Assembly: GCA_015059945.1 (NCBI GenBank)
Contig: SUZJ01000005.1
Coordinates: 124,001-188,000 of the forward strand
Length of the DNA: 64,000 nucleotides
Reading direction: 5' to 3'
Source: Rikenellaceae bacterium
Lineage (GTDB): Bacteria; Bacteroidota; Bacteroidia; Bacteroidales; Rikenellaceae
Shown here: positions 1 through 64,000 of the stretch, in pieces
Position numbering within the stretch: the stretch's first letter is position 1
Layout: each line of letters starts with the position of its first letter
Notes under the pieces: model-generated
What the model was told of the DNA's origin: nothing
Database searches by the model: none
What the model saw: the letters and a program-made list of their open reading frames with translations, nothing else
Made by a program: the position numbers and the translations under genes

Positions 1-1749
1 GCTTATGAGACCGACGCAGACCTCTACGGTCAGCTTGGTAAAGAGGGCGCAGCCGCCGAGTATGACAAATCGCTTCTGAACATCCAGAACGGTGAGGTGG
101 TTGAGGGTACCGTAATCTCGATCAACAAACGCGAGGTAGTCGTAAACGTAGGCTACAAATCGGACGGTATCATCCCCGTAACCGAGTTCCGCTACAACCC
201 CGAGCTCGCAATCGGCGAGAAAGTTGAGGTTTACGTAGAGAACGCCGAGGACAAAAAAGGTCAGCTCATCCTTTCGCACAAGAAAGCTCGTCAGCTCAAG
301 AGCTGGGACCGCGTTAATCAGGCTTTGGAGAACGACGAGATCATCAAAGGCTTTATCAAATGCCGCACTAAGGGCGGTATGATCGTTGATGTATTCGGCA
401 TCGAGGCATTCTTGCCCGGTAGCCAGATCGACGTTAAGCCTATCCGCGATTACGATATTTACGTAGAGAAAACTATGGAGTTCAAGGTTGTTAAAATCAA
501 CCAGGAGTTCCGCAATGTTGTTGTTTCGCACAAGGCTCTCATCGAGGCCGAGCTCGAGCAGCAGAAACAGGAGATTATGTCGCGCCTGGAGAAAGGTCAG
601 ATTCTCGAGGGTACCGTTAAGAACATCACTTCGTACGGTGTATTCGTTGACCTCGGTGGCGTAGACGGTCTGATTCACATCACCGACCTCAGCTGGGGCC
701 GCGTAAACCACCCCGAGGAGATCGTTGCTCTCGACCAGAAGATCAACGTCGTTATCCTCGACTTCGACGACCAGAAGAAACGTATCGCTCTGGGTCTGAA
801 ACAGCTCTCGGCTCACCCCTGGGAGGCTCTGGATGCAGACCTGAAAGTGGGCGACAAAGTTAATGGTAAGGTTGTTATGATGTACGACTACGGTGCATTC
901 GTAGAGGTTGCACCTGGTGTTGAGGGTCTGATCCACGTTTCGGAGATGTCGTGGAACCAGCACCTCCGCTCGGCTCAGGAGTTTATGAAAGTGGGCGACG
1001 AGATCGAGGCAGTAGTTCTGACTCTCGACCGCGAGGAGCGCAAGATGTCGCTCGGTATCAAACAGCTCACCAGCGATCCTTGGGAGTCGATCGAGGAGCG
1101 TTACCCCATCGGTTCGCGCCACACCGCTAAGGTTCGCAACTTCACCAACTTCGGTATCTTCGTTGAGATTGCAGAGGGTATCGACGGTCTGGTACACATC
1201 AGCGACCTGAGCTGGACCAAGAAGATCAAACACCCCGCAGAGCTGACTCAGCTGGGCGCAGATATCGACGTTATCGTTCTGGGTATCGACAAAGAGAACC
1301 GTCGTCTGAGCTTGGGCCACAAACAGCTCGAGGAGAACCCCTGGAACGAGTTCGAGGCTAAATACTCGGTTGACTCGGTACACGAGGGTAAGGTAATCGA
1401 GGTTAACGAGAAGGGTGCAGTAGTTGCTCTGGCAGAGAATGTTGAGGGCTTCGCTCCTGCAAAACAGATCGTTAAAGAGGACGGCACCACCGCCAAAGTA
1501 GGTGATGTTCTGCCCTTCAAGGTTGTTGAGTTCTCGAAAGTAACCAAACACATCAGCTTGTCGCACACCCGCATCTTCGAGGAGGCTAAACGCGCCGAGG
1601 AGAACGCTGCTAAGGCTGAGAAACGTGCTGCTGCTGAGGCTACCAAATCGACCATCAAGAAGGTGAACGCTTCGGTTGAGAAGACCACCCTTGGTGATAT
1701 CGCAGGTCTGGCCGAACTGAAAGCTAAGTTGGAGGCTGAGGAGAAATAG
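1..1749 (+). CDS. rpsA: 30S ribosomal protein S1 (5' end outside window)
   Basis: RNA-binding protein of the small ribosomal subunit that helps bring mRNA to the ribosome. The frame is open from base 1, so the ORF track start (a GTG at 97) is only an internal codon and the true start lies upstream. The 582-residue fragment contains six S1/OB-fold repeats spaced about 85 residues apart; repeats 3 to 5 are near-canonical, each with a YG/FG-V/I-FV core followed by GLIH(V/I)S-type motifs. The tail is charged and Ala/Lys/Glu-rich. Six repeats in roughly 600 residues fits Bacteroidetes RpsA. A strong terminator follows. Codon choice is strongly biased (GAG for Glu, TCG for Ser), as expected of a highly expressed gene. 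Confidence 0.96.
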   Translation, partial: AYETDADLYGQLGKEGAAAEYDKSLLNIQNGEVVEGTVISINKREVVVNVGYKSDGIIPVTEFRYNPELAIGEKVEVYVENAEDKKGQLILSHKKARQLKSWDRVNQALENDEIIKGFIKCRTKGGMIVDVFGIEAFLPGSQIDVKPIRDYDIYVEKTMEFKVVKINQEFRNVVVSHKALIEAELEQQKQEIMSRLEKGQILEGTVKNITSYGVFVDLGGVDGLIHITDLSWGRVNHPEEIVALDQKINVVILDFDDQKKRIALGLKQLSAHPWEALDADLKVGDKVNGKVVMMYDYGAFVEVAPGVEGLIHVSEMSWNQHLRSAQEFMKVGDEIEAVVLTLDREERKMSLGIKQLTSDPWESIEERYPIGSRHTAKVRNFTNFGIFVEIAEGIDGLVHISDLSWTKKIKHPAELTQLGADIDVIVLGIDKENRRLSLGHKQLEENPWNEFEAKYSVDSVHEGKVIEVNEKGAVVALAENVEGFAPAKQIVKEDGTTAKVGDVLPFKVVEFSKVTKHISLSHTRIFEEAKRAEENAAKAEKRAAAEATKSTIKKVNASVEKTTLGDIAGLAELKAKLEAEEK

Positions 1750-1777
1750 TCCGCCAAGCGAACAAGCATAAACAAGA

Positions 1778-1819
1778 AGAGGGCTTGCATCAGAACGATG
1801 CAAGCCCTCTTTGCTTTTT
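1778..1819 (+). terminator. Intrinsic terminator of rpsA
   Basis: A 14-bp perfect stem (AGAGGGCTTGCATC and its complement) with a 5-nt loop is followed by a T-rich tract. It begins 28 bp after the rpsA stop codon. Confidence 0.9.
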
Positions 1820-1922
1820 GTCTGCCGACAAACTACGCCCAAAGATATACACACGCCCCCGTCACCACACGCCTACTTCCGCCAGCAATGCTGTCGCAGG
1901 ATTGGGTGTGGCCTTCGGCCAT

Positions 1923-2122
1923 ACAGACCTCTCCGCCACGTTGGGGCACCTCTCCTAACTCAGGAGAGGAGTTGTTGTGGTGCTAAACTTTGGCGGTGGT
2001 TAATGGGATACCCACAACCACTCTCCCCCTAAGAGCCCCACCACCACTCTCCCCCTGAGTTAGGGGGAGTGGCCGCAGGCCGAGGAGGTCTGTAAAGAAG
2101 GCTGACCGCTGACTGCTAAAAC
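1923..2122. repeat. Long intergenic repeat, copy A
   Basis: This block runs from an ACAGACCTCTCC motif to a GACTGCTAAAAC motif and is nearly repeated at 2562-2735. A stretch of about 75 bp (from CACCTCTCCTAACTCAGG to CCACTCTCCCCCT) is identical in both copies. It contains nested palindromes built on CTCTCCTAACTCAGGAGAG and CTCCCCCTGAGTTAGGGGGAG. Copy A carries an extra short insertion (AGAGCCCCACCACC) compared with copy B. The rest of 1820-2195 shows no convincing gene; the short ORFs in the track here are encoded by the repeat. Confidence 0.85.
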
Positions 2123-2195
2123 AACCTCTCTCCCCTTTGGTGTGGCAACTTTTTTGCGAAAAAGTGATTTTTTTTGATTTTTTTTTGCAAAAAGT

Positions 2196-2226
2196 TTTGG
2201 AGGTTTGGATTTTTGCTCTATCTTTG
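2196..2226 (+). promoter_or_regulatory. Bacteroidetes-type promoter for tRNA-Glu
   Basis: A TTTG -33 element (2196-2199), a 19-nt spacer and a TATCTTTG -7 element (2219-2226) match the Bacteroidetes sigma-ABfr consensus. The tRNA begins 21 nt after the -7 box. Confidence 0.85.
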
Positions 2227-2246
2227 CACCACCAAAACGGAACAAT

Positions 2247-2321
2247 GCTCGGTTCGTCTAGCTGGTCCAGGACGCAAGATTCTCATTCTTGAAATCATGG
2301 GTTCGAATCCCATACCGAGTA
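2247..2321 (+). tRNA. tRNA-Glu (anticodon CTC)
   Basis: The cloverleaf can be folded by eye. The acceptor GCTCGGT pairs with ACCGAGT (one G-U pair), the D arm contains AGCTGGT, the anticodon stem is CAAGA/TCTTG with loop TTCTCAT, and the T arm is ATGGG-TTCGAAT-CCCAT. Anticodon CTC reads GAG. CCA is not encoded. Many genes in this window use GAG heavily for Glu, which fits a dedicated CTC isoacceptor. Confidence 0.93.
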
Positions 2322-2467
2322 CAACGAAAGTTTTTGACAGCGACCGCCTAAATAGGCGGTCGTTTTTTTTGTTTGGTAATACTGCACGAGCCTGCTCGTA
2401 AGCAGTATTGCCAAACAAAAAAAGACCACACCCTTTGGGTGATGTAGTCGAAAATCTTTCGTTGTAC
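2319..2467. repeat. 149-bp nested palindrome abutting tRNA-Glu
   Basis: The block is symmetric about position 2393. The outer arms are GTACAACGAAAG and CTTTCGTTGTAC. The inner arms are a run of T plus GTTTGGTAATACTGC and GCAGTATTGCCAAAC plus a run of A (one wobble), with an innermost ACGAGC/GCTCGT. The left arm holds a terminator hairpin. The left outer arm begins inside the tRNA 3' end. Confidence 0.8.
2341..2370 (+). terminator. Intrinsic terminator of tRNA-Glu
   Basis: CGACCGCCTA and TAGGCGGTCG form a hairpin followed by eight T residues, 19 bp downstream of the tRNA. Confidence 0.88.
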
Positions 2468-2561
2468 AGCTCCCCCACCAGCGGATCACCAACCGCCGTA
2501 GGCGGTGCAGTAATCCCATACTTTTACCTTGCGACAAACGTGGTGTGGGCGCTACCATTTT

Positions 2562-2735
2562 ACAGACCTCTCCGTCGCTTCGCGCCACCTCTCCTAACTC
2601 AGGAGAGGAGTTGTTGTGGTGCTAAACTTTGGCGGTGGTTAATGGGATACCCACAACCACTCTCCCCCTGAGTTAGGGGGAGTGGCCGTAGGCCGAGGAG
2701 GTCTGTCAAGAAGGCTGAATGCTGATAGCTAAAAC
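2562..2735. repeat. Long intergenic repeat, copy B
   Basis: Second copy of the repeat at 1923-2122, in the same orientation. With copy A it brackets tRNA-Glu and the palindrome. Copy B lacks the small insertion of copy A. The sequence between the palindrome and copy B (2468-2561) shows no gene. Confidence 0.85.
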
Positions 2736-2783
2736 ACACGCCCCCGCCCTTTGGGCACCCCCTCTAACTTAGAGGGGGATTTA
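2735..2783. repeat. REP-like element ACACACGCCCCCGC...
   Basis: An ACACACGCCCCCGCCC lead, a small CCCTTTGGG hairpin, then CCCCCTCTAACTTAGAGGGGG, itself a perfect palindromic hairpin. Closely related copies occur at 12481-12530, 13290-13334 and 26647-26690, and a partial copy near 26787. Confidence 0.8.
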
Positions 2784-2880
2784 TCCTATATATCCTATTT
2801 GTCTTATAAATCATATAAGAGCAATAGGAGAGATAAGAGTTATAGGATTTTCTTTAATGCCCCTAATGCCCTTAATTATA
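2782..2880. repeat. Degenerate 9-bp tandem array
   Basis: The sequence reads as consecutive 9-mers: TATCCTATA, TATCCTATT, TGTCTTATA, AATCATATA, AGAGCAATA, GGAGAGATA, AGAGTTATA, then TTAATGCCC and CTAATGCCC. No coding potential is evident; the 73-aa ORF listed here is repeat-encoded. Confidence 0.7.
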
Positions 2881-2930
2881 TAAATATATGGTATGGGGTG
2901 GGCAAAAAGCAACAAATTTGGATAGGGAAT

Positions 2931-2960
2931 TTTGCATTTAGGATTTTATTTGTATATTTG
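2931..2960 (+). promoter_or_regulatory. Predicted promoter of rpmI-rplT
   Basis: TTTG at 2931-2934 and TATATTTG at 2953-2960, with an 18-nt spacer. The -7 box ends 33 bp before the rpmI ATG. In many bacteria infC precedes this pair; here it does not, so the pair seems to have its own promoter. Confidence 0.7.
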
Positions 2961-2993
2961 CAGGCTGTTTAACCAATTAAATTTTTATCGAAA

Positions 2994-3188
2994 ATGCCAA
3001 AAATGAAAACTAACGCCGGCGCAAAGAAGCGTTTTGATTTCACCGGCACAGGAAAAATCAAGAGGAAACACGCTTACCACAGCCACATCCTCACCAAAAA
3101 ATCTACAAAACGTAAACGTAACCTGGATTACTCGGCTATCGTAACTCCCGCCGATGCAGCCAAGTTGCGCAAGCTCCTCGTTAAGTAA
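2994..3188 (+). CDS. rpmI: 50S ribosomal protein L35
   Basis: Small basic protein of the large ribosomal subunit. It has 64 residues, the usual L35 length, and opens with the typical [14 protein letters not shown] motif followed by the [15 protein letters not shown] region and a C-terminal RKLLVK-type tail. It is followed after 99 bp by rplT, the conserved L35-L20 pair. The start is fixed by the conserved N-terminus. Confidence 0.97.
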
Positions 3189-3287
3189 TTAACCCGTAGA
3201 GCACATTGTTAAACCAAAGAGAGAATTAGCCCCGAAGAGGGGGAGAGAATCCCTCCGCTAATCTTTCGATTAAAACTTTAATTTTTT

Positions 3288-3632
3288 ATGCCAAGATCAG
3301 TAAATGCTGTTGCATCGAGAGCACGCAGAAAAAGAGTTTTAAAGCTTGCCAAAGGTAACTTTGGTTCAAGGGGAAACGTCTGGACAGTTGCCAAAAATAC
3401 TGTCGAGAAAGGCTTGCAGTTCGCCTATCGTAACCGCAAAGAGAAGAAGAGGAATTACCGCAGCTTGTGGATCCAGCGTATCAACGCTGCCGCTCGTATG
3501 CACGGTTTGACCTATTCGGAATTTATGGGTAAATGCCACGCTAAGGGTATCGAGATGAACCGTAAGGTTCTGGCCGACCTGGCGATGAATCACCCTCAGG
3601 CTTTCGAGAAAATTGTTAATACGGTTAAATAG
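3288..3632 (+). CDS. rplT: 50S ribosomal protein L20
   Basis: Assembly-initiating 23S rRNA-binding protein of the large subunit. The 114 residues carry the L20 signature: [23 protein letters not shown] at the N-terminus, then [24 protein letters not shown] and GLTYSEFM. Length matches the family. It lies 99 bp after rpmI with no terminator between them, so the two are probably co-transcribed. A hairpin plus T tract follows. Confidence 0.97.
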
Positions 3633-3658
3633 TTTGCACCCGATGGTGTGAACTGACG

Positions 3659-3696
3659 GAGAGAGTGCCCCAAAAGGGCGCTCTCTCTTATTTTTG
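3659..3696 (+). terminator. Intrinsic terminator of rpmI-rplT
   Basis: GAGAGAGTGCCC and GGGCGCTCTCTC form a 12-bp stem (one G-U pair) with loop CAAAA, followed by TTATTTTT. Confidence 0.9.
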
Positions 3697-3718
3697 CAGA
3701 CAGACCTAAGTCTGATAT

Positions 3719-3772
3719 AAGGTCATTAAGGACCTTAAGGTCTTTAAGGGCATTAGTGGCTTTAAGGTCATT
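3719..3772. repeat. 9-bp tandem array (AAGGTCATT type)
   Basis: Six consecutive 9-mers are visible: AAGGTCATT, AAGGACCTT, AAGGTCTTT, AAGGGCATT, AGTGGCTTT, AAGGTCATT. Related arrays occur at 7818-7880, 12614-12649 and 61302-61370. Confidence 0.85.
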
Positions 3773-3819
3773 GCTGTCCACTAATCGCAACTATGGAGAA
3801 CACTTTTGGGAAAAATTTG

Positions 3820-3827
3820 TATATTTG
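3820..3827 (+). promoter_or_regulatory. -7 box upstream of glsA-like gene
   Basis: TATATTTG lies 40 bp before the ATG at 3868. No TTTG is present at the ideal 19-nt spacing, so this is a single-element prediction. Confidence 0.45.
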
Positions 3828-3867
3828 TAGGCAGCAAGCAAACACACACTAACACACGCTTTGAAAT

Positions 3868-4674
3868 ATGAAGAGAGTAGATGTTGAGGAGGTATTGGCA
3901 CAAAAGGCTCCCAAATTGGCCCGACGTGTGCCACGCTTTCTGATTAACTATCTGAAAAAAATCGTTCACCAAGACGAGATAAACGAGATTCTGACCAACT
4001 TTGGCCCTCTGGACCCCATAGAGTTTATTCGCAAGGCGCTCGACTATATGGGCGTGAGCTACTATGCCGAGGGTTTGGAGAATATCGAGCCCGGGCATCG
4101 CTATCTCTTTGCAGGCAACCACCCCTTTGGTGGTATGGACGGACTGATGGTTGCTGAGAGGGTGTCGTCGAAGTTGGGCGATGTTAGGTCGGTGAGCAAC
4201 GATATCCTGATGGTCATTGAGCCCCTGAGGCCCATTCTACTGCCTGTGAACAAGCACGGCCGTCAGTCGCGCGAGGGTGCCAAGATTTTCGACGAGTGCT
4301 TTGCATCCGACGTGCCCATCCAGACCTTCCCTGCGGGCCTCTGCTCGCGCAAGATTAAGGGTGTGGTTACTGACTTGGAGTGGAAGACCAACTTTGTGAA
4401 GAAAGCCATTCAGTATGAGCGCGATGTGGTGCCCGTACACACCGAGGGCCACCTCTCTAAGCGCTTCTACCGCATACACCGTTTTCGCCAGATTTTCGGC
4501 ATCAAGGCCAACATAGAGATGCTCTACTTGGTAGACGAGATGTTCCGCCAGAAGGGCAAAAACTTCAAGGTGTCGTTTGGCAAGCCCATCAGTTATCTTG
4601 AGCTGAAAGAGATGGGCAACTATCGCCAGATGACCGAGTATGTGAGGAGCAAGGTCTACGAATTGGCAAATTAG
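3868..4674 (+). CDS. glsA: PlsC-like acyltransferase, glycine-lipid O-acyltransferase (GlsA-like)
   Basis: Predicted membrane-associated O-acyltransferase, 268 aa. The acyltransferase active-site region is NHPFGGMDG, about residue 89, an H-x5-D variant seen in the Bacteroidetes hemolysin/ornithine-lipid-like subgroup rather than the usual H-x4-D. A second conserved block is FPAGLCSR, about residue 153. The next gene is a GlsB-like N-acyltransferase. In Bacteroides such pairs make glycine (and derived serine) lipids: GlsB N-acylates glycine with a 3-hydroxy fatty acid and GlsA adds the second acyl chain. The substrate is inferred from this pairing; a general phosphate acyltransferase is the alternative. 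Confidence 0.78.
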   Translation: MKRVDVEEVLAQKAPKLARRVPRFLINYLKKIVHQDEINEILTNFGPLDPIEFIRKALDYMGVSYYAEGLENIEPGHRYLFAGNHPFGGMDGLMVAERVSSKLGDVRSVSNDILMVIEPLRPILLPVNKHGRQSREGAKIFDECFASDVPIQTFPAGLCSRKIKGVVTDLEWKTNFVKKAIQYERDVVPVHTEGHLSKRFYRIHRFRQIFGIKANIEMLYLVDEMFRQKGKNFKVSFGKPISYLELKEMGNYRQMTEYVRSKVYELAN

Positions 4675-4708
4675 GGCGGCAGAGTGTCGTTTTTTGCGCC
4701 TAAAAGCG

Positions 4709-4716
4709 TATCTTTG
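4709..4716 (+). promoter_or_regulatory. -7 box between glsA- and glsB-like genes
   Basis: TATCTTTG lies 45 bp before the ATG at 4762. If used, transcription would begin downstream of the longer ORF-track start at 4684, which supports 4762 as the true start. The -33 element is poor. Confidence 0.45.
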
Positions 4717-4761
4717 CCCTACGGAAACAGTATAAACAAACAGCAGAGGAGGAGAGAGAGT

Positions 4762-5847
4762 ATGAAACCAATCATTCAGCCCATACCTACCGAGGTGCTC
4801 AAAAGCGAGTTGAGGCCCGAGTTCTTCTTGCGCGAGACCAATCGTGCGGGCAACGAGATATATGTCATTACGGCTGCCGAGTGCCCCAATGTGATGAGAG
4901 AGATTGGCCGACTCAGGGAGTGGGCCTTCCGTAGCGCAGGCGGTGGCACGGGCGAAGAGGTCGATATCGACGAGCTGGACCTGGTGCCAGGTGGTTACAG
5001 CCAGTTGGTGGTGTGGGACCCCGCAGCGTGTGAGATTATTGGCGGCTACCGCTTTATTGTCTGCCACGACGAGAACGAGAGCCACCTCTCGACCGAGCAC
5101 TACTTCCGTTTCAGCGACGAGTTCCGCAAAAACTATCTGCCCTATACCATCGAGTTGGGCCGCTCGTATGTCCACCCAGCATACCAGAATACCAGAGTTA
5201 ATGCCAAGAGTCTGTATGTGATGGACAATATCTGGGACGGCTTGGGCGCAATTATCGTAAACCACCCCGAGGCCCGCTACTTCTTGGGCAAGGTTACGAT
5301 GTACACCCACTACAACGTGGAGGCTCGCAATATGCTTATGTACTTCTTGCACAAGTGGTTCCCCGCCAAGGAGGGACTGTTGGAGCCTGTGTACCCCATT
5401 GAGATGAACATCGACACCGACAAGATGAAGGAGATATTCGTGGGGGCCGACTACCGCGAGGACAACAAGATTCTGAATCGCGAGCTCAAGGCCAGGGGCG
5501 AGTTTGTACCCCCAATGATTAGCTCGTATATGAACGTGTCGCCCTCGATGATGGTCTTTGACACCGTTACCAACCCCGACTTCGGTTGTGTAGAGGAGAC
5601 GGGCATTATGGTTACCATTGGCGATATGTATCCCGACAAGACCGAGCGCCACACCAAGGGCATCACCAAGGGGGCTCAGGTGTTCCGCAGATTGTTCGAC
5701 AAGACTATGATTGCTATTGACGACGCCGTGGTCGAGCACACCATACCTGCTATGAAGGTAGCCTTGCGCAGGCGCAAGCCCGAGCGCGTGGCCCGCCAGA
5801 AACGCAGCGATGCCAAAAAGAGGGCTGCCAAAGCCAAATCCGAATAG
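4762..5847 (+). CDS. glsB: GNAT-type N-acyltransferase, glycine-lipid synthase (GlsB-like)
   Basis: Predicted N-acyltransferase that attaches a 3-hydroxyacyl chain to glycine, the first step of glycine-lipid synthesis. The 361-residue protein belongs to the hemolysin/OlsB-like acetyltransferase group: it has the PNVMREIGRLREWAFRSAGGGTG block at about residues 35-60 and an ELGRSYVHPAYQ segment at about 128. The C-terminal 25 residues are very basic (Arg/Lys-rich). ATG 4762 is preferred over the track's 4684 because family similarity begins at MKPIIQP and a GAGGAGAG ribosome site sits just upstream. It follows the O-acyltransferase gene by 87 bp. Confidence 0.82.
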   Translation: MKPIIQPIPTEVLKSELRPEFFLRETNRAGNEIYVITAAECPNVMREIGRLREWAFRSAGGGTGEEVDIDELDLVPGGYSQLVVWDPAACEIIGGYRFIVCHDENESHLSTEHYFRFSDEFRKNYLPYTIELGRSYVHPAYQNTRVNAKSLYVMDNIWDGLGAIIVNHPEARYFLGKVTMYTHYNVEARNMLMYFLHKWFPAKEGLLEPVYPIEMNIDTDKMKEIFVGADYREDNKILNRELKARGEFVPPMISSYMNVSPSMMVFDTVTNPDFGCVEETGIMVTIGDMYPDKTERHTKGITKGAQVFRRLFDKTMIAIDDAVVEHTIPAMKVALRRRKPERVARQKRSDAKKRAAKAKSE

Positions 5848-5872
5848 CCCAAGAGGGTAAACCGACATAAAA

Positions 5873-5907
5873 AAACCGAGTGCAACGTAATAAATTGCAC
5901 TCGGTTT
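5873..5907. terminator. Hairpin between glsB-like gene and porX
   Basis: AAACCGAGTGCAA and TTGCACTCGGTTT form a 13-bp perfect stem with a 9-nt loop. The plus side lacks a long T tract; the minus side would end in a T run. It probably ends transcription of the lipid genes. Confidence 0.6.
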
Positions 5908-5932
5908 GCATTATATTTATAAACCGAATTGC

Positions 5933-5940
5933 TACTTTTG
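5933..5940 (+). promoter_or_regulatory. -7 box upstream of porX
   Basis: TACTTTTG, 36 bp before the porX ATG, fits TAnnTTTG. The -33 element is not clear. Confidence 0.4.
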
Positions 5941-5976
5941 TAGAGAGATATACACACCAACCGACAAGCCAATCCT

Positions 5977-7545
5977 ATGGAGAACAACGAGGTAAACATA
6001 CTTTGGGTAGATGACGAGGTCGAGCTGCTCAAACCACACATACTCTTTTTGCAGAGCAAGGGCTACGACGTAGATACCTGCAACAACGGCTACGATGCTG
6101 TGGATATGGCCCGCTCGAAGCCCTACGACCTGATTATACTCGACGAGATGATGCCAGGTATGACGGGGCTCGAAACGCTGCCCCAGATTAAGGAGGCAAG
6201 GCCCTCGACACCAGTCATTATGGTCACCAAGAGCGAGGAGGAGAACATTATGGACAAGGCTATAGGCTCCAAGATTGCCGACTACCTGATTAAGCCCATA
6301 AACCCCAATCAGGTGCTGCTGTCGATTAAGAAAAACGTGCACCGCGAGCAACTCGTTACCGAGCAGACTACGGCCGATTACAGAGCCGAGTTTGGGCGCA
6401 TAAGCCTCTCGCTTGGCGAGGCTCGCAGCTTTGGCGACTGGTGCTCGATTTACCGCAAGCTGGTGAGCTGGGAGATGGAGCTGACCGACTCGACCGACGA
6501 GGGCATACGCGATGTGCTCAACCTGCAACAAGATGAGGCCAACAACGAGTTTGGCAAGTTCGTAAGGCGCAACTACCTCGACTGGGTGAACGCTCGCACC
6601 GACGACCGCCCCACAATGTCGCACACGCTCTTCAAAAACCGCATCATACCTCTGGTCGAGCAGGCCCGAGGGCGCAAGACTACGCTGCTGCTCATCGACA
6701 ACTTCCGCTACGACCAGTGGCGCACCATTTGGCCCCTGCTCCACTCGGCCTTTGACCTTGTGAGCGAGGAGCTCTATTGCAGCATCCTGCCCACCGCTAC
6801 TCAGTATGCCCGCAACGCCCTGTTTGCAGGACTTATGCCTCTGGCAATCGACAAGATGATGCCCGACAAGTGGCTCAACGACAACGAAGAGGGGGGCAAG
6901 AACAAGTACGAGGAGGATTTCCTGCGCCGCCAGCTCACCCGTGCGGGTAAGCAGTGGAACGTGACGTTCGACAAGCTTGTGCGCCCCGAGGCCGGCCGCA
7001 AGCTGATAGAGAACTTCGACCACGTGCGTCAGGCCGACCTGTCGGTCATTGTCTACAACTTTCTGGACATTCTCTCCCACGCCCGTACTGAGAGCGAGAT
7101 TGTGCGCGAGCTGACCGAGGAGGAGGCCGCCTTCCGCTCGCTCACGCGCTCGTGGTTTGAGTACTCCGAGCTGTTTGTGATGCTGAAAATGTTGGCCGAG
7201 GCGGGCCACAACGTCATCATCACCTCCGACCACGGCACCATCAGGGTTAACAACCCCATAAAGGTTGTGGGCGACCGAGAAACCTCGCCCAACATACGCT
7301 ACAAGACGGGGCGCAACCTGGCCTACAACGCCAAGGAGGTCTTTGAGATTACCCGCCCACAGGATGCGCAGCTGCCCCAGAGCAACCTCACGAGCAGCTA
7401 TATCTTTGCGCTGGGCAGGGACTTTATGGCCTATCCCAACAATGCCAACCAGTTCATACGTTACTATCGTGGCACCTTCCAACACGGAGGTATATCAATG
7501 GAGGAGATGTTAGTGCCATTCATCCTGCTTACCCCCAAATCCTAA
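5977..7545 (+). CDS. porX: PorX-type response regulator with PglZ phosphatase domain
   Basis: Two-component response regulator fused to an alkaline-phosphatase-superfamily (PglZ) effector. The receiver domain is about residues 5-125: acidic pair D12/D13, phosphoacceptor D56 in LDEMMPG, T84 and K106 in the YLIKP motif. After a helical linker the PglZ domain carries LLLIDNFRYDQWR near residue 235 and an ITSDHGTI metal-site motif near 410, and ends with a GGISMEEMLVPFI motif. At 522 aa it matches PorX length. In Porphyromonas and Flavobacterium PorX works with PorY to control type IX secretion; many Bacteroidales keep PorX without that system. No partner kinase or T9SS gene lies in the window, so its regulon here is unknown. 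Confidence 0.9.
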   Translation: MENNEVNILWVDDEVELLKPHILFLQSKGYDVDTCNNGYDAVDMARSKPYDLIILDEMMPGMTGLETLPQIKEARPSTPVIMVTKSEEENIMDKAIGSKIADYLIKPINPNQVLLSIKKNVHREQLVTEQTTADYRAEFGRISLSLGEARSFGDWCSIYRKLVSWEMELTDSTDEGIRDVLNLQQDEANNEFGKFVRRNYLDWVNARTDDRPTMSHTLFKNRIIPLVEQARGRKTTLLLIDNFRYDQWRTIWPLLHSAFDLVSEELYCSILPTATQYARNALFAGLMPLAIDKMMPDKWLNDNEEGGKNKYEEDFLRRQLTRAGKQWNVTFDKLVRPEAGRKLIENFDHVRQADLSVIVYNFLDILSHARTESEIVRELTEEEAAFRSLTRSWFEYSELFVMLKMLAEAGHNVIITSDHGTIRVNNPIKVVGDRETSPNIRYKTGRNLAYNAKEVFEITRPQDAQLPQSNLTSSYIFALGRDFMAYPNNANQFIRYYRGTFQHGGISMEEMLVPFILLTPKS

Positions 7546-7589
7546 AAAAACGCAAAGAAAGAGCGACTGCTGCGTTACGCTTCAAAAAA

Positions 7590-7632
7590 ATGCCCCTCAT
7601 TTACGTCTTGTAAACTGCGGGGCATTTTTTTT
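7590..7632 (+). terminator. Terminator of porX
   Basis: ATGCCCC and GGGGCAT with internal TTTAC/GTAAA pairing form a hairpin flanked by A and T runs, so it could act in both directions. Confidence 0.8.
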
Positions 7633-7756
7633 CGCAAGCCTTGCATTCATCTCTTTCTTTGTGTTTTTTACCGCTCCCGAAGCTACGGCGTCGCTTTTTT
7701 GTGCGCCTTGTACTCGCCTAATTATTTGCGTTTTTTTGTGTCTAACGTCGAGCGCC

Positions 7757-7810
7757 TGACAGACCCCTCCGCCCCGTTGGGGCACCTCCCCTAACTTAGG
7801 GGAGGAGTTT
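7757..7810. repeat. REP-like palindromic repeat (CAGACCCCTCCGCC type)
   Basis: A CAGACCCCTCC lead, a CCCCGTTGGGG hairpin, then a CTCCCCTAACTTAGGGGAG palindrome. An inverted relative occurs at 10137-10188, and related blocks lie in the long repeats at 1.9 and 2.6 kb. The rest of 7633-8083 contains no convincing gene. Confidence 0.75.
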
Positions 7811-7817
7811 TTTTATT

Positions 7818-7880
7818 AAGGCCCTTAAAGTCTTTAAGGTCATTAAGGAGCCCTATAACTCCTATTGCTCCTATTACCTC
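7818..7880. repeat. 9-bp tandem array
   Basis: Consecutive 9-mers: AAGGCCCTT, AAAGTCTTT, AAGGTCATT, AAGGAGCCC, TATAACTCC, TATTGCTCC, TATTACCTC. Confidence 0.75.
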
Positions 7881-7903
7881 TCATTGACCAGCAAAGGAAA
7901 AAC

Positions 7904-7931
7904 TTTCCATTTTCCATTTTCAATTTTCCAT
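7904..7931. repeat. Heptamer array (TTTCCAT)4
   Basis: TTTCCAT, TTTCCAT, TTTCAAT, TTTCCAT, then poly-T. It is one of several arrays with 7-bp period in the window. Confidence 0.8.
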
Positions 7932-8083
7932 TTTTTTTGCTATTTTCGCAAAAAAGTAACACCCCCGATGCAACGTTTTGCATCCCTCGTGCGTCATATA
8001 ATAAAGCAGGGAGGGTAACTAACAAGGGGCTTTTACCCCCCCCCCTGTACACATAATTGTTTAACTTACAAATTGTTACAGGT

Positions 8084-8785
8084 ATGAAAAGAGCACTTTT
8101 TATTCTGCTTGCGATCTTCGCATTCGAGAGTCTGGCCAGTGGCCAAAAGACCGTTTACGCTCCACAGCAGCTCATCGACGTAGTCTACAAAGTCGATGGC
8201 ACCACTCTGCGAGGCACTATTGTAGAGCAAACCCCCAATGTCGACTACACCCTGCTGACACTCGATGGCCACACCATCAAGATTGATGCCCTGCAAATCG
8301 AGAAGATTGTCAAAGAGCCCCTCGCTACGGCCACCATCGTTACCGAAAATCACAACTACAACTACAACTACAATCCCTACATAGTCTGCAAGTTCGACGA
8401 AGAGGGCAACCCCATATTCCCCCTCGACAGTCGCTCGGCGTTCTTCAGGTCGCTCATCATCCCCGGCTTGGGACAGATGTACAACGGTCAAACCCTCAAA
8501 GGTGCGGCTCTGTTGGGCGGCTGTGTGGCAGGTGTCTTGGGCGTAACTTGGGGTACCTCTCTGGCCAATACTGCTATGGGTGAGGATATTATAGGCATCA
8601 CCTCGTTGGCTGTAGGAGTGGGTTGCTACCTCTATTCGCTCATTGATGCTCCGCTCTATGCAAAGCGTTGGAACAAGCAGCACGGCTTCCGTTTCAATGG
8701 CAATGGCTACGTTTCGGTGGCGCCCGTAGTGGTCGTGGGGCGCAATATCGACGGCCTGGGTGTAGGCGTGTCGGTAGGCTTTTAG
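8084..8785 (+). CDS. Secreted or membrane protein with DUF5683-like C-terminal region
   Basis: Unknown function. A 233-residue protein with an N-terminal signal peptide (MKRALFILLAIFAFESLASGQ). The middle region (about 24-95) looks like a small beta domain. The C-terminal half has LIIPGLGQMYNGQTLKGA, a hydrophobic Gly/Ala-rich stretch and YSLIDAPLYAKRWN. The latter motifs recur in the protein at 9518-10066 and resemble the DUF5683-type membrane family of Bacteroidetes. ATG 8084 is chosen over the track's 8057 because it starts the signal peptide. It is the first of three consecutive secreted-protein genes. Confidence 0.75.
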   Translation: MKRALFILLAIFAFESLASGQKTVYAPQQLIDVVYKVDGTTLRGTIVEQTPNVDYTLLTLDGHTIKIDALQIEKIVKEPLATATIVTENHNYNYNYNPYIVCKFDEEGNPIFPLDSRSAFFRSLIIPGLGQMYNGQTLKGAALLGGCVAGVLGVTWGTSLANTAMGEDIIGITSLAVGVGCYLYSLIDAPLYAKRWNKQHGFRFNGNGYVSVAPVVVVGRNIDGLGVGVSVGF

Positions 8786-8850
8786 TGGGCAGTTTTTTGA
8801 TGGGTAGGCAAGAGATTAACACCTAATTACAAAACATATAACCCTTTCTT

Positions 8851-9468
8851 ATGAAGAGAACTATACTACTCGTTTGTGCCGTAGTGGTGGCAGCTTGGGC
8901 AGGGGCTCAGGAGGTGGCTCCGCAGCAGTCGCAGGCCCCAAAGGCCACCCCGTGGACACTTAATCTGTCGGTAAACCTGCCTACTTGGCAACAGCTCGGT
9001 ATGTACGACGATTGGGGGTTCAAGGATGTGGTGCCCGGAGGAACTACAAGCCACGACCTCGATTACATCGACCTAATGGCCAGTGTAGACCTCACAAGAC
9101 ACGTGGTCGATTGGTTCTCGCTGGGGGTTCGTACCACCATTGGCTACCGCAGTTATGCCTGTTACGACTCGCGTGGGGCCTCGCTGGGTACCGTTAGGCA
9201 GTTGCCCATAACCATCGTTCTGGCGGGCAAGGCCACCTACTACAAGGGCCGAGCATTTGAGCTCTATGGCAACTATGGCTTGGGTGCTTGCTTTGGACTG
9301 AATGTCACCGACTACTACTGGCGCCCTCGATTTGGAACGTATCTCTACGACCTCTTTGGCGAGTTCTACCCCGTATGTATGAACTTTGGCCACAAGAGAG
9401 GCCTATTTGCAGAGTTGGGCTTCGGTAGTAAGGGTTTGGCTAATGTGGGCTTCTTCACCACCTTTTAG
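8851..9468 (+). CDS. Predicted outer-membrane beta-barrel protein
   Basis: Function unknown. It has 205 residues with a clear signal peptide (MKRTILLVCAVVVAAWAGAQ). The mature part alternates aromatic and polar residues in strand-like segments (WTLNLSVNLP, WFSLGVRTTIGYRSY, AFELYGNYGLGACFGLN) and ends LANVGFFTTF, with the terminal Phe typical of outer-membrane barrels. It lies 65 bp after the preceding gene and 49 bp before the next, suggesting an operon of envelope proteins. Confidence 0.7.
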   Translation: MKRTILLVCAVVVAAWAGAQEVAPQQSQAPKATPWTLNLSVNLPTWQQLGMYDDWGFKDVVPGGTTSHDLDYIDLMASVDLTRHVVDWFSLGVRTTIGYRSYACYDSRGASLGTVRQLPITIVLAGKATYYKGRAFELYGNYGLGACFGLNVTDYYWRPRFGTYLYDLFGEFYPVCMNFGHKRGLFAELGFGSKGLANVGFFTTF

Positions 9469-9517
9469 CCCGCCCCACCCGCATAACAAGATTAACCACA
9501 AAACCAAGTAGATATAT

Positions 9518-10066
9518 ATGAAGAAGATTGTTTTGTTGCTCGTGGCTATGGTGGCGAGCGCTGCCCTTTGCGCAGGGCAGGAACAGCAGGAGCAAAAAGC
9601 AGCAGGCGAGGGTAGCCTCTACGCCTCGGAGAGGTTGTTGGGCTACGACCAAGCCATTGAGGTCGATGGCCAGTTGCTCAAACCCAAGAGCCCTCTGCTG
9701 GCGGCTGCGGCATCGTTTGCACTGCCCGGATGGGGCCAAAGGCTCAATGGCCAAAAGCAAAAGGGCAAGACGATTATGTGTGTGTACTGTGCCAGCGTGG
9801 GTGTGTCGATGCTGGCGTTGCAAATTCCCTATGAGATGGACATCTTTGGCATTGCCGACACTATGGCCTTTGTGGGTATGCTGACGAGCTTTGGCACTTG
9901 GCTCTACTCGCTAATCGATGCACCCGTTTATGCCAGCAAGTGGAACGATGCCAACGGCTTTGAGCTGGCCGAGGGTACTTGGCTGAGGGTAGACCCACGC
10001 GTGGGAATGGCTAATCCCTACGGCACAACCCCTGCGGTAGGCCTCGGAGCAACGATAACTTTTTAG
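9518..10066 (+). CDS. Secreted or membrane protein, paralog of the 8084 gene
   Basis: Function unknown. It has 182 residues with a signal peptide (MKKIVLLLVAMVASAALCAGQ). The region from about 65 to 150 repeats the key motifs of the protein at 8084-8785: SFALPGWGQRLNGQKQKGKT near residue 67 and WLYSLIDAPVYASKWNDANGFEL near 127. The two share a core but differ at the N-terminus, since this one lacks the beta-rich segment. The C-terminus ends GLGATITF, like an outer-membrane strand. Probably the third gene of one operon. Confidence 0.72.
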   Translation: MKKIVLLLVAMVASAALCAGQEQQEQKAAGEGSLYASERLLGYDQAIEVDGQLLKPKSPLLAAAASFALPGWGQRLNGQKQKGKTIMCVYCASVGVSMLALQIPYEMDIFGIADTMAFVGMLTSFGTWLYSLIDAPVYASKWNDANGFELAEGTWLRVDPRVGMANPYGTTPAVGLGATITF

Positions 10067-10080
10067 GATTGAAAATTAGT

Positions 10081-10109
10081 AGCCCCCTCTGACAATAGCA
10101 GAGGGGGCT
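10081..10109 (+). terminator. GC-rich hairpin after envelope-protein operon
   Basis: AGCCCCCTCTG and CAGAGGGGGCT form a perfect 11-bp stem with a 7-nt loop. A weak T-containing tract follows, so termination is plausible but not certain. Confidence 0.5.
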
Positions 10110-10136
10110 GTGGTATTTAAGGGCCTTAAAAAACTA

Positions 10137-10188
10137 CTCCTCCACTAAGTTAGGGGAGGTGCTGCGGAGCAGCGGAGGGGTCTGTTAG
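10137..10188. repeat. REP-like palindromic repeat, inverted orientation
   Basis: CTCCTCCACTAAGTTAGGGGAGG, then GCTGCGGAGCAGC and GGAGGGGTCTG. This is the reverse-oriented relative of the element at 7757-7810. A GTTAGACGTTAGAC heptamer pair follows directly. Confidence 0.7.
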
Positions 10189-10202
10189 ACGTTAGACTAC
10201 AA

Positions 10203-11567
10203 TTACAAGTCGCTATTCCATTGGCCGCCGGCTTCGGGGTAGACCATTGGGCGGGGCTCCTTGGGCAGAGCCTTCATTGCCAAGTAGCTCTCGTAGAGGC
10301 AGATTCCGTTGTGGGCGTTGCGCGCAAGCGAGAACATAACCACCGAGGGGTGGCCCTTCGACGAGTAGTACATCCTCTGGGCGCGCTCGGTGTAGGCACT
10401 CTTCCACAACGGAGTATTACTGGGCGACCCCTTGGCTTGGCTGCCCGTGCAGTCGATGTCGGCTTGGTCGCACACCATCAGGCCCAATCGGTCGCACAGC
10501 ACATAGAACTCCTCGGGCTGGGGATAGCGGGGTGCTACCAGGTTGTAGCCCTCCTCTTTGGCCTGGCGGAGCAGCTCGGAGGTCCTCTCGGCACTCTCGG
10601 CCCAATTGCACTCGGTAGCCCTTATCTCTACGGGGCTGCCATTGAGCATCAAGCCACCATCTTTCAGCTCGGCAGTGCGGAAGCCAAACTCTATCTGGGC
10701 AAACTCTTTGATGCGTGTCTCGTGCTTGGTATAGACCACTATGCGGTAGAGGTTGGGCTCCTCGGGGCTCCACCTCTTGACCTTGGGTACGCGGGCAAAG
10801 AAACTGACCGTATCGCGCGAAAGCATACGGGTGGTGAGTCGCTTGTTGTCCTGAGCAAGCACCTCGCCCTCGGGCGAGTGGAGCTCGTAGTGAATGTGGT
10901 ACTCCTTGCTGTTGAGCAGGTAGCTCTGCATAACTACGCCAAGGTTGAGCAGTCCGTCGCCTGCGGCATTGAAGGTTGTGGCCGTAACAAAGTCGTAGAC
11001 CGCAACGCGAGGCGATGCCACCAAGTGGGCACTCAGAAACTTACCCTCTGGGGTGCGCGAAGCCTCAATGGCGCGGGCAGCGTAGTCGCTGTGCAGGGTT
11101 ATGCTTATGGTGTTGTGGTTCTCCTTCAGAGCCTTGGTAAGGTCAAACTCAACGCGGCCTGCCGTCTGGGCCGAGTAGCCCACCTCGGCATCGTTCACCG
11201 CTACGCTCACAGCCCCATCGGCACCCTCGATGCGCAGCACCAACTGGCGGTCGTCGTACTTGTAGTTGCGTTTGAAGCGAGCGGTGTAGCGGGTGCGGCC
11301 ACCTTCCATCTGCTCGATGTGCCAGTTGCCCAGCTCGATGAGCATCTCGCCCTGGGCATCCGATATCATAGCCTCGCGAGTGGGGTAGTGGACTACTGCT
11401 CGGTGGGCAGGCAGTGCTTCGCGCTCGGTCATCTCGGGCTTCGCGAGGGCCACCTCGGCAGCCTCGGGCTCGACATACTCAAACGGATATTCCCACTGGC
11501 CAAATGCGCACAGTGTGGTGGCGAAAATCGCAACAAGCGTAGATAATATCACTCGGTGTTTCATCAT
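10203..11567 (-). CDS. Truncated glycoside hydrolase family 2-like protein, probably inactive
   Basis: Secreted protein of about 455 residues after a signal peptide (ATTLCAFGQ cleavage region). It follows the GH2 beta-galactosidase plan: a sugar-binding-like domain (about 60-190 from the ATG), an Ig-like domain ending FGFRTAELKDGGLMLNGSPVEIRA, and the start of a TIM barrel. The region aligning with the GH2 acid/base motif (SLGNE) reads FSLARNAHNG, so the catalytic Glu is missing. The protein stops at VYPEAGGQWNSDL, about where a full LacZ-type enzyme would still have over 500 residues. It may be a carbohydrate-binding remnant. Start chosen at the tandem ATGATG (11567/11564) after GAGAGAA. Confidence 0.72.
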   Translation of the reverse strand: MMKHRVILSTLVAIFATTLCAFGQWEYPFEYVEPEAAEVALAKPEMTEREALPAHRAVVHYPTREAMISDAQGEMLIELGNWHIEQMEGGRTRYTARFKRNYKYDDRQLVLRIEGADGAVSVAVNDAEVGYSAQTAGRVEFDLTKALKENHNTISITLHSDYAARAIEASRTPEGKFLSAHLVASPRVAVYDFVTATTFNAAGDGLLNLGVVMQSYLLNSKEYHIHYELHSPEGEVLAQDNKRLTTRMLSRDTVSFFARVPKVKRWSPEEPNLYRIVVYTKHETRIKEFAQIEFGFRTAELKDGGLMLNGSPVEIRATECNWAESAERTSELLRQAKEEGYNLVAPRYPQPEEFYVLCDRLGLMVCDQADIDCTGSQAKGSPSNTPLWKSAYTERAQRMYYSSKGHPSVVMFSLARNAHNGICLYESYLAMKALPKEPRPMVYPEAGGQWNSDL

Positions 11568-11584
11568 TTCTCTCTTTTTTTGGC

Positions 11585-11592
11585 TATATTTG
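11585..11592 (+). promoter_or_regulatory. -7 box upstream of HsdR-N-like gene
   Basis: TATATTTG lies inside the longer ORF-track reading frame. A transcript from here would start after the ATG at 11556, which argues for a downstream non-ATG start. Confidence 0.5.
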
Positions 11593-11612
11593 GGCCTAAA
11601 ATTACAACTCTT

Positions 11613-12038
11613 TTGCAAAAGTACGAAAAATATCCACAATTAAACTTCCCTCGCGTAACTTTACGCTGTCGTCGCGGAGCCACCGAGGGCGAGGTTGAGG
11701 TATTTGTGCCCCTGCGTGGGTGGCTGGTGCTCACCCCCGAGGAGTGGGTGCGTCGTCACGTTGTGGCCCACCTGACGGAGCGTATGGGTGTGCCGCCCAC
11801 ATCCATCAGCGAGGAGCACCCCGTACTGCTCAACGGACAGCACCAGAGGGCCGACATTGTGGTCTATGGGCCCGACTCGAAGCCTTGGTTGCTGGTCGAG
11901 TGCAAAGCCCCCGATGTGGCCATTGACGACCAAGTAGTGGCCCAAGCTGTCAGGTACAACAGTGTAGTGGGGGCAGCCCAAATTATGGTTACCAACGGCC
12001 TCGAAACAAGGGTGTTCGATGCAGTCGCCCCTCGTTAG
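11613..12038 (+). CDS. Small protein with type I restriction HsdR N-terminal-like domain
   Basis: About 141 residues resembling the HSDR_N_2 family of short stand-alone proteins common in Bacteroidetes. It contains LVLTPEEWVRRHVV (about 37-50) and a PD-(D/E)xK-type nuclease core, RADIVVYG...WLLVECKAP (about 78-100). The helicase parts of HsdR are absent and no HsdM/HsdS genes are nearby, so it is not a full restriction system. The family-like start KYPQLNFP has no ATG just ahead; TTG 11613 is proposed because a -7 box covers the track ATG at 11556. It ends overlapping the stop of the convergent gene by 4 bp. Confidence 0.72.
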   Translation: MQKYEKYPQLNFPRVTLRCRRGATEGEVEVFVPLRGWLVLTPEEWVRRHVVAHLTERMGVPPTSISEEHPVLLNGQHQRADIVVYGPDSKPWLLVECKAPDVAIDDQVVAQAVRYNSVVGAAQIMVTNGLETRVFDAVAPR

Positions 12039-12355
12039 AGTAGCAGTGCGCGGCTCGACATAAGGTTGTCGCTTAGGTTGTCTACGGCCTGAGTCAGTTC
12101 TTTTACGGCATCGAGTATGCGGTCGCTCTCGGTCAGGGGAGCGCGCTTGCCGTAGCCCTCAAAGGGCCTCACAAACAGGTAGTTCTCGCCTCCATCGGTG
12201 AACATAACATTATCGACATAGTAGATGTCGTTATAGTTGTCTATGTCGGCATCGTAGGCCTTTACGAGTGTGCCCAGTGGGGGTATGGCACTGAGCGCCA
12301 CTTGGCTGCCTGTGTGCCACCCCTCGGTGTAGTGTATTAAGGTGAAGCTATACAT
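12035..12355 (-). CDS. Hypothetical protein
   Basis: Not recognised. It has 106 residues from MYSFTLIHYTEGW. The sequence is mixed polar/aromatic with an acidic middle (KAYDADIDNYNDIYYVDN) and a helical C-terminus (DRILDAVKELTQAVDNLSDNL), with no signal peptide or membrane segment. The longer track start at 12391 is rejected because its first 12 codons are the heptamer repeat array. It converges on the HsdR-N-like gene with a 4-bp overlap of stop codons. Confidence 0.55.
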   Translation of the reverse strand: MYSFTLIHYTEGWHTGSQVALSAIPPLGTLVKAYDADIDNYNDIYYVDNVMFTDGGENYLFVRPFEGYGKRAPLTESDRILDAVKELTQAVDNLSDNLMSSRALLL

Positions 12356-12388
12356 TGGGAATTGAGAATTGGGAATTGAGAGTTGAGG
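12354..12388. repeat. Heptamer array (ATTGAGA)5
   Basis: ATTGGGA, ATTGAGA, ATTGGGA, ATTGAGA, GTTGAGG in perfect 7-bp phase. The array directly abuts the ATG of the gene at 12355. Confidence 0.85.
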
Positions 12389-12480
12389 CAAATGCGAGTA
12401 AGCGAGGGCAGAGGCTGCTTGCAGACTATGCCGAGCGTGAGCATTTTAGAGCAAGCGTCAGCTTGGTCAATTGAGAATTA

Positions 12481-12649
12481 ACACACGCCCCCGTCGCTGC
12501 GCGACACCCCCTCTAACTTAGAGGGGGAATGTGCGCGGGGACGCGCACGCAGTTTCGACCACTCCTCGGCCCTGACGGGCCACTCCCCTATCGTAGGGGA
12601 GGAGTTCTTTTCTAAGGCCCTTAATTACCTTAAAGTCCTTAATGACTTG
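12481..12649. repeat. Compound REP-like repeat plus 9-bp array
   Basis: In order: an ACACACGCCCCCGTCGC element with CCCCCTCTAACTTAGAGGGGG; a TGTGCGCG...CGCGCACGC inverted pair; a CCACTCCTCGGCCCTGACGGGCCACTCC element with CTCCCCTATCGTAGGGGAG; then 9-mers AAGGCCCTT, AATTACCTT, AAAGTCCTT, AATGACTTG. A similar compound unit occurs at 26647-26755. The stretch 12389-12480 ahead of it has no gene. Confidence 0.75.
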
Positions 12650-12668
12650 GGTTGTTTAGACGTTTGAC

Positions 12669-12699
12669 AAAAAAGGCCCACTCGCGTGGGCCTTTTTTT
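12669..12699 (-). terminator. Bidirectional terminator after slyD
   Basis: A runs, AAGGCCCAC, loop TCGC, GTGGGCCTT, then T runs. It sits 1 bp beyond the slyD stop on the minus strand. Confidence 0.88.
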
Positions 12700-12700
12700 A

Positions 12701-13240
12701 TTAGTGGCAGTGGCCACCCTCGCAGCCGCTCTCGCAGTCACCCTCGCAACCACAATCGTCGCAACCGCAACCGCACGAGTGGGGATAGTCGTCGTCGGTA
12801 GCCTCGTGAACGTCTACAACCTCGCCCTCGAAGTTCAAAGTCTTGCCCGCCATTGGGTGGTTGAAGTCCATCTTCACTGCCTCGTCGGTAACCTCTACTA
12901 CCACGCCTACGATGGGCTGGCCCATCTGAGTCATCATAGGAATACGGTTGCCAATGGTCAGCAGCCCCTCCTCGATCTTGCCCTCAATCTCGAAGGCAGC
13001 CTTGGGCACTGCAATAATCATCTCCTCTTGGTGCACACCATAGCCCTCCTCGGGCGAAAGGGTGAACGAATACTTGTCGCCAGCCTCCAAGCCCAGCAGG
13101 TACTCCTCGAACTTGGGCAGCAACATACCAATGCCATATACAAACATCAGTGGGGTCTCTTTGGTTGCCTGGTCGGCCACCTGGCCATCTACGGTAAGGG
13201 TGTAGCTGATTGCTACAGCCATCTCATTTCCAATTTTCAT
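12701..13240 (-). CDS. slyD: FKBP-type peptidyl-prolyl isomerase with metal-binding tail (SlyD-like)
   Basis: Cytoplasmic proline isomerase and chaperone. The FKBP core starts VAISYTLTVDGQVAD, contains the GMLLPKFEEYLLGLEAGDK and FTLSPEEGYG motifs (about 38-70), and is interrupted by the IF (chaperone) insert, about 75-125. FNHPMAGKTLNFEGEVVDV follows near 130. The last 30 residues are rich in Cys, His, Asp and Gly (CGCGCDDCGC, GGHCH), the metal-binding tail that in SlyD binds nickel and zinc. The 179-residue length fits the family. A terminator follows at once. Confidence 0.92.
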   Translation of the reverse strand: MKIGNEMAVAISYTLTVDGQVADQATKETPLMFVYGIGMLLPKFEEYLLGLEAGDKYSFTLSPEEGYGVHQEEMIIAVPKAAFEIEGKIEEGLLTIGNRIPMMTQMGQPIVGVVVEVTDEAVKMDFNHPMAGKTLNFEGEVVDVHEATDDDYPHSCGCGCDDCGCEGDCESGCEGGHCH

Positions 13241-13289
13241 AGTGTTGTGTTTTGTGTTTTATATAGGAATTTTCAATTTTTATCTTTAC

Positions 13290-13334
13290 ACACGCCCCCG
13301 CCCTTCGGGCACCCCCTCTAACTTAGAGGGGGAA
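13290..13334. repeat. REP-like element ACACACGCCCCCGC...
   Basis: Nearly identical to 2735-2783, with TTCGGG in place of TTTGGG in the small hairpin. It lies between slyD and the GNAT gene. Confidence 0.8.
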
Positions 13335-13371
13335 TGACTTTGAGCTTGCTAATAATCTTGAATTTTCAATT

Positions 13372-13905
13372 CTATTTCAGTGGGTTGATTAGTTGGAGCA
13401 TATATTCGTCGAGCCAGTCGGTGGTGGTCAGCACCCACTCCCTTTTGAGGCCCACAACGCTGAAATCTTTGCTCTTAAAGAGGTTGAGGCTACGGGTGTT
13501 GTTAGACAGCACGTTGCAGTAGAGCTGGTTGAGCCCCAGTATCTGGAACGAGTAGCGTATCAGGGCCTGCAAAGCACTCGAAGCGTAGCCCTGTCCCTCA
13601 TCGTCTTTGTCGTATATGAGCACACCCACACCCGCACGGCGGTTATAGGGGTCGATGTCGAATAGGTCGATGGTGCCCACTGCCTTGTGGTTGCTCTTCG
13701 ACTCGATGACAAGCCTCAACTGGCGAGTCTCGTAGATGTCGTACCTTTGCTCGTCGATAAACCTACGCAAGATGTACTTCGAGAAGGGGGCCATTGTGCC
13801 ACTCACTTTCCACACGTTGGGGTCGTTCTCCCAGCGGTAGAGTACATCTACATCCTCGGGCTCGAGAGCTCGCAGTTTGATTATGTCGGTTTCCAGTGCG
13901 TTCAT
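13372..13905 (-). CDS. GNAT-family N-acetyltransferase (RimL/SpeG-like)
   Basis: Predicted acetyl-CoA-dependent N-acetyltransferase of 177 residues. The N-terminus (IIKLRALEPEDVDVLYRWEND) is typical of RimJ/RimL-type proteins. The acetyl-CoA loop is in the YDKDDEGQGYASSALQAL segment (about 97-114), followed by GLNQLYCNVLSNNTRSLNLFKSKDF, the classic fold end where side chains contact CoA. The substrate cannot be told from sequence; polyamines or a protein N-terminus are both possible. A heptamer array sits 8 bp upstream of the start. Confidence 0.85.
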   Translation of the reverse strand: MNALETDIIKLRALEPEDVDVLYRWENDPNVWKVSGTMAPFSKYILRRFIDEQRYDIYETRQLRLVIESKSNHKAVGTIDLFDIDPYNRRAGVGVLIYDKDDEGQGYASSALQALIRYSFQILGLNQLYCNVLSNNTRSLNLFKSKDFSVVGLKREWVLTTTDWLDEYMLQLINPLK

Positions 13906-13913
13906 ATATTATT

Positions 13914-13945
13914 GTCTACCGTCGACCGTCTACCGTCGACCGTCA
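13914..13945. repeat. Heptamer array (GTCKACC)4
   Basis: GTCTACC, GTCGACC, GTCTACC, GTCGACC, GTCA in exact 7-bp phase. A similar GTCGACC array is at 19928-19955. Confidence 0.85.
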
Positions 13946-13975
13946 TTTTTTAATTATTCAATTCTAAGTAGGCAC

Positions 13976-15208
13976 TTATAAGCCAATTACTTTGTTGCGG
14001 ATGAGCATAGCTGCGCCCAGGGCTCCTGCGTCGGCTCCCATCTGGCTCAGGCGGAACGAAGTATCTTTGTAGACCAAGTTCATCGAGTACTTGTTGGTGG
14101 CCGACTTGAGGGGCAGCATCAGGTAGTCGCCGGCGTGGGACATATTGCCACCGATAATCACCACCTCGGGGTTGAAGATGTTTATCAAAAAGGCAATACT
14201 CTTGCCAATCTTCTCGCCCGCCTCCTCGATGAGCTCGATAGAGAGGTTGTCGTCGTTCTTGGCCGCCGCAATGATGTCGTCGATGTGGATGCTATCGCCC
14301 GCAGCCCACTTGTCCCTGAGGATGGTATTTACACCCTCCGAAATCTTTTTCACAATCTTGTTCTCTATGGCAATGCCACTAACCTCGGTCTCCAAACATC
14401 CCTTCTTGCCACACGAGCAGATAATTTCGTTGTTGAAGAATGGTGTGTGGCCAAACTCGCCCGCAAAGCCACTCTTGCCATAGTAGAGCTTGCCGTCGGC
14501 TATGATGCCAATGGCCACGCCTCGGCCCAGGTGGAGGTAGAGCACGTTCTTCTCGTCCAGAGTGTTGCCCGAGTAGTACTCGGCATAGCAGCGAGCCCTG
14601 GTGTCGTTCTCGATGAGCACTCCCAAGCCCGTAGCCCTCTCGATAGCCTCTTTGAGCGACCCCTCGCCACCGGTAAAGTACATATAACTATGGCCCGTCT
14701 GGGGATTTACACGGCCCGCAATGCAGGCACCCAAGCCCAGTATCTTGCTGCGCTCGACGCCACAAGTGTCCAGAAACTCGTTTATGTGGGCACAAATGTC
14801 GGCCAAACACTTGGCATCGTCGACAAGCGTAAAGGGGGTGTGGGTGCGCGAAACGATGATGTTGTTCTTCAAGTCGGTGAGCACACAGCACAAGTAGTCG
14901 CGGCCAATGTCGATGCCCGCGAAATAGATAGCCGTATTGGCCAGGCCGAAGATGTTGGGCCTGCGACCACCTGCGGTCTCGACCTTGCCGTTGTCGACCA
15001 CAATGTCCTCGCCCACCAGCTCGCCCACCAGTTTGGTCATAGTGGGGACACTGATGTGCAGCGCCTTGGTCAGCTCGGCCAGCGTACACTGCCCATTGAC
15101 GGCCATATAGGCTATGATGCTCTGCTTTATCAGCATATTCTTGTGGCTAATGCCTTTGAGTGCTGCATCGCCATCGTGCTGATAAAAGAAATCTTTTAAT
15201 AGTGCCAT
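13976..15208 (-). CDS. ROK-family transcriptional regulator (NagC/XylR type)
   Basis: Sugar-responsive repressor, 410 aa. The N-terminal winged-helix region (about 20-80) includes the CTLAELTKALHISVPTMTKLVGELV helix-turn-helix. The ROK sugar-kinase-like domain follows: FAGIDIGRDYL near residue 95, ENDTRARCYAEYY near 200, GIIADGKLYYGKSGFAGEFGH near 235, and the zinc motif CSCGKKGCLE near 265. Keeping both the HTH and the zinc site indicates a regulator rather than a kinase. No sugar operon adjoins it, so the target is unknown. Upstream on its strand is a TATATTTG -7 box (15242-15249). Confidence 0.9.
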   Translation of the reverse strand: MALLKDFFYQHDGDAALKGISHKNMLIKQSIIAYMAVNGQCTLAELTKALHISVPTMTKLVGELVGEDIVVDNGKVETAGGRRPNIFGLANTAIYFAGIDIGRDYLCCVLTDLKNNIIVSRTHTPFTLVDDAKCLADICAHINEFLDTCGVERSKILGLGACIAGRVNPQTGHSYMYFTGGEGSLKEAIERATGLGVLIENDTRARCYAEYYSGNTLDEKNVLYLHLGRGVAIGIIADGKLYYGKSGFAGEFGHTPFFNNEIICSCGKKGCLETEVSGIAIENKIVKKISEGVNTILRDKWAAGDSIHIDDIIAAAKNDDNLSIELIEEAGEKIGKSIAFLINIFNPEVVIIGGNMSHAGDYLMLPLKSATNKYSMNLVYKDTSFRLSQMGADAGALGAAMLIRNKVIGL

Positions 15209-15241
15209 AGGGTTGTTTGGCTAAAATTTTATTTAGCACCA

Positions 15242-15249
15242 CAAATATA
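15242..15249 (-). promoter_or_regulatory. -7 box for ROK regulator gene
   Basis: TATATTTG on the minus strand, 33 bp ahead of the start codon. No TTTG at the ideal distance. Confidence 0.45.
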
Positions 15250-15416
15250 ATAACAAATTTTAGAAACTCAGCCTAATTCTTAAATTTTTTTCAAAATTTT
15301 TTCAAATTTTTTTACAAACAATGGTGTGAGTTGGTAAATTTTTGGTCTAACGGGGCTGATAGGTGGGGTGGGGGTTGTGGTAAGTTTGGGAAGAGTTGGG
15401 AATAAAATCGAAAAAT

Positions 15417-15451
15417 AATTCTCAATTCTCAATTCTCAATTTTCAATTCTC
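15417..15451. repeat. Heptamer array (AATTCTC)5
   Basis: AATTCTC, AATTCTC, AATTCTC, AATTTTC, AATTCTC in exact phase. It lies in the 380-bp AT-rich region between the divergent ROK and mce genes, which contains no gene, only promoters for both. Confidence 0.85.
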
Positions 15452-15471
15452 ATTTATATTGCGTAAATTTG
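15441..15471 (+). promoter_or_regulatory. Candidate promoter of the mce operon
   Basis: TTTC (15441-15444), a 19-nt spacer and TAAATTTG (15464-15471). The -33 element falls inside the heptamer array. The transcript would have a leader of about 110 nt containing a GCGCGTGCGTAGCG-rich stretch. Confidence 0.5.
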
Positions 15472-15588
15472 CGACGTTTGTATGCGCGTGCGTAGCGTAT
15501 GCGCGGGCGTTATGAACATTGGAGCAGAACAAACTATGCTAAAAACAAACACAATAAACATTTACTTTTAACTAAAAAATCACAAGTT

Positions 15589-16011
15589 ATGAAGATTTCG
15601 CACATCGAGCACCTCGGTATTGCTGTGAAGAGCCTCGAGGAGGCAATTCCTTACTATGAGGAGATTTTGGGCCTCAAATGCTACAACGTAGAGGAGATTG
15701 CAGACCAGAAAGTTAAGACCGCTTTCTTCAAGGTAGGTCAGACCAAGATTGAGCTGTTGGAGCCCACCTGCCCCGAGAGCACCATCGCCGGCTTTATCGA
15801 AAAACGTGGCGAGGGTATCCACCACATTGCTTACGCCGTAGAGGACGTAGCCGAGTGCTTGGCCGAGGCCGAGGCTAAAGAGGTACGCCTGATTGACAAG
15901 GCTCCCCGCAAAGGCGCCGAGGGTCTGAACATCGCTTTCCTCCACCCCAAATCGACCAAAGGTGTGCTGACCGAGCTCTGCTGCCCCGGTTGCAAATGCG
16001 AGGAGGAGTAG
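15589..16011 (+). CDS. mce: Methylmalonyl-CoA epimerase
   Basis: Converts (S)- and (R)-methylmalonyl-CoA in the succinate-propionate pathway. The 140-residue protein is a vicinal-oxygen-chelate (glyoxalase-fold) enzyme with two beta-alpha-beta-beta-beta halves. Metal-ligand regions are visible: HLGIAV near residue 9, KIELLEP near 48, GIHHIAYAV near 80 and TELCCP near 130. The end is Cys-rich (CCPGCKCEEE). Start 15589 is used rather than the track's 15499 since homology begins at MKISHIEHLGIAV. It precedes the decarboxylase genes and feeds them the proper isomer. Confidence 0.94.
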   Translation: MKISHIEHLGIAVKSLEEAIPYYEEILGLKCYNVEEIADQKVKTAFFKVGQTKIELLEPTCPESTIAGFIEKRGEGIHHIAYAVEDVAECLAEAEAKEVRLIDKAPRKGAEGLNIAFLHPKSTKGVLTELCCPGCKCEEE

Positions 16012-16092
16012 ACCACACAATCACACAGACACAAGACAAACTAACTAACTTTTTTATAAACTTAACGCAAGGGGCCCAAGAGGGAAAAGCCA

Positions 16093-16153
16093 AATTGAAA
16101 ATTGCAAATTGAGAATTGAAAAAATTTTGATTTGGGCCAGTTAGACGTTAGAC
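16093..16153. repeat. Heptamer arrays (AATTGAA)4 and (GTTAGAC)2
   Basis: AATTGAA, AATTGCA, AATTGAG, AATTGAA at 16093-16120, then GTTAGAC twice at 16140-16153. Both lie between mce and mmdA. Confidence 0.75.
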
Positions 16154-16193
16154 GTTCCCAGAGGGTACACCCCGCGTTACACAACAAAACACT

Positions 16194-17756
16194 ATGTCGG
16201 AGATTCAAGACAAAATTGCGAAGCTGATTGAGCTTCGTGAAGAGGCAAAGATGGGTGGCGGTCAGAAACGTATCGACGCTCAGCACGCAAAAGGTAAGTA
16301 CACCGCTCGCGAGAGGTTGGCAATGATGCTTGACGAGGGTAGCTTCGAGGAGTTCGATATGTTCGTAACTCACCGTTGCACCGATTTCGGTATGGAGAAG
16401 AGCCACCCACTGGGTGATGGCGTAGTTACCGGTTACGGTACCATCGACGGCCGTCTGGTTTATGTCTTTGCACAGGACTTTACCGTATCGGCAGGCTCGC
16501 TGTCGCTCACTATGGCCGAGAAGATTTGCAAGATTATGGATATGGCAATGCGCAATGGCGCACCCGTGATTGGTCTGAACGACTCGGGTGGTGCACGTAT
16601 CCAGGAGGGTGTAAACGCTCTGGCAGGCTACGCAGGCATCTTCCAGCGTAACGTGATGTCGAGTGGTGTTATTCCCCAGATTTCGCTCATTATGGGCCCC
16701 TGCGCAGGTGGTGCAGTTTACTCGCCCGCGCTGACCGACTTTGTTATTATGAAGAAAGACACCAGCTATATGTTCCTGACCGGTCCAAAGGTTGTTAAGA
16801 CCGTTGTGGGCGAGGATGTAACTCAGGAGCAGTTGGGTGGTGCCAGCGTTCACGCAAGCAAGAGTGGTGTTGCTCACTTTGCAGTAGACACCGAGGAGGA
16901 GGCTATCGCCATCACTCGCAAGCTCATCTCGTACTTGCCCCAGAACAATATGGAGGATACCCCCGTTGTTGCTTGCTCGGACCCCATCGACCGCTTGGAG
17001 GATTCGCTCAACGACATTATTCCCGACAACCCCAACAAGGCCTACGATATGTACGAGGTTATACGTGCTGTGGTTGATAATGGCGAGTTCTTGGAGTCGC
17101 AGGAGGCTTATGCACGCAACATCATCACCGGTTTTGCAAGGTTCAACGGCCAGAGCGTAGGTATCATTGCCAACCAGCCCAAGTTTATGGCAGGTGTGCT
17201 TGATATCAAGGCTTCGTGCAAGGCAGGTAGGTTTGTACGCTTCTGCGATGCGTTCAACATTCCTATCGTTACCTTCGTAGACGTTCCCGGCTTCTTGCCC
17301 GGTACCGGTCAGGAGTATGGTGGCGTTATCGACCACGGTGCAAAACTGCTCTACGCATACTGCGAGGCTACTGTACCTAAGGTTACCGTTACCCTGCGTA
17401 AGGCCTACGGTGGTGCCTATATCGTTATGAGCTCGAAACACATCCGCGGTGATATCAACTACGCTTGGCCTTGCGCTGAGATTGCAGTTATGGGTGCCAG
17501 CGGTGCTGTTGAGGTGCTCAACGCCAAGGAGATTGCCGCTGCCGAGACTCCCGAGGCTAAGGCTGCCCTTATCGCTGCCAAAGAGCAGGAGTACAAAGAC
17601 AAGTTCTCGAATCCTTACAGGGCTGCCAGCTACGGCTATATCGACGATGTTATCGAGCCTCGCAACACTCGCTTCCGCGTGATTAGGGCATTGCAGAGTT
17701 TGGCAACCAAACGTCTGGCTAACCCTGCTAAGAAACACGGCAACATTCCATTGTAG
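16194..17756 (+). CDS. mmdA: Methylmalonyl-CoA decarboxylase alpha (carboxyltransferase) subunit
   Basis: Carboxyltransferase that moves CO2 from methylmalonyl-CoA to the biotin carrier, yielding propionyl-CoA. The 520 residues match the acyl-CoA carboxyltransferase family (beta-type PccB/MmdA). Two crotonase-like halves are visible: [14 protein letters not shown] with [12 protein letters not shown] (N-half, about 125-185) and [17 protein letters not shown] with [13 protein letters not shown] (C-half, about 360-420). With the OadG-like, biotin and MmdB genes next door it forms a membrane sodium pump rather than a propionyl-CoA carboxylase, which would need a biotin carboxylase subunit. Confidence 0.94.
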
Positions 17757-17793
17757 TTTTTTTTGACCGATTAACTAAAACCAAAATTATACT

Positions 17794-18162
17794 ATGAATA
17801 TGCTTAATTTGGGTTGGTCGGAGATTTTGTGGGTAACGCTCATTGGCTTCTCGCTGGTGGCACTCACTCTGGCTCTGCTTATCTTCGTCATCAAGCTGTT
17901 TGGTGTGGCCTTTGCAGCCAACCACAAGCAGAAGGTGGCCAAGAAGAGCGCTGCCAAAGGCGAGGCTGCACCTGCGGAGGTTGAACTTCCCACAATGGTT
18001 TCGGCCGAGACCGTTGCCGCTATTGCAATGGCAATCCGCCTGAGCGTTGGCGAGGACCACGACCGCGAGTCGGAGGTTATCACCATCCAGAAAATCAAAC
18101 GTGCCTACTCGCCTTGGAACTCTAAGATTCACGGCCTGACACAACTCCCCGATCGTAAATAA
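17794..18162 (+). CDS. Sodium pump decarboxylase gamma/delta subunit (OadG-like)
   Basis: Small membrane anchor of the decarboxylase complex, 122 aa. One N-terminal transmembrane helix (about residues 10-38, ILWVTLIGFSLVALTLALLIFVIKLFG) is followed by a Lys/Ala/Glu-rich linker and a C-terminal cytoplasmic segment (ETVAAIAMAIRLS, then AYSPWNSKIHGLTQLP) that in this family contacts the carboxyltransferase. It lies 37 bp after mmdA and 30 bp before the biotin carrier gene, in the standard operon order. Confidence 0.88.
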   Translation: MNMLNLGWSEILWVTLIGFSLVALTLALLIFVIKLFGVAFAANHKQKVAKKSAAKGEAAPAEVELPTMVSAETVAAIAMAIRLSVGEDHDRESEVITIQKIKRAYSPWNSKIHGLTQLPDRK

Positions 18163-18192
18163 CAATCACAGCGTAAGAGTAAATAGAACAAA

Positions 18193-18645
18193 ATGAAAAA
18201 CTATAATCTTAAAATCAACGACAACGAGTATAACGTGCAGCTCGACAAACTCGATCACCTGTCGAAACAGGCTCGCGTAATCGTTAATGGAACCGAGTAT
18301 ATCGTAGAGGTTGAGGGCGTTAAACCCCAGCCCAGCAAGAAACCCCAGGTTGCTGCTGCTACCTACACCGCAACTCCCACTACCGCAGCTCCCGCAGCTC
18401 CCGTAGCTGCACCCAAGGCTGCTGCCGCAGGTGGCTCGAAGATTACCTCGCCCCTGCCCGGTACTGTACTGAGCATCAACGTAGCCGTAGGCGACAGCGT
18501 TGCCGCAGGTCAGACCGTAGCTGTGTTGGAGGCTATGAAGATGGAGAACAACATTTCGGCCGACAAGGCAGGTGTTGTTAAGGAGATTTGCGTAAACAAG
18601 GGCGCCTCGGTTATGGAGGGCGACGCTCTGATTATTCTGGGCTAA
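18193..18645 (+). CDS. mmdC: Biotin carboxyl carrier subunit of methylmalonyl-CoA decarboxylase
   Basis: Carries the carboxyl group between the transferase and the membrane pump. It has 150 residues: an N-terminal segment (about 1-45), an Ala/Pro/Thr-rich flexible linker (about 50-80), and a biotinyl domain with EAMKMEN, where K116 is the predicted biotinylation site, about 35 residues from the end as expected. Start ATG 18193 with its position after the OadG-like gene is unambiguous. Confidence 0.93.
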   Translation: MKNYNLKINDNEYNVQLDKLDHLSKQARVIVNGTEYIVEVEGVKPQPSKKPQVAAATYTATPTTAAPAAPVAAPKAAAAGGSKITSPLPGTVLSINVAVGDSVAAGQTVAVLEAMKMENNISADKAGVVKEICVNKGASVMEGDALIILG

Positions 18646-18667
18646 CGAAAAGGAGGAGGAATAGATT

Positions 18668-19873
18668 ATGACAGTACTTCTTCAATCGTTTGTTGGCCAG
18701 AGCATCTCGGACTTCCTGAACTCGACAGGCTTTGCCCAGATGTTCGTAGCTGCCGGTGGCTGGAAGTGCCTTGTAATGTTGGCACTCTCTTGCTTCCTGC
18801 TCTACCTGGCTATCAAAAAGCAGTACGAGCCACTGCTCTTGCTGCCTATTGCATTTGGTATGTTGCTCACCAACCTTCCTGGTGCTGAGATGTTCCACTC
18901 CGACCTGTTTGCAGGTGGCCACGTTCACTGGCAGGAGTTGGCCGCTAAGGGTGGCTTGTTGGACTACCTCTACCTGGGTGTTAAGTGTGGTATCTACCCC
19001 TGCTTGATTTTCATCGGCGTAGGTGCAATGACCGACTTTGGTCCACTGATTGCTAACCCCAAGAGCTTCTTGATGGGTGCAGCTGCTCAGATTGGTATCT
19101 TTATGACCTTCATTGGTGCTTATGCTATGGGCTTTACCCCCGAGCAGGCAGGTTCGATTGGTATCATTGGTGGTGCCGATGGTCCTACCTCTATCTACCT
19201 GACCTCTAAGTTGGCTCCCGAGCTGCTTGGTCCTATCGCTATCGCTGCCTACTCGTATATGGCGCTGGTACCCGTTATCCAGCCTCCTATTATGAGGGCT
19301 CTGACCAGCGAGAAGGAGCGTCAGATTAAGATGACTACCCTGCGTCAGGTGTCAAAGACCGAGAAGATTATCTTCCCCGTAGTTATCACCATCATCATCG
19401 CTCTGTTGTTGCCCAGTGCTGCACCTCTGATTGGCTGCTTGATGCTCGGTAACCTGATGAAAGAGTGTGGCGTGGTTGATCGCCTTGCCAAGACCGTTCA
19501 GAACGAGCTGATGAACATCGTGGTTATCTTCTTGGGTATTACCGTAGGTGCTACTGCTACTGCCGAGTCGTTCTTGAACTTCAAGACTCTGGGTATCTTG
19601 GCACTTGGTATCGTAGCCTTCTCGTGTGGTACCGCAGGTGGTGTGCTGCTGGCCAAGTTGATGAACTTGTTCTTGCCCGAGGGTAAGAAGATTAACCCTC
19701 TGATTGGTTCGGCAGGTGTGTCGGCAGTGCCTATGGCTGCCCGCGTATCGCAGAGCGAGGGTCTAAAAGCCAATCCATCGAACTATCTGCTTATGCACGC
19801 TATGGGTCCCAACGTATCGGGTGTTATTGGCTCGGCCGTTGCCGCAGGTATCCTGCTCTGCTTCTTGGGCTAG
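18668..19873 (+). CDS. mmdB: Na+-translocating decarboxylase beta subunit
   Basis: Integral membrane subunit that decarboxylates carboxybiotin and exports sodium. It has 401 residues and about nine hydrophobic segments. Family signatures include [15 protein letters not shown] near residue 115, [13 protein letters not shown] near 165, and the terminal [15 protein letters not shown] with [19 protein letters not shown]. The conserved Asp in GGADGP is part of the sodium site in OadB. Last gene of the mce-mmd operon, with an AGGAGGA ribosome site ahead of its ATG and a terminator after it. Confidence 0.94.
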
Positions 19874-19890
19874 TATACCTTATATATATA

Positions 19891-19927
19891 AAAATAAGGG
19901 CTCCGTTTTGCGGGGCCCTTATTTTTT
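19891..19927 (+). terminator. Terminator of the mmd operon
   Basis: AAATAAGGGCTCCG and CGGGGCCCTTATTT form a hairpin followed by T residues, 20 bp after the mmdB stop. Confidence 0.85.
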
Positions 19928-19955
19928 GTCGACCGTCGACCGTCGACCGTCAACC
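19928..19955. repeat. Heptamer array (GTCGACC)4
   Basis: GTCGACC three times, then GTCAACC, in exact 7-bp phase. It lies between the convergent mmdB and rpiB genes. Confidence 0.87.
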
Positions 19956-19966
19956 GACTTTCAATT

Positions 19967-20404
19967 CTATTTCTCGTAGTCGCTGATTTTGGCGATGCGG
20001 CCAACGTGGCGGCCACCCTCAAACTCGGCAGTGAGCCAAGTGTCTACAATGGCTTTGCCCATCTCGAGGCCAATCAGACGTGCACCCATAGCCAATACGT
20101 TGGCGTCGTTGTGGTTGCGCGAGAGCTGGGCCGACAGGGGCTCCGAGCAGAGCGCACAGCGAACACCCTTGACCTTGTTGGCGGCGATGCTGATGCCAAT
20201 ACCGCTGCCGCAGATTACCACGCCACGCTCGCACTCGCCACTGGCTACCGCCTCGCCTACGGCAATGCCGTGGTCGGGGTAGTCGGCTCGGTCGGTCGAG
20301 TAGCAACCTTTGTCTACGAGCTGGTGTCCTTTGGATTCGAGGTAGGCTTTAATCTCCTCTTTGAAGCTGAATGCTGCGTGGTCGCAGCCGATAGCAATTT
20401 TCAT
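19967..20404 (-). CDS. rpiB: Ribose-5-phosphate isomerase B
   Basis: Interconverts ribose 5-phosphate and ribulose 5-phosphate in the pentose phosphate pathway. Its 145 residues start MKIAIGCDHAAFSFKEEI, and CGSGIGISIAANKVKGVRCA near 68 contains the catalytic Cys. Then comes SRNHNDANVLAMGARLIG near 97. These are the RpiB/LacAB family hallmarks, and the CGSGIG form with its following segment favours RpiB over LacA/B. It lies 19 bp downstream of the nucleosidase gene on the same strand. Confidence 0.94.
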   Translation of the reverse strand: MKIAIGCDHAAFSFKEEIKAYLESKGHQLVDKGCYSTDRADYPDHGIAVGEAVASGECERGVVICGSGIGISIAANKVKGVRCALCSEPLSAQLSRNHNDANVLAMGARLIGLEMGKAIVDTWLTAEFEGGRHVGRIAKISDYEK

Positions 20405-20423
20405 AGCGTTTATTTATGGATTG

Positions 20424-21020
20424 TTAAAGATTAGTTGCTTCGAGTATCTCTACAAACTTGCCAAAGTCGGTGTGCTCGGTCACAAAGCGCTCGAACGAGT
20501 CGGCATCGCACCCCTTCTCGGGGGTGTCGCTAACCATTTTGAGCACCATTGCGGGCACTCCCTGCTGGGCTGCCACTTGGCATACGGCTGTGGCCTCCAT
20601 ATCGAACAGAGCGCGTGGGGTGCCAAAGCGAGCCTTAATCTCGCCAATCATAGGGGCATCGACAAAGCTGTCGCCCGTGTAGATGGTGGCATCGTCGGTG
20701 CCGCAAAGAGGGTAGGGGTCGGTGAGGAAACTCACGCCATCGAGCCCTGCGGGTACGTGGGCATCGTGATAGCGGGCTTGGCGTGGGGCCACTACGTCGC
20801 CAGTCGAGAAGTCGGCCGAGGCTGCTGCATAGCCAATTACGGCCACCAAGTCGAAACGCTCCTCTGCCATTGCCAGAGCTGTCTGGGCTGCGGCATAGAC
20901 CTTGCCCACATAGCCACGACGTATGGTGTAGCTGTGGAGCAGGGGTAGGGGGTAGTTATTCAAGGCTGCGAGCATATTCTCCTGCTCGGCTGCCATAGGT
21001 GTTATGACCAGAATGTTCAT
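20424..21020 (-). CDS. MTA/SAH nucleosidase-like phosphorylase-family protein
   Basis: Predicted nucleosidase cleaving S-adenosylhomocysteine and methylthioadenosine. It has 198 residues, a little short for Pfs (about 230). The fold markers are VIGYAAASA near 62, LFDMEATAVCQVA near 140 (the ME-A motif that contacts ribose), and VSDTPEKG near 164 with the catalytic Asp. luxS lies just upstream on the same strand, which fits the Pfs-LuxS route from SAH to homocysteine. Futalosine hydrolase is the main alternative, but menA nearby indicates the classical menaquinone pathway. Confidence 0.75.
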   Translation of the reverse strand: MNILVITPMAAEQENMLAALNNYPLPLLHSYTIRRGYVGKVYAAAQTALAMAEERFDLVAVIGYAAASADFSTGDVVAPRQARYHDAHVPAGLDGVSFLTDPYPLCGTDDATIYTGDSFVDAPMIGEIKARFGTPRALFDMEATAVCQVAAQQGVPAMVLKMVSDTPEKGCDADSFERFVTEHTDFGKFVEILEATNL

Positions 21021-21024
21021 TAGT

Positions 21025-21102
21025 GAATTGAGAATTGAGAGTTGAGAATTGAGAATTTTCTCAATGTCCTATAACTCTTATTATGTCCTATAAATCCTAT
21101 TA
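21025..21102. repeat. Heptamer array (GAATTGA)5 followed by 9-bp array
   Basis: GAATTGA, GAATTGA, GAGTTGA, GAATTGA, GAATTTT (21025-21059), then 9-mers TCCTATAAC, TCTTATTAT, GTCCTATAA, ATCCTATTA (21067-21102). Both array types sit side by side in an 80-bp gap and run into the luxS stop. Confidence 0.8.
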
Positions 21103-21567
21103 TTTCTTGCCGAGCAACTTGCGTACCAGTGCGCCATACTCTTTCAGGGCGGCATTTGAGCCCTCGATGTCGTAGAGCTCGGGGTTGCCACACTGCTCGA
21201 CGGTAAGGCCCGGAACGTCGCTCTTCTCTTTCAGATTCGACTGCTCTTCGCACACCTGAGCCACAGCCTCCATAACCTTGCGCTGCGAGGTGAAGCCCTT
21301 GACAATCAGGTAAAAACCAGTCTTGCAACCCATAGGTGCAAACGACACAACCTTGTTGCCCAACTTTTCGCGCAGATAGTGGGCCATCAGGTGCTCGATG
21401 GTGTGGATAGCCTCGGGGGTAAGGTACTGGTGCTCCATAGGTGCTCGGAAGCGCATATCATACGAGCGCAGGGGGTAGATGCCGGCTACGGTGTAGACCG
21501 AGCGCAGATAGAAACCACGCTCGAGGGTGGTGTGGTCGACGGCAAAAGATGCTACTTTGGATTTCAT
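21100..21567 (-). CDS. luxS: S-ribosylhomocysteine lyase
   Basis: Cleaves S-ribosylhomocysteine to homocysteine and DPD, the precursor of autoinducer-2. It has 155 residues. The metal site HTIEH (H55-H59) is present, C81 in PMGCKTGF is the catalytic Cys, and the EQCGNPELY segment near 125 supplies the third metal ligand. Length and motifs match LuxS fully. With the downstream nucleosidase gene it completes the activated methyl cycle. Confidence 0.96.
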   Translation of the reverse strand: MKSKVASFAVDHTTLERGFYLRSVYTVAGIYPLRSYDMRFRAPMEHQYLTPEAIHTIEHLMAHYLREKLGNKVVSFAPMGCKTGFYLIVKGFTSQRKVMEAVAQVCEEQSNLKEKSDVPGLTVEQCGNPELYDIEGSNAALKEYGALVRKLLGKK

Positions 21568-21616
21568 AGTGAGTAATTTTGTATGTTCAGTTTTGTTTTT
21601 CTTCGCTTGGGATATA

Positions 21617-21643
21617 CAAAGGTATTATTTTTTTATATATTTG
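21617..21643. promoter_or_regulatory. Divergent -7 boxes between luxS and menA
   Basis: CAAAGGTA (minus-strand TACCTTTG, for luxS) at 21617-21624 and TATATTTG (plus strand, for menA) at 21636-21643. Neither has a perfect -33 element. Confidence 0.45.
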
Positions 21644-21687
21644 CCTAATAGAACGAAAACTCAAACCAATAAAAACTTTCTAAGTAT

Positions 21688-22626
21688 ATGGCATCGAAAC
21701 ATACACTCAAGGAGTGGTACTTGGCCACTCGCCCCTGGTCTTTTCCTGCATCGGCAATGCCCGTAGCCTCTACTGTGGCCTACCTTTTCTGGTTGTCGCA
21801 GACGGTGGAGGGTGCCCCCGCAGTCGATTGGCTGTGTGGTGCATTGGCCTTGGTGGGCATCATACTGTTCCACGCAGGGGGCAATGTGCTGAGCGACTAT
21901 AATGACTTCCGCAAGGGTGTCGATACCCCCCAGAATGCTATGATGCTGCCCTTGGTGAACGGCTCGTTCAAGGACTACGAGTTCCGCCGCTATGGCCTTG
22001 CGCTGCTGGCGGCAGGGTGTGCTGTGGGCGTGGCGCTGCTGCTGATTACCCAAAATCTTGACCTGCTGTGGGTTGGCCTTGCGGGCGGAGTGCTTACGGT
22101 GCTCTACTCGTTTTTGAAGTACCGAGCGCTGGGCGACGTGGTCATTGTGCTCAACTATGCCATACTGCCCATTATGGGTACCTCTATTGTAGCTGTGGGC
22201 CACGTCGAGTGGTCGGCTATGGTGCTGGCGGTGCCTCTGGGACTTATTACCGACTCGATTTTGCACATCAATAACGCTCGCGATGCAGTGAGCGACCGAG
22301 CTGCGGGTGCGCGTACTTTTGCAATGCTCATTGGCCCCAAGGCATCGTCGCTGATGTATAGGGCCGAGGTGCTGCTGCCTTTTGTGTGGGTGGTAGTTGC
22401 GATATGCCTGGGGTGGTTGCCTCCGCTTGCGGTATTTGTGTTTGCTGTGGGCAAGACTGCTCTGGGAATGGCGCAGCAGGCCAAGGGTTTGGTCAGCGAG
22501 GGCCCCGAGAAGGTGGCCACGCTCGACCAGCAGAGCGCCAAGTTGCAGGCCCAGTTTAGCCTTACGATGATTATCTCACTCGTGGTCAGCGGCATTGTTG
22601 GCTGGGGTGCAAAGGTACTGCTCTAA
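21688..22626 (+). CDS. menA: 1,4-dihydroxy-2-naphthoate polyprenyltransferase
   Basis: UbiA-family membrane enzyme that adds the prenyl tail to DHNA in menaquinone synthesis. It has 312 residues and about eight to nine transmembrane helices. The first Asp-rich motif is NVLSDYNDFRKGVDT near residue 71 and the second is NNARDAVSDRAAGARTFA near 197; both bind the Mg-pyrophosphate. The start segment LKEWYLATRPWSFPAS is typical of MenA. The next gene starts 12 bp later. Confidence 0.92.
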   Translation: MASKHTLKEWYLATRPWSFPASAMPVASTVAYLFWLSQTVEGAPAVDWLCGALALVGIILFHAGGNVLSDYNDFRKGVDTPQNAMMLPLVNGSFKDYEFRRYGLALLAAGCAVGVALLLITQNLDLLWVGLAGGVLTVLYSFLKYRALGDVVIVLNYAILPIMGTSIVAVGHVEWSAMVLAVPLGLITDSILHINNARDAVSDRAAGARTFAMLIGPKASSLMYRAEVLLPFVWVVVAICLGWLPPLAVFVFAVGKTALGMAQQAKGLVSEGPEKVATLDQQSAKLQAQFSLTMIISLVVSGIVGWGAKVLL

Positions 22627-22638
22627 ACGGTGCTCGTT

Positions 22639-23268
22639 ATGGCTGAGAGAAAAGGTGTTACACTGCCCATAATTGTGGCGGCCCTGCTGTGGTTTGTTAT
22701 GTTCAGCCCCTGGACAGCTCCGCACGTCAATTTTTGGGTTACTATGGCCCTGTCGGGGGTGGTGCTTACGGGACTGGCCACGTGGTGCTCGCCCGAGCTG
22801 CGTGAGCAGGTGAGGGGACTGCTCAGCCTGCGTAATGTGGCGCTGGGCGTGGCTATTGCAGTGGCCCTGTGGGGAGTCTTTTGGATAGGCGAGAAGGTGG
22901 CGGTGTGGATGTTCCCCTTTGCCGAGGGACAGATAGGCTCTATCTACTCGATGAAACAGGGCACCAACCCCTGGATTATTGGGGCTCTGCTGCTGTTGGT
23001 CATCGGCCCTGCCGAGGAGCTGTTTTGGCGCGGCTTTGTGCAACAAAGACTGGGCAAACGCTGGGGCCCCTGGATGGGCTTTGTGGCCACTACGGCGGTG
23101 TACGCACTGGTGCACATCTGGTCGCTGAACTTTATGCTTGTGGCCTCGGCGGCGGTTGTTGGCGGGGCGTGGGGCCTGATATATCGCTTTTGGCCAAAGG
23201 GACTGGGGGCACTGGTTGTGAGCCACGCTGTGTGGGATGTGGCGGTCTTTTTGCTGTTCCCGATATAG
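22639..23268 (+). CDS. CPBP-family intramembrane metalloprotease
   Basis: Membrane protease of the CPBP/Abi (Rce1-like) group. About 209 residues and seven hydrophobic segments. The first catalytic motif is EELFWRGFVQ near residue 122 and the second is VHIWSLNF near 157; the third, SHAVWDV, is near 195. ATG 22639 is preferred over the track's GTG at 22630. It lies 12 bp after menA, suggesting co-transcription. The substrate is unknown; prenylated or bacteriocin-like peptides are substrates in some relatives. Confidence 0.87.
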   Translation: MAERKGVTLPIIVAALLWFVMFSPWTAPHVNFWVTMALSGVVLTGLATWCSPELREQVRGLLSLRNVALGVAIAVALWGVFWIGEKVAVWMFPFAEGQIGSIYSMKQGTNPWIIGALLLLVIGPAEELFWRGFVQQRLGKRWGPWMGFVATTAVYALVHIWSLNFMLVASAAVVGGAWGLIYRFWPKGLGALVVSHAVWDVAVFLLFPI

Positions 23269-23314
23269 CTTGTGTGGGGTTGCTGTGCAATACTACCCCC
23301 AAAATATGTACAAT

Positions 23315-23348
23315 AAAGCCTCAGATTGCGGTCTGGGGCTTTTTTTTG
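23315..23348 (+). terminator. Terminator of menA operon
   Basis: AAGCCTCAGA and TCTGGGGCTT form a stem (one G-U) with loop TTGCGG, followed by eight T residues. Confidence 0.85.
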
Positions 23349-23368
23349 TGCAGAAAGTGCTCATTTTA

Positions 23369-23401
23369 TTTGCTTTATGTGGCTAAAAAATGTTACCTTT
23401 G
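23369..23401 (+). promoter_or_regulatory. Promoter of the lipoprotein operon
   Basis: TTTG (23369-23372), a 21-nt spacer and TACCTTTG (23394-23401). The leader that follows is 150 nt long and unusually GC-rich. Confidence 0.6.
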
Positions 23402-23490
23402 CGGCCGTTGTTGCGCAGGCGCAACGCAGGGGCCGCTCGGCTCGATAAACCGAGGCTCCCCGAGCTCCCGAAAGCCCTAAAAGACTTAGG
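23402..23490 (+). promoter_or_regulatory. GC-rich structured 5' leader
   Basis: Two hairpins are visible: GTTGCGC-AG-GCGCAAC, and GGGGCCGCTCGG...CCGAGGCTCCCC enclosing CTCGGCTCGATAAACCGAG. It contrasts with the AT-rich sequence on either side. Role unknown; no known riboswitch class was recognised. Confidence 0.5.
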
Positions 23491-23558
23491 TCGGTTGGAC
23501 GTTAGACGCAAATATGACAAAACAACTATAACAAACTTTTAACAAAACAAAACACACA

Positions 23559-23684
23559 ATGAAAAAAACTTACATCCAGCCCAGCCTCATGGTTGAGGAG
23601 GTAATTGTCGAGAGTGGCATTGCAACATCGCCCGCATTGAGCACTATTAGTGATGCCGAAGAAGTTTATTACGATGAATTTTAA
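23559..23684 (+). CDS. Small peptide ahead of lipoprotein gene
   Basis: A 41-residue ORF too short for the track: it begins MKKTYIQPSLMVEEVIVESG, continues IATSPALSTISDAEEVYYDEF and ends TAA at 23682-23684. It has no signal peptide and an acidic tail. Short proteins opening MKKTYxxP and located just before lipoproteins or fimbrillin-like genes are common in Bacteroidales, but their function is not known. It begins about 158 bp after the -7 box and ends 12 bp before the lipoprotein gene, so the two are probably translated from one transcript. Confidence 0.7.
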   Translation: MKKTYIQPSLMVEEVIVESGIATSPALSTISDAEEVYYDEF

Positions 23685-23696
23685 TTAACTATTGCA

Positions 23697-26408
23697 ATGA
23701 TGAAAAAGATTTTCCGTACATTGGCCATTGTTGCAGTAGCTGCACTTGGCCTTACTGCTTGCGAGAACGATATCAACGAGCAGATCAAAGAGAATGAGGG
23801 CGAGAAAGTAACCGTAGAGGTTGTTGCTTCTACCCCCGCTGGCACCCGTAGTGCTTTTGGCGACAAAGTAGATGGCGCTTACACTTCGACTTGGAGCAAA
23901 GATCAGGTTGTATATTTTGCTCCCTATCAGCCCACTGAGGGTAATATCGCTATGAGCGAGGCAACTGTTGAGGCAACTGGTGCCGAGGCTACTTTTAGCG
24001 TTGATTTTGCCCAAACTCAGGAAGAGGGTGCTATCTACGCATTCTCGCCTAAGGGTGCGCAGAATGGTGCAGGTGGCTTTACCTCTTCGAGTATTTACTA
24101 TTCGGAGTATATGTATTTGAATGTTCCTGCTGCCCAGACCACAAGCGCAACTTCGTGCGACGAGCAGGTACACGTTCTCTACGCATCGAAAGAGTATACC
24201 GGTGGCTTCCCCACTTCGGTAAATATGGAGTTCAACCACGTTTTGGCCTATGGTAAGATGACTATCAAGGGCTTCGAGGGCGAGATTGAATCGGTAGCTA
24301 TCACCTTCCCCGAGAATGTTGCTGGTGGCTCGGTTCAGTACTACTACTTGACCAACACTTTCACTGGTGCAAGCGCCAATACTATTACCGTTACCAATGA
24401 TATATTCGGCAATAAAGACATTTGGTTTGGTATCGTTCCTACCGAGAGTGGCGAGGAGAAGATGTCGGGCGATATGACCGTTGTTGTTACCGATAGCGAG
24501 GGTAAGACCTATACCAAACCTCTTGCAACTACCGGCAAACTCGCTTTCATCCAGGGCCAGGTGTCGGCTTTCGCTGTTAATATGGCTGGTGTTGAGGCTG
24601 ATAAGGTAGTTGTATACAATGGTCTTACTGCTGATGAAATCTCGGCTGGTTTGGATAAAGCTGGTTTGGGCGGTTATGGTCAAGTAACTTTCGACAGCTC
24701 GTGCGGTGACTGGGTTGGTTATGTGTATGGTGCCAACCAAGATAAAGTGTTGCAAATGAATAGCTCCAAGGAAGCCTTCTATTTGGAGAGCCCCGTATTT
24801 GACCAGTATGTAGAGAGTGTTGAGATTACATTTACTGGCGATACTACTGTTGATCGCTCAATCTATGCTGTTGCTGTTGATGCTAATCGTGGGTATTCCA
24901 TTGATAATGCTTATGGTAGTGTGACTACTGCTGAGAAGAAAGAGCAGACTCTTACTTTGACTTTCAATGCCTCTACTAAGCAGTTCGCATTGTTGGCTCA
25001 GGGTGGTGCTGTGTATATCTCGAATATCGCAGTTAACTTGACCGATGTTGCAATTATTCCTACCCTGCCTACTCCCGTAGTTGGTGCTACTGCCAAGGGT
25101 AATGCTATCACTTTGACTTGGGGTACTGTTGCTAATGCTGCTAGCTACAATGTTACCTATGGTGACACTACTACCAACACTACCGATACTACAATGACCA
25201 TTGAGGGGCTCGAGTACAATACCGAGTATACATTTGAGGTTGTAGCTGTTAGTGCAAATGCTGAGCAGTATAAGAATTCGGTAACTGCAACTATTTCTGC
25301 CACAACAGAGGTGGATATGGGTAATTTGGCAGAGGGCTATTTCTATAAAGTGACTAGTGCTCCTGTCGATTTCAGTGGTACCTACCTGATTGTTTACGAG
25401 GATGGTAGTGTGGCTTTCGATGGTAGCCTTGACGCTATTGATGCAGCAGGCAATAGTGTTGCCGTAACTATCGAGAATAATGCTATCAAAGCAACTGCTG
25501 AGCTTGGTGAGAGCATCTTTACCATTGCCAAGGTAGATGGTGGTTACACTATCCAGTCGGCAAGTGGTTACTATCTTGGTCGCACTAATACTGGCAATGG
25601 TATGGATGAGAGTAAAACAATTGCTCACAAGAATACCATTGAGATTTCTAATGGTGTAGCTGTAATTAAAACAGTCAGCTATGCTCCATCTTTGCAGTAC
25701 TACAATTCGGGTGCTAACAGCCGCTTCCGCTATTATGCTACCAGTCAGCAGGCTATTCAGCTCTATAAACTCAATGGTGAAATTCCTGAGCCTCTGCCCG
25801 CATTGGCAACTCCTACTGTAACTGCAATTGCAAGTGGTAATACTATCGCAGTAAGTTGGAATGCAATCGATAGCGCAGCATCTTACACTGTAACTTGTGG
25901 TACTACCGAGCAAATAGTATCTGTTACAGATTATACTTTCGAAGGACTTGATTATGGCAAAACCTACGATATTACCGTAGTAGCAAATCCCGCAGATAAT
26001 ACTAAGAACAATGCTTCGGCCGCAGGTACGGCTCAGGCAACCACCGAGCCCGATCCTAATGCGCCAGAGCCCGGTGCTACAAAGACCGTTACCTTTACTT
26101 TTGGCGATATGGATTTGACTAACTCTACAGCATACCCTTCGTTTGAAAGCGCTCCCATTACTATTAGTGCAACTAAGGGTACTGTTGAGGCTGCATATTA
26201 TTTTAACGACAAAACTTGGCGAGTTTATAAAGGTGGTACATTAACAGTTGCAACCAGTGTTGGTAAAATTACAAGTATTGAGGCTACTGGTACTTTGTAT
26301 TTTGATGGTCTGACTGATGGTGCTTGGACTGGTGAGGCAACTTCTGTTGCGCTTCCTTGTACTACAAATAGTAGGATTAAAACTCTTGTAATTACTTACA
26401 CCGAGTAA
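23697..26408 (+). CDS. Surface lipoprotein, fimbrillin-like with fibronectin type III domains
   Basis: Predicted cell-surface lipoprotein of 903 residues. The signal peptide ends in the lipobox LTAC with C22 as the lipidated Cys. Residues 35-300 resemble a fimbrillin/Mfa-like fold (STPAGTRSAFG, STWSKDQVVYFAPY, NMEFNHVLAYGKMTI). Two fibronectin type III domains follow at about 455-540 (ITLTWGTVANAASYNVTYG) and about 705-785 (IAVSWNAIDSAASYTVTCG), separated by a beta-rich segment. The last 100 residues form another beta domain. Codon use becomes more AT-rich toward the 3' end. Possible roles are adhesion or glycan binding; the partner cannot be read from sequence. Confidence 0.82.
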   Translation: MMKKIFRTLAIVAVAALGLTACENDINEQIKENEGEKVTVEVVASTPAGTRSAFGDKVDGAYTSTWSKDQVVYFAPYQPTEGNIAMSEATVEATGAEATFSVDFAQTQEEGAIYAFSPKGAQNGAGGFTSSSIYYSEYMYLNVPAAQTTSATSCDEQVHVLYASKEYTGGFPTSVNMEFNHVLAYGKMTIKGFEGEIESVAITFPENVAGGSVQYYYLTNTFTGASANTITVTNDIFGNKDIWFGIVPTESGEEKMSGDMTVVVTDSEGKTYTKPLATTGKLAFIQGQVSAFAVNMAGVEADKVVVYNGLTADEISAGLDKAGLGGYGQVTFDSSCGDWVGYVYGANQDKVLQMNSSKEAFYLESPVFDQYVESVEITFTGDTTVDRSIYAVAVDANRGYSIDNAYGSVTTAEKKEQTLTLTFNASTKQFALLAQGGAVYISNIAVNLTDVAIIPTLPTPVVGATAKGNAITLTWGTVANAASYNVTYGDTTTNTTDTTMTIEGLEYNTEYTFEVVAVSANAEQYKNSVTATISATTEVDMGNLAEGYFYKVTSAPVDFSGTYLIVYEDGSVAFDGSLDAIDAAGNSVAVTIENNAIKATAELGESIFTIAKVDGGYTIQSASGYYLGRTNTGNGMDESKTIAHKNTIEISNGVAVIKTVSYAPSLQYYNSGANSRFRYYATSQQAIQLYKLNGEIPEPLPALATPTVTAIASGNTIAVSWNAIDSAASYTVTCGTTEQIVSVTDYTFEGLDYGKTYDITVVANPADNTKNNASAAGTAQATTEPDPNAPEPGATKTVTFTFGDMDLTNSTAYPSFESAPITISATKGTVEAAYYFNDKTWRVYKGGTLTVATSVGKITSIEATGTLYFDGLTDGAWTGEATSVALPCTTNSRIKTLVITYTE

Positions 26409-26460
26409 AACAATCCCCTTTTTGTTGCGGGGCCGAAATGCCCTTAGCGACAAATATCAA

Positions 26461-26500
26461 AAAGATAGGCGACTCCGCGTGAGCCGCCTATCTTTTTTTT
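26461..26500 (+). terminator. Terminator of the lipoprotein operon
   Basis: AAAGATAGGC and GCCTATCTTT form the stem, with further pairing CGACTC/GAGCCG around the loop, followed by a T run. Confidence 0.88.
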
Positions 26501-26646
26501 ATCCCCGCCCTCGCCTACACCCCCGCCCACACCCACGCTATCCCCCCCCTCATTGTCGCGGGTATCTTTTTTAATACCTGGGCCTTGATGGGGCGTCTTG
26601 CCACGACTGCCGCAAGGCAGACGGTTGGCATCTACCGCTCTTATTC

Positions 26647-26830
26647 ACACACGCCCCCGCCCTTCGGGCACCCCCTCTGCGAGAGGACTCGCAGACAATT
26701 TCGACCACCCCTCGGCCCTGACGGGCCACTCCCCTTTCGTAGGGGAGCTTGGGTGGAGCTGGGTGAGGTTGTGCAATTCCTTTTTTACACACGCCCCCGC
26801 CCTCTATGGCCCCTCGAAGTAGCCCCAAAA
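26647..26830. repeat. Compound REP-like repeats
   Basis: One ACACACGCCCCCGCCCTTCGGGC element, a CTGCGAGAGGACTCGCAG inverted pair, a CACCCCTCGGCCCTGACGGGCCACTCC element with CTCCCCTTTCGTAGGGGAG, and a second partial ACACACGCCCCCGCCC element near 26787. The organisation parallels 12481-12610. The whole of 26501-26998 holds no convincing gene; the short ORFs listed are repeat-encoded. Confidence 0.75.
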
Positions 26831-26998
26831 AACGTCCAAAATATGTGCAAAAACGTCGTATTGATGTGCAATAAGTCGCACTTTGGCGACTTTTGGTTTG
26901 GTGGCCCCAATTTGGCTTTTTGTGGTGCAAGTGGCTATTATTCAGTTATTTATGTACGGTTTGGATGACCAATGACACAAAAAATATCCAATAATTCC

Positions 26999-27029
26999 TT
27001 TGGAGTATACTTATGTTTTATTATATTTG
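26999..27029 (+). promoter_or_regulatory. Capsule operon promoter
   Basis: TTTG (26999-27002), a 19-nt spacer and TATATTTG (27022-27029), a perfect Bacteroidetes promoter. No flanking inverted repeats of the kind used for invertible capsule promoters were found. Confidence 0.85.
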
Positions 27030-27032
27030 TAA

Positions 27033-27071
27033 CTGCGAAATAGTCTACTCACACGGGTAGTTAGGTCGCAG
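27033..27071 (+). promoter_or_regulatory. Leader hairpin, candidate UpxY recruitment element
   Basis: CTGCGA and TCGCAG form a base stem; an internal loop leads to a six-pair apical stem CTACTC/GGGTAG (one G-U) with loop ACAC. It begins a few nucleotides after the expected transcription start, where NusG paralogs are recruited in capsule operons. Confidence 0.55.
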
Positions 27072-27165
27072 TATATCAAGGGCTTTCCCCGGCATAGAGG
27101 GGTAATTGATTGTGTGTCAGTGTATTACGTGGCGCACAATGTCCCCATATTATACTCTTTCGTGT

Positions 27166-27184
27166 AGCAAAGGGTTGCTTTTTT
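27166..27184 (+). terminator. Weak terminator in capsule leader (attenuator candidate)
   Basis: AGCAA-AGGG-TTGCT followed by TTTTT lies between the promoter and the first gene (ATG 27217). An upstream stem candidate, GGGGTAATTGATTGTG with CACAATGTCCCC (27099-27146), could form in the same leader. Confidence 0.45.
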
Positions 27185-27216
27185 GGGACGGTTTTTAAGA
27201 CAAGTTGAACAGAGCG

Positions 27217-27846
27217 ATGGTCGATAATACCAACAACGAGCAAGTGCAGGATGCTCCGGCAGGCGCCCAAAGCACCGCTGAGGTGGCTGCGGTGAGCAAC
27301 CCTATGTTGGCCGTCGAGTGGTATGTGATGCGAGTGACCTATCAGCGAGAACTTGTGGCCCAAAGATTGTTGGGGCAGTTGGGCGTCGAAAGTTTTGTGC
27401 CCACACAAAAGGTTCGTCGCAAAGTGGGAGGGCGTTACGTCTGGCGCGAGGAGGCCAAAGTGCACAACTACATCTTCGTGTGCAGCTCGCAGGCCGAATT
27501 GCAGCAGATAAAAACTACAAAAATTACCTATCTGCGTTTTATGATGGCCAAGGGCGACGACGGCACCAAGTGGGTGCCTCAGTTTGTGCCGGCCGACCAG
27601 ATGGAGCACTTTATGGCCATCTGTCGCAGCGAAGGGGTCAAGTACCTCGATCCCGAGGTAGACCTGCGCAAGGGCGACAGGGTGAAGGTAATCAGAGGTG
27701 GCCTGGCAGGAGTTGAGGGCACCTTCGTAAAAATCTCGGCCAAGAACGAAAAGCGCGTAGTGGTAAAGATTGAGGGCGTAGCAGCCGTAGCCACCGCAGC
27801 CATCCCCGCCGCCGACGTGGAAAAGATACAAGGGGAGAATAACTGA
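27217..27846 (+). CDS. UpxY-like NusG-family transcription antiterminator
   Basis: Specialised NusG paralog expected to let RNA polymerase read through the long capsule operon. It has 209 residues from ATG 27217 (the track's TTG at 27205 is less likely). After an Ala/Gln-rich N-terminal tail, the NGN domain runs about 30-140: VEWYVMRVTYQRELVAQRLLGQLGVESFVPTQKV is typical, with the HNYIFVCSS strand near 85. A KOW domain at about 150-190 has KGDRVKVIRGGLAGVEGTFVKI. It is the first gene of the locus, as in Bacteroides upxY operons. No UpxZ-like inhibitor gene follows. Confidence 0.9.
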   Translation: MVDNTNNEQVQDAPAGAQSTAEVAAVSNPMLAVEWYVMRVTYQRELVAQRLLGQLGVESFVPTQKVRRKVGGRYVWREEAKVHNYIFVCSSQAELQQIKTTKITYLRFMMAKGDDGTKWVPQFVPADQMEHFMAICRSEGVKYLDPEVDLRKGDRVKVIRGGLAGVEGTFVKISAKNEKRVVVKIEGVAAVATAAIPAADVEKIQGENN

Positions 27847-27885
27847 GAACAAAACCACAAACAAGAGATAAAAACATCGAAGCGT

Positions 27886-29838
27886 ATGTTGAAAAGATTA
27901 CTCGAAAACCGCTATTTGAGCTATTGGGCGGTATTGTTGATTGATATGGTGCTCTGCTGCATCTCGGCAGTTGTGTCGATTGTGGCTGTGCGCTACTTTG
28001 GTGGCGTGGGGTCGCTGAGCTGGACATCAGTAATGTGGATGATGTTGGGCGCGATGGTGGTCAATGTACTCTGTTTCTACATCTTCCGCACCTACAAAAA
28101 CGTCATCCGACACTCGTCGCTCAAGGGCCTTTGGAGCATTGGCTTGGCAATGATGCTCAAAGCGGTCGTGTTCTATGTGCTCATTCACGCCCTGCCTTCG
28201 TTCCACTGGGGCGAGAAGGCCATTCTGTTGGGTGTATTGCTCGACCTATTGCTGTCGGTAGTGCTGCTCATTGGCGCAAGGGTGGTGATGCTTGTCGTTT
28301 ACGACTGGGTTGTGGCACACGCCAACGACACCCGCAAGAGGGTGCTCGTTTATGGCATAGGTGACAAGAGCGTAGCGCTGACTACACGACTCTTCAAGAG
28401 CCCCCACTATCGTATTGCAGGTTTCTTGACCTATGGAACAGAGATGAGCGGCTACAAGGTGTCGGAGTTGAGGACCTACTACTTCCGCAATGCCGAGGAT
28501 TTCGAGAAAGTGTTGGAGCTTAGCTCGGCCGATGCTGTGCTGTTTGCAATCGATGAGGATGCCAAGAGCGAGCGCGAGCGACTGATTAAGTATTGCAGCG
28601 AGAGGCCCCAAAAGCCTATCAAGGTACTTGTGGCTCCCCAGGTAGACGAGTTCGACGGCGACAGCATCAACAAGATGAAGATGCGCGACATCCGCATCGA
28701 GGACCTGCTGGGCCGCGACGAGATACAGATTAACCGCGAGGAAATTTACAACAGCTTCCACGGCAAGGTGGTTATGGTAACCGGTGGCGCAGGCTCGATT
28801 GGTAGCGAAATTTGCCGCCAGATGGCCGACTTGGGTGTCAAGAAGCTCGTAATCTTCGATATGGCCGAGACCCCTCTGCACGAAATAAGGCTCGAGTTGG
28901 AGAAGAAATATCCACAGCTCGACTTTGTACCCTTCATTGGCGACGTTCGCTCGGCCAAGAGGTTGCAGGTGGCCTTTGACCGCTATCATCCAGAGATTGT
29001 ATTCCACGCTGCCGCCTACAAGCACGTGCCTCTGATGGAGGAAAATCCCTGCGAGGCGGTGCTCAGCAACGTGCTCGGCTCGAAAAATGTGGCCGACCAG
29101 TGTGTGAAAAACAATGTCGAGAAGGTGGTGATGATTTCGACCGACAAGGCCGTAAACCCAACAAATGTGATGGGTTGCTCGAAGCGTCTGGCCGAGATTT
29201 ACTGCCAGAGTCTGGGTATGGCCATCGCAAGTGGCAAGGCTCAGGGACGCACCAAGTTTGTCACAACCAGGTTTGGCAATGTGTTGGGCAGCAATGGCAG
29301 CGTTATACCCCACTTCCGCAAGCAAATTGAGCAGGGTGGCCCCGTAACCGTAACGCACCCCAAGATTAACAGATTCTTTATGACCATCCCCGAGGCGTGC
29401 CGTCTGGTTATGGAGGCCGCAACGATGAGCAATGGTAACGAGATATTTGTATTCGAGATGGGCGAGCCTGTGATGATTGTAGACCTGGCAAGGAAGATGA
29501 TCAAGCTGGCCGGTTATATGCCCGACAAGGATATCGAGATTAAGTTTACAGGTCTGCGCCCTGGCGAGAAACTCTATGAAGAGGTGCTCAGCAACGAAGA
29601 GAACACCATACCCACCGACCACCACAAGATTAAGATTGCAAAGGTTAGGGAGTATGATTTCGAGGTTGTTGCCGCCAAGTACGAAGAGCTTATCGACACC
29701 GCCAAAGGTGGTGATGTTGTAGAGTCGGTGCGCCGAATGAAACAGATTGTGCCCGAGTTCAAGAGCAATAACTCTGAGTTTGAGGCCCTCGACCGCGAGA
29801 TTGAGGCACAAGAGCAAGCCAAAGAGCAAATTGCGTAG
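27886..29838 (+). CDS. Membrane nucleotide-sugar 4,6-dehydratase (PglF/WbpM/FlaA1 type)
   Basis: Predicted UDP-GlcNAc 4,6-dehydratase making a UDP-4-keto-6-deoxy sugar. It has 650 residues: four N-terminal transmembrane helices (about 12-135), a first nucleotide-binding-like domain (about 145-270), then the catalytic SDR domain with TGGAGSIGSE near 297 and FHAAAYKHVPLMEENPCEAV near 383. The catalytic region STDKAVNPTNVMGCSKR near 425 has the STDKA form typical of the 5-inverting/retaining dehydratases, without the usual YxxxK Tyr. It probably works with the aminotransferase at 53731 to give a 4-amino-4,6-dideoxy sugar. A conserved first enzyme in many Bacteroidales capsule loci. Confidence 0.9.
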   Translation: MLKRLLENRYLSYWAVLLIDMVLCCISAVVSIVAVRYFGGVGSLSWTSVMWMMLGAMVVNVLCFYIFRTYKNVIRHSSLKGLWSIGLAMMLKAVVFYVLIHALPSFHWGEKAILLGVLLDLLLSVVLLIGARVVMLVVYDWVVAHANDTRKRVLVYGIGDKSVALTTRLFKSPHYRIAGFLTYGTEMSGYKVSELRTYYFRNAEDFEKVLELSSADAVLFAIDEDAKSERERLIKYCSERPQKPIKVLVAPQVDEFDGDSINKMKMRDIRIEDLLGRDEIQINREEIYNSFHGKVVMVTGGAGSIGSEICRQMADLGVKKLVIFDMAETPLHEIRLELEKKYPQLDFVPFIGDVRSAKRLQVAFDRYHPEIVFHAAAYKHVPLMEENPCEAVLSNVLGSKNVADQCVKNNVEKVVMISTDKAVNPTNVMGCSKRLAEIYCQSLGMAIASGKAQGRTKFVTTRFGNVLGSNGSVIPHFRKQIEQGGPVTVTHPKINRFFMTIPEACRLVMEAATMSNGNEIFVFEMGEPVMIVDLARKMIKLAGYMPDKDIEIKFTGLRPGEKLYEEVLSNEENTIPTDHHKIKIAKVREYDFEVVAAKYEELIDTAKGGDVVESVRRMKQIVPEFKSNNSEFEALDREIEAQEQAKEQIA

Positions 29839-29928
29839 TGAGATGCCGAGGAACTGATCGAGCAAAGAGCAAAAGCTAAACCATTCTTTTGTTGGAAAAA
29901 TAACCACAAATTGTAATAAACAGGAGAG

Positions 29929-31251
29929 ATGAAGATTGCAGTTGCAGGAACGGGATATGTGGGTTTGTCGATAGCAACCCTGCTGGCCCAGCACAACGAG
30001 GTTGTGGCTGTGGATGTTATCCCGGAGAAGGTTGAACTTATTAACAACAAAAAGTCGCCCATCCAGGATGACTACATCGAGGATTATTTGGCCAACAAGC
30101 CCCTCAATCTGCGAGCTACCCTTGATGGCAAAAGCGCTTACGCACAGGCAGATATGGTCATCATAGCCGCTCCGACCAACTACGATTCGCAGCGCAACTT
30201 TTTCGACACCCACCACATCGAGGATGTTATCGACCTCGTCTTGGAGGTAAATCCCGATGCTGTGATGATTATTAAATCGACAATCCCAGTGGGCTACTGT
30301 CGTTCGCTGTATGTAAAATACGCCTTTCGTTTCTTGACCGAGGATAACTTAAAGGGCAAAAAGTTCAACCTGCTCTTCTCGCCCGAGTTCTTGCGCGAGA
30401 GCAAGGCTCTGTACGACAACCTCTACCCCTCGCGAATTATCGTGGGTATTCCCAAAGTGATTGACCGCGAGCAGTTTGCAGGCGAGAACAAGGCTATCGA
30501 GATGATTGCCGACATCCCCGCACTCGAAAAGGCTGCCCACAAGTTTGCTGAGCTGTTGCAGCAGGGCGCAATAAAGGAGGATATCCCCACGCTCTTTATG
30601 GGTATGAAGGAGGCCGAGGCAGTGAAATTGTTTGCCAACACCTACTTGGCTCTGCGTGTGAGCTACTTCAACGAGCTCGATACCTATGCCGAGATTAAAG
30701 GTCTTGATACACAGGAGATTATTGGTGGTGTATGCCTCGATCCACGTATCGGCAGCCACTACAACAACCCCTCGTTTGGCTATGGTGGCTACTGCTTGCC
30801 AAAGGATACCAAGCAGCTGCTGGCCAACTACGATGCTGTGCCCCAGAATATGATGACCGCCATTGTAGAGAGCAACCGCACTCGCAAGGACTTTATTGCC
30901 GACCAGGTGTTGGCCAAAGCGGGCTACTACACCGCATCGAGCCAGTGGAATGCCGCCAAAGAGCAAGAGGTGGTTGTGGGTGTGTATAGGCTCACTATGA
31001 AGGCCGGCTCGGACAATTTCCGCCAGAGCGCCATTCAGGGCGTTATGAAACGCATCAAGGCTAAGGGTGCCAAGGTTATCATCTACGAGCCCACGTTGGA
31101 GAATGGCTCGACCTTCTTTGGTAGTGAGGTTGTGGGCGACTTGACCGAATTCAAGGCTCGCTCGCAGGCTATCATCGCCAACCGCTATGACAGCGCCTTG
31201 GATGATGTAATGTACAAAGTTTACACACGAGATATTTTCAAACGCGATTAG
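29929..31251 (+). CDS. ugd: UDP-glucose 6-dehydrogenase
   Basis: Oxidises UDP-glucose to UDP-glucuronate with two NAD. It has 440 residues. The Rossmann motif is [11 protein letters not shown] at the start; KSTIPVGY is near 110, FSPEFLRE near 148, and the catalytic Cys is C289 in [15 protein letters not shown]-terminal UDP-binding domain follows. A GAGAG ribosome site precedes the ATG. UDP-GlcA from this enzyme would feed the 4-epimerase at 34080. It lies 6 bp before the kinase gene. Confidence 0.92.
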
Positions 31252-31257
31252 CATAAT

Positions 31258-32400
31258 ATGAAGGAGTTCCAGTATCACATATTCTCGCCCTACCGCGTGT
31301 GTCCTCTGGGTGCTCACGTCGACCACCAGCACGGTCTGGTGAGCGGTTTTGCCTTCGACAAAGGCGTAGATTTCTGGTTTTCGCCCACCGATGACGGCAT
31401 CGTTAGGCTCAAAAGCCTCACCTTCCCTGGCGAGGCAGAGTTCCCCATAGACGACCTCGTGAGGGTAAAGCAGGGCCACTGGAGCGACTACGCTCGCGGT
31501 GCCAAGTATGCTCTCTCTAAGAGGTTTAAGCTGCGCAGGGGCGTGGATGGTGTCATCAAGGGCTCGCTCCCCATTGGCGGTCTGTCGTCGAGCGCTGCGG
31601 TGCTCACTGCCTACGTTATGGCACTGGCCAAGGCCAACGACATCGAACTGACCAAAATGGAGGTTATACGCATCGCCTCCGAGGCCGAAAGGGAGTATAT
31701 CGGTCTGAACAACGGTATTCTCGACCAGTCGTGTATCGTGCTGAGCGAGAAGGACTCGCTACTTTTCCTCGATACCGCAACCGAGGAGTATAGGGTGATT
31801 CCCAAGAACCCTGCGATGCCTGATTTCCACCTCGGCATCTTCTTCTCGGGCCTTACCCGTTCGCTGGTGTCGAGCGACTACAACCTGCGCGTGAGCGAGT
31901 GTAAGGCGGCGGCTTGGAATATGCTCGCCTACACCGACCAGCCTCTCAAAACCCTCGACAAGACCTTCCTGAGGGATGTGCCACGCGAGGTGTTCGACCA
32001 GACCAAAGAGCGTATGCCCGCAAGGTTTGCACGTCGCGCCGAGCACTTCTACTCGGAGTATAAGCGTGTGCGTAAGGGAGTTACGGCCTGGGAGTCGGGC
32101 AACTTGGAACTCTTTGGCAAACTCTCCTTCGAGTCGTGCGATAGTTCCATCCATAACTACGAGTGCGGCTCGCCCGAGTTGATTGCCATCTACGAGATTA
32201 TGCGCGAACTGGATGGAGTCTATGGCGGCCGTTTTTCGGGCGCAGGCTTCAAGGGTGCTTGCATTGCCCTCGTGGACCCCGCAAAGGAGGACTCCATACG
32301 CGAAAAACTGACAGCCGAGTACCTGCGTCGATTCCCCGAATACGAGGGCACCTTCGAGGTACACTTCTGCCAGACCGACGACGGCGCACGATTCGTGTAA
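31258..32400 (+). CDS. GHMP sugar kinase, galacturonokinase-like
   Basis: Predicted ATP-dependent sugar-1-kinase, 380 aa. The opening FSPYRVCPLGAHVDHQHG resembles the galactokinase signature, but with ICPLGAHIDHQ-type residues as in plant galacturonokinase rather than the GRTNLIGEHTDYN form of galactokinase. The ATP loop is PIGGLSSSAAV near residue 103, and the third GHMP motif is SGAGFKGACIALV near 322. With the nucleotidyltransferase next to it, it could salvage free galacturonate or a related sugar into a UDP-sugar. Substrate is an inference from motif similarity recalled by eye. Confidence 0.75.
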   Translation: MKEFQYHIFSPYRVCPLGAHVDHQHGLVSGFAFDKGVDFWFSPTDDGIVRLKSLTFPGEAEFPIDDLVRVKQGHWSDYARGAKYALSKRFKLRRGVDGVIKGSLPIGGLSSSAAVLTAYVMALAKANDIELTKMEVIRIASEAEREYIGLNNGILDQSCIVLSEKDSLLFLDTATEEYRVIPKNPAMPDFHLGIFFSGLTRSLVSSDYNLRVSECKAAAWNMLAYTDQPLKTLDKTFLRDVPREVFDQTKERMPARFARRAEHFYSEYKRVRKGVTAWESGNLELFGKLSFESCDSSIHNYECGSPELIAIYEIMRELDGVYGGRFSGAGFKGACIALVDPAKEDSIREKLTAEYLRRFPEYEGTFEVHFCQTDDGARFV

Positions 32401-32419
32401 GTGATTAGAATTTAAGCAA

Positions 32420-33154
32420 ATGAAGAATATCGTAATAGCCGCTGGATATGCAACAAGGTTGGGCGAACTGACCAAGAACTTCCCCAAGCCACTGCTGAAG
32501 ATTGGCAACAATACAATTTTGGGTAGGATGCTTGACGACATCGACACCATACCCGAGATTGACGAGCACATAATCATCACCAACCATAAGTTTGCACCCA
32601 TCTTTGAGGAGTGGGCAGCGGGGCTCAACTACACCAAACCCGTGACTATTGTCGATGACGGCACCGAGACCAACGACACCCGTCTGGGAGCGGTGTGCGA
32701 CCTGCTGTTTGCGATGGAGAAACTTGCGATTGATGACGATATGCTGGTCGTGGCAGCCGACAACCTGCTGTTTTTCAGCTTTCAGGAGTTTGTGGACTTT
32801 GCGAAGGCGAAGGGCACGAGCTGCATTATGTGCCACCACCAGCCCTCGGTTGAGAAGTTGCAGAGGACTGGCGTGATTGAGGTGGATGCCGACTGGAGGG
32901 TGCTGGGTATGGAAGAGAAACCCGCAGTGCCCAAGAGCGAGTGGGCGGTGCCACCTTTTTATATTTATTTGAAGAAAGACCTCGATTTTGTGCGCGGCTC
33001 GGTGGAGAAAGGCTGCGGCAAGGACGCGCCCGGTAACTTGGCGCACTATATGGTCGAGCAGACAGAAATGCACGCTTGGCAGATGACCGCCGGCCGCTTC
33101 GACATCGGCAGCCTGGACACCTACCACGAGGCCTGCGAAAAATTTGGTAAATAG
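32420..33154 (+). CDS. Sugar-1-phosphate nucleotidyltransferase
   Basis: Predicted enzyme that activates a sugar 1-phosphate with a nucleoside triphosphate, 244 aa. The N-terminal NTP motif is a shortened IAAGYATRLGELTKNFPKPLLKIGN (usually GGxGTRL, here AGYATRL). The metal Asp is in VVAADNLLFF near residue 114 and GMEEKPAVPKSEWA near 160 binds the sugar. It lies 20 bp after the kinase gene, implying they act in sequence on the same sugar. It is not RmlA, which is encoded separately at 56469. Confidence 0.82.
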   Translation: MKNIVIAAGYATRLGELTKNFPKPLLKIGNNTILGRMLDDIDTIPEIDEHIIITNHKFAPIFEEWAAGLNYTKPVTIVDDGTETNDTRLGAVCDLLFAMEKLAIDDDMLVVAADNLLFFSFQEFVDFAKAKGTSCIMCHHQPSVEKLQRTGVIEVDADWRVLGMEEKPAVPKSEWAVPPFYIYLKKDLDFVRGSVEKGCGKDAPGNLAHYMVEQTEMHAWQMTAGRFDIGSLDTYHEACEKFGK

Positions 33155-33175
33155 TGAACATTAATTCATAATGAT

Positions 33176-34078
33176 ATGGGTAAGCTAAAAAAAGTAGTTT
33201 ATTATTTGTTTAATGAACCTAAAATGTTACTCCAAAAATCTTTGATAAAGACATCAAGGTTATATCCTGATAAACTTTATTTGAAGATGTTATTTTATTT
33301 GAAATTCGGATACAAATTAAACCTAAAGAATCCACAAACATTTAGTGAAAAACTCAATTGGCTTAAATTATACGATAGGAAGTCTCAATACTCCTCTATG
33401 GCCGACAAGTATCTAGTTAAGAAATATGTGGCTGATATTATCGGTGAAGAGTATGTGGTGCCATGCTATGGTGCTTGGGAACGATATGAGGATATTAATT
33501 TTGAGAATCTTCCTGAGCAGTTCGTGTTAAAAACAAATCACGATAGTAGTGGTGCGACAATATGTAGAAACAAACAACAAATCAATCATAATAAGTTAAG
33601 CAGATACTTTGGGCGGTTGTTGAAAAACAATTACTATTATCCTCTGCGAGAGTGGCCGTACAAGAATATTAAGCCTGTAATATTGGCAGAGGAACTCTTG
33701 GTAGATAATACGTCTGATAGGTTGAGGGATTACAAATTTTGGTGCTTTAATGGTGTGCCAACATTTATGTATTGTACCGTAAAAGGAGGTGATGTTTTTG
33801 AAAATTTTTATGATATGGAGTTTGTTCCTGTCGATATTGACCATGGATATCCTCGTCACCAACCTGAATTTGACAAACCTATACAGTTTGATAAAATGAA
33901 AGAATTGGCATCTATTTTATCAAAAGATATTCCATTTGTGCGTGTTGATTTCTTTGAGGTTGATGGGAAAATTTATTTCGGAGAGTATACCTTCTATGAT
34001 TGGGGTGGGATGAAACCTTTCCCAGACGTAGAAACTGATCGTAAATTAGGTTCATTAATTAATTTACCTATCAAATAA
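33176..34078 (+). CDS. TupA-like ATP-grasp protein
   Basis: Predicted ATP-dependent carboxylate-amine ligase of the TupA-like ATP-grasp group, 300 aa. TupA takes part in teichuronopeptide synthesis, where amino acids are joined to a uronic acid polymer. Visible family features: LNLKNPQTFSEKLNWLKLYDR near 49, YGAWERYEDINFENLPEQFVLKTNHDSSG near 99-130 (ATP-binding Lys), RLRDYKFWCFNG near 180, and VDFFEVDGKIYFGEYTFY near 260. It is strikingly AT-rich compared with both neighbours and ends 1 bp before the next ATG, so it looks like an inserted module. Confidence 0.83.
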   Translation: MGKLKKVVYYLFNEPKMLLQKSLIKTSRLYPDKLYLKMLFYLKFGYKLNLKNPQTFSEKLNWLKLYDRKSQYSSMADKYLVKKYVADIIGEEYVVPCYGAWERYEDINFENLPEQFVLKTNHDSSGATICRNKQQINHNKLSRYFGRLLKNNYYYPLREWPYKNIKPVILAEELLVDNTSDRLRDYKFWCFNGVPTFMYCTVKGGDVFENFYDMEFVPVDIDHGYPRHQPEFDKPIQFDKMKELASILSKDIPFVRVDFFEVDGKIYFGEYTFYDWGGMKPFPDVETDRKLGSLINLPIK

Positions 34079-34079
34079 A

Positions 34080-35138
34080 ATGAAGGTGTTAGTTACGGGA
34101 GCCGCAGGTTTTATTGGCTCCAACTTGGTAGAACGACTGCTCACCACCGAGAGCCCCATCGAGATTGTGGGCCTCGACAGCGTGAACGACTACTACGATG
34201 TTTCAATTAAGGAGTATAGGCTTGCAAAACTCGATAAACTCGCTGCTGAGCACCCCGAGAGCAAATGGGAGTTTGTGAAGGGCAACTTGGCCGACAAGGC
34301 GCTCATTGATAGGCTCTTTGCCGAGAACGACTTTGAGGTGGTGGTGAACTTGGCAGCCCAAGCAGGTGTGCGCTACTCAATCACCAACCCCGATGCCTAC
34401 ATCGAGAGCAACCTGATTGGTTTCTACAACATCTTGGAGGCTTGCAGGCACAGCTACGACGGTGGCAAGAGGGGCGTTCAGCACCTCGTTTATGCTTCGA
34501 GTAGCTCGGTCTATGGCAGCAACAAGAAGGTGCCCTATTCAACTGACGATAAGGTTGATAACCCAGTGAGCCTCTATGCCGCCACCAAGAAGAGCAACGA
34601 GTTGCTGGCCCACTCATACAGCAAGCTCTATAACATCCCCTCGACGGGCCTGAGGTTCTTTACGGTTTACGGCCCTGCTGGTAGGCCCGATATGGCCTAT
34701 TTCGGCTTTACGAATATGTTGCGCAAGGGCGAAACAATCAAGATTTTCAACTACGGCAACTGCAAGCGCGACTTCACCTATGTCGATGACATCGTGGAGG
34801 GCGTACAGCGTGTGATGCACAAAGCACCCGAGCGTAGGGTGGGCGAGGATGGACTGCCCGAGCCCCCTTATGCAGTATATAACATAGGTAACAGCAACCC
34901 CGAGAACCTCTTGGACTTTGTGGACATCCTGCAACAGGAGCTGGTGAGGGCTGGTGTGCTGCCCGAGGACTACGACTTCGAGTCGCATAAGGAGCTTGTG
35001 GCTATGCAGCCCGGCGACGTGCCAGTAACCTTTGCCGACACCTCGGCACTGGAGCGCGACTTCGGCTTCAAACCTCACACCCCTCTGCGTGATGGCCTCC
35101 GCAAGTTTGCCGAGTGGTACAAAGAGTTTTATGGATAG
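34080..35138 (+). CDS. UDP-glucuronate 4-epimerase
   Basis: SDR-family epimerase predicted to convert UDP-GlcA to UDP-GalA. It has 352 residues with TGAAGFIGSNLVERLL at the start and GLDSVNDYYDVSIKEYRL, the long-form DNxNxYYD segment typical of UDP-GlcA 4-epimerases. Catalytic residues are ASSSSVYGSN near 140 and YAATKKSNE near 162; RFFTVYGPAGRPDMA follows near 197. The gene returns to host-like codon use after the AT-rich TupA-like gene. With ugd and the galacturonokinase-like kinase it points to galacturonate in the polymer. Confidence 0.9.
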   Translation: MKVLVTGAAGFIGSNLVERLLTTESPIEIVGLDSVNDYYDVSIKEYRLAKLDKLAAEHPESKWEFVKGNLADKALIDRLFAENDFEVVVNLAAQAGVRYSITNPDAYIESNLIGFYNILEACRHSYDGGKRGVQHLVYASSSSVYGSNKKVPYSTDDKVDNPVSLYAATKKSNELLAHSYSKLYNIPSTGLRFFTVYGPAGRPDMAYFGFTNMLRKGETIKIFNYGNCKRDFTYVDDIVEGVQRVMHKAPERRVGEDGLPEPPYAVYNIGNSNPENLLDFVDILQQELVRAGVLPEDYDFESHKELVAMQPGDVPVTFADTSALERDFGFKPHTPLRDGLRKFAEWYKEFYG

Positions 35139-35164
35139 ACTAATAGACAATAAAACAATATAAT

Positions 35165-36256
35165 ATGTCCATTTTCAAAGACAAAGTCCTGTTGATTACA
35201 GGCGGTACGGGCAGTTTTGGTAACGCCGTGCTTCGTCGCTTCCTCACTAGCGACATTAAAGAAATTCGCATCTTCTCGCGTGACGAGAAAAAACAAGACG
35301 ATATGCGTCACCACTTACAAGCGCAGTATCCCGACGTGGCCGCAAAGGTGAAATTCTACATCGGCAATGTGCGCGAAAAATCTTCGGTAGACGTTGCTAT
35401 GCGTGGCGTGGACTACGTTTTCGCAGCCGCAGCTCTCAAGCAGGTGCCTTCCTGCGAGTTCTTCCCTATGGAGGCCACTATGACCAACGTCATCGGTACC
35501 AACAATGTACTCCTCTCGGCCATTGAGCACGGTGTAAAGAACGTAGTTGTACTCTCCACAGACAAGGCTGCCTACCCAATCAATGCTATGGGTATCAGCA
35601 AGGCACTGATGGAGAAGGTTGCCATAGCCAAAGGTCGCGAGCTCGGCCAGAACGCCGCAACCACAATTTGCTGCACCCGCTATGGTAATGTGATGGCTTC
35701 GCGTGGTTCTGTTATTCCCTTGTGGGTTGAGCAGATGGAGCAGGGCAAGCCCATCACCATCACCGATCCCAATATGACTCGCTTTATGATGACGCTGGAT
35801 GATGCTGTGGACTTGGTTATTTACGCATTCACCCACGGCGAGAATGGCGACCTCTTCGTACAGAAGGCTCCCGCAGCCACTCTCGATGTACTTGCCGAGG
35901 CCCTCAAACAGACCTATGCCAAGGTTAATCCTGCTTATGGCGAGACCGAGGTTAGGGTTATTGGTACTCGTCACGGTGAGAAATTGTACGAGACTTTGGT
36001 TACTCGCGAGGAGATGGCAAAGGCTATTGATATGGGTGGCTACTATCGTATCCCCTGCGATACTCGCGACTTGAACTACGACAAATTCTTCACCAACGGC
36101 AACGAGGAGGTATCTACCATTGAGGACTACCACTCGCACAACACCCGCCGCTTGGATGTTGAGGGTATGAAGGAGTTGTTGCTCAAACTTCGTTTCATTC
36201 GCGAGGACCTCGGTTTGCAGCCCCGTAGCAAGGCAAGGGAAATTCGCTCGGAGTAA
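35165..36256 (+). CDS. capE: UDP-GlcNAc 4,6-dehydratase/5-epimerase (CapE/FnlA)
   Basis: First enzyme of UDP-N-acetyl-L-fucosamine synthesis. It has 363 residues. TGGTGSFGNAVLRRFL near residue 13 is the NAD loop; IFSRDEKKQDDMRH near 37 and AAALKQVPSCEFFPMEA near 88 are typical, as is STDKAAYPINAMGISKALME near 135, where M replaces Tyr of the SDR triad. TRYGNVMASRGSVIPLW is near 170. Together with CapF and CapG homologs directly downstream this identifies the pathway firmly. Confidence 0.93.
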   Translation: MSIFKDKVLLITGGTGSFGNAVLRRFLTSDIKEIRIFSRDEKKQDDMRHHLQAQYPDVAAKVKFYIGNVREKSSVDVAMRGVDYVFAAAALKQVPSCEFFPMEATMTNVIGTNNVLLSAIEHGVKNVVVLSTDKAAYPINAMGISKALMEKVAIAKGRELGQNAATTICCTRYGNVMASRGSVIPLWVEQMEQGKPITITDPNMTRFMMTLDDAVDLVIYAFTHGENGDLFVQKAPAATLDVLAEALKQTYAKVNPAYGETEVRVIGTRHGEKLYETLVTREEMAKAIDMGGYYRIPCDTRDLNYDKFFTNGNEEVSTIEDYHSHNTRRLDVEGMKELLLKLRFIREDLGLQPRSKAREIRSE

Positions 36257-36268
36257 AACATTCTAACC

Positions 36269-37474
36269 ATGAAGATTTTAGTAACCGGTGCCAAAGGTTT
36301 TGTGGGTAAAAACCTCGTGGTGCAACTCAATAATATAAGGTTGGGCAAGGCAAAGTTTTATGGCGATGTGGTTGTGGATGAGGTCTTTGAATATGATATA
36401 GACTCCACAGTCGAGCAGCTTGACAGCTACTGCCGTGAGGCGGACTTTGTGTTCAACCTTGCAGGCGTAAACCGCCCCCAGAACAACGACGAGTTTATGG
36501 CGGGCAATTTTGGCTTTGCCTCCACTCTGCTCGATACGCTCAAAAAGTATGGCAATGCAGCACCTGTGATGCTGTCGAGCTCCATTCAGGCTACTCTTAT
36601 TGGTCGCTATGGTCAGTCGGACTACGGCAAGAGCAAACTTGCTGGCGAGGAGCTCTTCTTTGAGTATGGCGCCGAGACGGGTGCAAAGGTGCTTGTGTAT
36701 CGCTTCCCCAATTTGTTTGGCAAGTGGTGCAGACCCAACTATAATTCGGCCGTCGCCACCTTCTGCAACAACATTGCCAACGACCTGCCAATTCAGGTTA
36801 ATGATAGGAGTACCCAGCTGGAATTGCTCTATATCGATGACCTTGTGGATGAGATGATTGCTGCCCTGAAAGGCGAGGAGCACCACTGCGAGTTCGACGG
36901 AGTTGAAACAGTGCTGACCGAGAGTGGTCGCTATTGTGCTGTGCCAGTGACTCATAAGGTCACTCTGGGCGAGATTGTAGACCTGTTGGAGCAGTTCAAA
37001 GCCCAGCCCACCTCGCTCGTTATGCCAGAGATTCCCGCAGGCTCGTTTGCCAAGAAACTCTACTCGACCTACCTGTCTTATTTGCCCAAAGAGAAGGTGG
37101 CGTTCCCATTGAAGATGAATGTTGATGATAGAGGTAGCTTTACCGAGCTGGTTAAGTCGGTAGGTGTGGGCCAAGTGAGTATCAATATCAGCAAACCCGG
37201 TATTACCAAAGGTCAGCACTGGCATAATACCAAATGGGAGCAGTTTATTGTTGTGGCTGGCGAGGGCCTTATTCAGCAGCGCAATGTGCTGACTGATGAG
37301 GTGTTGGAGTGGCGTGTGAGCGGACGGAAGATTGAGGCCGTGCAGATGTTGCCCGGCTATACCCACAACATCATCAACCTCTCAGAAACAGAGGATTTGG
37401 TAACGGTAATGTGGTGCAACGAGTGCTTTGACCCCCAAAGACCCGATACTTTTTTTGAACCAGTAGTTAAATAA
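36269..37474 (+). CDS. capF: Bifunctional epimerase/reductase CapF (FnlB)
   Basis: Second step toward UDP-L-FucNAc: C3 epimerisation and NADPH reduction at C4. It has 401 residues. The N-terminal SDR domain has VTGAKGFVGKNL, FNLAGVNRP near 70, SSSIQAT near 110 and YGKSKLAGE near 122. The C-terminal domain, from about 285, is a cupin (FTELVKSVGVGQVSIN, KGQHWHNTKWEQFIVVAGEG) with the zinc-binding His. The two-domain layout is specific to CapF. It starts 12 bp after capE. Confidence 0.93.
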   Translation: MKILVTGAKGFVGKNLVVQLNNIRLGKAKFYGDVVVDEVFEYDIDSTVEQLDSYCREADFVFNLAGVNRPQNNDEFMAGNFGFASTLLDTLKKYGNAAPVMLSSSIQATLIGRYGQSDYGKSKLAGEELFFEYGAETGAKVLVYRFPNLFGKWCRPNYNSAVATFCNNIANDLPIQVNDRSTQLELLYIDDLVDEMIAALKGEEHHCEFDGVETVLTESGRYCAVPVTHKVTLGEIVDLLEQFKAQPTSLVMPEIPAGSFAKKLYSTYLSYLPKEKVAFPLKMNVDDRGSFTELVKSVGVGQVSINISKPGITKGQHWHNTKWEQFIVVAGEGLIQQRNVLTDEVLEWRVSGRKIEAVQMLPGYTHNIINLSETEDLVTVMWCNECFDPQRPDTFFEPVVK

Positions 37475-37479
37475 AATAT

Positions 37480-38661
37480 ATGGAAATAAAACTCGACTAT
37501 TCGGACGTGAAATTTGCTGACAATGGCAAACTTAAACTTCTCATAATCGTAGGCACAAGGCCTGAGATTATCCGCCTTGCAGCCGTCATCAACAAGTGTC
37601 GCAAGTACTTCGATTGCATCCTGGCACACACTGGTCAGAACTACGACTACAACCTCAATGGTGTGTTTTTCAAAGATCTGAAACTGAAAGATCCCGAGGT
37701 GTATATGGATGCTGTGGGCGACGACTTGGGCTCTACAATGGGCAATATTATCAATGCCTCATATAAGTTGATGGTGCAGATTAAACCCGATGCAGTGCTG
37801 GTGCTGGGTGATACCAACTCGTGCTTGTCGGTAATCGGAGCCAAAAGGTTGCATATTCCTATCTTCCACATGGAGGCCGGCAACCGTTGCTTTGATGAGT
37901 GCCTGCCCGAGGAGACCAACCGTAGGATTGTGGACATCATCTCGGATGTTAACCTCTGCTACTCGGAGCACGCACGCCGTTACCTGAACGCATCGAGCGT
38001 GGCAAAGGAGCGCACCTATGTTACAGGTTCGCCTATGGCAGAGGTGCTCCACGAAAACTTGGCAGACATTGAGGCCAGCGACATCCACCAGCGACTCGGT
38101 TTGGAGAAGGGCCGCTACATCCTGCTGTCGGCTCATAGGGAGGAGAACATTGATACGGAGAAGAACTTTACTTCGCTCTTTACTGCTATCAATAAGATGG
38201 CCGAGAAGTACGATATGCCCATCCTCTATTCGTGCCACCCGAGGAGTCGTAATAGGTTGACTGCAAGCGGTTTCCAACTTGACCCCCGCGTGATTCAGCA
38301 CGAGCCTCTGGGCTTCCACGACTACAACTGCTTGCAGATGAACGCCTTTGCGGTTGTTAGTGATAGCGGTACTTTGCCCGAGGAGAGCTCGTTCTTCACG
38401 AGTGTGGGCCACTCCTTCCCAGCAGTATGTATTCGCACCTCTACCGAGAGGCCGGAGGCATTGGATAAGGGCTGCTTCATTTTGGCTGGTATCGACGAGA
38501 AATCGCTGTTGCAGGCAGTGGATACAGCGGTGGAGATGGTCCGCAACGAGGACAATGGTATCCCTGTACCCAACTATGTAGACGAAAACGTCTCGACGAA
38601 GGTTGTAAAACTCATCCAGTCCTACACCGGCGTTGTCAACAAAATGGTTTGGAGGAAGTAA
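37480..38661 (+). CDS. capG: UDP-N-acetyl-L-quinovosamine/talosamine 2-epimerase CapG (FnlC)
   Basis: Third step, giving UDP-L-FucNAc by C2 epimerisation. It has 393 residues in the UDP-GlcNAc 2-epimerase (WecB-like, GT-B) fold. IVGTRPEIIRLAAVI is near 22, HTGQNYDYNLNGVFFKDL near 51, LVLGDTNSC near 106, HMEAGNRCFDECLPEETNRRI near 127, and SDSGTLPEESSF near 290. The position 6 bp after capF marks it as CapG/FnlC rather than WecB. Confidence 0.92.
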   Translation: MEIKLDYSDVKFADNGKLKLLIIVGTRPEIIRLAAVINKCRKYFDCILAHTGQNYDYNLNGVFFKDLKLKDPEVYMDAVGDDLGSTMGNIINASYKLMVQIKPDAVLVLGDTNSCLSVIGAKRLHIPIFHMEAGNRCFDECLPEETNRRIVDIISDVNLCYSEHARRYLNASSVAKERTYVTGSPMAEVLHENLADIEASDIHQRLGLEKGRYILLSAHREENIDTEKNFTSLFTAINKMAEKYDMPILYSCHPRSRNRLTASGFQLDPRVIQHEPLGFHDYNCLQMNAFAVVSDSGTLPEESSFFTSVGHSFPAVCIRTSTERPEALDKGCFILAGIDEKSLLQAVDTAVEMVRNEDNGIPVPNYVDENVSTKVVKLIQSYTGVVNKMVWRK

Positions 38662-38731
38662 AATCTAATCATATAACATCATCTCATTTCCACAAGGTAA
38701 CTTTAACTAAATTCATAAGTAGTCGTACAAT

Positions 38732-40006
38732 ATGATGGATGATATGAGCAATGTATACCTAACTGTGTATATACTATTTTGGCTCATCGTATTTATAATA
38801 TATCAGAAAAGAAGGCGTTATTTTGGAACTGCAAGTGTCATTATTCTCTCATATCTAATATATGCGATATGTTCGTATATTATGTATAATGATGAGTATC
38901 TTGGCATTGGCAGAGAACGACTACATTTATTTCCATTTGTATACCTAGGAGCAATGTTACTTGTTGCTATTGCTCCAGCAATGAAATTTAAAGAAGAAAC
39001 CATCTCTATTCGACCTCCAAATTTATTAATTTTGGATGTATTCTCTTATATATTTATCTTTTGTTCAATTATTAGGATTCCAGACATTATTGACAATATT
39101 CAACAAGGTATTGTGTTGTTATTGATGGATCCTTCGGGAGGAGAAAGTTTATACTATGCAACTCACGATAAGATAATTGCAAATGTAGGAGGGGGTATTT
39201 CGAATATATTTGCAATAATATATAATCTATTCATTGATGTTGCAATACTATTTTATTTTTACTATCTAACATTGTCAAAGAGGAAACGAGTTATTATTGT
39301 CGGTTATACTATCTTAATAATATGTTCATTGCTAGATCCTTTATCTCAAGGACTTAGAACGGGTGTACTTATGAAGACTTTTAATATAATTATTGCTTTC
39401 TTCTTAATGAAACCACTATTAGGATCAAAAGTGAAACAGATTGTAAAAGTAGTAGGTACTGTTGTATTTTCATTTGTTATTATACTATTCATATCACTTA
39501 CAATAAGTAGATTTGGAGATAGAAATATCGGTACTCAAGGATCTATGTTATCATATATTGGTCAGGCTAATATTAACTTTAATACATCAATATTAGATGC
39601 AGGTGGAACTAGAGAGGCTAATCGTACATGTAATCTTTTTAAACAAATGTTAGGGTATAGTGACATTCCTCGTAATGTTGTGGAAACAAGGGTCAGATAT
39701 TCTAATTTAAAAATTGATGATAGTGTCTTTTCAACTTTTGTTGGTGACTTTGTTCTTGATTTCGGACCGGTCGTAGCTCCTATTATTTTTATTTTATTCT
39801 CTCTATTTATCAGAAATAAAACTAAGGCAACGAAAAGTGGGGTGATTCAATTTCATCAAGTCATCTTAATATACTTTTCAATGATTATCTGTATGCAAGG
39901 AGGAATGTACTTATTTGACTATTCATACGGTAATAACTTAGTTATTTTAGCATTTGTATTCATATACTTTGTATTTAAATTTGACCGCATATATTCAATA
40001 AAATGA
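38732..40006 (+). CDS. wzy: Predicted Wzy-type oligosaccharide repeat polymerase
   Basis: Integral membrane protein, 424 residues with about ten to eleven hydrophobic helices and a large loop (about residues 255-335) containing charged residues such as DRNIGTQGS and AGGTREANRTCNLF. These traits fit a Wzy polymerase, which has little sequence conservation. It is AT-rich. The coding region overlaps the next gene by 4 bp (ATGA), and the latter is a Wzx flippase, which supports the call. The exact start among 38732, 38735 and 38747 is uncertain. Confidence 0.78.
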   Translation: MMDDMSNVYLTVYILFWLIVFIIYQKRRRYFGTASVIILSYLIYAICSYIMYNDEYLGIGRERLHLFPFVYLGAMLLVAIAPAMKFKEETISIRPPNLLILDVFSYIFIFCSIIRIPDIIDNIQQGIVLLLMDPSGGESLYYATHDKIIANVGGGISNIFAIIYNLFIDVAILFYFYYLTLSKRKRVIIVGYTILIICSLLDPLSQGLRTGVLMKTFNIIIAFFLMKPLLGSKVKQIVKVVGTVVFSFVIILFISLTISRFGDRNIGTQGSMLSYIGQANINFNTSILDAGGTREANRTCNLFKQMLGYSDIPRNVVETRVRYSNLKIDDSVFSTFVGDFVLDFGPVVAPIIFILFSLFIRNKTKATKSGVIQFHQVILIYFSMIICMQGGMYLFDYSYGNNLVILAFVFIYFVFKFDRIYSIK

Positions 40007-41457
40007 ATGTTAAAACAAACATATTATTTAGTGGAATTCTAACCTTAACCACTTACATTTTCCCTCTAATAACATTCCCCTATATTTCTCGTGTATTGGG
40101 GGTTGAAGGTGTTGGAATTTGTAATTTCGTTGATAGCATTATTCATTATTTTACTATGTTCTCAATGATGGGTATCTCCACAATTGGTATACGCGAAATA
40201 TCAAAAAATAAGAATAAGCCTATTGAACGTTCCAAGGTATTTTTTAACCTATTAACTCTTAATTTGCTTACGACAATTCTTGCTTGCATAATTCTCATCG
40301 CATGTATGTTATTCGTGCCAAAATTACACGCATACCAAAATATGCTATGGATTGGAGTTGCTAAAATCATTTGTAATACACTATTAATTGAGTGGCTATA
40401 TAAGGGTGTTGAAGATTTTAGGTACATAACAATACGTTCTCTAATAATAAGGATTTTATATGTGGTATCCGTTTTTTTATTTATAAAGAACCCGGCAGAT
40501 TATCCTATTTATTTTGCTCTCACAACAGGCATGGTTGTTGCCAATGCATTTATAAATATGTTCCATTGTCGGAAACTTGTTTCTTTCAATTGGAAGTATA
40601 TTAAAATACAAAGCTCACACTTAAAATCGTTTATTACACTTGGTGCTTATCAGTTTTTAACATCAATGTATATTTCGTTCAATGTCACATTTTTGGGATT
40701 TGTCTCTAATGATATTGAAGTTGGCTATTATACCACAGCAACAAAATTATTTACCATAATATTGTCATTATTTACCGCATTCACTAGTGTTATGCTTCCC
40801 CGAATGAGTTCTATTATATCTGAAGGAAATATCTCGGTATTCAAGTCTTATTTGTCAAAGTCTCAAGAAGCATTATTTGTATTTGTTTTACCATTGATTG
40901 TCATATGTGAAGTATTTGCTCCTACAATTATTAATATTATTGCAGGAGGCAATTATGAAGGTGCCATCACGCCAATGAGAATAATATCTCCCCTATTGTT
41001 GATTATAGGAATAGAACAAATTCTTATTGTACAAATATTAACCCCTTTGAAACAAGACAAGGCTATCTTAATAAATTCTATCATAGGCGCTACCTTGTCT
41101 GTGATTTTCAATATTGCGTTAGTGCCACAATACAAAAGTATCGGATCTTCAATTGTATGGGTAATATGTGAGGTCGCAGTAATGATTTCAGCTATTGTAT
41201 TTGTTAGGAGAAAGGTTGCTTTTGATTTTAGATGGAAAGCTTTTGTTGGAAGAATAATTACTTGTATTGTACTATTCTTTTTTGCTATTTATATCAAGAT
41301 AACAATAACAAGTGATTTTGTTGCATTACTTTTGGGTAGTATTATTGTGGTATTTCTATATTGTTGTGTAGAATATGTGTTATTCAAGAATAGTGTTTTG
41401 GTTAATATTTTAAATACAATAAAAACAAAATGCATAGAACTATTTCAATCGCGATGA
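40003..41457 (+). CDS. wzx: Wzx-type polysaccharide flippase
   Basis: Exports lipid-linked repeat units across the inner membrane. It has 484 residues and about 12 to 14 transmembrane helices. The opening ILFSGILTLTTYIFPLITFPYISRVLGVEGVGICNF is characteristic of the polysaccharide biosynthesis (MATE/MOP) family, and GGNYEGAITPMRIISPLL near 310 is another family block. AT-rich. It overlaps wzy by 4 bp and the next glycosyltransferase by 28 bp, so translation is likely coupled. Confidence 0.9.
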   Translation: MNVKTNILFSGILTLTTYIFPLITFPYISRVLGVEGVGICNFVDSIIHYFTMFSMMGISTIGIREISKNKNKPIERSKVFFNLLTLNLLTTILACIILIACMLFVPKLHAYQNMLWIGVAKIICNTLLIEWLYKGVEDFRYITIRSLIIRILYVVSVFLFIKNPADYPIYFALTTGMVVANAFINMFHCRKLVSFNWKYIKIQSSHLKSFITLGAYQFLTSMYISFNVTFLGFVSNDIEVGYYTTATKLFTIILSLFTAFTSVMLPRMSSIISEGNISVFKSYLSKSQEALFVFVLPLIVICEVFAPTIINIIAGGNYEGAITPMRIISPLLLIIGIEQILIVQILTPLKQDKAILINSIIGATLSVIFNIALVPQYKSIGSSIVWVICEVAVMISAIVFVRRKVAFDFRWKAFVGRIITCIVLFFFAIYIKITITSDFVALLLGSIIVVFLYCCVEYVLFKNSVLVNILNTIKTKCIELFQSR

Positions 41458-42374
41458 CAACCTATAATGGGGGGCGATTTTTGCGAGAACAATTAGATAG
41501 TATATATGGTCAAACTCGTGTTCCTGATGAAGTAATTGTATGTGATGATGGATCTACGGATAACACATTATCAATATTGGAAGAATACAAAGCAACAAAG
41601 GGTTTAAAGTATTTTGTGAATAATCCCAAGTTAGGAGTTAATAATAACTTCTATAAAGCGATATCTTTGTGCTCTGGTGATTATATTGCATTGTGTGATC
41701 AGGATGATTTTTGGCTTCCACATAAAGTAAAAGTTACATTTGATAAAATATGTGAAATAGATGGTGACTATCCTGTTCTCGTTTCTTCGAGGTGTATTGA
41801 TGTTGATGAAAATTTGAACAATACAAAAAAAATAACAAAAATTAAAGATTCAGAACATTATGTAGAAACATATATCAATAACAGAACATCGCAAGGATGT
41901 TCTTTTATGTTTAACACTATCTTGAAAGATATCATATTGAATACACACAATAAAGTTGGTGATAGTGTTATGTTTGATGCCTATATCGCAAGAGTTGCAG
42001 CTATGAGGGGGATTAAGTATAATTTAGGCGAAAGATTAATGCTATATAGACACCACCAAAATAATGTTGTTGCTCGAATTAATGCCAAAAAGTTATCTTT
42101 CAAAGAACACATCTTAGTACAAGGAAGATTTAGAGGATTTCTAAGTGATGAACAAATTGCAAATACCGATATTATTTATAAAATACACAAAAACTATGTT
42201 CAAAATGAAAGTATAAAAGCATTTCTTTCTAAAGTGTCTTTAATAAATGAGACAAAAAGTAAGGCACATTGCTATAAAATTATTATAGGAATGCCTGAAT
42301 TTTCTATTGTCAAAAGGATAAAGATTGTTTTAGCATCGTTTGCAATAGATATTTTTAAATTTTTTATAAAATAA
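41430..42374 (+). CDS. Glycosyltransferase family 2
   Basis: GT-A type sugar transferase, 314 aa. SIAMTTYNGGRFLREQLDSIYGQTRVPDEVIVCDDGSTDNT at the N-terminus binds the nucleotide, and CDQDDFWLPHKV near 90 supplies the metal Asp residues. FDAYIARVAA and LYRHHQNNV near 185-210 are usual for rhamnosyltransferase-like GT2 proteins. Acceptor unknown; rhamnose transfer is possible since the locus makes dTDP-rhamnose. It starts inside the end of wzx. Confidence 0.88.
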   Translation: MHRTISIAMTTYNGGRFLREQLDSIYGQTRVPDEVIVCDDGSTDNTLSILEEYKATKGLKYFVNNPKLGVNNNFYKAISLCSGDYIALCDQDDFWLPHKVKVTFDKICEIDGDYPVLVSSRCIDVDENLNNTKKITKIKDSEHYVETYINNRTSQGCSFMFNTILKDIILNTHNKVGDSVMFDAYIARVAAMRGIKYNLGERLMLYRHHQNNVVARINAKKLSFKEHILVQGRFRGFLSDEQIANTDIIYKIHKNYVQNESIKAFLSKVSLINETKSKAHCYKIIIGMPEFSIVKRIKIVLASFAIDIFKFFIK

Positions 42375-42375
42375 G

Positions 42376-43527
42376 ATGCATATTGTAGTTATTTCTCACT
42401 CGTATCCAACCACCAAAACAATTGATTTTGTGTTCGTAGATCAGCTATGTCGGGCTTTTGCTGATGAAGGGCATGATATTACAATTATTGCTCCACAATC
42501 AATTACCAAATGTGTAGTAAGAAGGATACCTATTGTTAGATTTAAGTCCACCATCATTACAGAAGGAGGAAACACTATTTCTTTGTATCGTCCATTTTGG
42601 GTATCTTTAGGTATGCGTATGGGCAAGTTGCGATTATTTCGCAATTCATTCAACAAGGCTGTTAATAGAGTGTTGTGTAAGATAACGAAACCAATAGATG
42701 TTATCTATGGACATTTTTGGGCGCAAGCAATTGCTGCAATGGATTTTGCCCATAAGCGCAATATCCCAGTGTTCGCAGTCGCTGGTGAAGGTGAACTAAA
42801 AACACATTGTAAAATGACACCAGAAGCGATCAAAAATGTACGACAAAGGATACAAGGTTGCATATGTGTGGCAACAAAAAGCAAAAGGGAAAGTATTGAG
42901 GCTGGATTTGTAACAGAAGATAAATGTCGCGTGTTTCCCAATGCGATTAATCCAAACTTGTTTTATCCGCGCAATCGAGAAAAAATGCGTGATAAATATG
43001 GATTTGCTAAGGATGATTTTATCATTGCATTTGTGGGTCAATGGAACTCTCGTAAAGGTGTAAATCGTTTATGTGCAGCATTAAGGCAAATAAATAATTC
43101 TCGGATGAAAGCTATGTTTATGGGCAAAGGTGGGGAGAAACCAATATATCAACACACAATATTTTCAGGCACGGTTAATCATGACATATTGCCCGAGATG
43201 TTATCTTGTGCTGATGTATTTGTTTTACCCACTATTAATGAGGGGTGCAGTAATGCAATTGTTGAGGCTATGGCTTGTGGATTGCCAATCATTTCTTCAA
43301 ATATGGAGTTCAATTGGGATGTGTTAAATGAGAGCAACTCTGTTATGATCAATCCATTAGATATTGACCAGATTGCTAATGCTATAGAATTATTATATAA
43401 TGATAAAAACTTGCGTTTAACTCTATCTAATGGGGCTTTACAAACAGCTTCTGAATTAACGATATCCAATCGAGCCAAAAATATTCTTGATTATATTAAA
43501 TTAAATATCCAAAATAAAAAACAGTAA
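42376..43527 (+). CDS. Glycosyltransferase family 4
   Basis: GT-B retaining transferase, 383 aa. The N-domain starts IVVISHSYPTTKTIDFVFVDQLCRAFADEGHD. IYGHFWAQAIAAM is near 115 and VFPNAINPNLFYPR near 187. The C-domain has FIIAFVGQWNSRKGVNRLCAAL near 217, and the donor site is LPTINEGCSNAIVEAMACGLPII near 282 (E-x7-E motif). Begins 1 bp after the previous stop. Confidence 0.9.
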   Translation: MHIVVISHSYPTTKTIDFVFVDQLCRAFADEGHDITIIAPQSITKCVVRRIPIVRFKSTIITEGGNTISLYRPFWVSLGMRMGKLRLFRNSFNKAVNRVLCKITKPIDVIYGHFWAQAIAAMDFAHKRNIPVFAVAGEGELKTHCKMTPEAIKNVRQRIQGCICVATKSKRESIEAGFVTEDKCRVFPNAINPNLFYPRNREKMRDKYGFAKDDFIIAFVGQWNSRKGVNRLCAALRQINNSRMKAMFMGKGGEKPIYQHTIFSGTVNHDILPEMLSCADVFVLPTINEGCSNAIVEAMACGLPIISSNMEFNWDVLNESNSVMINPLDIDQIANAIELLYNDKNLRLTLSNGALQTASELTISNRAKNILDYIKLNIQNKKQ

Positions 43528-43539
43528 TCCATATATATT

Positions 43540-44655
43540 ATGAAAGGGAAAAATGCAAGGGTTATTGCGATGTATTTGCCGCAGTATCACCCGATACCAC
43601 TAAACGATGAATGGTGGGGAAAAGGATTTACAGAATGGACCAATGTCGCATCTGCAAAACCCTTGTTTAGAGGTCATTATCAACCTCGCATCCCAGCAGA
43701 TTTGGGCTTCTATGATTTGAGGCTTCCTGAAACTCGTGAGGCGCAAGCAGAAATGGCCAAAGCAGCAGGTGTTGAGGGTTTTATGTATTGGCACTATTGG
43801 TTTGGGAAAGGGCAGCAATTATTAGAAAGACCATTCAATGAGGTATTGGCGACAGGGTCTCCAAATTTCCCTTTCTGTTTAGGTTGGGCAAATCATTCTT
43901 GGAGCAAAAAAACTTGGACCGCAAAAAACAATGGAAACACCCATGGGTATGTGGTTCAGCAAACATATAATCCAAATGAGTACGCAGACCATTTTTATGA
44001 TGTATTACCTGCATTTTTAGACCCTAGATATATTAAGGTGGATGGTAAGCCATTTTTCTTGATTTACGACACTTTAAGTATTCCCAATATAAAAGAATTT
44101 ATTGATTGTTGGCAGAAATTAGCACGTCAAAATGGGTTAGATGGGATTCATTTTGTAGGTAATGTAATGGGACATGTCGCAGAACAAAAAAAAGATGATA
44201 TTATTGCCTGTGGTGTTGATGCCGTTGTATTAAGTAATCTATTTTATGGACAGGTTCATAGTAGGGGGAAAATATCTACTTATTGGCAAAAGTTCAAAAC
44301 TCGCATTTTAAAACTTGGCCCCGAAAGGTATGATTATGGTAGATTTATAAAATCAGTACATAATGAATATGAATCTCGTGAGAATATTTACCCTGTTGTT
44401 TATCCCCAACTGGATAGAACCCCTCGCGCAGGAAAAAATGCTGTTATCCTAACAGGTTCAACTCCCACTCTTTTTGAGTCTTATATGAGAGACACTATTG
44501 AGATTGTTAAACATAAGAAATCTGAACACAAGATTATCATAATCAATGCATGGAACGAGTGGGGAGAGGGGAATTATATGGAACCAGACCTTAGATATGG
44601 GTCTGGATATTTAGAGTCTCTTAAAAAAGTAGTATTTTCTAATTCAAGAGAGTAG
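43540..44655 (+). CDS. WbsX-family glycosyltransferase (GH99-like)
   Basis: Member of the WbsX group found in O-antigen and capsule loci, 371 aa. The family features are very clear: AMYLPQYHPIPLNDEWWGKGFTEWTNV at the start, GHYQPRIPADLGFYDLRLPE near 45, and GVEGFMYWHYWFGKGQQLLERPFNEVL near 76. FCLGWANHSWSKKTW is near 111 and NAWNEWGEGNYMEPD near 340. The exact chemistry of this family is not well known; it is presumed to transfer a sugar. AT-rich like its neighbours. Confidence 0.87.
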   Translation: MKGKNARVIAMYLPQYHPIPLNDEWWGKGFTEWTNVASAKPLFRGHYQPRIPADLGFYDLRLPETREAQAEMAKAAGVEGFMYWHYWFGKGQQLLERPFNEVLATGSPNFPFCLGWANHSWSKKTWTAKNNGNTHGYVVQQTYNPNEYADHFYDVLPAFLDPRYIKVDGKPFFLIYDTLSIPNIKEFIDCWQKLARQNGLDGIHFVGNVMGHVAEQKKDDIIACGVDAVVLSNLFYGQVHSRGKISTYWQKFKTRILKLGPERYDYGRFIKSVHNEYESRENIYPVVYPQLDRTPRAGKNAVILTGSTPTLFESYMRDTIEIVKHKKSEHKIIIINAWNEWGEGNYMEPDLRYGSGYLESLKKVVFSNSRE

Positions 44656-44664
44656 ATTAGCGCT

Positions 44665-45891
44665 ATGAACATTCTTTTCTTAACGATGTCATCTGGTCTT
44701 CGTAATATAGAAACCAGTGGTATTTATACGGATTTAGTGCGTAAGTTTCGTGATGAAGGTCATCGTGTATATGTGATTTTCCCTTACGAAAGACGTAATA
44801 ACCACAAGACAGAATTGTCCGTTTCAAATGGAGTGCATTTACTCGGAGTGAAAACACTCAATTTGACAAAGACTAATGTTATAGAAAAGGGAATTGGACA
44901 GGTGTTAATGGAGTGGCAATTCAAATCTGCGTTGAAGAAGTATTGGAAGGATGTTCAGTTTGATATAATACTCTATTCAACACCACCAATCACTTTTACA
45001 AAAGTAATCAAATCTGCTAAACGCAGTAATCCTAACGCAATGACATATCTGCTATTGAAGGATATTTTTCCTCAAAATGCGGTGGATATTGGTATGCTCT
45101 CCAAAAATGGAGTGAAGGGATTGCTATATCGACATTTCTGTCGAAAAGAGAGAGCGTTATACAGAGTATCTGACCATATCGGATGTATGAGTCCTGCCAA
45201 TGTTAAGTATGTGATTGAGCATAATCCTGAGGTAGATCCTGCAATAGTTGAAGTTGCCCCCAACTCATATGATGTGCCTCCTGTGCGTGAATTCTCAGAA
45301 AAAGCCTCCAATGCCATAAGAGCAAAATATGGTTTGCCTATGAATAAACCCATTTTCGTTTATGGTGGCAATATGGGGCGTCCACAAGGAATTCCATTCT
45401 TGATAGCATGCCTTAACGCTGTTAAGGGCAGAGAAGATTGTCATTTTGTGGTCGTCGGGAATGGTACTGAGTATCCTAAAATTGAGAAGTGGATGACGGA
45501 GGTGTCTCCAAAGGCGGTTTCATTATTTAAGACTTTGCCCAAAGAGGACTACGATAATTTGGCTCGTTCGTGTGACATAGGTCTTATCTTTCTTGATTAT
45601 AGGTTTACCATTCCTAATTATCCTAGTAGATTGTTGCCATATTTGATGGAAAAGAAACCAATTTTGGCAGTAACTGACCCCAATTGTGATATGGGCACTA
45701 TTGCTGAGGAAAATGGATACGGATTTTGGTGTCCAAGTAACTCTGTTAGCCAATTTGTCGAGTGTGTTGATAAGATTTTGTCGGCAGATATAAAACAAAT
45801 GGGAGAGAATGGTTATAAGTTCTACCTGAATAACTACACTACCGAGCACACCTATCAGGCTGTTGTAAAGCATAAACAAGATTTGAAATAA
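44665..45891 (+). CDS. wbuB: WbuB-like glycosyltransferase (L-FucNAc transferase candidate)
   Basis: GT4-type protein, 408 aa, resembling WbuB. YSTPPITFTKVIKSAK near 104, YLLLKDIFPQNAVDIGML near 126 and HIGCMSPANVKYV near 170 are characteristic, followed by IFVYGGNMGRPQGIPFLIACL near 228 and IPNYPSRLLPYLMEKKPILA near 315. In E. coli O26, WbuB and WbuC accompany the FnlABC enzymes; capEFG and wbuC are both in this locus, so this enzyme most likely adds L-FucNAc. It lies 9 bp after the WbsX-like gene. Confidence 0.83.
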   Translation: MNILFLTMSSGLRNIETSGIYTDLVRKFRDEGHRVYVIFPYERRNNHKTELSVSNGVHLLGVKTLNLTKTNVIEKGIGQVLMEWQFKSALKKYWKDVQFDIILYSTPPITFTKVIKSAKRSNPNAMTYLLLKDIFPQNAVDIGMLSKNGVKGLLYRHFCRKERALYRVSDHIGCMSPANVKYVIEHNPEVDPAIVEVAPNSYDVPPVREFSEKASNAIRAKYGLPMNKPIFVYGGNMGRPQGIPFLIACLNAVKGREDCHFVVVGNGTEYPKIEKWMTEVSPKAVSLFKTLPKEDYDNLARSCDIGLIFLDYRFTIPNYPSRLLPYLMEKKPILAVTDPNCDMGTIAEENGYGFWCPSNSVSQFVECVDKILSADIKQMGENGYKFYLNNYTTEHTYQAVVKHKQDLK

Positions 45892-45897
45892 ATTGCT

Positions 45898-46509
45898 ATG
45901 TACAAACACTTTTTTAAGAGATTTTTTGACTTTTGGATTGCACTCGTTGCGTTAATTGTGCTGAGTCCATTATTTACTGTTGTAACCATTTGGCTACACT
46001 TTGCAAATAAGGGTGCTGGTGCGTTCTTTTTGCAGGAGCGTCCGGGTAAGAATGCCAAGATTTTCAAGGTTATCAAGTTTAAGTCGATGACTGATGAGCG
46101 TGATGAGAATGGCAAATTGTTACCCAACGAACAGCGAATAACAAAAGTGGGCAAAATAATAAGGTCTACATCAATAGATGAGTTGCCACAATTAGTTAAT
46201 GTTCTGAAAGGAGATATGGCTCTTGTGGGGCCGCGTCCACTTCCTGTTAGATATTTACAATTGTATAGTCCCGAACAGGCGCGCCGACATGATGTGCGCC
46301 CTGGAATTACAGGTTGGGCTCAGATTAATGGTCGAAACAATATTACATGGACACGTAAATTTGAACTTGATGTTCATTATGTTGATCATGTATCCTTGGG
46401 GTTTGATGTTAAAATTCTATTCCTTACCATTTACAAGGTATTTAAACGTGCAGATATAAATACTGGTAATAATAAGATTGGTGCTACTGGATTTGATGGA
46501 ACAAATTAA
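45898..46509 (+). CDS. Initiating sugar-phosphate transferase (PglC/WcaJ type)
   Basis: Phosphoglycosyl transferase that loads the first sugar onto undecaprenyl phosphate. It has 203 residues and consists of the catalytic domain only (small PglC-like form): one re-entrant N-terminal membrane helix (about 10-32), FKVIKFKSMTDERDENGKLLPNEQRITKVGKIIRSTSIDELPQL, then GDMALVGPRPLPV and RHDVRPGITGWAQINGRN. Asp-Glu of the catalytic dyad lies in TDERD. The first sugar could be the PglF-derived amino sugar or FucNAc. Confidence 0.92.
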   Translation: MYKHFFKRFFDFWIALVALIVLSPLFTVVTIWLHFANKGAGAFFLQERPGKNAKIFKVIKFKSMTDERDENGKLLPNEQRITKVGKIIRSTSIDELPQLVNVLKGDMALVGPRPLPVRYLQLYSPEQARRHDVRPGITGWAQINGRNNITWTRKFELDVHYVDHVSLGFDVKILFLTIYKVFKRADINTGNNKIGATGFDGTN

Positions 46510-46510
46510 T

Positions 46511-47740
46511 ATGAAAAAAATTATAGTCTTAGCAGGAGGCAATGATCAAATTGCTTTAATTAAAGCTCTACGAGAGAGATACGAGGGTGTAGAGATTGTT
46601 TTGATAGATTTCGCGGAAAATCCTGTCGCGAAGTCATTTGCGGACAAACATTTGGTTATTAGCACTATGGATCAAGATGCCGTTTTGCGCGCCACAAAGG
46701 AAGAAAATGCGGATATGATTATCATTACTTGTGGCGACCAACCATTGCCTATTATGGCGTATGTGGCAGAGCAACTCAATTTGCCGTGTTATTTGACATA
46801 TGAACAGGCGTTGAGTCTTACTAATAAGCAGTTTATGAAAGATATAATGATTAATAATGGTATTCCGACAGCAAAGTATTTCGTTGTTAATCGTCAACTC
46901 AACGAGGATATGGTTTCTTCGCTGTCGTTTCCACTCATTATTAAGCCTGCAGATTGCAATGGCTCAAAAGGTGTTCGTAAAGTCGTAGATATAGATGATT
47001 TGCGTATGTACACTCAGCAGGCCATTGAGTTAAGTCGTAGTAGAACGGCTATTATCGAGGAGTTTAAAGAGGGTATAGAGATTAGTGTTGATGCTTTTGT
47101 CAACAATGGTAAGGCTTCGGTTCTTATGACAAGCCAACTGAATAAACATCAGGTCAATGATTCAACAATGGTGATTTATCAAAGTGTAATCCCGGCCCAA
47201 TTGGGTAAGACTGTTCTTGACAAAATAGATGAGATAGCAAATAAAATTGCACGAGCCTATAAATTGTCTTTCTCCCCTCTTCTTATACAGATGATTGTCA
47301 ATGGTGAGGAAGTCTCTGTGATAGAGTTTTCTGCTCGCATCGGAGGAGGTGCTAAATATCAGACAATTAAGGAATATACTGGATTCAATATTCTAAATGC
47401 TAATATTGATGCTATGGTGGGTAAGACTTCGGATATTTCGTTCAAACCAAGTAAAGCTGTAGTGTCAAGATGTCACCTGTATACAATAGGGGGTGTTTTT
47501 GATCGAATTTGGGGTTTAGAGCAACTTATCAAAGAAGGTATTATTGATAGTTATACTCAAACTGTTTCAAGTGGTTGCAAAGTATTGGCTCCACAAGGTA
47601 GTAGCAATCGTATAGGCTCCGTACTGATTAAAGCATCATCGTATGATGAATTGACAAGTAAAATCCAAACAGCCATAAACACTATCAAGGTTCTTGATAG
47701 TGATGGTACTGATATTTTATACCGAAGAATGTATGAATAA
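46511..47740 (+). CDS. CarB-type ATP-grasp ligase
   Basis: Predicted carboxylate-amine/thiol ligase, 409 aa from ATG 46511 (the track's 46478 lies inside the previous gene). The N-terminal Rossmann-like domain has IIVLAGGNDQIALIKAL. The ATP-grasp domain has SLTNKQFMKDIMINNGIPTAKYF near 100, FPLIIKPADCNGSKGV near 138 (ATP Lys and Gly loop), IIEEFKEGIEISVDAFV near 180, and SVIEFSARIGGGAKY near 268 (metal-binding). It starts a block of amino-acid-related genes inside the capsule locus, so it may couple an amino acid to a uronic acid. The final 8 bp overlap the next gene. Confidence 0.85.
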   Translation: MKKIIVLAGGNDQIALIKALRERYEGVEIVLIDFAENPVAKSFADKHLVISTMDQDAVLRATKEENADMIIITCGDQPLPIMAYVAEQLNLPCYLTYEQALSLTNKQFMKDIMINNGIPTAKYFVVNRQLNEDMVSSLSFPLIIKPADCNGSKGVRKVVDIDDLRMYTQQAIELSRSRTAIIEEFKEGIEISVDAFVNNGKASVLMTSQLNKHQVNDSTMVIYQSVIPAQLGKTVLDKIDEIANKIARAYKLSFSPLLIQMIVNGEEVSVIEFSARIGGGAKYQTIKEYTGFNILNANIDAMVGKTSDISFKPSKAVVSRCHLYTIGGVFDRIWGLEQLIKEGIIDSYTQTVSSGCKVLAPQGSSNRIGSVLIKASSYDELTSKIQTAINTIKVLDSDGTDILYRRMYE

Positions 47741-49565
47741 CAATTTTTTTGTGGCATCATCGCTTGCCAACGATCCACATACCGAAGGAATGCATAATGC
47801 CGCTAAGATCGCAAAGTTGGCAGGCATTGATTCCATAGTACTGAAACCATCTGAAAACTGCGATGCTTTCTTTGAGGCAATCAAGGAACACCAGCCTAAA
47901 TACATTGGCATAAGTTATCGTTTAACCCCTAAAATCGGTTACGAACAACTTGTAAAGGTTCTGGGAAGATTCGTAGAAACGGGATTGTTGAAACCAGAAG
48001 ATGATGTGAAAATATCATTTGCTGGACTCCCTGAAACAATTGCTATGGTCAGGGAAAATTTATCTTCCTTACCATTCAAGGTAGAGCTGTGTGAACCATA
48101 TCCTGAAGTTATGGACCGTTTGGCAGAAACCCTTGAATTCTTTGAGGCACCGAATTCAGATGAGATTATTAATAATCTGCGTGATGAAATTGCACCCAAA
48201 GGTATTGAGTTGCTGGATCAATTGGCAGATGAGGTTGTACGCTTGGATGACTATAAGAATGAGGAGCCTTTACGAATACCATCTGTCAAGGCGATGCAGG
48301 ATTTTACAACGCGTATAAAAGAGTCAGATATTCCATTGCTGCGAAGCCACTTTGGCATTCCATCAAATAGTATAGAGCCTACAATTGAAGGTATTAGGAT
48401 GTTGTCAGAGGCTCGTGTACTAGATGAGATTTCTTTGGGTTCTTCTGATTTGTCCCAGAGGTATTATGGGCATCCAGAATTGTTTGAAGGACGTAAAAAC
48501 GATGGTGGAGTGCCTTACAAGACAAAAGAAGATTTGCGACTTCTTTATTTGGCATCTCAATGTGGCAACTTCCCTGCGATGAAACCATATTGTCACGTCG
48601 TAGATATTGTACCCTTTATTCATGACTGTTTGGATGTGGGTATGCTCAGGGGTGCCCACCAAGCAATTCCTTTGTTTTGGTTCAATGAATTAGATGGTCG
48701 AGGTCCCTATACGGTACGTGAGTCTATATACGAGCATTTCGATGCAGTTCGAGAACTTGCCTCTTTGGGCATTCCCGTTGAGATGAATGATCCTAACCAG
48801 TGGAGTTCCCGTTTGGCTCACGATACTCTGATTGTTGCAAGTTATTCACTCATAAGTGCTGTAATGACAATGTGTGGTGTGAATAATATGGTTTTGCAAA
48901 TGCAGTTCAATAAGCCCAAGGAGACAGGAGATTATGCTGACTTGGCAAAAATGTCTGCTGGTTTACAGATGGCAAGTCGTATTTCGATGGGTAGAAGCAA
49001 TCCCGCCAATATTATCGTTGAGGCTCGTACGGGTATTGAATCACTGAGTCCTGATATGAAAAAAGCCAAATGGCAATTAGGACGTTCAACATTGTTGCAG
49101 ATGATGATGAACCCCAACATATTGCACGTTGTGAGCTATTGTGAGGCAAATCATGCGGCAACACCTGAGGATATTATTGATAGTTCTAAACTTGTTCGTA
49201 GGGCTGTTCGCATCTTCAAACAGCATCAACACGATATTATGAATGAGATGAATAATCCTATCGTACTTGAACGTCGTGATTATTTGATAAAGGAGTGTAC
49301 ATATCTTCTTAATGAAATCGCGAAGTTAAACTCCAACTATCCAGGTCTTGTGCCCATAGAGCAGTTGGCACCATATCTTGGCGATGCAAATGTGCTATCC
49401 ACAGCCATAGAAAGCAAAATTGTTAGTTCTCCCGGTGTGATTAACCACAAGTATAAGGGCGATTTTATCACATCGCCTACCAAGTATGGTATGGTTAATC
49501 TCGTGGATGACTATATTTCAAAGAATATCATTTCTGAAAAAGAGAGATTGTATAATCTTAAATAA
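47733..49565 (+). CDS. Large protein with cobalamin-binding signature, mutase-like
   Basis: 610 residues from ATG 47733, which overlaps the previous stop by 8 bp; the track start at 47694 lies within that gene. The N-terminal 130 residues look like a B12-binding fold: DPHTEGMHNAAKIAKLAGID fits the DxHxxG motif whose His ligates cobalt, followed by YIGISYRL and FAGLPE in place of the usual SxL and GG. The rest is a large alpha/beta (TIM-barrel-like) region with GMLRGAHQAIPLFWFNELDGRG near 320 and NPANIIVEARTGIESLSPDMKKAKWQLGRS near 430. The family was not identified; an adenosylcobalamin-dependent amino-acid mutase is the favoured guess. Its presence in a capsule operon is unusual. Confidence 0.62.
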   Translation: MNNNFFVASSLANDPHTEGMHNAAKIAKLAGIDSIVLKPSENCDAFFEAIKEHQPKYIGISYRLTPKIGYEQLVKVLGRFVETGLLKPEDDVKISFAGLPETIAMVRENLSSLPFKVELCEPYPEVMDRLAETLEFFEAPNSDEIINNLRDEIAPKGIELLDQLADEVVRLDDYKNEEPLRIPSVKAMQDFTTRIKESDIPLLRSHFGIPSNSIEPTIEGIRMLSEARVLDEISLGSSDLSQRYYGHPELFEGRKNDGGVPYKTKEDLRLLYLASQCGNFPAMKPYCHVVDIVPFIHDCLDVGMLRGAHQAIPLFWFNELDGRGPYTVRESIYEHFDAVRELASLGIPVEMNDPNQWSSRLAHDTLIVASYSLISAVMTMCGVNNMVLQMQFNKPKETGDYADLAKMSAGLQMASRISMGRSNPANIIVEARTGIESLSPDMKKAKWQLGRSTLLQMMMNPNILHVVSYCEANHAATPEDIIDSSKLVRRAVRIFKQHQHDIMNEMNNPIVLERRDYLIKECTYLLNEIAKLNSNYPGLVPIEQLAPYLGDANVLSTAIESKIVSSPGVINHKYKGDFITSPTKYGMVNLVDDYISKNIISEKERLYNLK

Positions 49566-49574
49566 TTTAATGCT

Positions 49575-50540
49575 ATGAGAATTTTTAAACGAATTATTCA
49601 AGAACACAAAGCCATTTGTGAGGCCCTACCGCTATTACCCCCCCCTATTAATCGTAGAAAAATTATAAGTTATTTTGATATGTGGTGGTGTGTTGCCAAG
49701 TATGGCGCACTTGCAGATGACTATATATCGCTGAAATTCTTTGAGAAGAGTGCCAAAGAGAGGGCCGAATATGTAACTGCTGGCAACAAACGCCTTTTCT
49801 ATCAAGGGTTCTACACCAATGAAGCAAGAGAGGTGCTGGCAAATAAAAATTTGTTTAGTAAAAAATATTCTAAGTTTGTAACCCGTGATTGGATATATTC
49901 GGAAGATGCTACCATCGAGCAGGTGAAAGAGTTTATCGAAGCCCACAAAGAAGTCGTTGTAAAACCCACAAACTCTACTTGGGGTATTGGTGTTGGAGTT
50001 GTTGATGTAAACTCAATGAACTCTATTTTGGAAGATATTAAGAAAGGCAATCATTATATGATAGAAGAGAAGATTGTAAATCATCCAGATGTTGCCAAGC
50101 TCAACCCTTCTTCGTTACAAACTCTTCGTGTAGAAACATGCTTAGATTCAAAGGGTGAATTCCATTTGCTGAATGTTCTTCTTATGATTGGCACCAAGAA
50201 ATTAATTGTGAGTAATTGTCATAGTGGCGGTGTCATGTGCCATATTGATATGAATACTGGTGTGGTTGATAAGGATGGTTACAACCCCAAAGGTTATTGG
50301 TTGAGTCATCACCCCGAGACGGGCATCAAATTTATTGGATATAAAGTTCCTACTATCGAGAACTTGGAAGCATACATAAAAGAGGTTGTAAAGGTTATGC
50401 CCGAGGCTCGCTATGTGGGTTGGGATGTGGCAATTACTCCCAATGGCTTTGAGCTTATTGAGGGTAACTTCTGCCCCGGTCAATGCACTCAAATTTGCGA
50501 CGGAATTCCTAAATACAAGATGTTGAAGTCTTATCTATAA
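49575..50540 (+). CDS. Sugar-transfer-associated ATP-grasp protein
   Basis: 321 residues of the ATPgrasp_ST-like group found in polysaccharide loci. N-terminal helical region (about 1-95), then FVTRDWIYSEDATIEQVKEFI near 97, VVVKPTNSTWGIGVGVV near 122 (ATP Lys), HYMIEEKIVNHPDVAKLNPSSLQTLRVETCL near 155, and a distal VGWDVAITPNGFELIEGNFCPGQC near 280 supplying metal ligands. It is the third ATP-grasp protein in the locus and starts 9 bp after the B12-type gene. Confidence 0.82.
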   Translation: MRIFKRIIQEHKAICEALPLLPPPINRRKIISYFDMWWCVAKYGALADDYISLKFFEKSAKERAEYVTAGNKRLFYQGFYTNEAREVLANKNLFSKKYSKFVTRDWIYSEDATIEQVKEFIEAHKEVVVKPTNSTWGIGVGVVDVNSMNSILEDIKKGNHYMIEEKIVNHPDVAKLNPSSLQTLRVETCLDSKGEFHLLNVLLMIGTKKLIVSNCHSGGVMCHIDMNTGVVDKDGYNPKGYWLSHHPETGIKFIGYKVPTIENLEAYIKEVVKVMPEARYVGWDVAITPNGFELIEGNFCPGQCTQICDGIPKYKMLKSYL

Positions 50541-50550
50541 TAGGGCGTGT

Positions 50551-51390
50551 ATGGAATATAGGACATTATCCAATGGTGTTAAGATTCCAATGATTGGAAT
50601 GGGAACATTCCCTCTAGTTGGGGAGCAACTTGTCGATGTGCTAAAATTGGCGAATGATGCTGGTTATGAATTGTACGACACTGCTCATATGTACAATAAC
50701 GAAGGGGATATTGGAGTTGCCATTAGAAATGGCTTTTTAGATAGGGGGAAAGCATTGATAACGTCCAAGATATGTAGCAATCAATACTTGGGTAGACGAA
50801 GATACTTACATCTTGACAAGCAATCAGTAGCAAAAGCATATAAAAACTCTTGCAAACTACTTGGTGTTGATTCGCTTGATATTTTCCTACTTCACTCACC
50901 ATTTAATAGAAGTTCCAAAGCATATAAAGAACTCATATCTTTATATGAAGCTGGGCGAGTCAAAGCCATAGGAGTATCAAACTTTGACACAAAACAATTG
51001 GATGCGTTATATAAGGAGACAGGTGTATTCCCTATGATAAACCAAATAGAAGTCCACCCTTATAATACAATGGAGGATATTATCCGTTATTGCAAAGATA
51101 GGAGTATTTCAGTTGAAGCATACTCGCCATTTGGTAGAGGTAATATCATTCCAGATATTATGAACAATGCCCGACTTATTGAGATTGCTCAATCATACAA
51201 CAAAAGCGTCGGACAGGTGGTTCTGCGCTGGCTTGTTCAGCAAGATATTGTTACCATTGCGAGGTCAAGTAACCCCAGTAGAATTAAAGAAAATTTGGAG
51301 ATTTTTGATTTCGTATTGACAGATGATCAAATGACATATATCTCATCGATGAATCAGAACAAAGGATTCGGCAAACATTTTCAACACTAA
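50551..51390 (+). CDS. Aldo/keto reductase
   Basis: NADPH-dependent oxidoreductase of the AKR family, 279 aa. The catalytic tetrad is visible: Asp and Tyr in LYDTAHMYNNE near residue 43, Lys in ALITSKI near 69 and His in IFLLHSPF near 107. GVSNFDTKQLDAL near 135, MINQIEVHPYN near 156 and the C-terminal cofactor segment VTIARSSNPSRIKENLEIFDF near 230 also fit. Its place between the ATP-grasp and CapA-like genes suggests it reduces a carbonyl of the side-group precursor. Confidence 0.88.
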   Translation: MEYRTLSNGVKIPMIGMGTFPLVGEQLVDVLKLANDAGYELYDTAHMYNNEGDIGVAIRNGFLDRGKALITSKICSNQYLGRRRYLHLDKQSVAKAYKNSCKLLGVDSLDIFLLHSPFNRSSKAYKELISLYEAGRVKAIGVSNFDTKQLDALYKETGVFPMINQIEVHPYNTMEDIIRYCKDRSISVEAYSPFGRGNIIPDIMNNARLIEIAQSYNKSVGQVVLRWLVQQDIVTIARSSNPSRIKENLEIFDFVLTDDQMTYISSMNQNKGFGKHFQH

Positions 51391-51392
51391 CA

Positions 51393-52442
51393 ATGAAAAT
51401 AGCAATATTAGGTGATGTATCATTCAATGATATATACAATCAATTATATGATTCTGGGGCTAGACCTTTTGACGATATCGGAAATTTACTTAAAAGTAAT
51501 GATTATATCATTGGTAACTTGGAATCTATGTGTGAAGGAAGTGGGGAAAACTTCAACAAATACACAAGAGTTAAAACCAAGGCCACAACACTTGATTTCT
51601 TAAACCACATAGGAATAAATGTAGTAGAGTTAGCTCACAATCATATATACGACACTCTGCTTGATGGATTCGTAAATACAATTGCATTCCTCGACAAAAA
51701 CAACATCAAACACATTGGAGCGTCAACACATCCAGACAAAGCATCAGAACCTCTAATAATTACAGACAACAATTCCTCTGTTTGTATACTTAATTATGTT
51801 CATCCAGACACAAATCCTGGTATTCCCGAAGATGCAGGAGTTTATGCAAATGTTTTTGACTACTCAAAGGTTAAACAAGAGATTCAACAATACAAGCAGA
51901 TACATAAGACTATTATCGTTCTATTGCATTGGGGAGGACGCACAGAGGGTGGAAAGTTTCCCGACTTTTATCAGCCAACATTAGCACATAGGCTAATTGA
52001 CGATGGCGCAGATATCATAATAGGAACACATAGTCACGCGATACAACCCTACGAAATATATAAAGGTAAATACATATTCTATGGTTTAGGTAATTTTTGT
52101 TTCTCAAGAATTGAGTACAAAACACCCAATAAAAATGCAAAGATGTTTTGGATGTGTAAATCATTAATTCCTATTATCTCTATCAACGATAACCAACTAT
52201 CTATTGATATTTATAAGACAGGTATTAAAAAAGATGGTACCATTACATTCTCAAAACATCGCAAAGGTAAAGCCTCTAAATTGTTTAATATTGTATTCAC
52301 AAAGCATCAAGTATGGAAGTTATACTGGCTATTTTTTAAGTATGTCCGTCCTATAGGTGTCTTTATTTTTACCGATACAATGACATTCGGTCAGAAAGTA
52401 TTAAAAATAGGAAAGAAATTTGGTCTAAATAAGAAGCATTAA
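51393..52442 (+). CDS. CapA-family metallophosphatase-like protein
   Basis: 349 residues of the PGA_cap/CapA group, best known from poly-gamma-glutamate capsule synthesis. The motifs are ILGDVSFND at the start, IIGNLES near 46, VVELAHNHIYDTLLDGF near 84, VLLHWGGRTEG near 172, and IIIGTHSHAIQPYEIY near 208 followed by FYGLGNFCFS. These are the metal ligands of a calcineurin-like phosphoesterase. There is no N-terminal membrane helix, unlike typical CapA, so it may act in the cytoplasm. It begins 2 bp after the reductase gene. Confidence 0.86.
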   Translation: MKIAILGDVSFNDIYNQLYDSGARPFDDIGNLLKSNDYIIGNLESMCEGSGENFNKYTRVKTKATTLDFLNHIGINVVELAHNHIYDTLLDGFVNTIAFLDKNNIKHIGASTHPDKASEPLIITDNNSSVCILNYVHPDTNPGIPEDAGVYANVFDYSKVKQEIQQYKQIHKTIIVLLHWGGRTEGGKFPDFYQPTLAHRLIDDGADIIIGTHSHAIQPYEIYKGKYIFYGLGNFCFSRIEYKTPNKNAKMFWMCKSLIPIISINDNQLSIDIYKTGIKKDGTITFSKHRKGKASKLFNIVFTKHQVWKLYWLFFKYVRPIGVFIFTDTMTFGQKVLKIGKKFGLNKKH

Positions 52443-52445
52443 AGT

Positions 52446-53702
52446 ATGACTATTGGGATTTACGGATTGAGTTCGCAAAGTGGTATAGCATTCTTTGCGG
52501 ACTATGCAAACAAAGGGCATAAAGTTATTGGATATGCCCGAGGTTCCGAGCACGGAAAAGCAGTTGTGGATGCGATCCAAACAGCAGGTGGCGTCAACTT
52601 GGAAAGGCCACAAAACTCAAACCACGAAGAGTCTAAATTTGTGCCTTTGGGAGAAAATGTTGTCACCAATAACATCGAAAAACTCGTAAATGAGTCCGAT
52701 ATTATAATCATTGCCCTTCCTTCAATATACCAAGAAGGAGCAGTGTTGGATATGGTTTCGGTTCCTGCAATGAGGAACAAACGTATTCCTATTGTTCTCT
52801 CGCCTTCACGAACTATTGCATCGCCATATTTGTGGCAACACCTCGGCGACCACTATCCAATAGTATGTTTTTCCACTTGTCCCTACTCGTGCAAACGCCC
52901 AACATTGAATACATCCATCATAAAACGTCGTAAGCGTACTTGGGTGATTTCTTTGGAGGGTACGTTTACTCAGGAACAAGTTCGTATGGTGAAAACATTG
53001 TTCCCCCAAGCAGCCGTGACCCACACTCCTGCACTTACTTCACTCAACAACATTGGTTCGGTATTCCATTGTGCCACCTATCTTTTAAATCTCTCCGCAA
53101 TTGAAAATGCCGAAAAAGAGAATCGTGTTTTTTCTTTCTATATGGAGGGTATTGCACAACGTCCCGAAGTTGGTGAGGTGTTGGAGCAAATAGATCAGGT
53201 TAGGCTACAGATTGCAGATAAATTGGGGATGAGTGTTTTTGGCCTAAGAAGCAACCCTCGTGAGGATATTTGGAGAAAATTGACTAATGGTTTGAGGGCT
53301 CTTGAATCTGAACACGAGGATGATATTGATATTCTTAGAACTATTCGTAAGAAGTTTACAGAGTACCTTAATAATTCTGTATTGTCGGCTCAGCATTGGC
53401 TAGATATAACTTATGGTGTTGTTAGGGAGGAGGGTGAAACTCTATCATCTGCGATAGGTCGTACGCCAACATACCAAAGTAACTCTGTACCTCAACGTCG
53501 ATATGTAGAGGAGGATATTCCTACCGGCCTTGTACCCATAGAGGCATTGGCTAAAATGTTGGATATTGATTGTACTTGCATCACAGAGATAATAGATATG
53601 TACAACTCCATCTATAATGATGATATACGCAATAGAGGTAGAAACCTTAATGGATTCGACAAGGAGGATGTATTTAATTATCTTAAAAATGGAGTTTATT
53701 AA
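52446..53702 (+). CDS. Opine (octopine/nopaline-type) dehydrogenase family protein
   Basis: 418 residues. The N-terminal NAD(P)-binding domain starts IGIYGLSSQSGIAFFADYANKGHKVIGYARG. DIIIIALPSIYQEGAVLDM near 85 is the Rossmann core. The C-terminal all-helical domain contains SLNNIGSVFHCATYLLN near 198 (the catalytic His/Asn region of opine dehydrogenases) and RRYVEEDIPTGLVPIEALAKML near 347, a clear family hallmark. Such enzymes join an amino acid and a 2-keto acid by reductive condensation. In this locus an opine-like acid as polymer side group is inferred. It follows the CapA gene by 3 bp. Confidence 0.8.
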   Translation: MTIGIYGLSSQSGIAFFADYANKGHKVIGYARGSEHGKAVVDAIQTAGGVNLERPQNSNHEESKFVPLGENVVTNNIEKLVNESDIIIIALPSIYQEGAVLDMVSVPAMRNKRIPIVLSPSRTIASPYLWQHLGDHYPIVCFSTCPYSCKRPTLNTSIIKRRKRTWVISLEGTFTQEQVRMVKTLFPQAAVTHTPALTSLNNIGSVFHCATYLLNLSAIENAEKENRVFSFYMEGIAQRPEVGEVLEQIDQVRLQIADKLGMSVFGLRSNPREDIWRKLTNGLRALESEHEDDIDILRTIRKKFTEYLNNSVLSAQHWLDITYGVVREEGETLSSAIGRTPTYQSNSVPQRRYVEEDIPTGLVPIEALAKMLDIDCTCITEIIDMYNSIYNDDIRNRGRNLNGFDKEDVFNYLKNGVY

Positions 53703-53730
53703 AAAAGTATTTGTTTAAAGATATTTGCAT

Positions 53731-54975
53731 ATGAAGCAACGAATTTATCTTTGCTTGGCTCATATGAGCGGCAATGAGCAGAAATTTATACAGGAGGCAT
53801 TTGATACCAATTGGGTAGTGCCTCTTGGTCCTAATGTTAATGGCTTTGAGCAGGACCTCAAAGAATATGTGGGTGAAAACAAAGAAATTGTTGCACTCTC
53901 GGCCGGTACCGCAGCTGTCCATTTGGCTCTGTTAGCTTGCGGTGTGGGCCCCGGTGATGAGGTACTGGTACAGAGTTTTACCTTCTGCGCATCGTCGCAC
54001 CCCATCACCTACCTTGGAGCTACACCCGTGTTTGTCGATTCGGAGAATGATACTTGGAATATGGATCCCGTACTGCTCGAAGAGGCTATCAAAGACCGTA
54101 TCGCCAAGACAGGCAAAAAACCAAAGGCCATTGTACCTGTTTACCTCTATGGTATGCCTGCCAAGATCGACGAGATTATGGCTGTTGCCGCCAAGTACGA
54201 TATTCCTGTCATTGAGGATGCAGCTGAGGGATTGGGCTCGAGGTTTGATGGTCAGGTGTGCGGCACCTTTGGCGAGTATGGCGTGCTGTCATTCAATGGT
54301 AATAAAATGATTACCACTAGTGGTGGCGGTGCACTTATTTGTGCCGATGCCGATGCCAAGAAGGAGATCATGTTCTATGCAACTCAGGCTCGCGAGAACT
54401 ATCCGTATTATCAGCACGAGCGTATTGGCTACAACTATCGTATGTCAAACATCTGTGCAGGTATTGGTCGTGGCCAGATGACTGTTTTGGATGAGCATAT
54501 CAACCACCACAAACATACTTACGAACTTTATAAGGAGTTGTTGGCCGATGTTGAGGGTATTACTTTGCACGACAACCCATCGGAGCGCTACGATAGTAAC
54601 TTCTGGCTTAACACTATTACCCTCTCGCCCGAGTTGAGGGTAAAAGGTGAGGATATGGCTTATGAGGCTGCTGTTAGTGGTGCTGTTGGCGGAGCTGCGG
54701 GGGTTACCCACGCAGCCGAGTCGTTGCACACCGATTGCGAGCCTAACCGCAATATTGAGGCTATGCGTATGGCTCTGGACGCAGCGGGTATCGAGTCGCG
54801 TCCATTGTGGAAGCCTATGCACAAACAGCCTGTGTATAAAGATGCACCTGCCTATGTTAATGGCGTGAGTGAGGCCTTGTTCAAAGTAGGCTTGTGCTTG
54901 CCCAGTGGTCCTTGTGTAACCGACGACGATATTCGCTACATTGTAGAACAGATTAAGGCAGCTATTGTAAGGTAA
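53731..54975 (+). CDS. DegT/DnrJ/EryC1 sugar aminotransferase
   Basis: PLP enzyme that aminates a 4-keto sugar nucleotide, 414 aa from ATG 53731 (the track start is an upstream TTG). The conserved blocks are WVVPLGPNVNGFEQDL near 29, LSAGTAAVHLALLACGVGPGDEVL near 55, VPVYLYGMPAKIDEI near 135, VIEDAAEGLGSRFDG near 157 and FNGNKMITTSGGGAL with K192 as PLP Lys. It probably acts on the UDP-4-keto sugar made by the PglF-like dehydratase. Codon use shifts back toward the host pattern here. Confidence 0.9.
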   Translation: MKQRIYLCLAHMSGNEQKFIQEAFDTNWVVPLGPNVNGFEQDLKEYVGENKEIVALSAGTAAVHLALLACGVGPGDEVLVQSFTFCASSHPITYLGATPVFVDSENDTWNMDPVLLEEAIKDRIAKTGKKPKAIVPVYLYGMPAKIDEIMAVAAKYDIPVIEDAAEGLGSRFDGQVCGTFGEYGVLSFNGNKMITTSGGGALICADADAKKEIMFYATQARENYPYYQHERIGYNYRMSNICAGIGRGQMTVLDEHINHHKHTYELYKELLADVEGITLHDNPSERYDSNFWLNTITLSPELRVKGEDMAYEAAVSGAVGGAAGVTHAAESLHTDCEPNRNIEAMRMALDAAGIESRPLWKPMHKQPVYKDAPAYVNGVSEALFKVGLCLPSGPCVTDDDIRYIVEQIKAAIVR

Positions 54976-54976
54976 A

Positions 54977-55378
54977 ATGCTTCTTGATAAAAAACTGCTC
55001 GATGAGGTAAGTGCCCGTGCTAAGGCGAGCGAGCGCCTGAGGATGAACTATAACCTTCACGAGGCTATGGACTCCAAGGCCCAAAGGCTTTTCAACGCTT
55101 TGGAGCCCGGTACAGTCCTGCCTGTTCATCGTCATCGCAATACTGCCGAAACGTATATTTTGCTACGTGGCCGTATTGATGTGATGTTTTATGATGATAA
55201 GGGAGTGGAGATTGAACGCTTTGCTTTGAATCCCCAAGAGGGTAATTATGGTGTTCACATCCCTTGTGGACAATGGCATACGCTGGAAGTATTGGAGAGG
55301 GATACTGTTATTTTTGAGGTCAAAGATGGACCTTATGCTCCTCTTGGCCCCGAGGATATGATGACAATCAATGAATAA
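54977..55378 (+). CDS. wbuC: WbuC-family cupin protein
   Basis: 133-residue cupin of the WbuC family, usually encoded beside FnlABC/WbuB in L-FucNAc clusters. LDEVSARAKASERLRMNYNLHEAMDSKAQRLFNALEPGTVLPVHRHRNTAET gives the helical start and the cupin metal motif (HRH near 55). WHTLEVLERDTVIFEVKDGPYAPLGPED closes the barrel. Biochemical role is unknown. Its 3' end overlaps the next ATG by 8 bp. Confidence 0.87.
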   Translation: MLLDKKLLDEVSARAKASERLRMNYNLHEAMDSKAQRLFNALEPGTVLPVHRHRNTAETYILLRGRIDVMFYDDKGVEIERFALNPQEGNYGVHIPCGQWHTLEVLERDTVIFEVKDGPYAPLGPEDMMTINE

Positions 55379-56456
55379 TGTTTGCAATTTGTTGTTTGCC
55401 ACACTTAGGAGTGCTCTAAATGGCGAAACTATTGATGTTGAGTTGGTAAAGAACTTGTCAACCGCCGAGTGGGGCGAGTTGATACGTTTGGCACAGCAAC
55501 ACAACGTGATACCTTTGGTGTGCGACGGATTGGCGGGATTGCGCAAGGAGTTGCCTGCAAATATGTTTGCAAAGATTGCAGGACTTACTCTCGTGGCCGA
55601 AGATAAGTATGGCGTTCGTGTTGAGGTAATAAAGGAGTTGGCAAATCTTTTTGCCTTACACAACATCCCTTTGATGGTGCTCAAAGGCTATGGAGTGAGT
55701 TTATACTACCCCCAGCCCAATCACCGGACATTCAGTGATGTGGATACCTACAATTTTGGCAAGTTGGAGGAGGCGGACAAGGTGCTCAGCGAACAACTTG
55801 GCGTTGAAATCGATGTAGATGTTCACCACCACACGACTTGTGTGTATAAGGGAGTTTTGGTTGAAAATCACTACGATTTTGTGAACACCTCGGCCCATAA
55901 TTCAAATGCCCGTTTCGAGAAAATACTGAAATCTGAGGCCGAAGCAGGGGGCAAAGTTCACAAGATTGGCGAAGAGGAGATTATGCTTCCTTCACCAATG
56001 TTCAATGCGCTGTTTTTGATGCGCCATATGGCCTTGCACTATGCGGCCGAAAGGGTTAGTGTGCGCCACCTGTGCGATTGGAAACAGTTTGTCGAGGCAG
56101 AGAGTAACAATATAGATTGGCAACGCGTTCAAGCAATATATAAACAGTTCAATATGAATCGTTTTGCGGATGCTGTTAGCGCAATTTGCATTGACCATTT
56201 GGGGTTGGATGCAACACTTGTTCCTAATATCGAACGCAACGCAAAGTTGGAGAAACGTATTTTGAATGATATTCTCTACGCCGAGTTTGACGAGGAGAAA
56301 CCCGCCAGTGGATTATTCAAAATAGTTTGGTGGAAGACTCGTCGCTATTTTGCCAATAGTTGGAAACACAAACTGATATATAATGAGTCGGTGCTGTGGA
56401 CATTTATCCAGTCTTCGTACTCGCACTTGCTTAAACCGAAAACAATTAAACACTAG
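55371..56456 (+). CDS. NTP_transf_5-type putative nucleotidyltransferase
   Basis: 361 residues of the uncharacterised nucleotidyltransferase family common in capsule loci. The core is LMVLKGYGVSLYYPQPNHRTFSDVDTYNFG near residue 102, with GxxLxxxxYP and FSDVD (S/xD-x-D) as the metal Asp pair. It also has IDVDVHHHTT near 142, EEIMLPSPMFNALFLMRHMALHYA near 203 and HLCDWKQFVEAE near 235. Its substrate is not known. Overlap with wbuC (8 bp) implies coupled translation. Confidence 0.8.
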   Translation: MNNVCNLLFATLRSALNGETIDVELVKNLSTAEWGELIRLAQQHNVIPLVCDGLAGLRKELPANMFAKIAGLTLVAEDKYGVRVEVIKELANLFALHNIPLMVLKGYGVSLYYPQPNHRTFSDVDTYNFGKLEEADKVLSEQLGVEIDVDVHHHTTCVYKGVLVENHYDFVNTSAHNSNARFEKILKSEAEAGGKVHKIGEEEIMLPSPMFNALFLMRHMALHYAAERVSVRHLCDWKQFVEAESNNIDWQRVQAIYKQFNMNRFADAVSAICIDHLGLDATLVPNIERNAKLEKRILNDILYAEFDEEKPASGLFKIVWWKTRRYFANSWKHKLIYNESVLWTFIQSSYSHLLKPKTIKH

Positions 56457-56468
56457 ATTAATAAGAAT

Positions 56469-57374
56469 ATGAAAGGCATCGTATTGGCTGGTGGTAGTGG
56501 TACGCGTTTGTATCCTATTACCAAGGGTATTAGCAAGCAGTTAATGCCTATTTATGACAAACCAATGGTTTATTATCCCATATCGGTATTGATGTTGGCC
56601 GGTATTAGGGATATTTTGATTATCTCTACACCACATGATTTGCCGGGATTTAAGCGTCTGCTTGGCGACGGTAGCGACTACGGCGTTCACTTCGAGTATG
56701 CCGAGCAGCCATCGCCTGATGGTTTGGCTCAGGCTTTTACCATCGGTGCCGACTTTATCGGTGATGATAGTGCTTGCCTTGTGTTGGGCGACAACATCTT
56801 CCACGGTTCTGGCTTTACCGGTATGCTCAAAGAGGCCGTTCGTACCGCCGAGGAGGAGAAAAAAGCTACCGTATTTGGCTATTGGGTAAGCGACCCCGAG
56901 CGTTATGGCGTGGCCGAGTTTGACAAAGAGGGCAATTGCCTCTCTATCGAGGAGAAACCCGCTGAGCCAAAGAGTAACTATGCCGTTGTAGGTCTTTACT
57001 TCTATCCCAACAAGGTTGTTGAGGTTGCAAGGAGTATCAAACCTTCGGCTCGTGGTGAGTATGAGATTACCACCGTAAACCAGCAGTTCTTGGCCGATGG
57101 CGAGTTGAAAGTTCAGACTTTGGGCAGAGGCTTTGCTTGGCTTGATACAGGTACTCACGACTCTTTGTCGGAGGCTTCAACCTATATCGAGGTGTTGGAG
57201 AAACGCCAGGGCTTGAAGGTTGCTTGTTTGGAGGGTATTGCATACCGTCAGGGCTGGATAACCGAGGAGCGTATGAGAGAGCTTGCTCAGCCTATGCTCA
57301 AAAACCAGTATGGTCAGTACCTGCTGAAAGTTATTGATGAACTGAAAGAGACCGGTAACCCAAATCTTGACTAA
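56469..57374 (+). CDS. rfbA: Glucose-1-phosphate thymidylyltransferase
   Basis: Makes dTDP-glucose, the first step of dTDP-L-rhamnose synthesis. It has 301 residues: [46 protein letters not shown] is almost invariant in Rml[12 protein letters not shown] near 107 has the metal Asp; [32 protein letters not shown] near 150 binds the sugar. [15 protein letters not shown] near 220 ends the core. First of the four rml genes (order A, C, D, B), each within 15 bp of the next. Confidence 0.97.
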
Positions 57375-57388
57375 AATAGAAAGCAATA

Positions 57389-57970
57389 ATGGAAGTAATC
57401 AAAACAGCTATTGATGGTGTCGTAATCATCGAGCCCAAGGTGTTCAAAGACGCCAGGGGCTATTTCTTTGAGAGTTTCTCTCAGAGGGAGTTCGAGGAGA
57501 AGGTGCGCCCCATAAATTTCGTGCAGGACAATGAGAGTATGTCGAGCTACGGTGTTATGCGTGGTCTGCACTTCCAAACGCCCCCTTATACCCAGAGCAA
57601 GTTGGTGCGCTGCGTAAAGGGTAGGGTGCTGGATGTAGCGGTAGATATTCGCAAAGGCTCACCTACTTATGGTCAGCACGTTGCCGTAGAGTTGTCGGAG
57701 GATAATCACCGCCAGTTCTTTGTGCCAAGGGGCTTTGCTCATGGCTTTGCGGTGTTGAGCGAGACTGCCGTATTTCAGTACAAATGCGATAATTTCTACG
57801 CTCCCCAAGCCGATGGTGGTATCAGTATCAAGGACGAGTCACTCGGCATTGATTGGCAGATACCTATGGAGCAGGCTATTCTTTCGGAGAAGGATATCAA
57901 ACACTTGTGCTTGAAAGACTTTGATTCGCCATTTGACTATAACGAAAATCTTTATCCCGAGTTTGAGTAA
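57389..57970 (+). CDS. rfbC: dTDP-4-dehydrorhamnose 3,5-epimerase
   Basis: Third enzyme in the dTDP-L-rhamnose pathway, 193 aa. VVIIEPKVFKDARGYFFESFSQREFEE is near residue 12, the catalytic His is in MRGLHFQTPPYTQSKLVRCVKGRVLDVAVDIRKGSP near 60, and HRQFFVPRGFAHGFAVLSETAVFQYKCDNFY is near 110. Length and motifs match RmlC. Confidence 0.96.
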   Translation: MEVIKTAIDGVVIIEPKVFKDARGYFFESFSQREFEEKVRPINFVQDNESMSSYGVMRGLHFQTPPYTQSKLVRCVKGRVLDVAVDIRKGSPTYGQHVAVELSEDNHRQFFVPRGFAHGFAVLSETAVFQYKCDNFYAPQADGGISIKDESLGIDWQIPMEQAILSEKDIKHLCLKDFDSPFDYNENLYPEFE

Positions 57971-57973
57971 CTT

Positions 57974-58864
57974 ATGAAAACAATACTTGTAACAGGTGCC
58001 AATGGACAGCTCGGCAACGAAATGCGAATTGTTGCTAAGGGTAGCAGCGACAACTATATCTTCACCGATGTAAATCAGGTTGAGGGTGTTGAGACCACAT
58101 ATCTCGATATCACCGACCTCGATGCCGTATGCCGAATGGTAGAGGAACGAGGTGTCGATGCCATTGTAAACTGCGCTGCATATACCAATGTCGATGCGGC
58201 CGAAAGCAATGAGGTTCTGGCCGAGAAGTTGAATGCCGAGGCTCCCGAGAATTTGGCAAAGGCTATGAAGGCAGTGGGTGGACTTCTGATACAGATATCT
58301 ACCGACTACGTGTTTGGCAAAGAGCCCTATAATGTTCCCTGTAAGGAGGACCAACAGGGTACCCCTACGGGCATTTACGGCCAGACCAAACTGCACGGCG
58401 AGCAGCGCATTGTGGCTACGGGTTGTTACTACGTTATCATCCGTACTGCGTGGCTCTATTCGGAGTTTGGCAAGAACTTCTGCAAGACAATGATGAACCT
58501 CACAGCCACCAAGCCACAGCTCAAAGTGGTGTTTGATCAGGTGGGTACCCCCACTTATGCCCTCGACTTGGCAAAGGCTATTGCAGTGGTGATTGAAAAG
58601 TTCGATGGCTCGCAGACAGGTATTTACCACTACTCGAATGAGGGTGTCTGCTCGTGGTTCGACTTTACGAAGATGATTGCCGAGTATAACGGCACTACCG
58701 AGTGTGATGTTCAACCCTGCCACAGCGACGAGTTCCCAAGCCCCGTTAAGCGCCCTGCTTATTCGGTACTCGATAAAACCAAAATCAAAGATATGTTTGG
58801 CGTGAAGGTGCCCTATTGGACCGAGTCGCTCAAACAGTGTATCAATAACCTTAAAAATCAGTAA
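57974..58864 (+). CDS. rfbD: dTDP-4-dehydrorhamnose reductase
   Basis: Last step to dTDP-L-rhamnose, 296 aa. VTGANGQLGNEMRIVAK is the NADPH loop; NCAAYTNVDAAESNEVLAEKLNAEAPENLA near 63 and ISTDYVFGKEPYNVPCKE near 102 hold the catalytic Thr region. IYGQTKLHGEQ near 128 is the YxxxK pair. VRTAWLYSEFGKNFCKTM-type segment near 153 (here IIRTAWLY) also fits RmlD. It lies 3 bp after rfbC. Confidence 0.96.
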   Translation: MKTILVTGANGQLGNEMRIVAKGSSDNYIFTDVNQVEGVETTYLDITDLDAVCRMVEERGVDAIVNCAAYTNVDAAESNEVLAEKLNAEAPENLAKAMKAVGGLLIQISTDYVFGKEPYNVPCKEDQQGTPTGIYGQTKLHGEQRIVATGCYYVIIRTAWLYSEFGKNFCKTMMNLTATKPQLKVVFDQVGTPTYALDLAKAIAVVIEKFDGSQTGIYHYSNEGVCSWFDFTKMIAEYNGTTECDVQPCHSDEFPSPVKRPAYSVLDKTKIKDMFGVKVPYWTESLKQCINNLKNQ

Positions 58865-58872
58865 TAACCATT

Positions 58873-60009
58873 ATGGCTAAACGTAATATAGTAATCACCG
58901 GTGGTGCGGGATTTATTGGCTCGCACGTTGTAAGGCTGTTTGTGAACAAATATCCTGAGTACAACATCATCAACCTCGACCTGCTGACCTATGCAGGCAA
59001 TTTGGCTAACCTCAAAGACGTCGAGTCGAAGCCCAACTACAAGTTCGTGAGGATGGACATCTGCGACTTCGAGGCCTTCTACAAGCTGATGCAGGATGAG
59101 CAGATCGATGGCATCATCCACCTCGCAGCCGAGAGCCACGTTGACCGCTCCATCAAAGACCCCTTCACCTTCGCCAAGACCAATGTGATGGGCACTCTGA
59201 GTCTGCTGCAAGCTGCCAAACTCTACTGGGAGAGCCTTCCCGAGGGCTATGAGGGCAAGCGCTTCTACCACATCTCTACTGATGAGGTCTATGGCGCCTT
59301 GAAGATGAACCACCCCGAGGGTATCGAGCCCCCCTTTAAGACCGTAGCTTCGTCGGAGGGGCACAAAGCCTATGGCGACGAGTTCTTCTACGAGACCACC
59401 AAGTACAACCCCCACAGCCCCTATTCGGCAGCTAAGGCGTCGAGTGACCACTTCGTTAGGGCCTACCACGACACCTATGGTATGCCTACGATTGTTACCA
59501 ACTGCTCGAACAACTACGGTCCCTACCAGTTCCCCGAGAAGCTGATTCCTCTGTTTATCAACAACATCCGCAAGGGCAAACCCCTGCCTGTGTATGGCAA
59601 GGGCGAGAATGTGCGCGATTGGCTCTATGTCGAGGATCACGCCCGCGCAATTGACCTTATCTTCCACGAGGGTAAGGTGGCTGAAACATACAACATTGGC
59701 GGCTTCAACGAGTGGAAAAACATCGACCTCATCAAGGTTATGATTAAGACCGTCGACCGCATCCTCGGCAACCCCGAGGGCCACTCGCTTGGCTTGATAA
59801 CTTATGTTACCGACCGACTGGGCCACGATGCGAGGTATGCTATCGACTCGACCAAACTCCAAAAAGAACTCGGGTGGGAGCCATCGCTGCAGTTCGAGGA
59901 GGGTATCGAAAAGACCGTGCGCTGGTACCTCGACAACCAAGAGTGGATGGACAACATCACCTCGGGCGAGTACGAGAAGTACTACGAGGAGATGTACAGG
60001 GGCAGGTAG
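58873..60009 (+). CDS. rfbB: dTDP-glucose 4,6-dehydratase
   Basis: Second enzyme of the dTDP-rhamnose pathway, 378 aa. NIVITGGAGFIGSHVVRLFVNKYPEY at the start, IIHLAAESHVDRSIKDP near 80, STDEVYGALK near 133 (catalytic Asp-Glu), YSAAKASSDHFVRAYHDTYG near 183 (YxxxK) and CSNNYGPYQFPEKLIPLFI near 208 are all standard RmlB. It is longer than the typical 350 residues because of an insert around 140-170 (EGIEPPFKTVASSEGHK), which is common in Bacteroidetes. Last gene of the capsule operon; a terminator follows. Confidence 0.96.
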   Translation: MAKRNIVITGGAGFIGSHVVRLFVNKYPEYNIINLDLLTYAGNLANLKDVESKPNYKFVRMDICDFEAFYKLMQDEQIDGIIHLAAESHVDRSIKDPFTFAKTNVMGTLSLLQAAKLYWESLPEGYEGKRFYHISTDEVYGALKMNHPEGIEPPFKTVASSEGHKAYGDEFFYETTKYNPHSPYSAAKASSDHFVRAYHDTYGMPTIVTNCSNNYGPYQFPEKLIPLFINNIRKGKPLPVYGKGENVRDWLYVEDHARAIDLIFHEGKVAETYNIGGFNEWKNIDLIKVMIKTVDRILGNPEGHSLGLITYVTDRLGHDARYAIDSTKLQKELGWEPSLQFEEGIEKTVRWYLDNQEWMDNITSGEYEKYYEEMYRGR

Positions 60010-60034
60010 ACGACGATTGCTTGCTGATAGTATT

Positions 60035-60068
60035 AAAAAGCCACCCCTATTGAGGGTGGCTTTTTTTT
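60035..60068 (+). terminator. Terminator of the capsule operon
   Basis: AAAAAGCCACCC and GGGTGGCTTTTT with loop CTATTGA, followed by more T residues, 25 bp past rfbB. Confidence 0.92.
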
Positions 60069-60226
60069 GTGTCCGAGTAGGATGGGGATTACGTCGCTTT
60101 GCTCCGTGATCGCCCCACTGCTTGCCGCAGGGGCCCAAGCAAAGAACTGCACTCCGCAAAAAGTTGATAAATCAACTCGTTTTGTTTTCATAGCCTTGTG
60201 TCTGCAAATAAACTTGCACCACAGGC

Positions 60227-60261
60227 TACAAAAACAAAAGGTGTCGAATTCTCGACACCTT
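60227..60261 (-). terminator. Terminator of tRNA-Ser
   Basis: AAGGTGTCGA and TCGACACCTT form a 10-bp stem with loop ATTC. On the minus strand it is followed by a T-rich tract, 20 bp past the tRNA. Confidence 0.85.
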
Positions 60262-60281
60262 CTTGTTTCGTTTGTTCTTTG

Positions 60282-60369
60282 CGGAGAAAGGGGGATTCGA
60301 ACCCCCGGTACAGTAATCCCGTACGACAGTTTAGCAAACTGTTGGTTTAAGCCACTCACCCATCTCTCC
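60282..60369 (-). tRNA. tRNA-Ser (anticodon GCT)
   Basis: Class II tRNA of 88 nt. Acceptor GGAGAGA pairs with TTTCTCC (one G-U) with discriminator G; the anticodon stem is ACAGT/ACTGT with loop TTGCTAA. A long variable arm (CGTACGGGATTACTGTACC) and T arm GGGGG-TTCGAAT-CCCCC complete it. GCT reads AGC/AGU. CCA is not encoded. Confidence 0.95.
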
Positions 60370-60391
60370 GTGCTTGACTTAAAAAGCACCG

Positions 60392-60422
60392 CAAATATAC
60401 ACACTTTTGCCAACACTGCAAA
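60392..60422 (-). promoter_or_regulatory. Promoter of tRNA-Ser
   Basis: On the minus strand TTTG (60419-60422), a 19-nt spacer and TATATTTG (60392-60399). It ends 22 bp before the tRNA, like the tRNA-Glu promoter. Confidence 0.87.
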
Positions 60423-60579
60423 CTTTTTTGCACTTTTTTTCGCTCTACATATTTTTTAGCACCCCTTTTGCATCTACAATCCAATCGGCAAATGTGCATT
60501 TTTCCACTCGCTGTGTCACTTTTTGCCTACTTTTTAAGTTTTTTTCAATAAAATGATGTGTAGATTTGAAAAAATGTAG

Positions 60580-60587
60580 TATCTTTG
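60580..60587 (+). promoter_or_regulatory. -7 box upstream of the 60681 gene
   Basis: TATCTTTG with a weak TGTG at the -33 position (19-nt spacer). A second, weaker TACCTTTA follows at 60610. The remainder of the AT-rich gap 60423-60680 shows no gene. Confidence 0.4.
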
Positions 60588-60680
60588 TTTTTGGTAAGGA
60601 AAAAATGTGTACCTTTACCAAGTCGTACAACGACTTAATTGTGACATAATATTTGTTTAATTTAATAGCTATTAAAAATT

Positions 60681-61208
60681 ATGAAAAAACTTTTCGCTTT
60701 GGTTCTCTCGCTCTTCGCGGTAGCAACCATTTCTAACGCTCAGGTTTGTACCCTCAAATCGAATGCTTTGACCCTGGGTACTGGTAGTGTTCAGCTCGCA
60801 GCTGAGTTCTCGGTAGCTCCCCAGTGGACCGTTGAGTTGGCTGGTATGGCAACCCTCTTCTCGCCTTGGAAAAATGTAGGTAACGGTCTCTACCTCAACG
60901 GTTGGAGCGCTGTTGCTGAGGGCCGCTACTACCTCTGCAAAGCTTTCAATGGTCACCACTTTGGTGCTTTCGGTCAGATTGCTCGCTACGGTAAAGGTGG
61001 TGGTCTGCCTATCATCGTTGAGAGCGTTCACGACAACGTGAAAGTTGCTGCTCTGGGTGTAAGCTACGGTTACTACTTCAAACTGAATACCTACTGGGGT
61101 ATCGACACCAACATTGGTATCGGCGGTGGTCTTGGTGATACCGAGAGCATGGGTTGGAAGTTCATTCCTACCGGTCGCGCAGAGGTTTCGGTTTGCTACA
61201 AGTTCTAA
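60681..61208 (+). CDS. Small outer-membrane protein (DUF3575-like)
   Basis: 175 residues with a signal peptide (MKKLFALVLSLFAVATISNAQ). The mature part resembles the DUF3575 family of Bacteroidales outer-membrane proteins: LKSNALTLGTGSVQLAAEFSVAPQWTVELAG, then NGWSAVAEGRYYLCKAFNGHHFGAFGQ, VAALGVSYGYYF, and a C-terminal EVSVCYKF strand. Codon use is strongly biased like rpsA, implying high expression. Function unknown. Confidence 0.82.
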   Translation: MKKLFALVLSLFAVATISNAQVCTLKSNALTLGTGSVQLAAEFSVAPQWTVELAGMATLFSPWKNVGNGLYLNGWSAVAEGRYYLCKAFNGHHFGAFGQIARYGKGGGLPIIVESVHDNVKVAALGVSYGYYFKLNTYWGIDTNIGIGGGLGDTESMGWKFIPTGRAEVSVCYKF

Positions 61209-61241
61209 GCAACGGCCGCCCACAAGAGGGGGCTATATAAT

Positions 61242-61280
61242 AAATAGGTGTCTGTCCTGGCGGACGGGCACCTATTTTTT
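61242..61280 (+). terminator. Terminator of the DUF3575-like gene
   Basis: AATAGGTGTCTGTCC and GGACGGGCACCTATT (G-U and one mismatch) with a TGGC loop, followed by six T residues. Confidence 0.85.
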
Positions 61281-61301
61281 GTGCTGGTGGGGGTGAGCCG
61301 T

Positions 61302-61392
61302 TAAGGAGCATTAGGGGCTTTGAGGTCATTAAGGTTGTTAAAGGCTTTAATGATTATAAGAGTTATATATAGCTCCTATAGCTCCTAATACC
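61302..61392. repeat. Degenerate 9/10-bp array
   Basis: AAGGAGCATT, AGGGGCTTTG, AGGTCATTA, AGGTTGTTA, AAGGCTTTA, then ATAGCTCCT and ATAGCTCCT. It belongs to the same family as the array at 3719-3772. Confidence 0.65.
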
Positions 61393-61398
61393 ATTACT

Positions 61399-61435
61399 AA
61401 AAAAAAGACTCCGTTCGGAAGTGAACGGAGTCTTT
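61399..61435 (-). terminator. Terminator of aspS
   Basis: AAAGACTCCGTTC and GAACGGAGTCTTT form a 13-bp perfect stem with loop GGAAGT. On the minus strand it is followed by eight T residues, 34 bp after the aspS stop. Confidence 0.88.
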
Positions 61436-61468
61436 CGGTCTATTGGAGTGACCACACCCGAGGGGCTA

Positions 61469-63226
61469 TTAGGCTTCCTCGGTGGGTTTGAGTTCGATGC
61501 CCAGCTCGACAAGCTGTGCGGGGTCGATAGTGGTGGGCGAGTCGACCATCACATCGCGGCCCTGGTTGTTCTTGGGGAAGGCAATGTAGTCGCGGATAGA
61601 GTCCGAGCCACCAAACAGCGAGCAGAACCTATCGAAGCCAAAGGCGATACCTGCGTGGGGAGGTGCACCAAACTTAAAGGCGTTCATCAAGAAGCCAAAC
61701 TGAGCCTCGGCCTGCTCGGGGATGAAGCCCAATAGGCGGAACATCTGCTGCTGCAGCTGGCTGTCGAAGATACGCACCGAGCCGCCACCTACCTCTACGC
61801 CGTTGCAGACAAAGTCGTAGGCATTGGCCCTCACGCGACCTGGGTCGCTCTCCATATACTGCACATCCTCGGGCTTGGGCGAGGTGAAGGGGTGGTGCAT
61901 AGCGTAGAAACGCTGTGTCTCCTCATCCCACTCGAGCAGGGGGAAGTCGACAACCCACAGGGGGGCAAACTTCTTGGGATCGCGCAGGCCCAGACGGTCG
62001 CCCATCTCCAAGCGCAACACGTTCAGTGCTGAGAGGGTGTGCTTGCGGTCGCCTGCCAGGATGAGGATCAGGTCGCCGGCTTTGGCACCACACTTGTCGG
62101 CCAGAGCCTTTAGCTCGTCGGGGGTGTAGAACTTGTCGATGCTCGACTTGATGCCGCCCTCCTCGATGCGAATCCACACGAGGCCTTTGGCACCCACCTG
62201 GGGACGTTTGACAAAGTCGGTCAGCTGGTCAATCTGCTTGCGGGTGTAGGCTGCGCAACCCTCGGCTACGATAGCGCCAACGTACTCGGCCGAGTCAAAT
62301 ACCACGAAATCTTTGCCCTTAACGTCGGCAGTGATGTCGTTGAACTGCATACCGAAACGGATGTCGGGCTTGTCGGAGCCATATTTCTCCATAGCCTCGT
62401 GCCACGACATACGGGGGAAGTCGTAGGCAAACTCAACGCCCAGCACCTTCTTGAACAAGGTTTTGGCAAAGCGCTCAAAGATGTTCAGCACATCCTCCTG
62501 CTCGACGAATGACATCTCGCAGTCGATCTGTGTAAACTCGGGCTGACGGTCGGCCCTGAGGTCCTCGTCGCGGAAGCAGCGTACAATCTGGAAGTAGCGG
62601 TCGTAGCCGGCCACCATCAGCAACTGCTTGAAGGTCTGGGGCGACTGGGGCAGAGCGTAGAACTTGCCCGGGTTGAGCCTCGAGGGTACCAAAAAGTCGC
62701 GTGCGCCCTCGGGGGTAGAGTTAATCATATAGGGAGTCTCAATCTCCATAAAGTGCTCGCCATCAAGGAAATTGCGAGTAACCTGAGCCATACGGTGGCG
62801 CAGCATAAGTGCGTTTTTCAGGGGGTTACGACGCAGGTCGAGATAGCGGTAGCGCATACGCAGGTCGTCGCCACCATCGCTATTGTCCTCGATGGTGAAT
62901 GGGGGAGTCTCGGCAGCGTTGAGCACTCGCAGATTGGTCACGGCAATCTCAATATCGCCGGTTGCCATTTTGGGGTTTTTGCTCGAACGCTCGACCACCT
63001 TGCCGGTAGCCTGAATTACGTACTCACGACCGAGCGAGTCGGCAATGGGTTTAATCTCGGCAGGCGAGTTGTCGTCTACCACCAACTGTGTGATACCATA
63101 GCGGTCGCGAATGTCGATAAAGGTCATTGCGCCCAGGTTGCGGCTCTTCTGTACCCATCCTGCGAGGGTTACCTCCTGCGAGAGGTTGTCGATGCGAAGC
63201 TCGCCACAAGTGTGTGTTCTGTACAT
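61469..63226 (-). CDS. aspS: Aspartyl-tRNA synthetase
   Basis: Class II synthetase charging tRNA-Asp, 585 aa. The N-terminal OB-fold starts [44 protein letters not shown]. The catalytic domain begins with [22 protein letters not shown] (motif 1 region near 130), and motif 2 is [29 protein letters not shown] near 213. The bacterial GAD insert spans about 285-415, and motif 3 is GGGSVRIFD...[10 protein letters not shown] near 470-540. Full length is typical of bacterial-type AspRS. Whether it also charges tRNA-Asn cannot be told here. Confidence 0.97.
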
Positions 63227-63319
63227 ACTGGTTGTAAGGTTTGTTTTATTATTTGCTATATTTTTTGTAACTTTGTCTTATAAGAATGTTCTAAAAAACT
63301 TTCAAAGATATAAAAAAAG

Positions 63320-63769
63320 ATGGACGCAGAGTACAATATCGAACATTTTTTTATGCAGTCGGCCCTTGCCGAGGCCCGTGCGGCTGCCGATGAGGGCGAA
63401 ATACCCATCGGAGCGGTGGTTGTGTGCGGTGGTCGCATTGTGGGCAAGGGGCACAATAGGGTGGAGGCTCTGGGCGATGCTACGGCCCACGCCGAGATGC
63501 AGGCCCTTACGGCCGCGATGAACGCCCTGGGCTCTAAGTACCTGCCCGAGTGTACCATATATGTTACGGTCGAGCCTTGCGCTATGTGTGCTGGGGCACT
63601 TGCGTGGAGCCAGATTGGCGAGGTGGTCTATGGCACAGCCGACCCAAAGAGGGGCTACTCGACCTACTCGACGGCTATTTTGCACCCCAAAACAAAGGTG
63701 CGTAGCGGCCTGCTCGAAGAGGAGTGCCGAGAGGTGATGGAACAATTTTTCAAAAAACTACGACGTTAA
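63320..63769 (+). CDS. tadA: tRNA-specific adenosine-34 deaminase
   Basis: Converts A34 of tRNA-Arg(ACG) to inosine. 149 residues of the cytidine-deaminase fold. The zinc site is H57 and catalytic E59 in HAEMQAL, with C87 and C90 in EPCAMCAGAL. IPIGAVVVCGGRIVGKGHNRVEALGDATAHAEM is typical TadA, and RSGLLEEECREVMEQFFKKLR ends it. The start overlaps nothing; aspS lies divergently 93 bp upstream. Confidence 0.95.
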   Translation: MDAEYNIEHFFMQSALAEARAAADEGEIPIGAVVVCGGRIVGKGHNRVEALGDATAHAEMQALTAAMNALGSKYLPECTIYVTVEPCAMCAGALAWSQIGEVVYGTADPKRGYSTYSTAILHPKTKVRSGLLEEECREVMEQFFKKLRR

Positions 63770-63770
63770 A

Positions 63771-63802
63771 TTTGTAATTTCGGAGGTTTTACACTAATTT
63801 TG
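63771..63802 (+). promoter_or_regulatory. Promoter of the 63866 gene
   Basis: TTTG (63771-63774), a 20-nt spacer and TAATTTTG (63795-63802). It starts 1 bp after the tadA stop codon. Confidence 0.75.
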
Positions 63803-63865
63803 TCGGTTAGAGCCCCCTGTGGTTTGAAAACAATACTTATTAACTATAAAAACTGATTGAAAAAG

Positions 63866-64000
63866 ATGAAGATTAAATCGCTCCTTATCGCTGTTGCAGC
63901 TCTGGTAGTTAGCGTTAATGCTTTTGCTCAGGATGCCGCAAATGATGTTAAGAAGAAGTACAACGAGGCTGTAGCTTTGGTTAAGGCTAAAAACTATGCC
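63866..64000 (+). CDS. Secreted protein, N-terminal part (runs off window)
   Basis: Open from ATG 63866 to the window edge (45 codons, absent from the ORF track). It begins with a clear signal peptide, MKIKSLLIAVAALVVSVNAFAQ, cleaved before DAANDVKKKYNEA. The mature start, VKKKYNEAVALVKAKNYA, resembles the first helix pair of a tetratricopeptide repeat, which is only a guess from so few residues. Host-like biased codons. Confidence 0.75.
   Translation, partial: MKIKSLLIAVAALVVSVNAFAQDAANDVKKKYNEAVALVKAKNYA

What the first reader, a model, noticed from the sequence alone, without database searches (positions are those of the whole stretch)
15417..15451. Families of heptameric tandem repeats scattered through intergenic DNA
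At least seven gaps hold arrays in exact 7-bp phase with different motifs: TTTCCAT (7904), ATTGAGA (12354), GTCKACC (13914), AATTCTC (15417), AATTGAA and GTTAGAC (16093, 16140), GTCGACC (19928), GAATTGA (21025). Different sequences but the same period, always between genes, mean the period is what is conserved. Heptanucleotide repeats are known in cyanobacteria (STRR); I am not aware of a described Bacteroidales counterpart with several motifs.
Basis: seen in the sequence. Interest (0 to 1): 0.66.

Follow-up and report, generated by a model that had tools for sequence, protein, structure and literature searches.

The report
Heptamer arrays as intergenic module joints
The spaces between genes in this gut Bacteroidales bacterium and part of its genus hold hundreds of short arrays repeating every 7 bases, and these arrays act as joints at which small dispersed DNA modules come and go, a richer version of heptamer repeats already known in other bacteria.

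Summary
All eight window arrays are real. In 864 kb of the same genome, intergenic DNA has 83 period-7 runs against 4 in shuffles. Only periods 7 and 9, and their multiples, stand out.

AATTCTC, ATTGAGA, GAATTGA and AATTGAA are one family on either strand (A). TTTCCAT is a variant of A. GTCKACC and GTTAGAC form a second family (B). Sister species add C (AATTTTG), GGCTAAC, GTCAGCA, AGTAATT and TAACTGA.

Three regularities are new here. (1) Read outward from the nearest gene edge, arrays have fixed polarity (A 50:14, 22:4 and 20:3 in three genomes). (2) Their inner side meets dispersed modules. An 80/81-bp module, R1, sits between complete AATTNNN units in 24 of 25 copies. (3) Between sister species, arrays with conserved flanks mostly change by 7 or 14 bp. 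Five R1 presence/absence sites differ by 80+7k bp.

Arrays and R1 co-occur within the genus (14 both, 8 neither, 1 R1 only). No reverse transcriptase or RAYT hit was found in the own genome.

Best reading: a known kind of repeat (heptanucleotide SSR, STRR-like, TAACTGA-like), in a new variant where arrays are in-phase docking joints of a mobile intergenic mosaic. The integrating enzyme and any cellular function are unknown.

The parts
15417..15452 (-). Family A array (AATTCTC on +, AATTGAG on -), 5.1 units, between the ROK gene and the methylmalonyl-CoA epimerase-like gene
   Evidence: TRF; lag-7 27/29
7904..7934 (-). Family A variant array (TTTCCAT/TTTTCAA on +), after a REP-like hairpin and 9-bp arrays
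   Evidence: TRF; sequence
12354..12387 (+). Family A array (AATTGGG/AATTGAG), begins inside the start codon of the minus-strand gene ending at 12355
   Evidence: TRF
12388..12468 (+). R1 module, 81 bp, inserted between AATTGAG-type units
   Evidence: blast and junctions; 23 copies reported in the own genome
12469..12479 (+). Family A unit(s) on the far side of R1 (AATTGAGAATT)
12483..12529 (.). REP-like palindromic module (ACACGCCCCCGTCGC..TAACTTAGAGGGGGAA)
   Evidence: sequence; family with 48 blast hits in the sampled own genome
12654..12668 (-). Degenerate family B units (GTTTAGACGTTTGAC) closing the mosaic before the terminator
   Evidence: sequence; same layout in G005
13914..13944 (+). 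Family B array (GTCTACC/GTCGACC alternating), just upstream of the acetyltransferase-like gene
   Evidence: TRF
16092..16122 (+). Family A array (AATTGAA/AATTGAG), stop side of the gap
   Evidence: TRF
16140..16156 (-). Family B array (GTTAGAC on +, GTCTAAC on -), start side of the same gap, convergent with 16092
   Evidence: TRF; polarity
19928..19958 (+). Family B array (GTCGACC), an exception to the outward polarity rule
   Evidence: TRF
21025..21057 (+). Family A array (GAATTGA), 4 nt upstream of the start of the minus-strand nucleosidase-like gene
   Evidence: TRF
7815..7874 (.). Companion 9-bp arrays (ATTAAGGTC, CCTATAACT)
   Evidence: TRF; genome-wide period-9 excess
21064..21103 (.). 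Companion array of TCCTATAA-type units (TRF period 19 and 9) next to the 21025 array
   Evidence: TRF

Best explanation
The arrays are the joints of a mobile intergenic mosaic. Shown: arrays lie at the outer edge of inserted noncoding modules, in fixed polarity to the flanking genes. The 80/81-bp module R1 docks only at a unit boundary, between two complete AATTNNN units. Arrays and modules turn over quickly between sister species while array steps stay at 7 bp. Inferred: arrays lengthen and shorten by slippage or unequal recombination in whole units. Units are overwritten by conversion from the many other arrays in the genome. Modules enter and leave through the arrays, either by in-phase recombination between arrays or by an integration that duplicates a 7-bp AATTNNN target, which would itself seed and grow arrays. 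The lineage carries this non-autonomous system largely as tolerated intergenic DNA. A function for the host is not needed to explain what is seen.
For: Period-7 excess. Polarity replicated in three genomes. Inner flanks are more repetitive than outer flanks (p 3e-7 own, 2e-4 G013, 8e-3 G017). R1 flanked in phase by AATTNNN units in 24 of 25 copies, and the two NNN equal in 18 of those 24, although NNN differs between loci (GAG, CTC, TTG, TTC); R1 length always 80 or 81. R1 present or absent at orthologous arrays in sister species, with net changes 73, 73, 80, 80 and 87 bp, i.e. 80+7k. The own gap 12356-12700 (345 bp) is 66-109 bp without such a mosaic in six relatives. Of 21 sister-species arrays with both flanks conserved, 8 keep their length and 7 change by 7 or 14 bp, while array-less gaps change mostly by 1-3 bp. 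Heptamers and R1 co-occur in the genus (14 both, 8 neither, 1 R1 only; Fisher p 2e-5, not corrected for kinship).
Against: No recombinase or transposase was identified: no RAYT or RVT_1 hit in the own genome, DDE_Tnp_1 in no array-bearing genome, and an IS1595 transposase only in own, G005 and the array-free G007. R1 has no obvious terminal inverted repeats. Many arrays carry no R1. The 7-bp duplication is only one of five length outcomes (+87), so target-site duplication itself is not shown. Motifs with no AATT (B, GGCTAAC, GTCAGCA) are not explained by R1.
Confidence: 0.5

Rival explanations
1. Plain replication slippage with an intrinsic 7-nt (and 9-nt) step, as proposed for prokaryotic heptanucleotide SSRs. 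The arrays are neutral satellites and the modules merely insert into them.
For: 7-bp length steps and few others. Several unrelated motifs share period 7. Heptamers are the commonest 5-11-nt SSR class in most genomes (Mrazek 2007 as cited in PMC4679880).
Against: Slippage cannot place the same two motifs at more than 100 unlinked gaps, in fixed polarity, with R1 always at one phase. Array lengths stay equal while several units change together (L256 1805, L265 13019).
Confidence: 0.27
2. Regulatory sites: the arrays bind a protein or act in mRNA near starts and stops, as suggested for TAACTGA upstream of start codons in Beggiatoaceae.
For: Arrays sit 0-60 nt from gene edges. In same-direction gaps, B is on the start side in 14 of 17 cases and A reads AATTGAG after stops in 23 of 31 stop-side cases, giving stop codons in every frame.
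Against: Polarity of A is the same at 5' and 3' edges, so it is not tied to transcription. Presence varies between sister species at the same genes, and array-free congeners do without them.
Confidence: 0.12
3. Templated 3'-end addition by a telomerase-like reverse transcriptase (as DRT10 makes 9-nt tandem repeats) at DNA breaks in intergenic DNA.
For: Outward polarity on both sides of gaps and units of 7 and 9 nt would fit; DRT10 makes 9-nt repeat cDNA (PMC12632851).
Against: No RVT_1 match in the own genome or in array-bearing G010, G014, G017 and G019. Mixed and drifting units do not look templated.
Confidence: 0.03
4. Miniature transposon with heptamer arrays as its terminal inverted repeats.
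For: Gaps with two arrays are mostly convergent, array-> ... <-array.
Against: The two ends are usually different families (B with A in 10 of 14 convergent pairs in the own genome), interiors differ, and single arrays are common.
Confidence: 0.05

Closest known systems
TAACTGA direct repeats of marine Beggiatoaceae, some Cyanobacteria and five Bacteroidetes (MacGregor 2015, PMC4679880)
   Same: Heptamer arrays, mostly intergenic, 2-6 units, oriented with respect to genes, some overlapping stop codons, 7-nt indels between related Cyanothece strains; TAACTGA itself occurs in this genus (L156, L206, L252) and in 14 of 393 Bacteroidales genomes sampled
   Different: There one motif, mainly before start codons. 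Here several families at once, polarity at both 3' and 5' edges, companion 9-mers, and dispersed modules docked in the arrays
STRR heptamers of cyanobacteria and GGGNATC heptamers of Xanthomonas/Nostoc (PMC4692102; three heptamers in Calothrix cited there)
   Same: Intergenic heptanucleotide tandem repeats, several motifs per genome, many loci
   Different: Different sequences, not G-rich, no G4 potential, and module docking not described in the passages read
REP/BIME mosaics and MITEs, e.g. BrickBuilt of Porphyromonas gingivalis (PMC4596501)
   Same: Dispersed non-coding modules in intergenic DNA of a Bacteroidales genome, mosaic composition, tandem repeats associated with a small mobile element
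   Different: No RAYT in the own genome, no terminal inverted repeats on R1, 7-bp rather than 23-bp units, array as the joint rather than the interior
DRT10 tandem-repeat synthesis (PMC12632851)
   Same: Short tandem units of 9 nt, polarity of 3'-end growth
   Different: No reverse transcriptase hit in the own genome or in most array-bearing genomes tested; chromosomal, degenerate arrays

Membership tests
Heptanucleotide long SSR (Mrazek class; STRR-like) | Tandem 7-bp units in excess of chance, mostly intergenic | tested here: met
   83 against 4 in 123 kb intergenic; 16 in 738 kb coding before start refinement, none deep in genes after it
Heptanucleotide long SSR (Mrazek class; STRR-like) | Copy number varies in whole units between close relatives | tested here: met
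   G013/G017 arrays with conserved flanks: 8 unchanged, 7 by 7 or 14 bp, 2 other small or irregular, 4 larger changes
TAACTGA repeat family (MacGregor) | Unit TAACTGA as the main repeated motif | tested here: not met
   Main units are AATTGAG and GTCTAAC; TAACTGA x3 absent from own genome, 2.4 units once (L038 15181)
TAACTGA repeat family (MacGregor) | Fixed orientation towards a downstream start codon | tested here: inconclusive
   Family B 14 of 14 one way on the start side, but family A is oriented to both gene edges
MITE / transposon with 7-bp target duplication | Terminal inverted repeats | tested here: not met
   R1 ends GCAAATGC.. and ..CTTGGTC/..TTTGTC are not inverted copies
MITE / transposon with 7-bp target duplication | Direct duplication of the target at empty versus filled sites | tested here: inconclusive
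   All five orthologous sites differ by 80+7k, but only one by +87
MITE / transposon with 7-bp target duplication | A transposase that acts in trans is present | tested here: inconclusive
   Y1_Tnp, DDE_Tnp_1 and IS1595 families do not follow the arrays; other transposase families were not tested
REP/RAYT system | REP-associated tyrosine transposase | tested here: not met
   PF01797 absent from all genus members searched but G007, which lacks the A, B and C arrays
DRT10 / telomerase-like RT product | Reverse transcriptase in the genome | tested here: not met
   PF00078 none in own (93% complete) and in four further array genomes
Protein-binding regulatory array | A bound protein or effect on expression | not testable with these tools
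   Needs transcriptome or binding data

The most novel reading that the evidence does not exclude
An undescribed integration system recognises AATTNNN, duplicates 7 bp, and leaves heptamer arrays as stacked target-site footprints, with R1 as one of its cargo modules. The widely seen period of 7 in prokaryotic SSRs would then be, at least in this lineage, the stagger of an enzyme and not a slippage preference of DNA polymerase.
Probability: 0.18. Interest if true: 0.8.

Novelty: new variant of a known kind. Interest (0 to 1): 0.52.

Why it matters
Why heptanucleotide repeats dominate among 5-11-nt repeats of bacteria has stayed open since it was noticed. This genus offers a clean test bed: closely related species with and without arrays, a precise module that docks at one phase, and fixed polarity to gene edges. 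It lets slippage, recombination and enzymatic integration be told apart by comparing strains. It also shows that intergenic DNA in these small gut genomes can be rebuilt between species at about 95% identity while the genes stay put.

Tried and rejected
Telomerase-like templated addition: suggested by polarity and by units of 7 and 9, rejected for lack of any RVT_1 hit in the own genome. RAYT-driven REP spread: no Y1 transposase. Terminal inverted repeats of a MITE: ends of paired arrays are of different families. Stop-codon supply as the cause of polarity: fits A after stops but not A before starts, nor C, whose outward strand has no stop. Phage or plasmid origin of the 12354-12690 mosaic: no match in 50,697 phage and 72,556 plasmid records. 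Known RNA: no Rfam family besides two tRNAs in the window. Resemblance of GTTAGAC to the integron core site GTTRRRY (from memory): judged chance, not tested. The G009 and G020 stretches first read had few or no arrays; G020 later proved rich in family C elsewhere.

Full report
What is there. Tandem Repeats Finder recovers all the listed arrays at the stated places, and within them 83-100% of positions match the base 7 nt on. In the window alone the bulk lag-7 signal is weak (z 1.6), but exact runs are far above shuffles (5 against 0.05). The window lies at G000:C8:124001-188000 in a 1.81-Mb draft genome of 13 contigs. The nearest named records are metagenome-assembled Tidjanibacter (Rikenellaceae) from animal guts. 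Intergenic DNA has 83 exact period-7 runs against 4 in second-order shuffles; at 12 or more matching positions it is 45 against 1.6. Period 9 is also in excess (22 against 6). Periods 8, 10, 11, 12 and 13 are at background. Coding DNA shows multiples of three instead. After gene starts were refined with a codon model, none of 99 merged arrays lies more than 30 nt inside a gene.

Motifs. The apparent variety is mostly rotation and strand. Of the 99 arrays, 42 are AATTGAG and 19 AATTGAA in canonical form, with AATGGAA-type relatives (family A). GTCTAAC, GTCGACC, GTCTACC and GTCAACC form family B. Related species add C (AATTTTG), GGCTAAC, GTCAGCA, AGTAATT and TAACTGA. The pattern AATTGAGAATTGAGAATT occurs at 121 places in the own genome, in seven congeners, and almost nowhere in 77 other genomes of the family and order; the reversed control gives none. 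GTCTAAC arrays occur in the own genome and six congeners, and C arrays in a wider part of the genus, including G020, which lacks A and B. So families are gained and lost independently.

Polarity. Read outward from the nearest gene edge, family A reads AATTGAG in 50 of 64 arrays of the own genome, 22 of 26 in G013 and 20 of 23 in G017. B reads GTCTAAC in 19 of 25, 2 of 2 and 7 of 7. C is consistently the other way, read as AATTTTG outward in 0 of 4, 0 of 6 and 1 of 9. G013 and G017 share ancestry, so these are not fully independent. Gaps with two arrays are mostly convergent, often B at one side and A at the other; window 16092/16140 is an example. Window 19928 is an exception.

Anatomy. The inner side of an array usually meets a dispersed module, while the outer side is more often unique gene-edge DNA (p 3e-7, 2e-4 and 8e-3 in three genomes). 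The modules are REP-like palindromes, small hairpins, 9-bp arrays, and R1. In the window the gap 12356-12700 reads: A array, R1 (12388-12468), A units, REP-like palindromes, 9-mers, degenerate B, terminator. The same gap is 66-109 bp, without such a mosaic, in six relatives. R1 is 80 or 81 bp in 25 of 25 scored copies and lies between complete AATTNNN units in 24 of 25. The three variable bases agree on both sides in 18 of those 24, although they differ between loci (GAG, CTC, TTG, TTC). R1 and heptamer arrays co-occur in the genus: 14 genomes both, 8 neither, 1 with a single R1 and no A, B or C array (Fisher p 2e-5, uncorrected for kinship).

Turnover. G013 and G017 are sister species (about 95% nucleotide identity). 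Of 157 orthologous gaps, 30 hold arrays in both, 10 in one only. Of 21 arrays with conserved flanks, 8 keep their length, 7 differ by 7 or 14 bp, one by 2 bp, one by 46 bp, and four by larger changes, of which three are R1. Array-less gaps mostly change by 1-3 bp. Several arrays keep their length while a run of units changes together (AATTGAG to AATTGAA or AATGGAA; for example L256 1805). Substitution per site in arrays (0.096) is about that of other gaps (0.084), so the joint change of units, not the rate, is the notable point. R1 is present in one species and absent in the other at five cleanly alignable sites, with net differences of 73, 73, 80, 80 and 87 bp, all 80+7k.

Mechanism. Shown: in-phase docking, whole-unit steps, fixed polarity, co-occurrence with R1. 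Inferred: growth by slippage or unequal exchange, overwriting by conversion among arrays, and passage of modules through arrays. Whether R1 integrates by its own 7-bp target duplication is open: one of five sites fits +87 directly and the others need a unit lost. No mobilising enzyme was found; several transposase families were not tested and the draft is 93% complete.

Comparison with the known. Heptanucleotide SSRs are a recognised class, and TAACTGA repeats are reported in Beggiatoaceae, cyanobacteria and five Bacteroidetes, with gene-oriented placement and 7-nt indels (PMC4679880). TAACTGA x3 occurs in 14 of 393 Bacteroidales genomes sampled here, and the reversed control AGTCAAT is itself amplified in a few others, most in G362 (84 places), which points to lineage-specific heptamers elsewhere in the order. 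The present case is therefore a new variant of a known kind. What I did not find described, in the open literature searched, is the docking of a precise module at array unit boundaries and the outward polarity at both gene ends.

Noticed in passing
window 3718-3772, 7815-7874, 21064-21103, 61368-61387: Companion 9-bp tandem arrays (TTAAGGTCA and TCCTATAAC types), the only other period in excess in intergenic DNA genome-wide (22 against 6; 40 and 29 runs in the G013 and G017 samples).
   Followed up: partly
window 12483-12605, 13300-13335, 7765-7805: REP-like palindromes (CCCCTCTAACTTAGAGGGG and CTCCCCTAACTTAGGGGAG) in tens of copies in the sampled genome although no RAYT gene is present; spread mechanism unknown.
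   Followed up: partly
G362, G128 (reversed control): The control motif AGTCAAT is itself amplified as 7-bp arrays in other Bacteroidales genomes (84 and 19 places), so other lineages have their own heptamers.
   Followed up: no
L156 (G005:C19), 5039-19450: One congener carries at least nine different heptamer motifs in 20 kb plus several 9-mers, the richest stretch seen.
   Followed up: no
L026 4867, L030 8643: Two R1 copies sit after family B units (GTCTAACGTC|R1|AAACCGACCTAAG), joining B to 9-mer modules.
   Followed up: no
G000:C10:27377-27811: One IS1595-type transposase in the own genome; it does not follow the arrays across the genus (also in G005 and array-free G007).
   Followed up: partly
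window 15589-19873: Gene cluster of a methylmalonyl-CoA epimerase-like glyoxalase, carboxyltransferase, biotin carrier and OAD_beta subunit (probable sodium-pumping decarboxylase) with heptamers in its gaps.
   Followed up: partly
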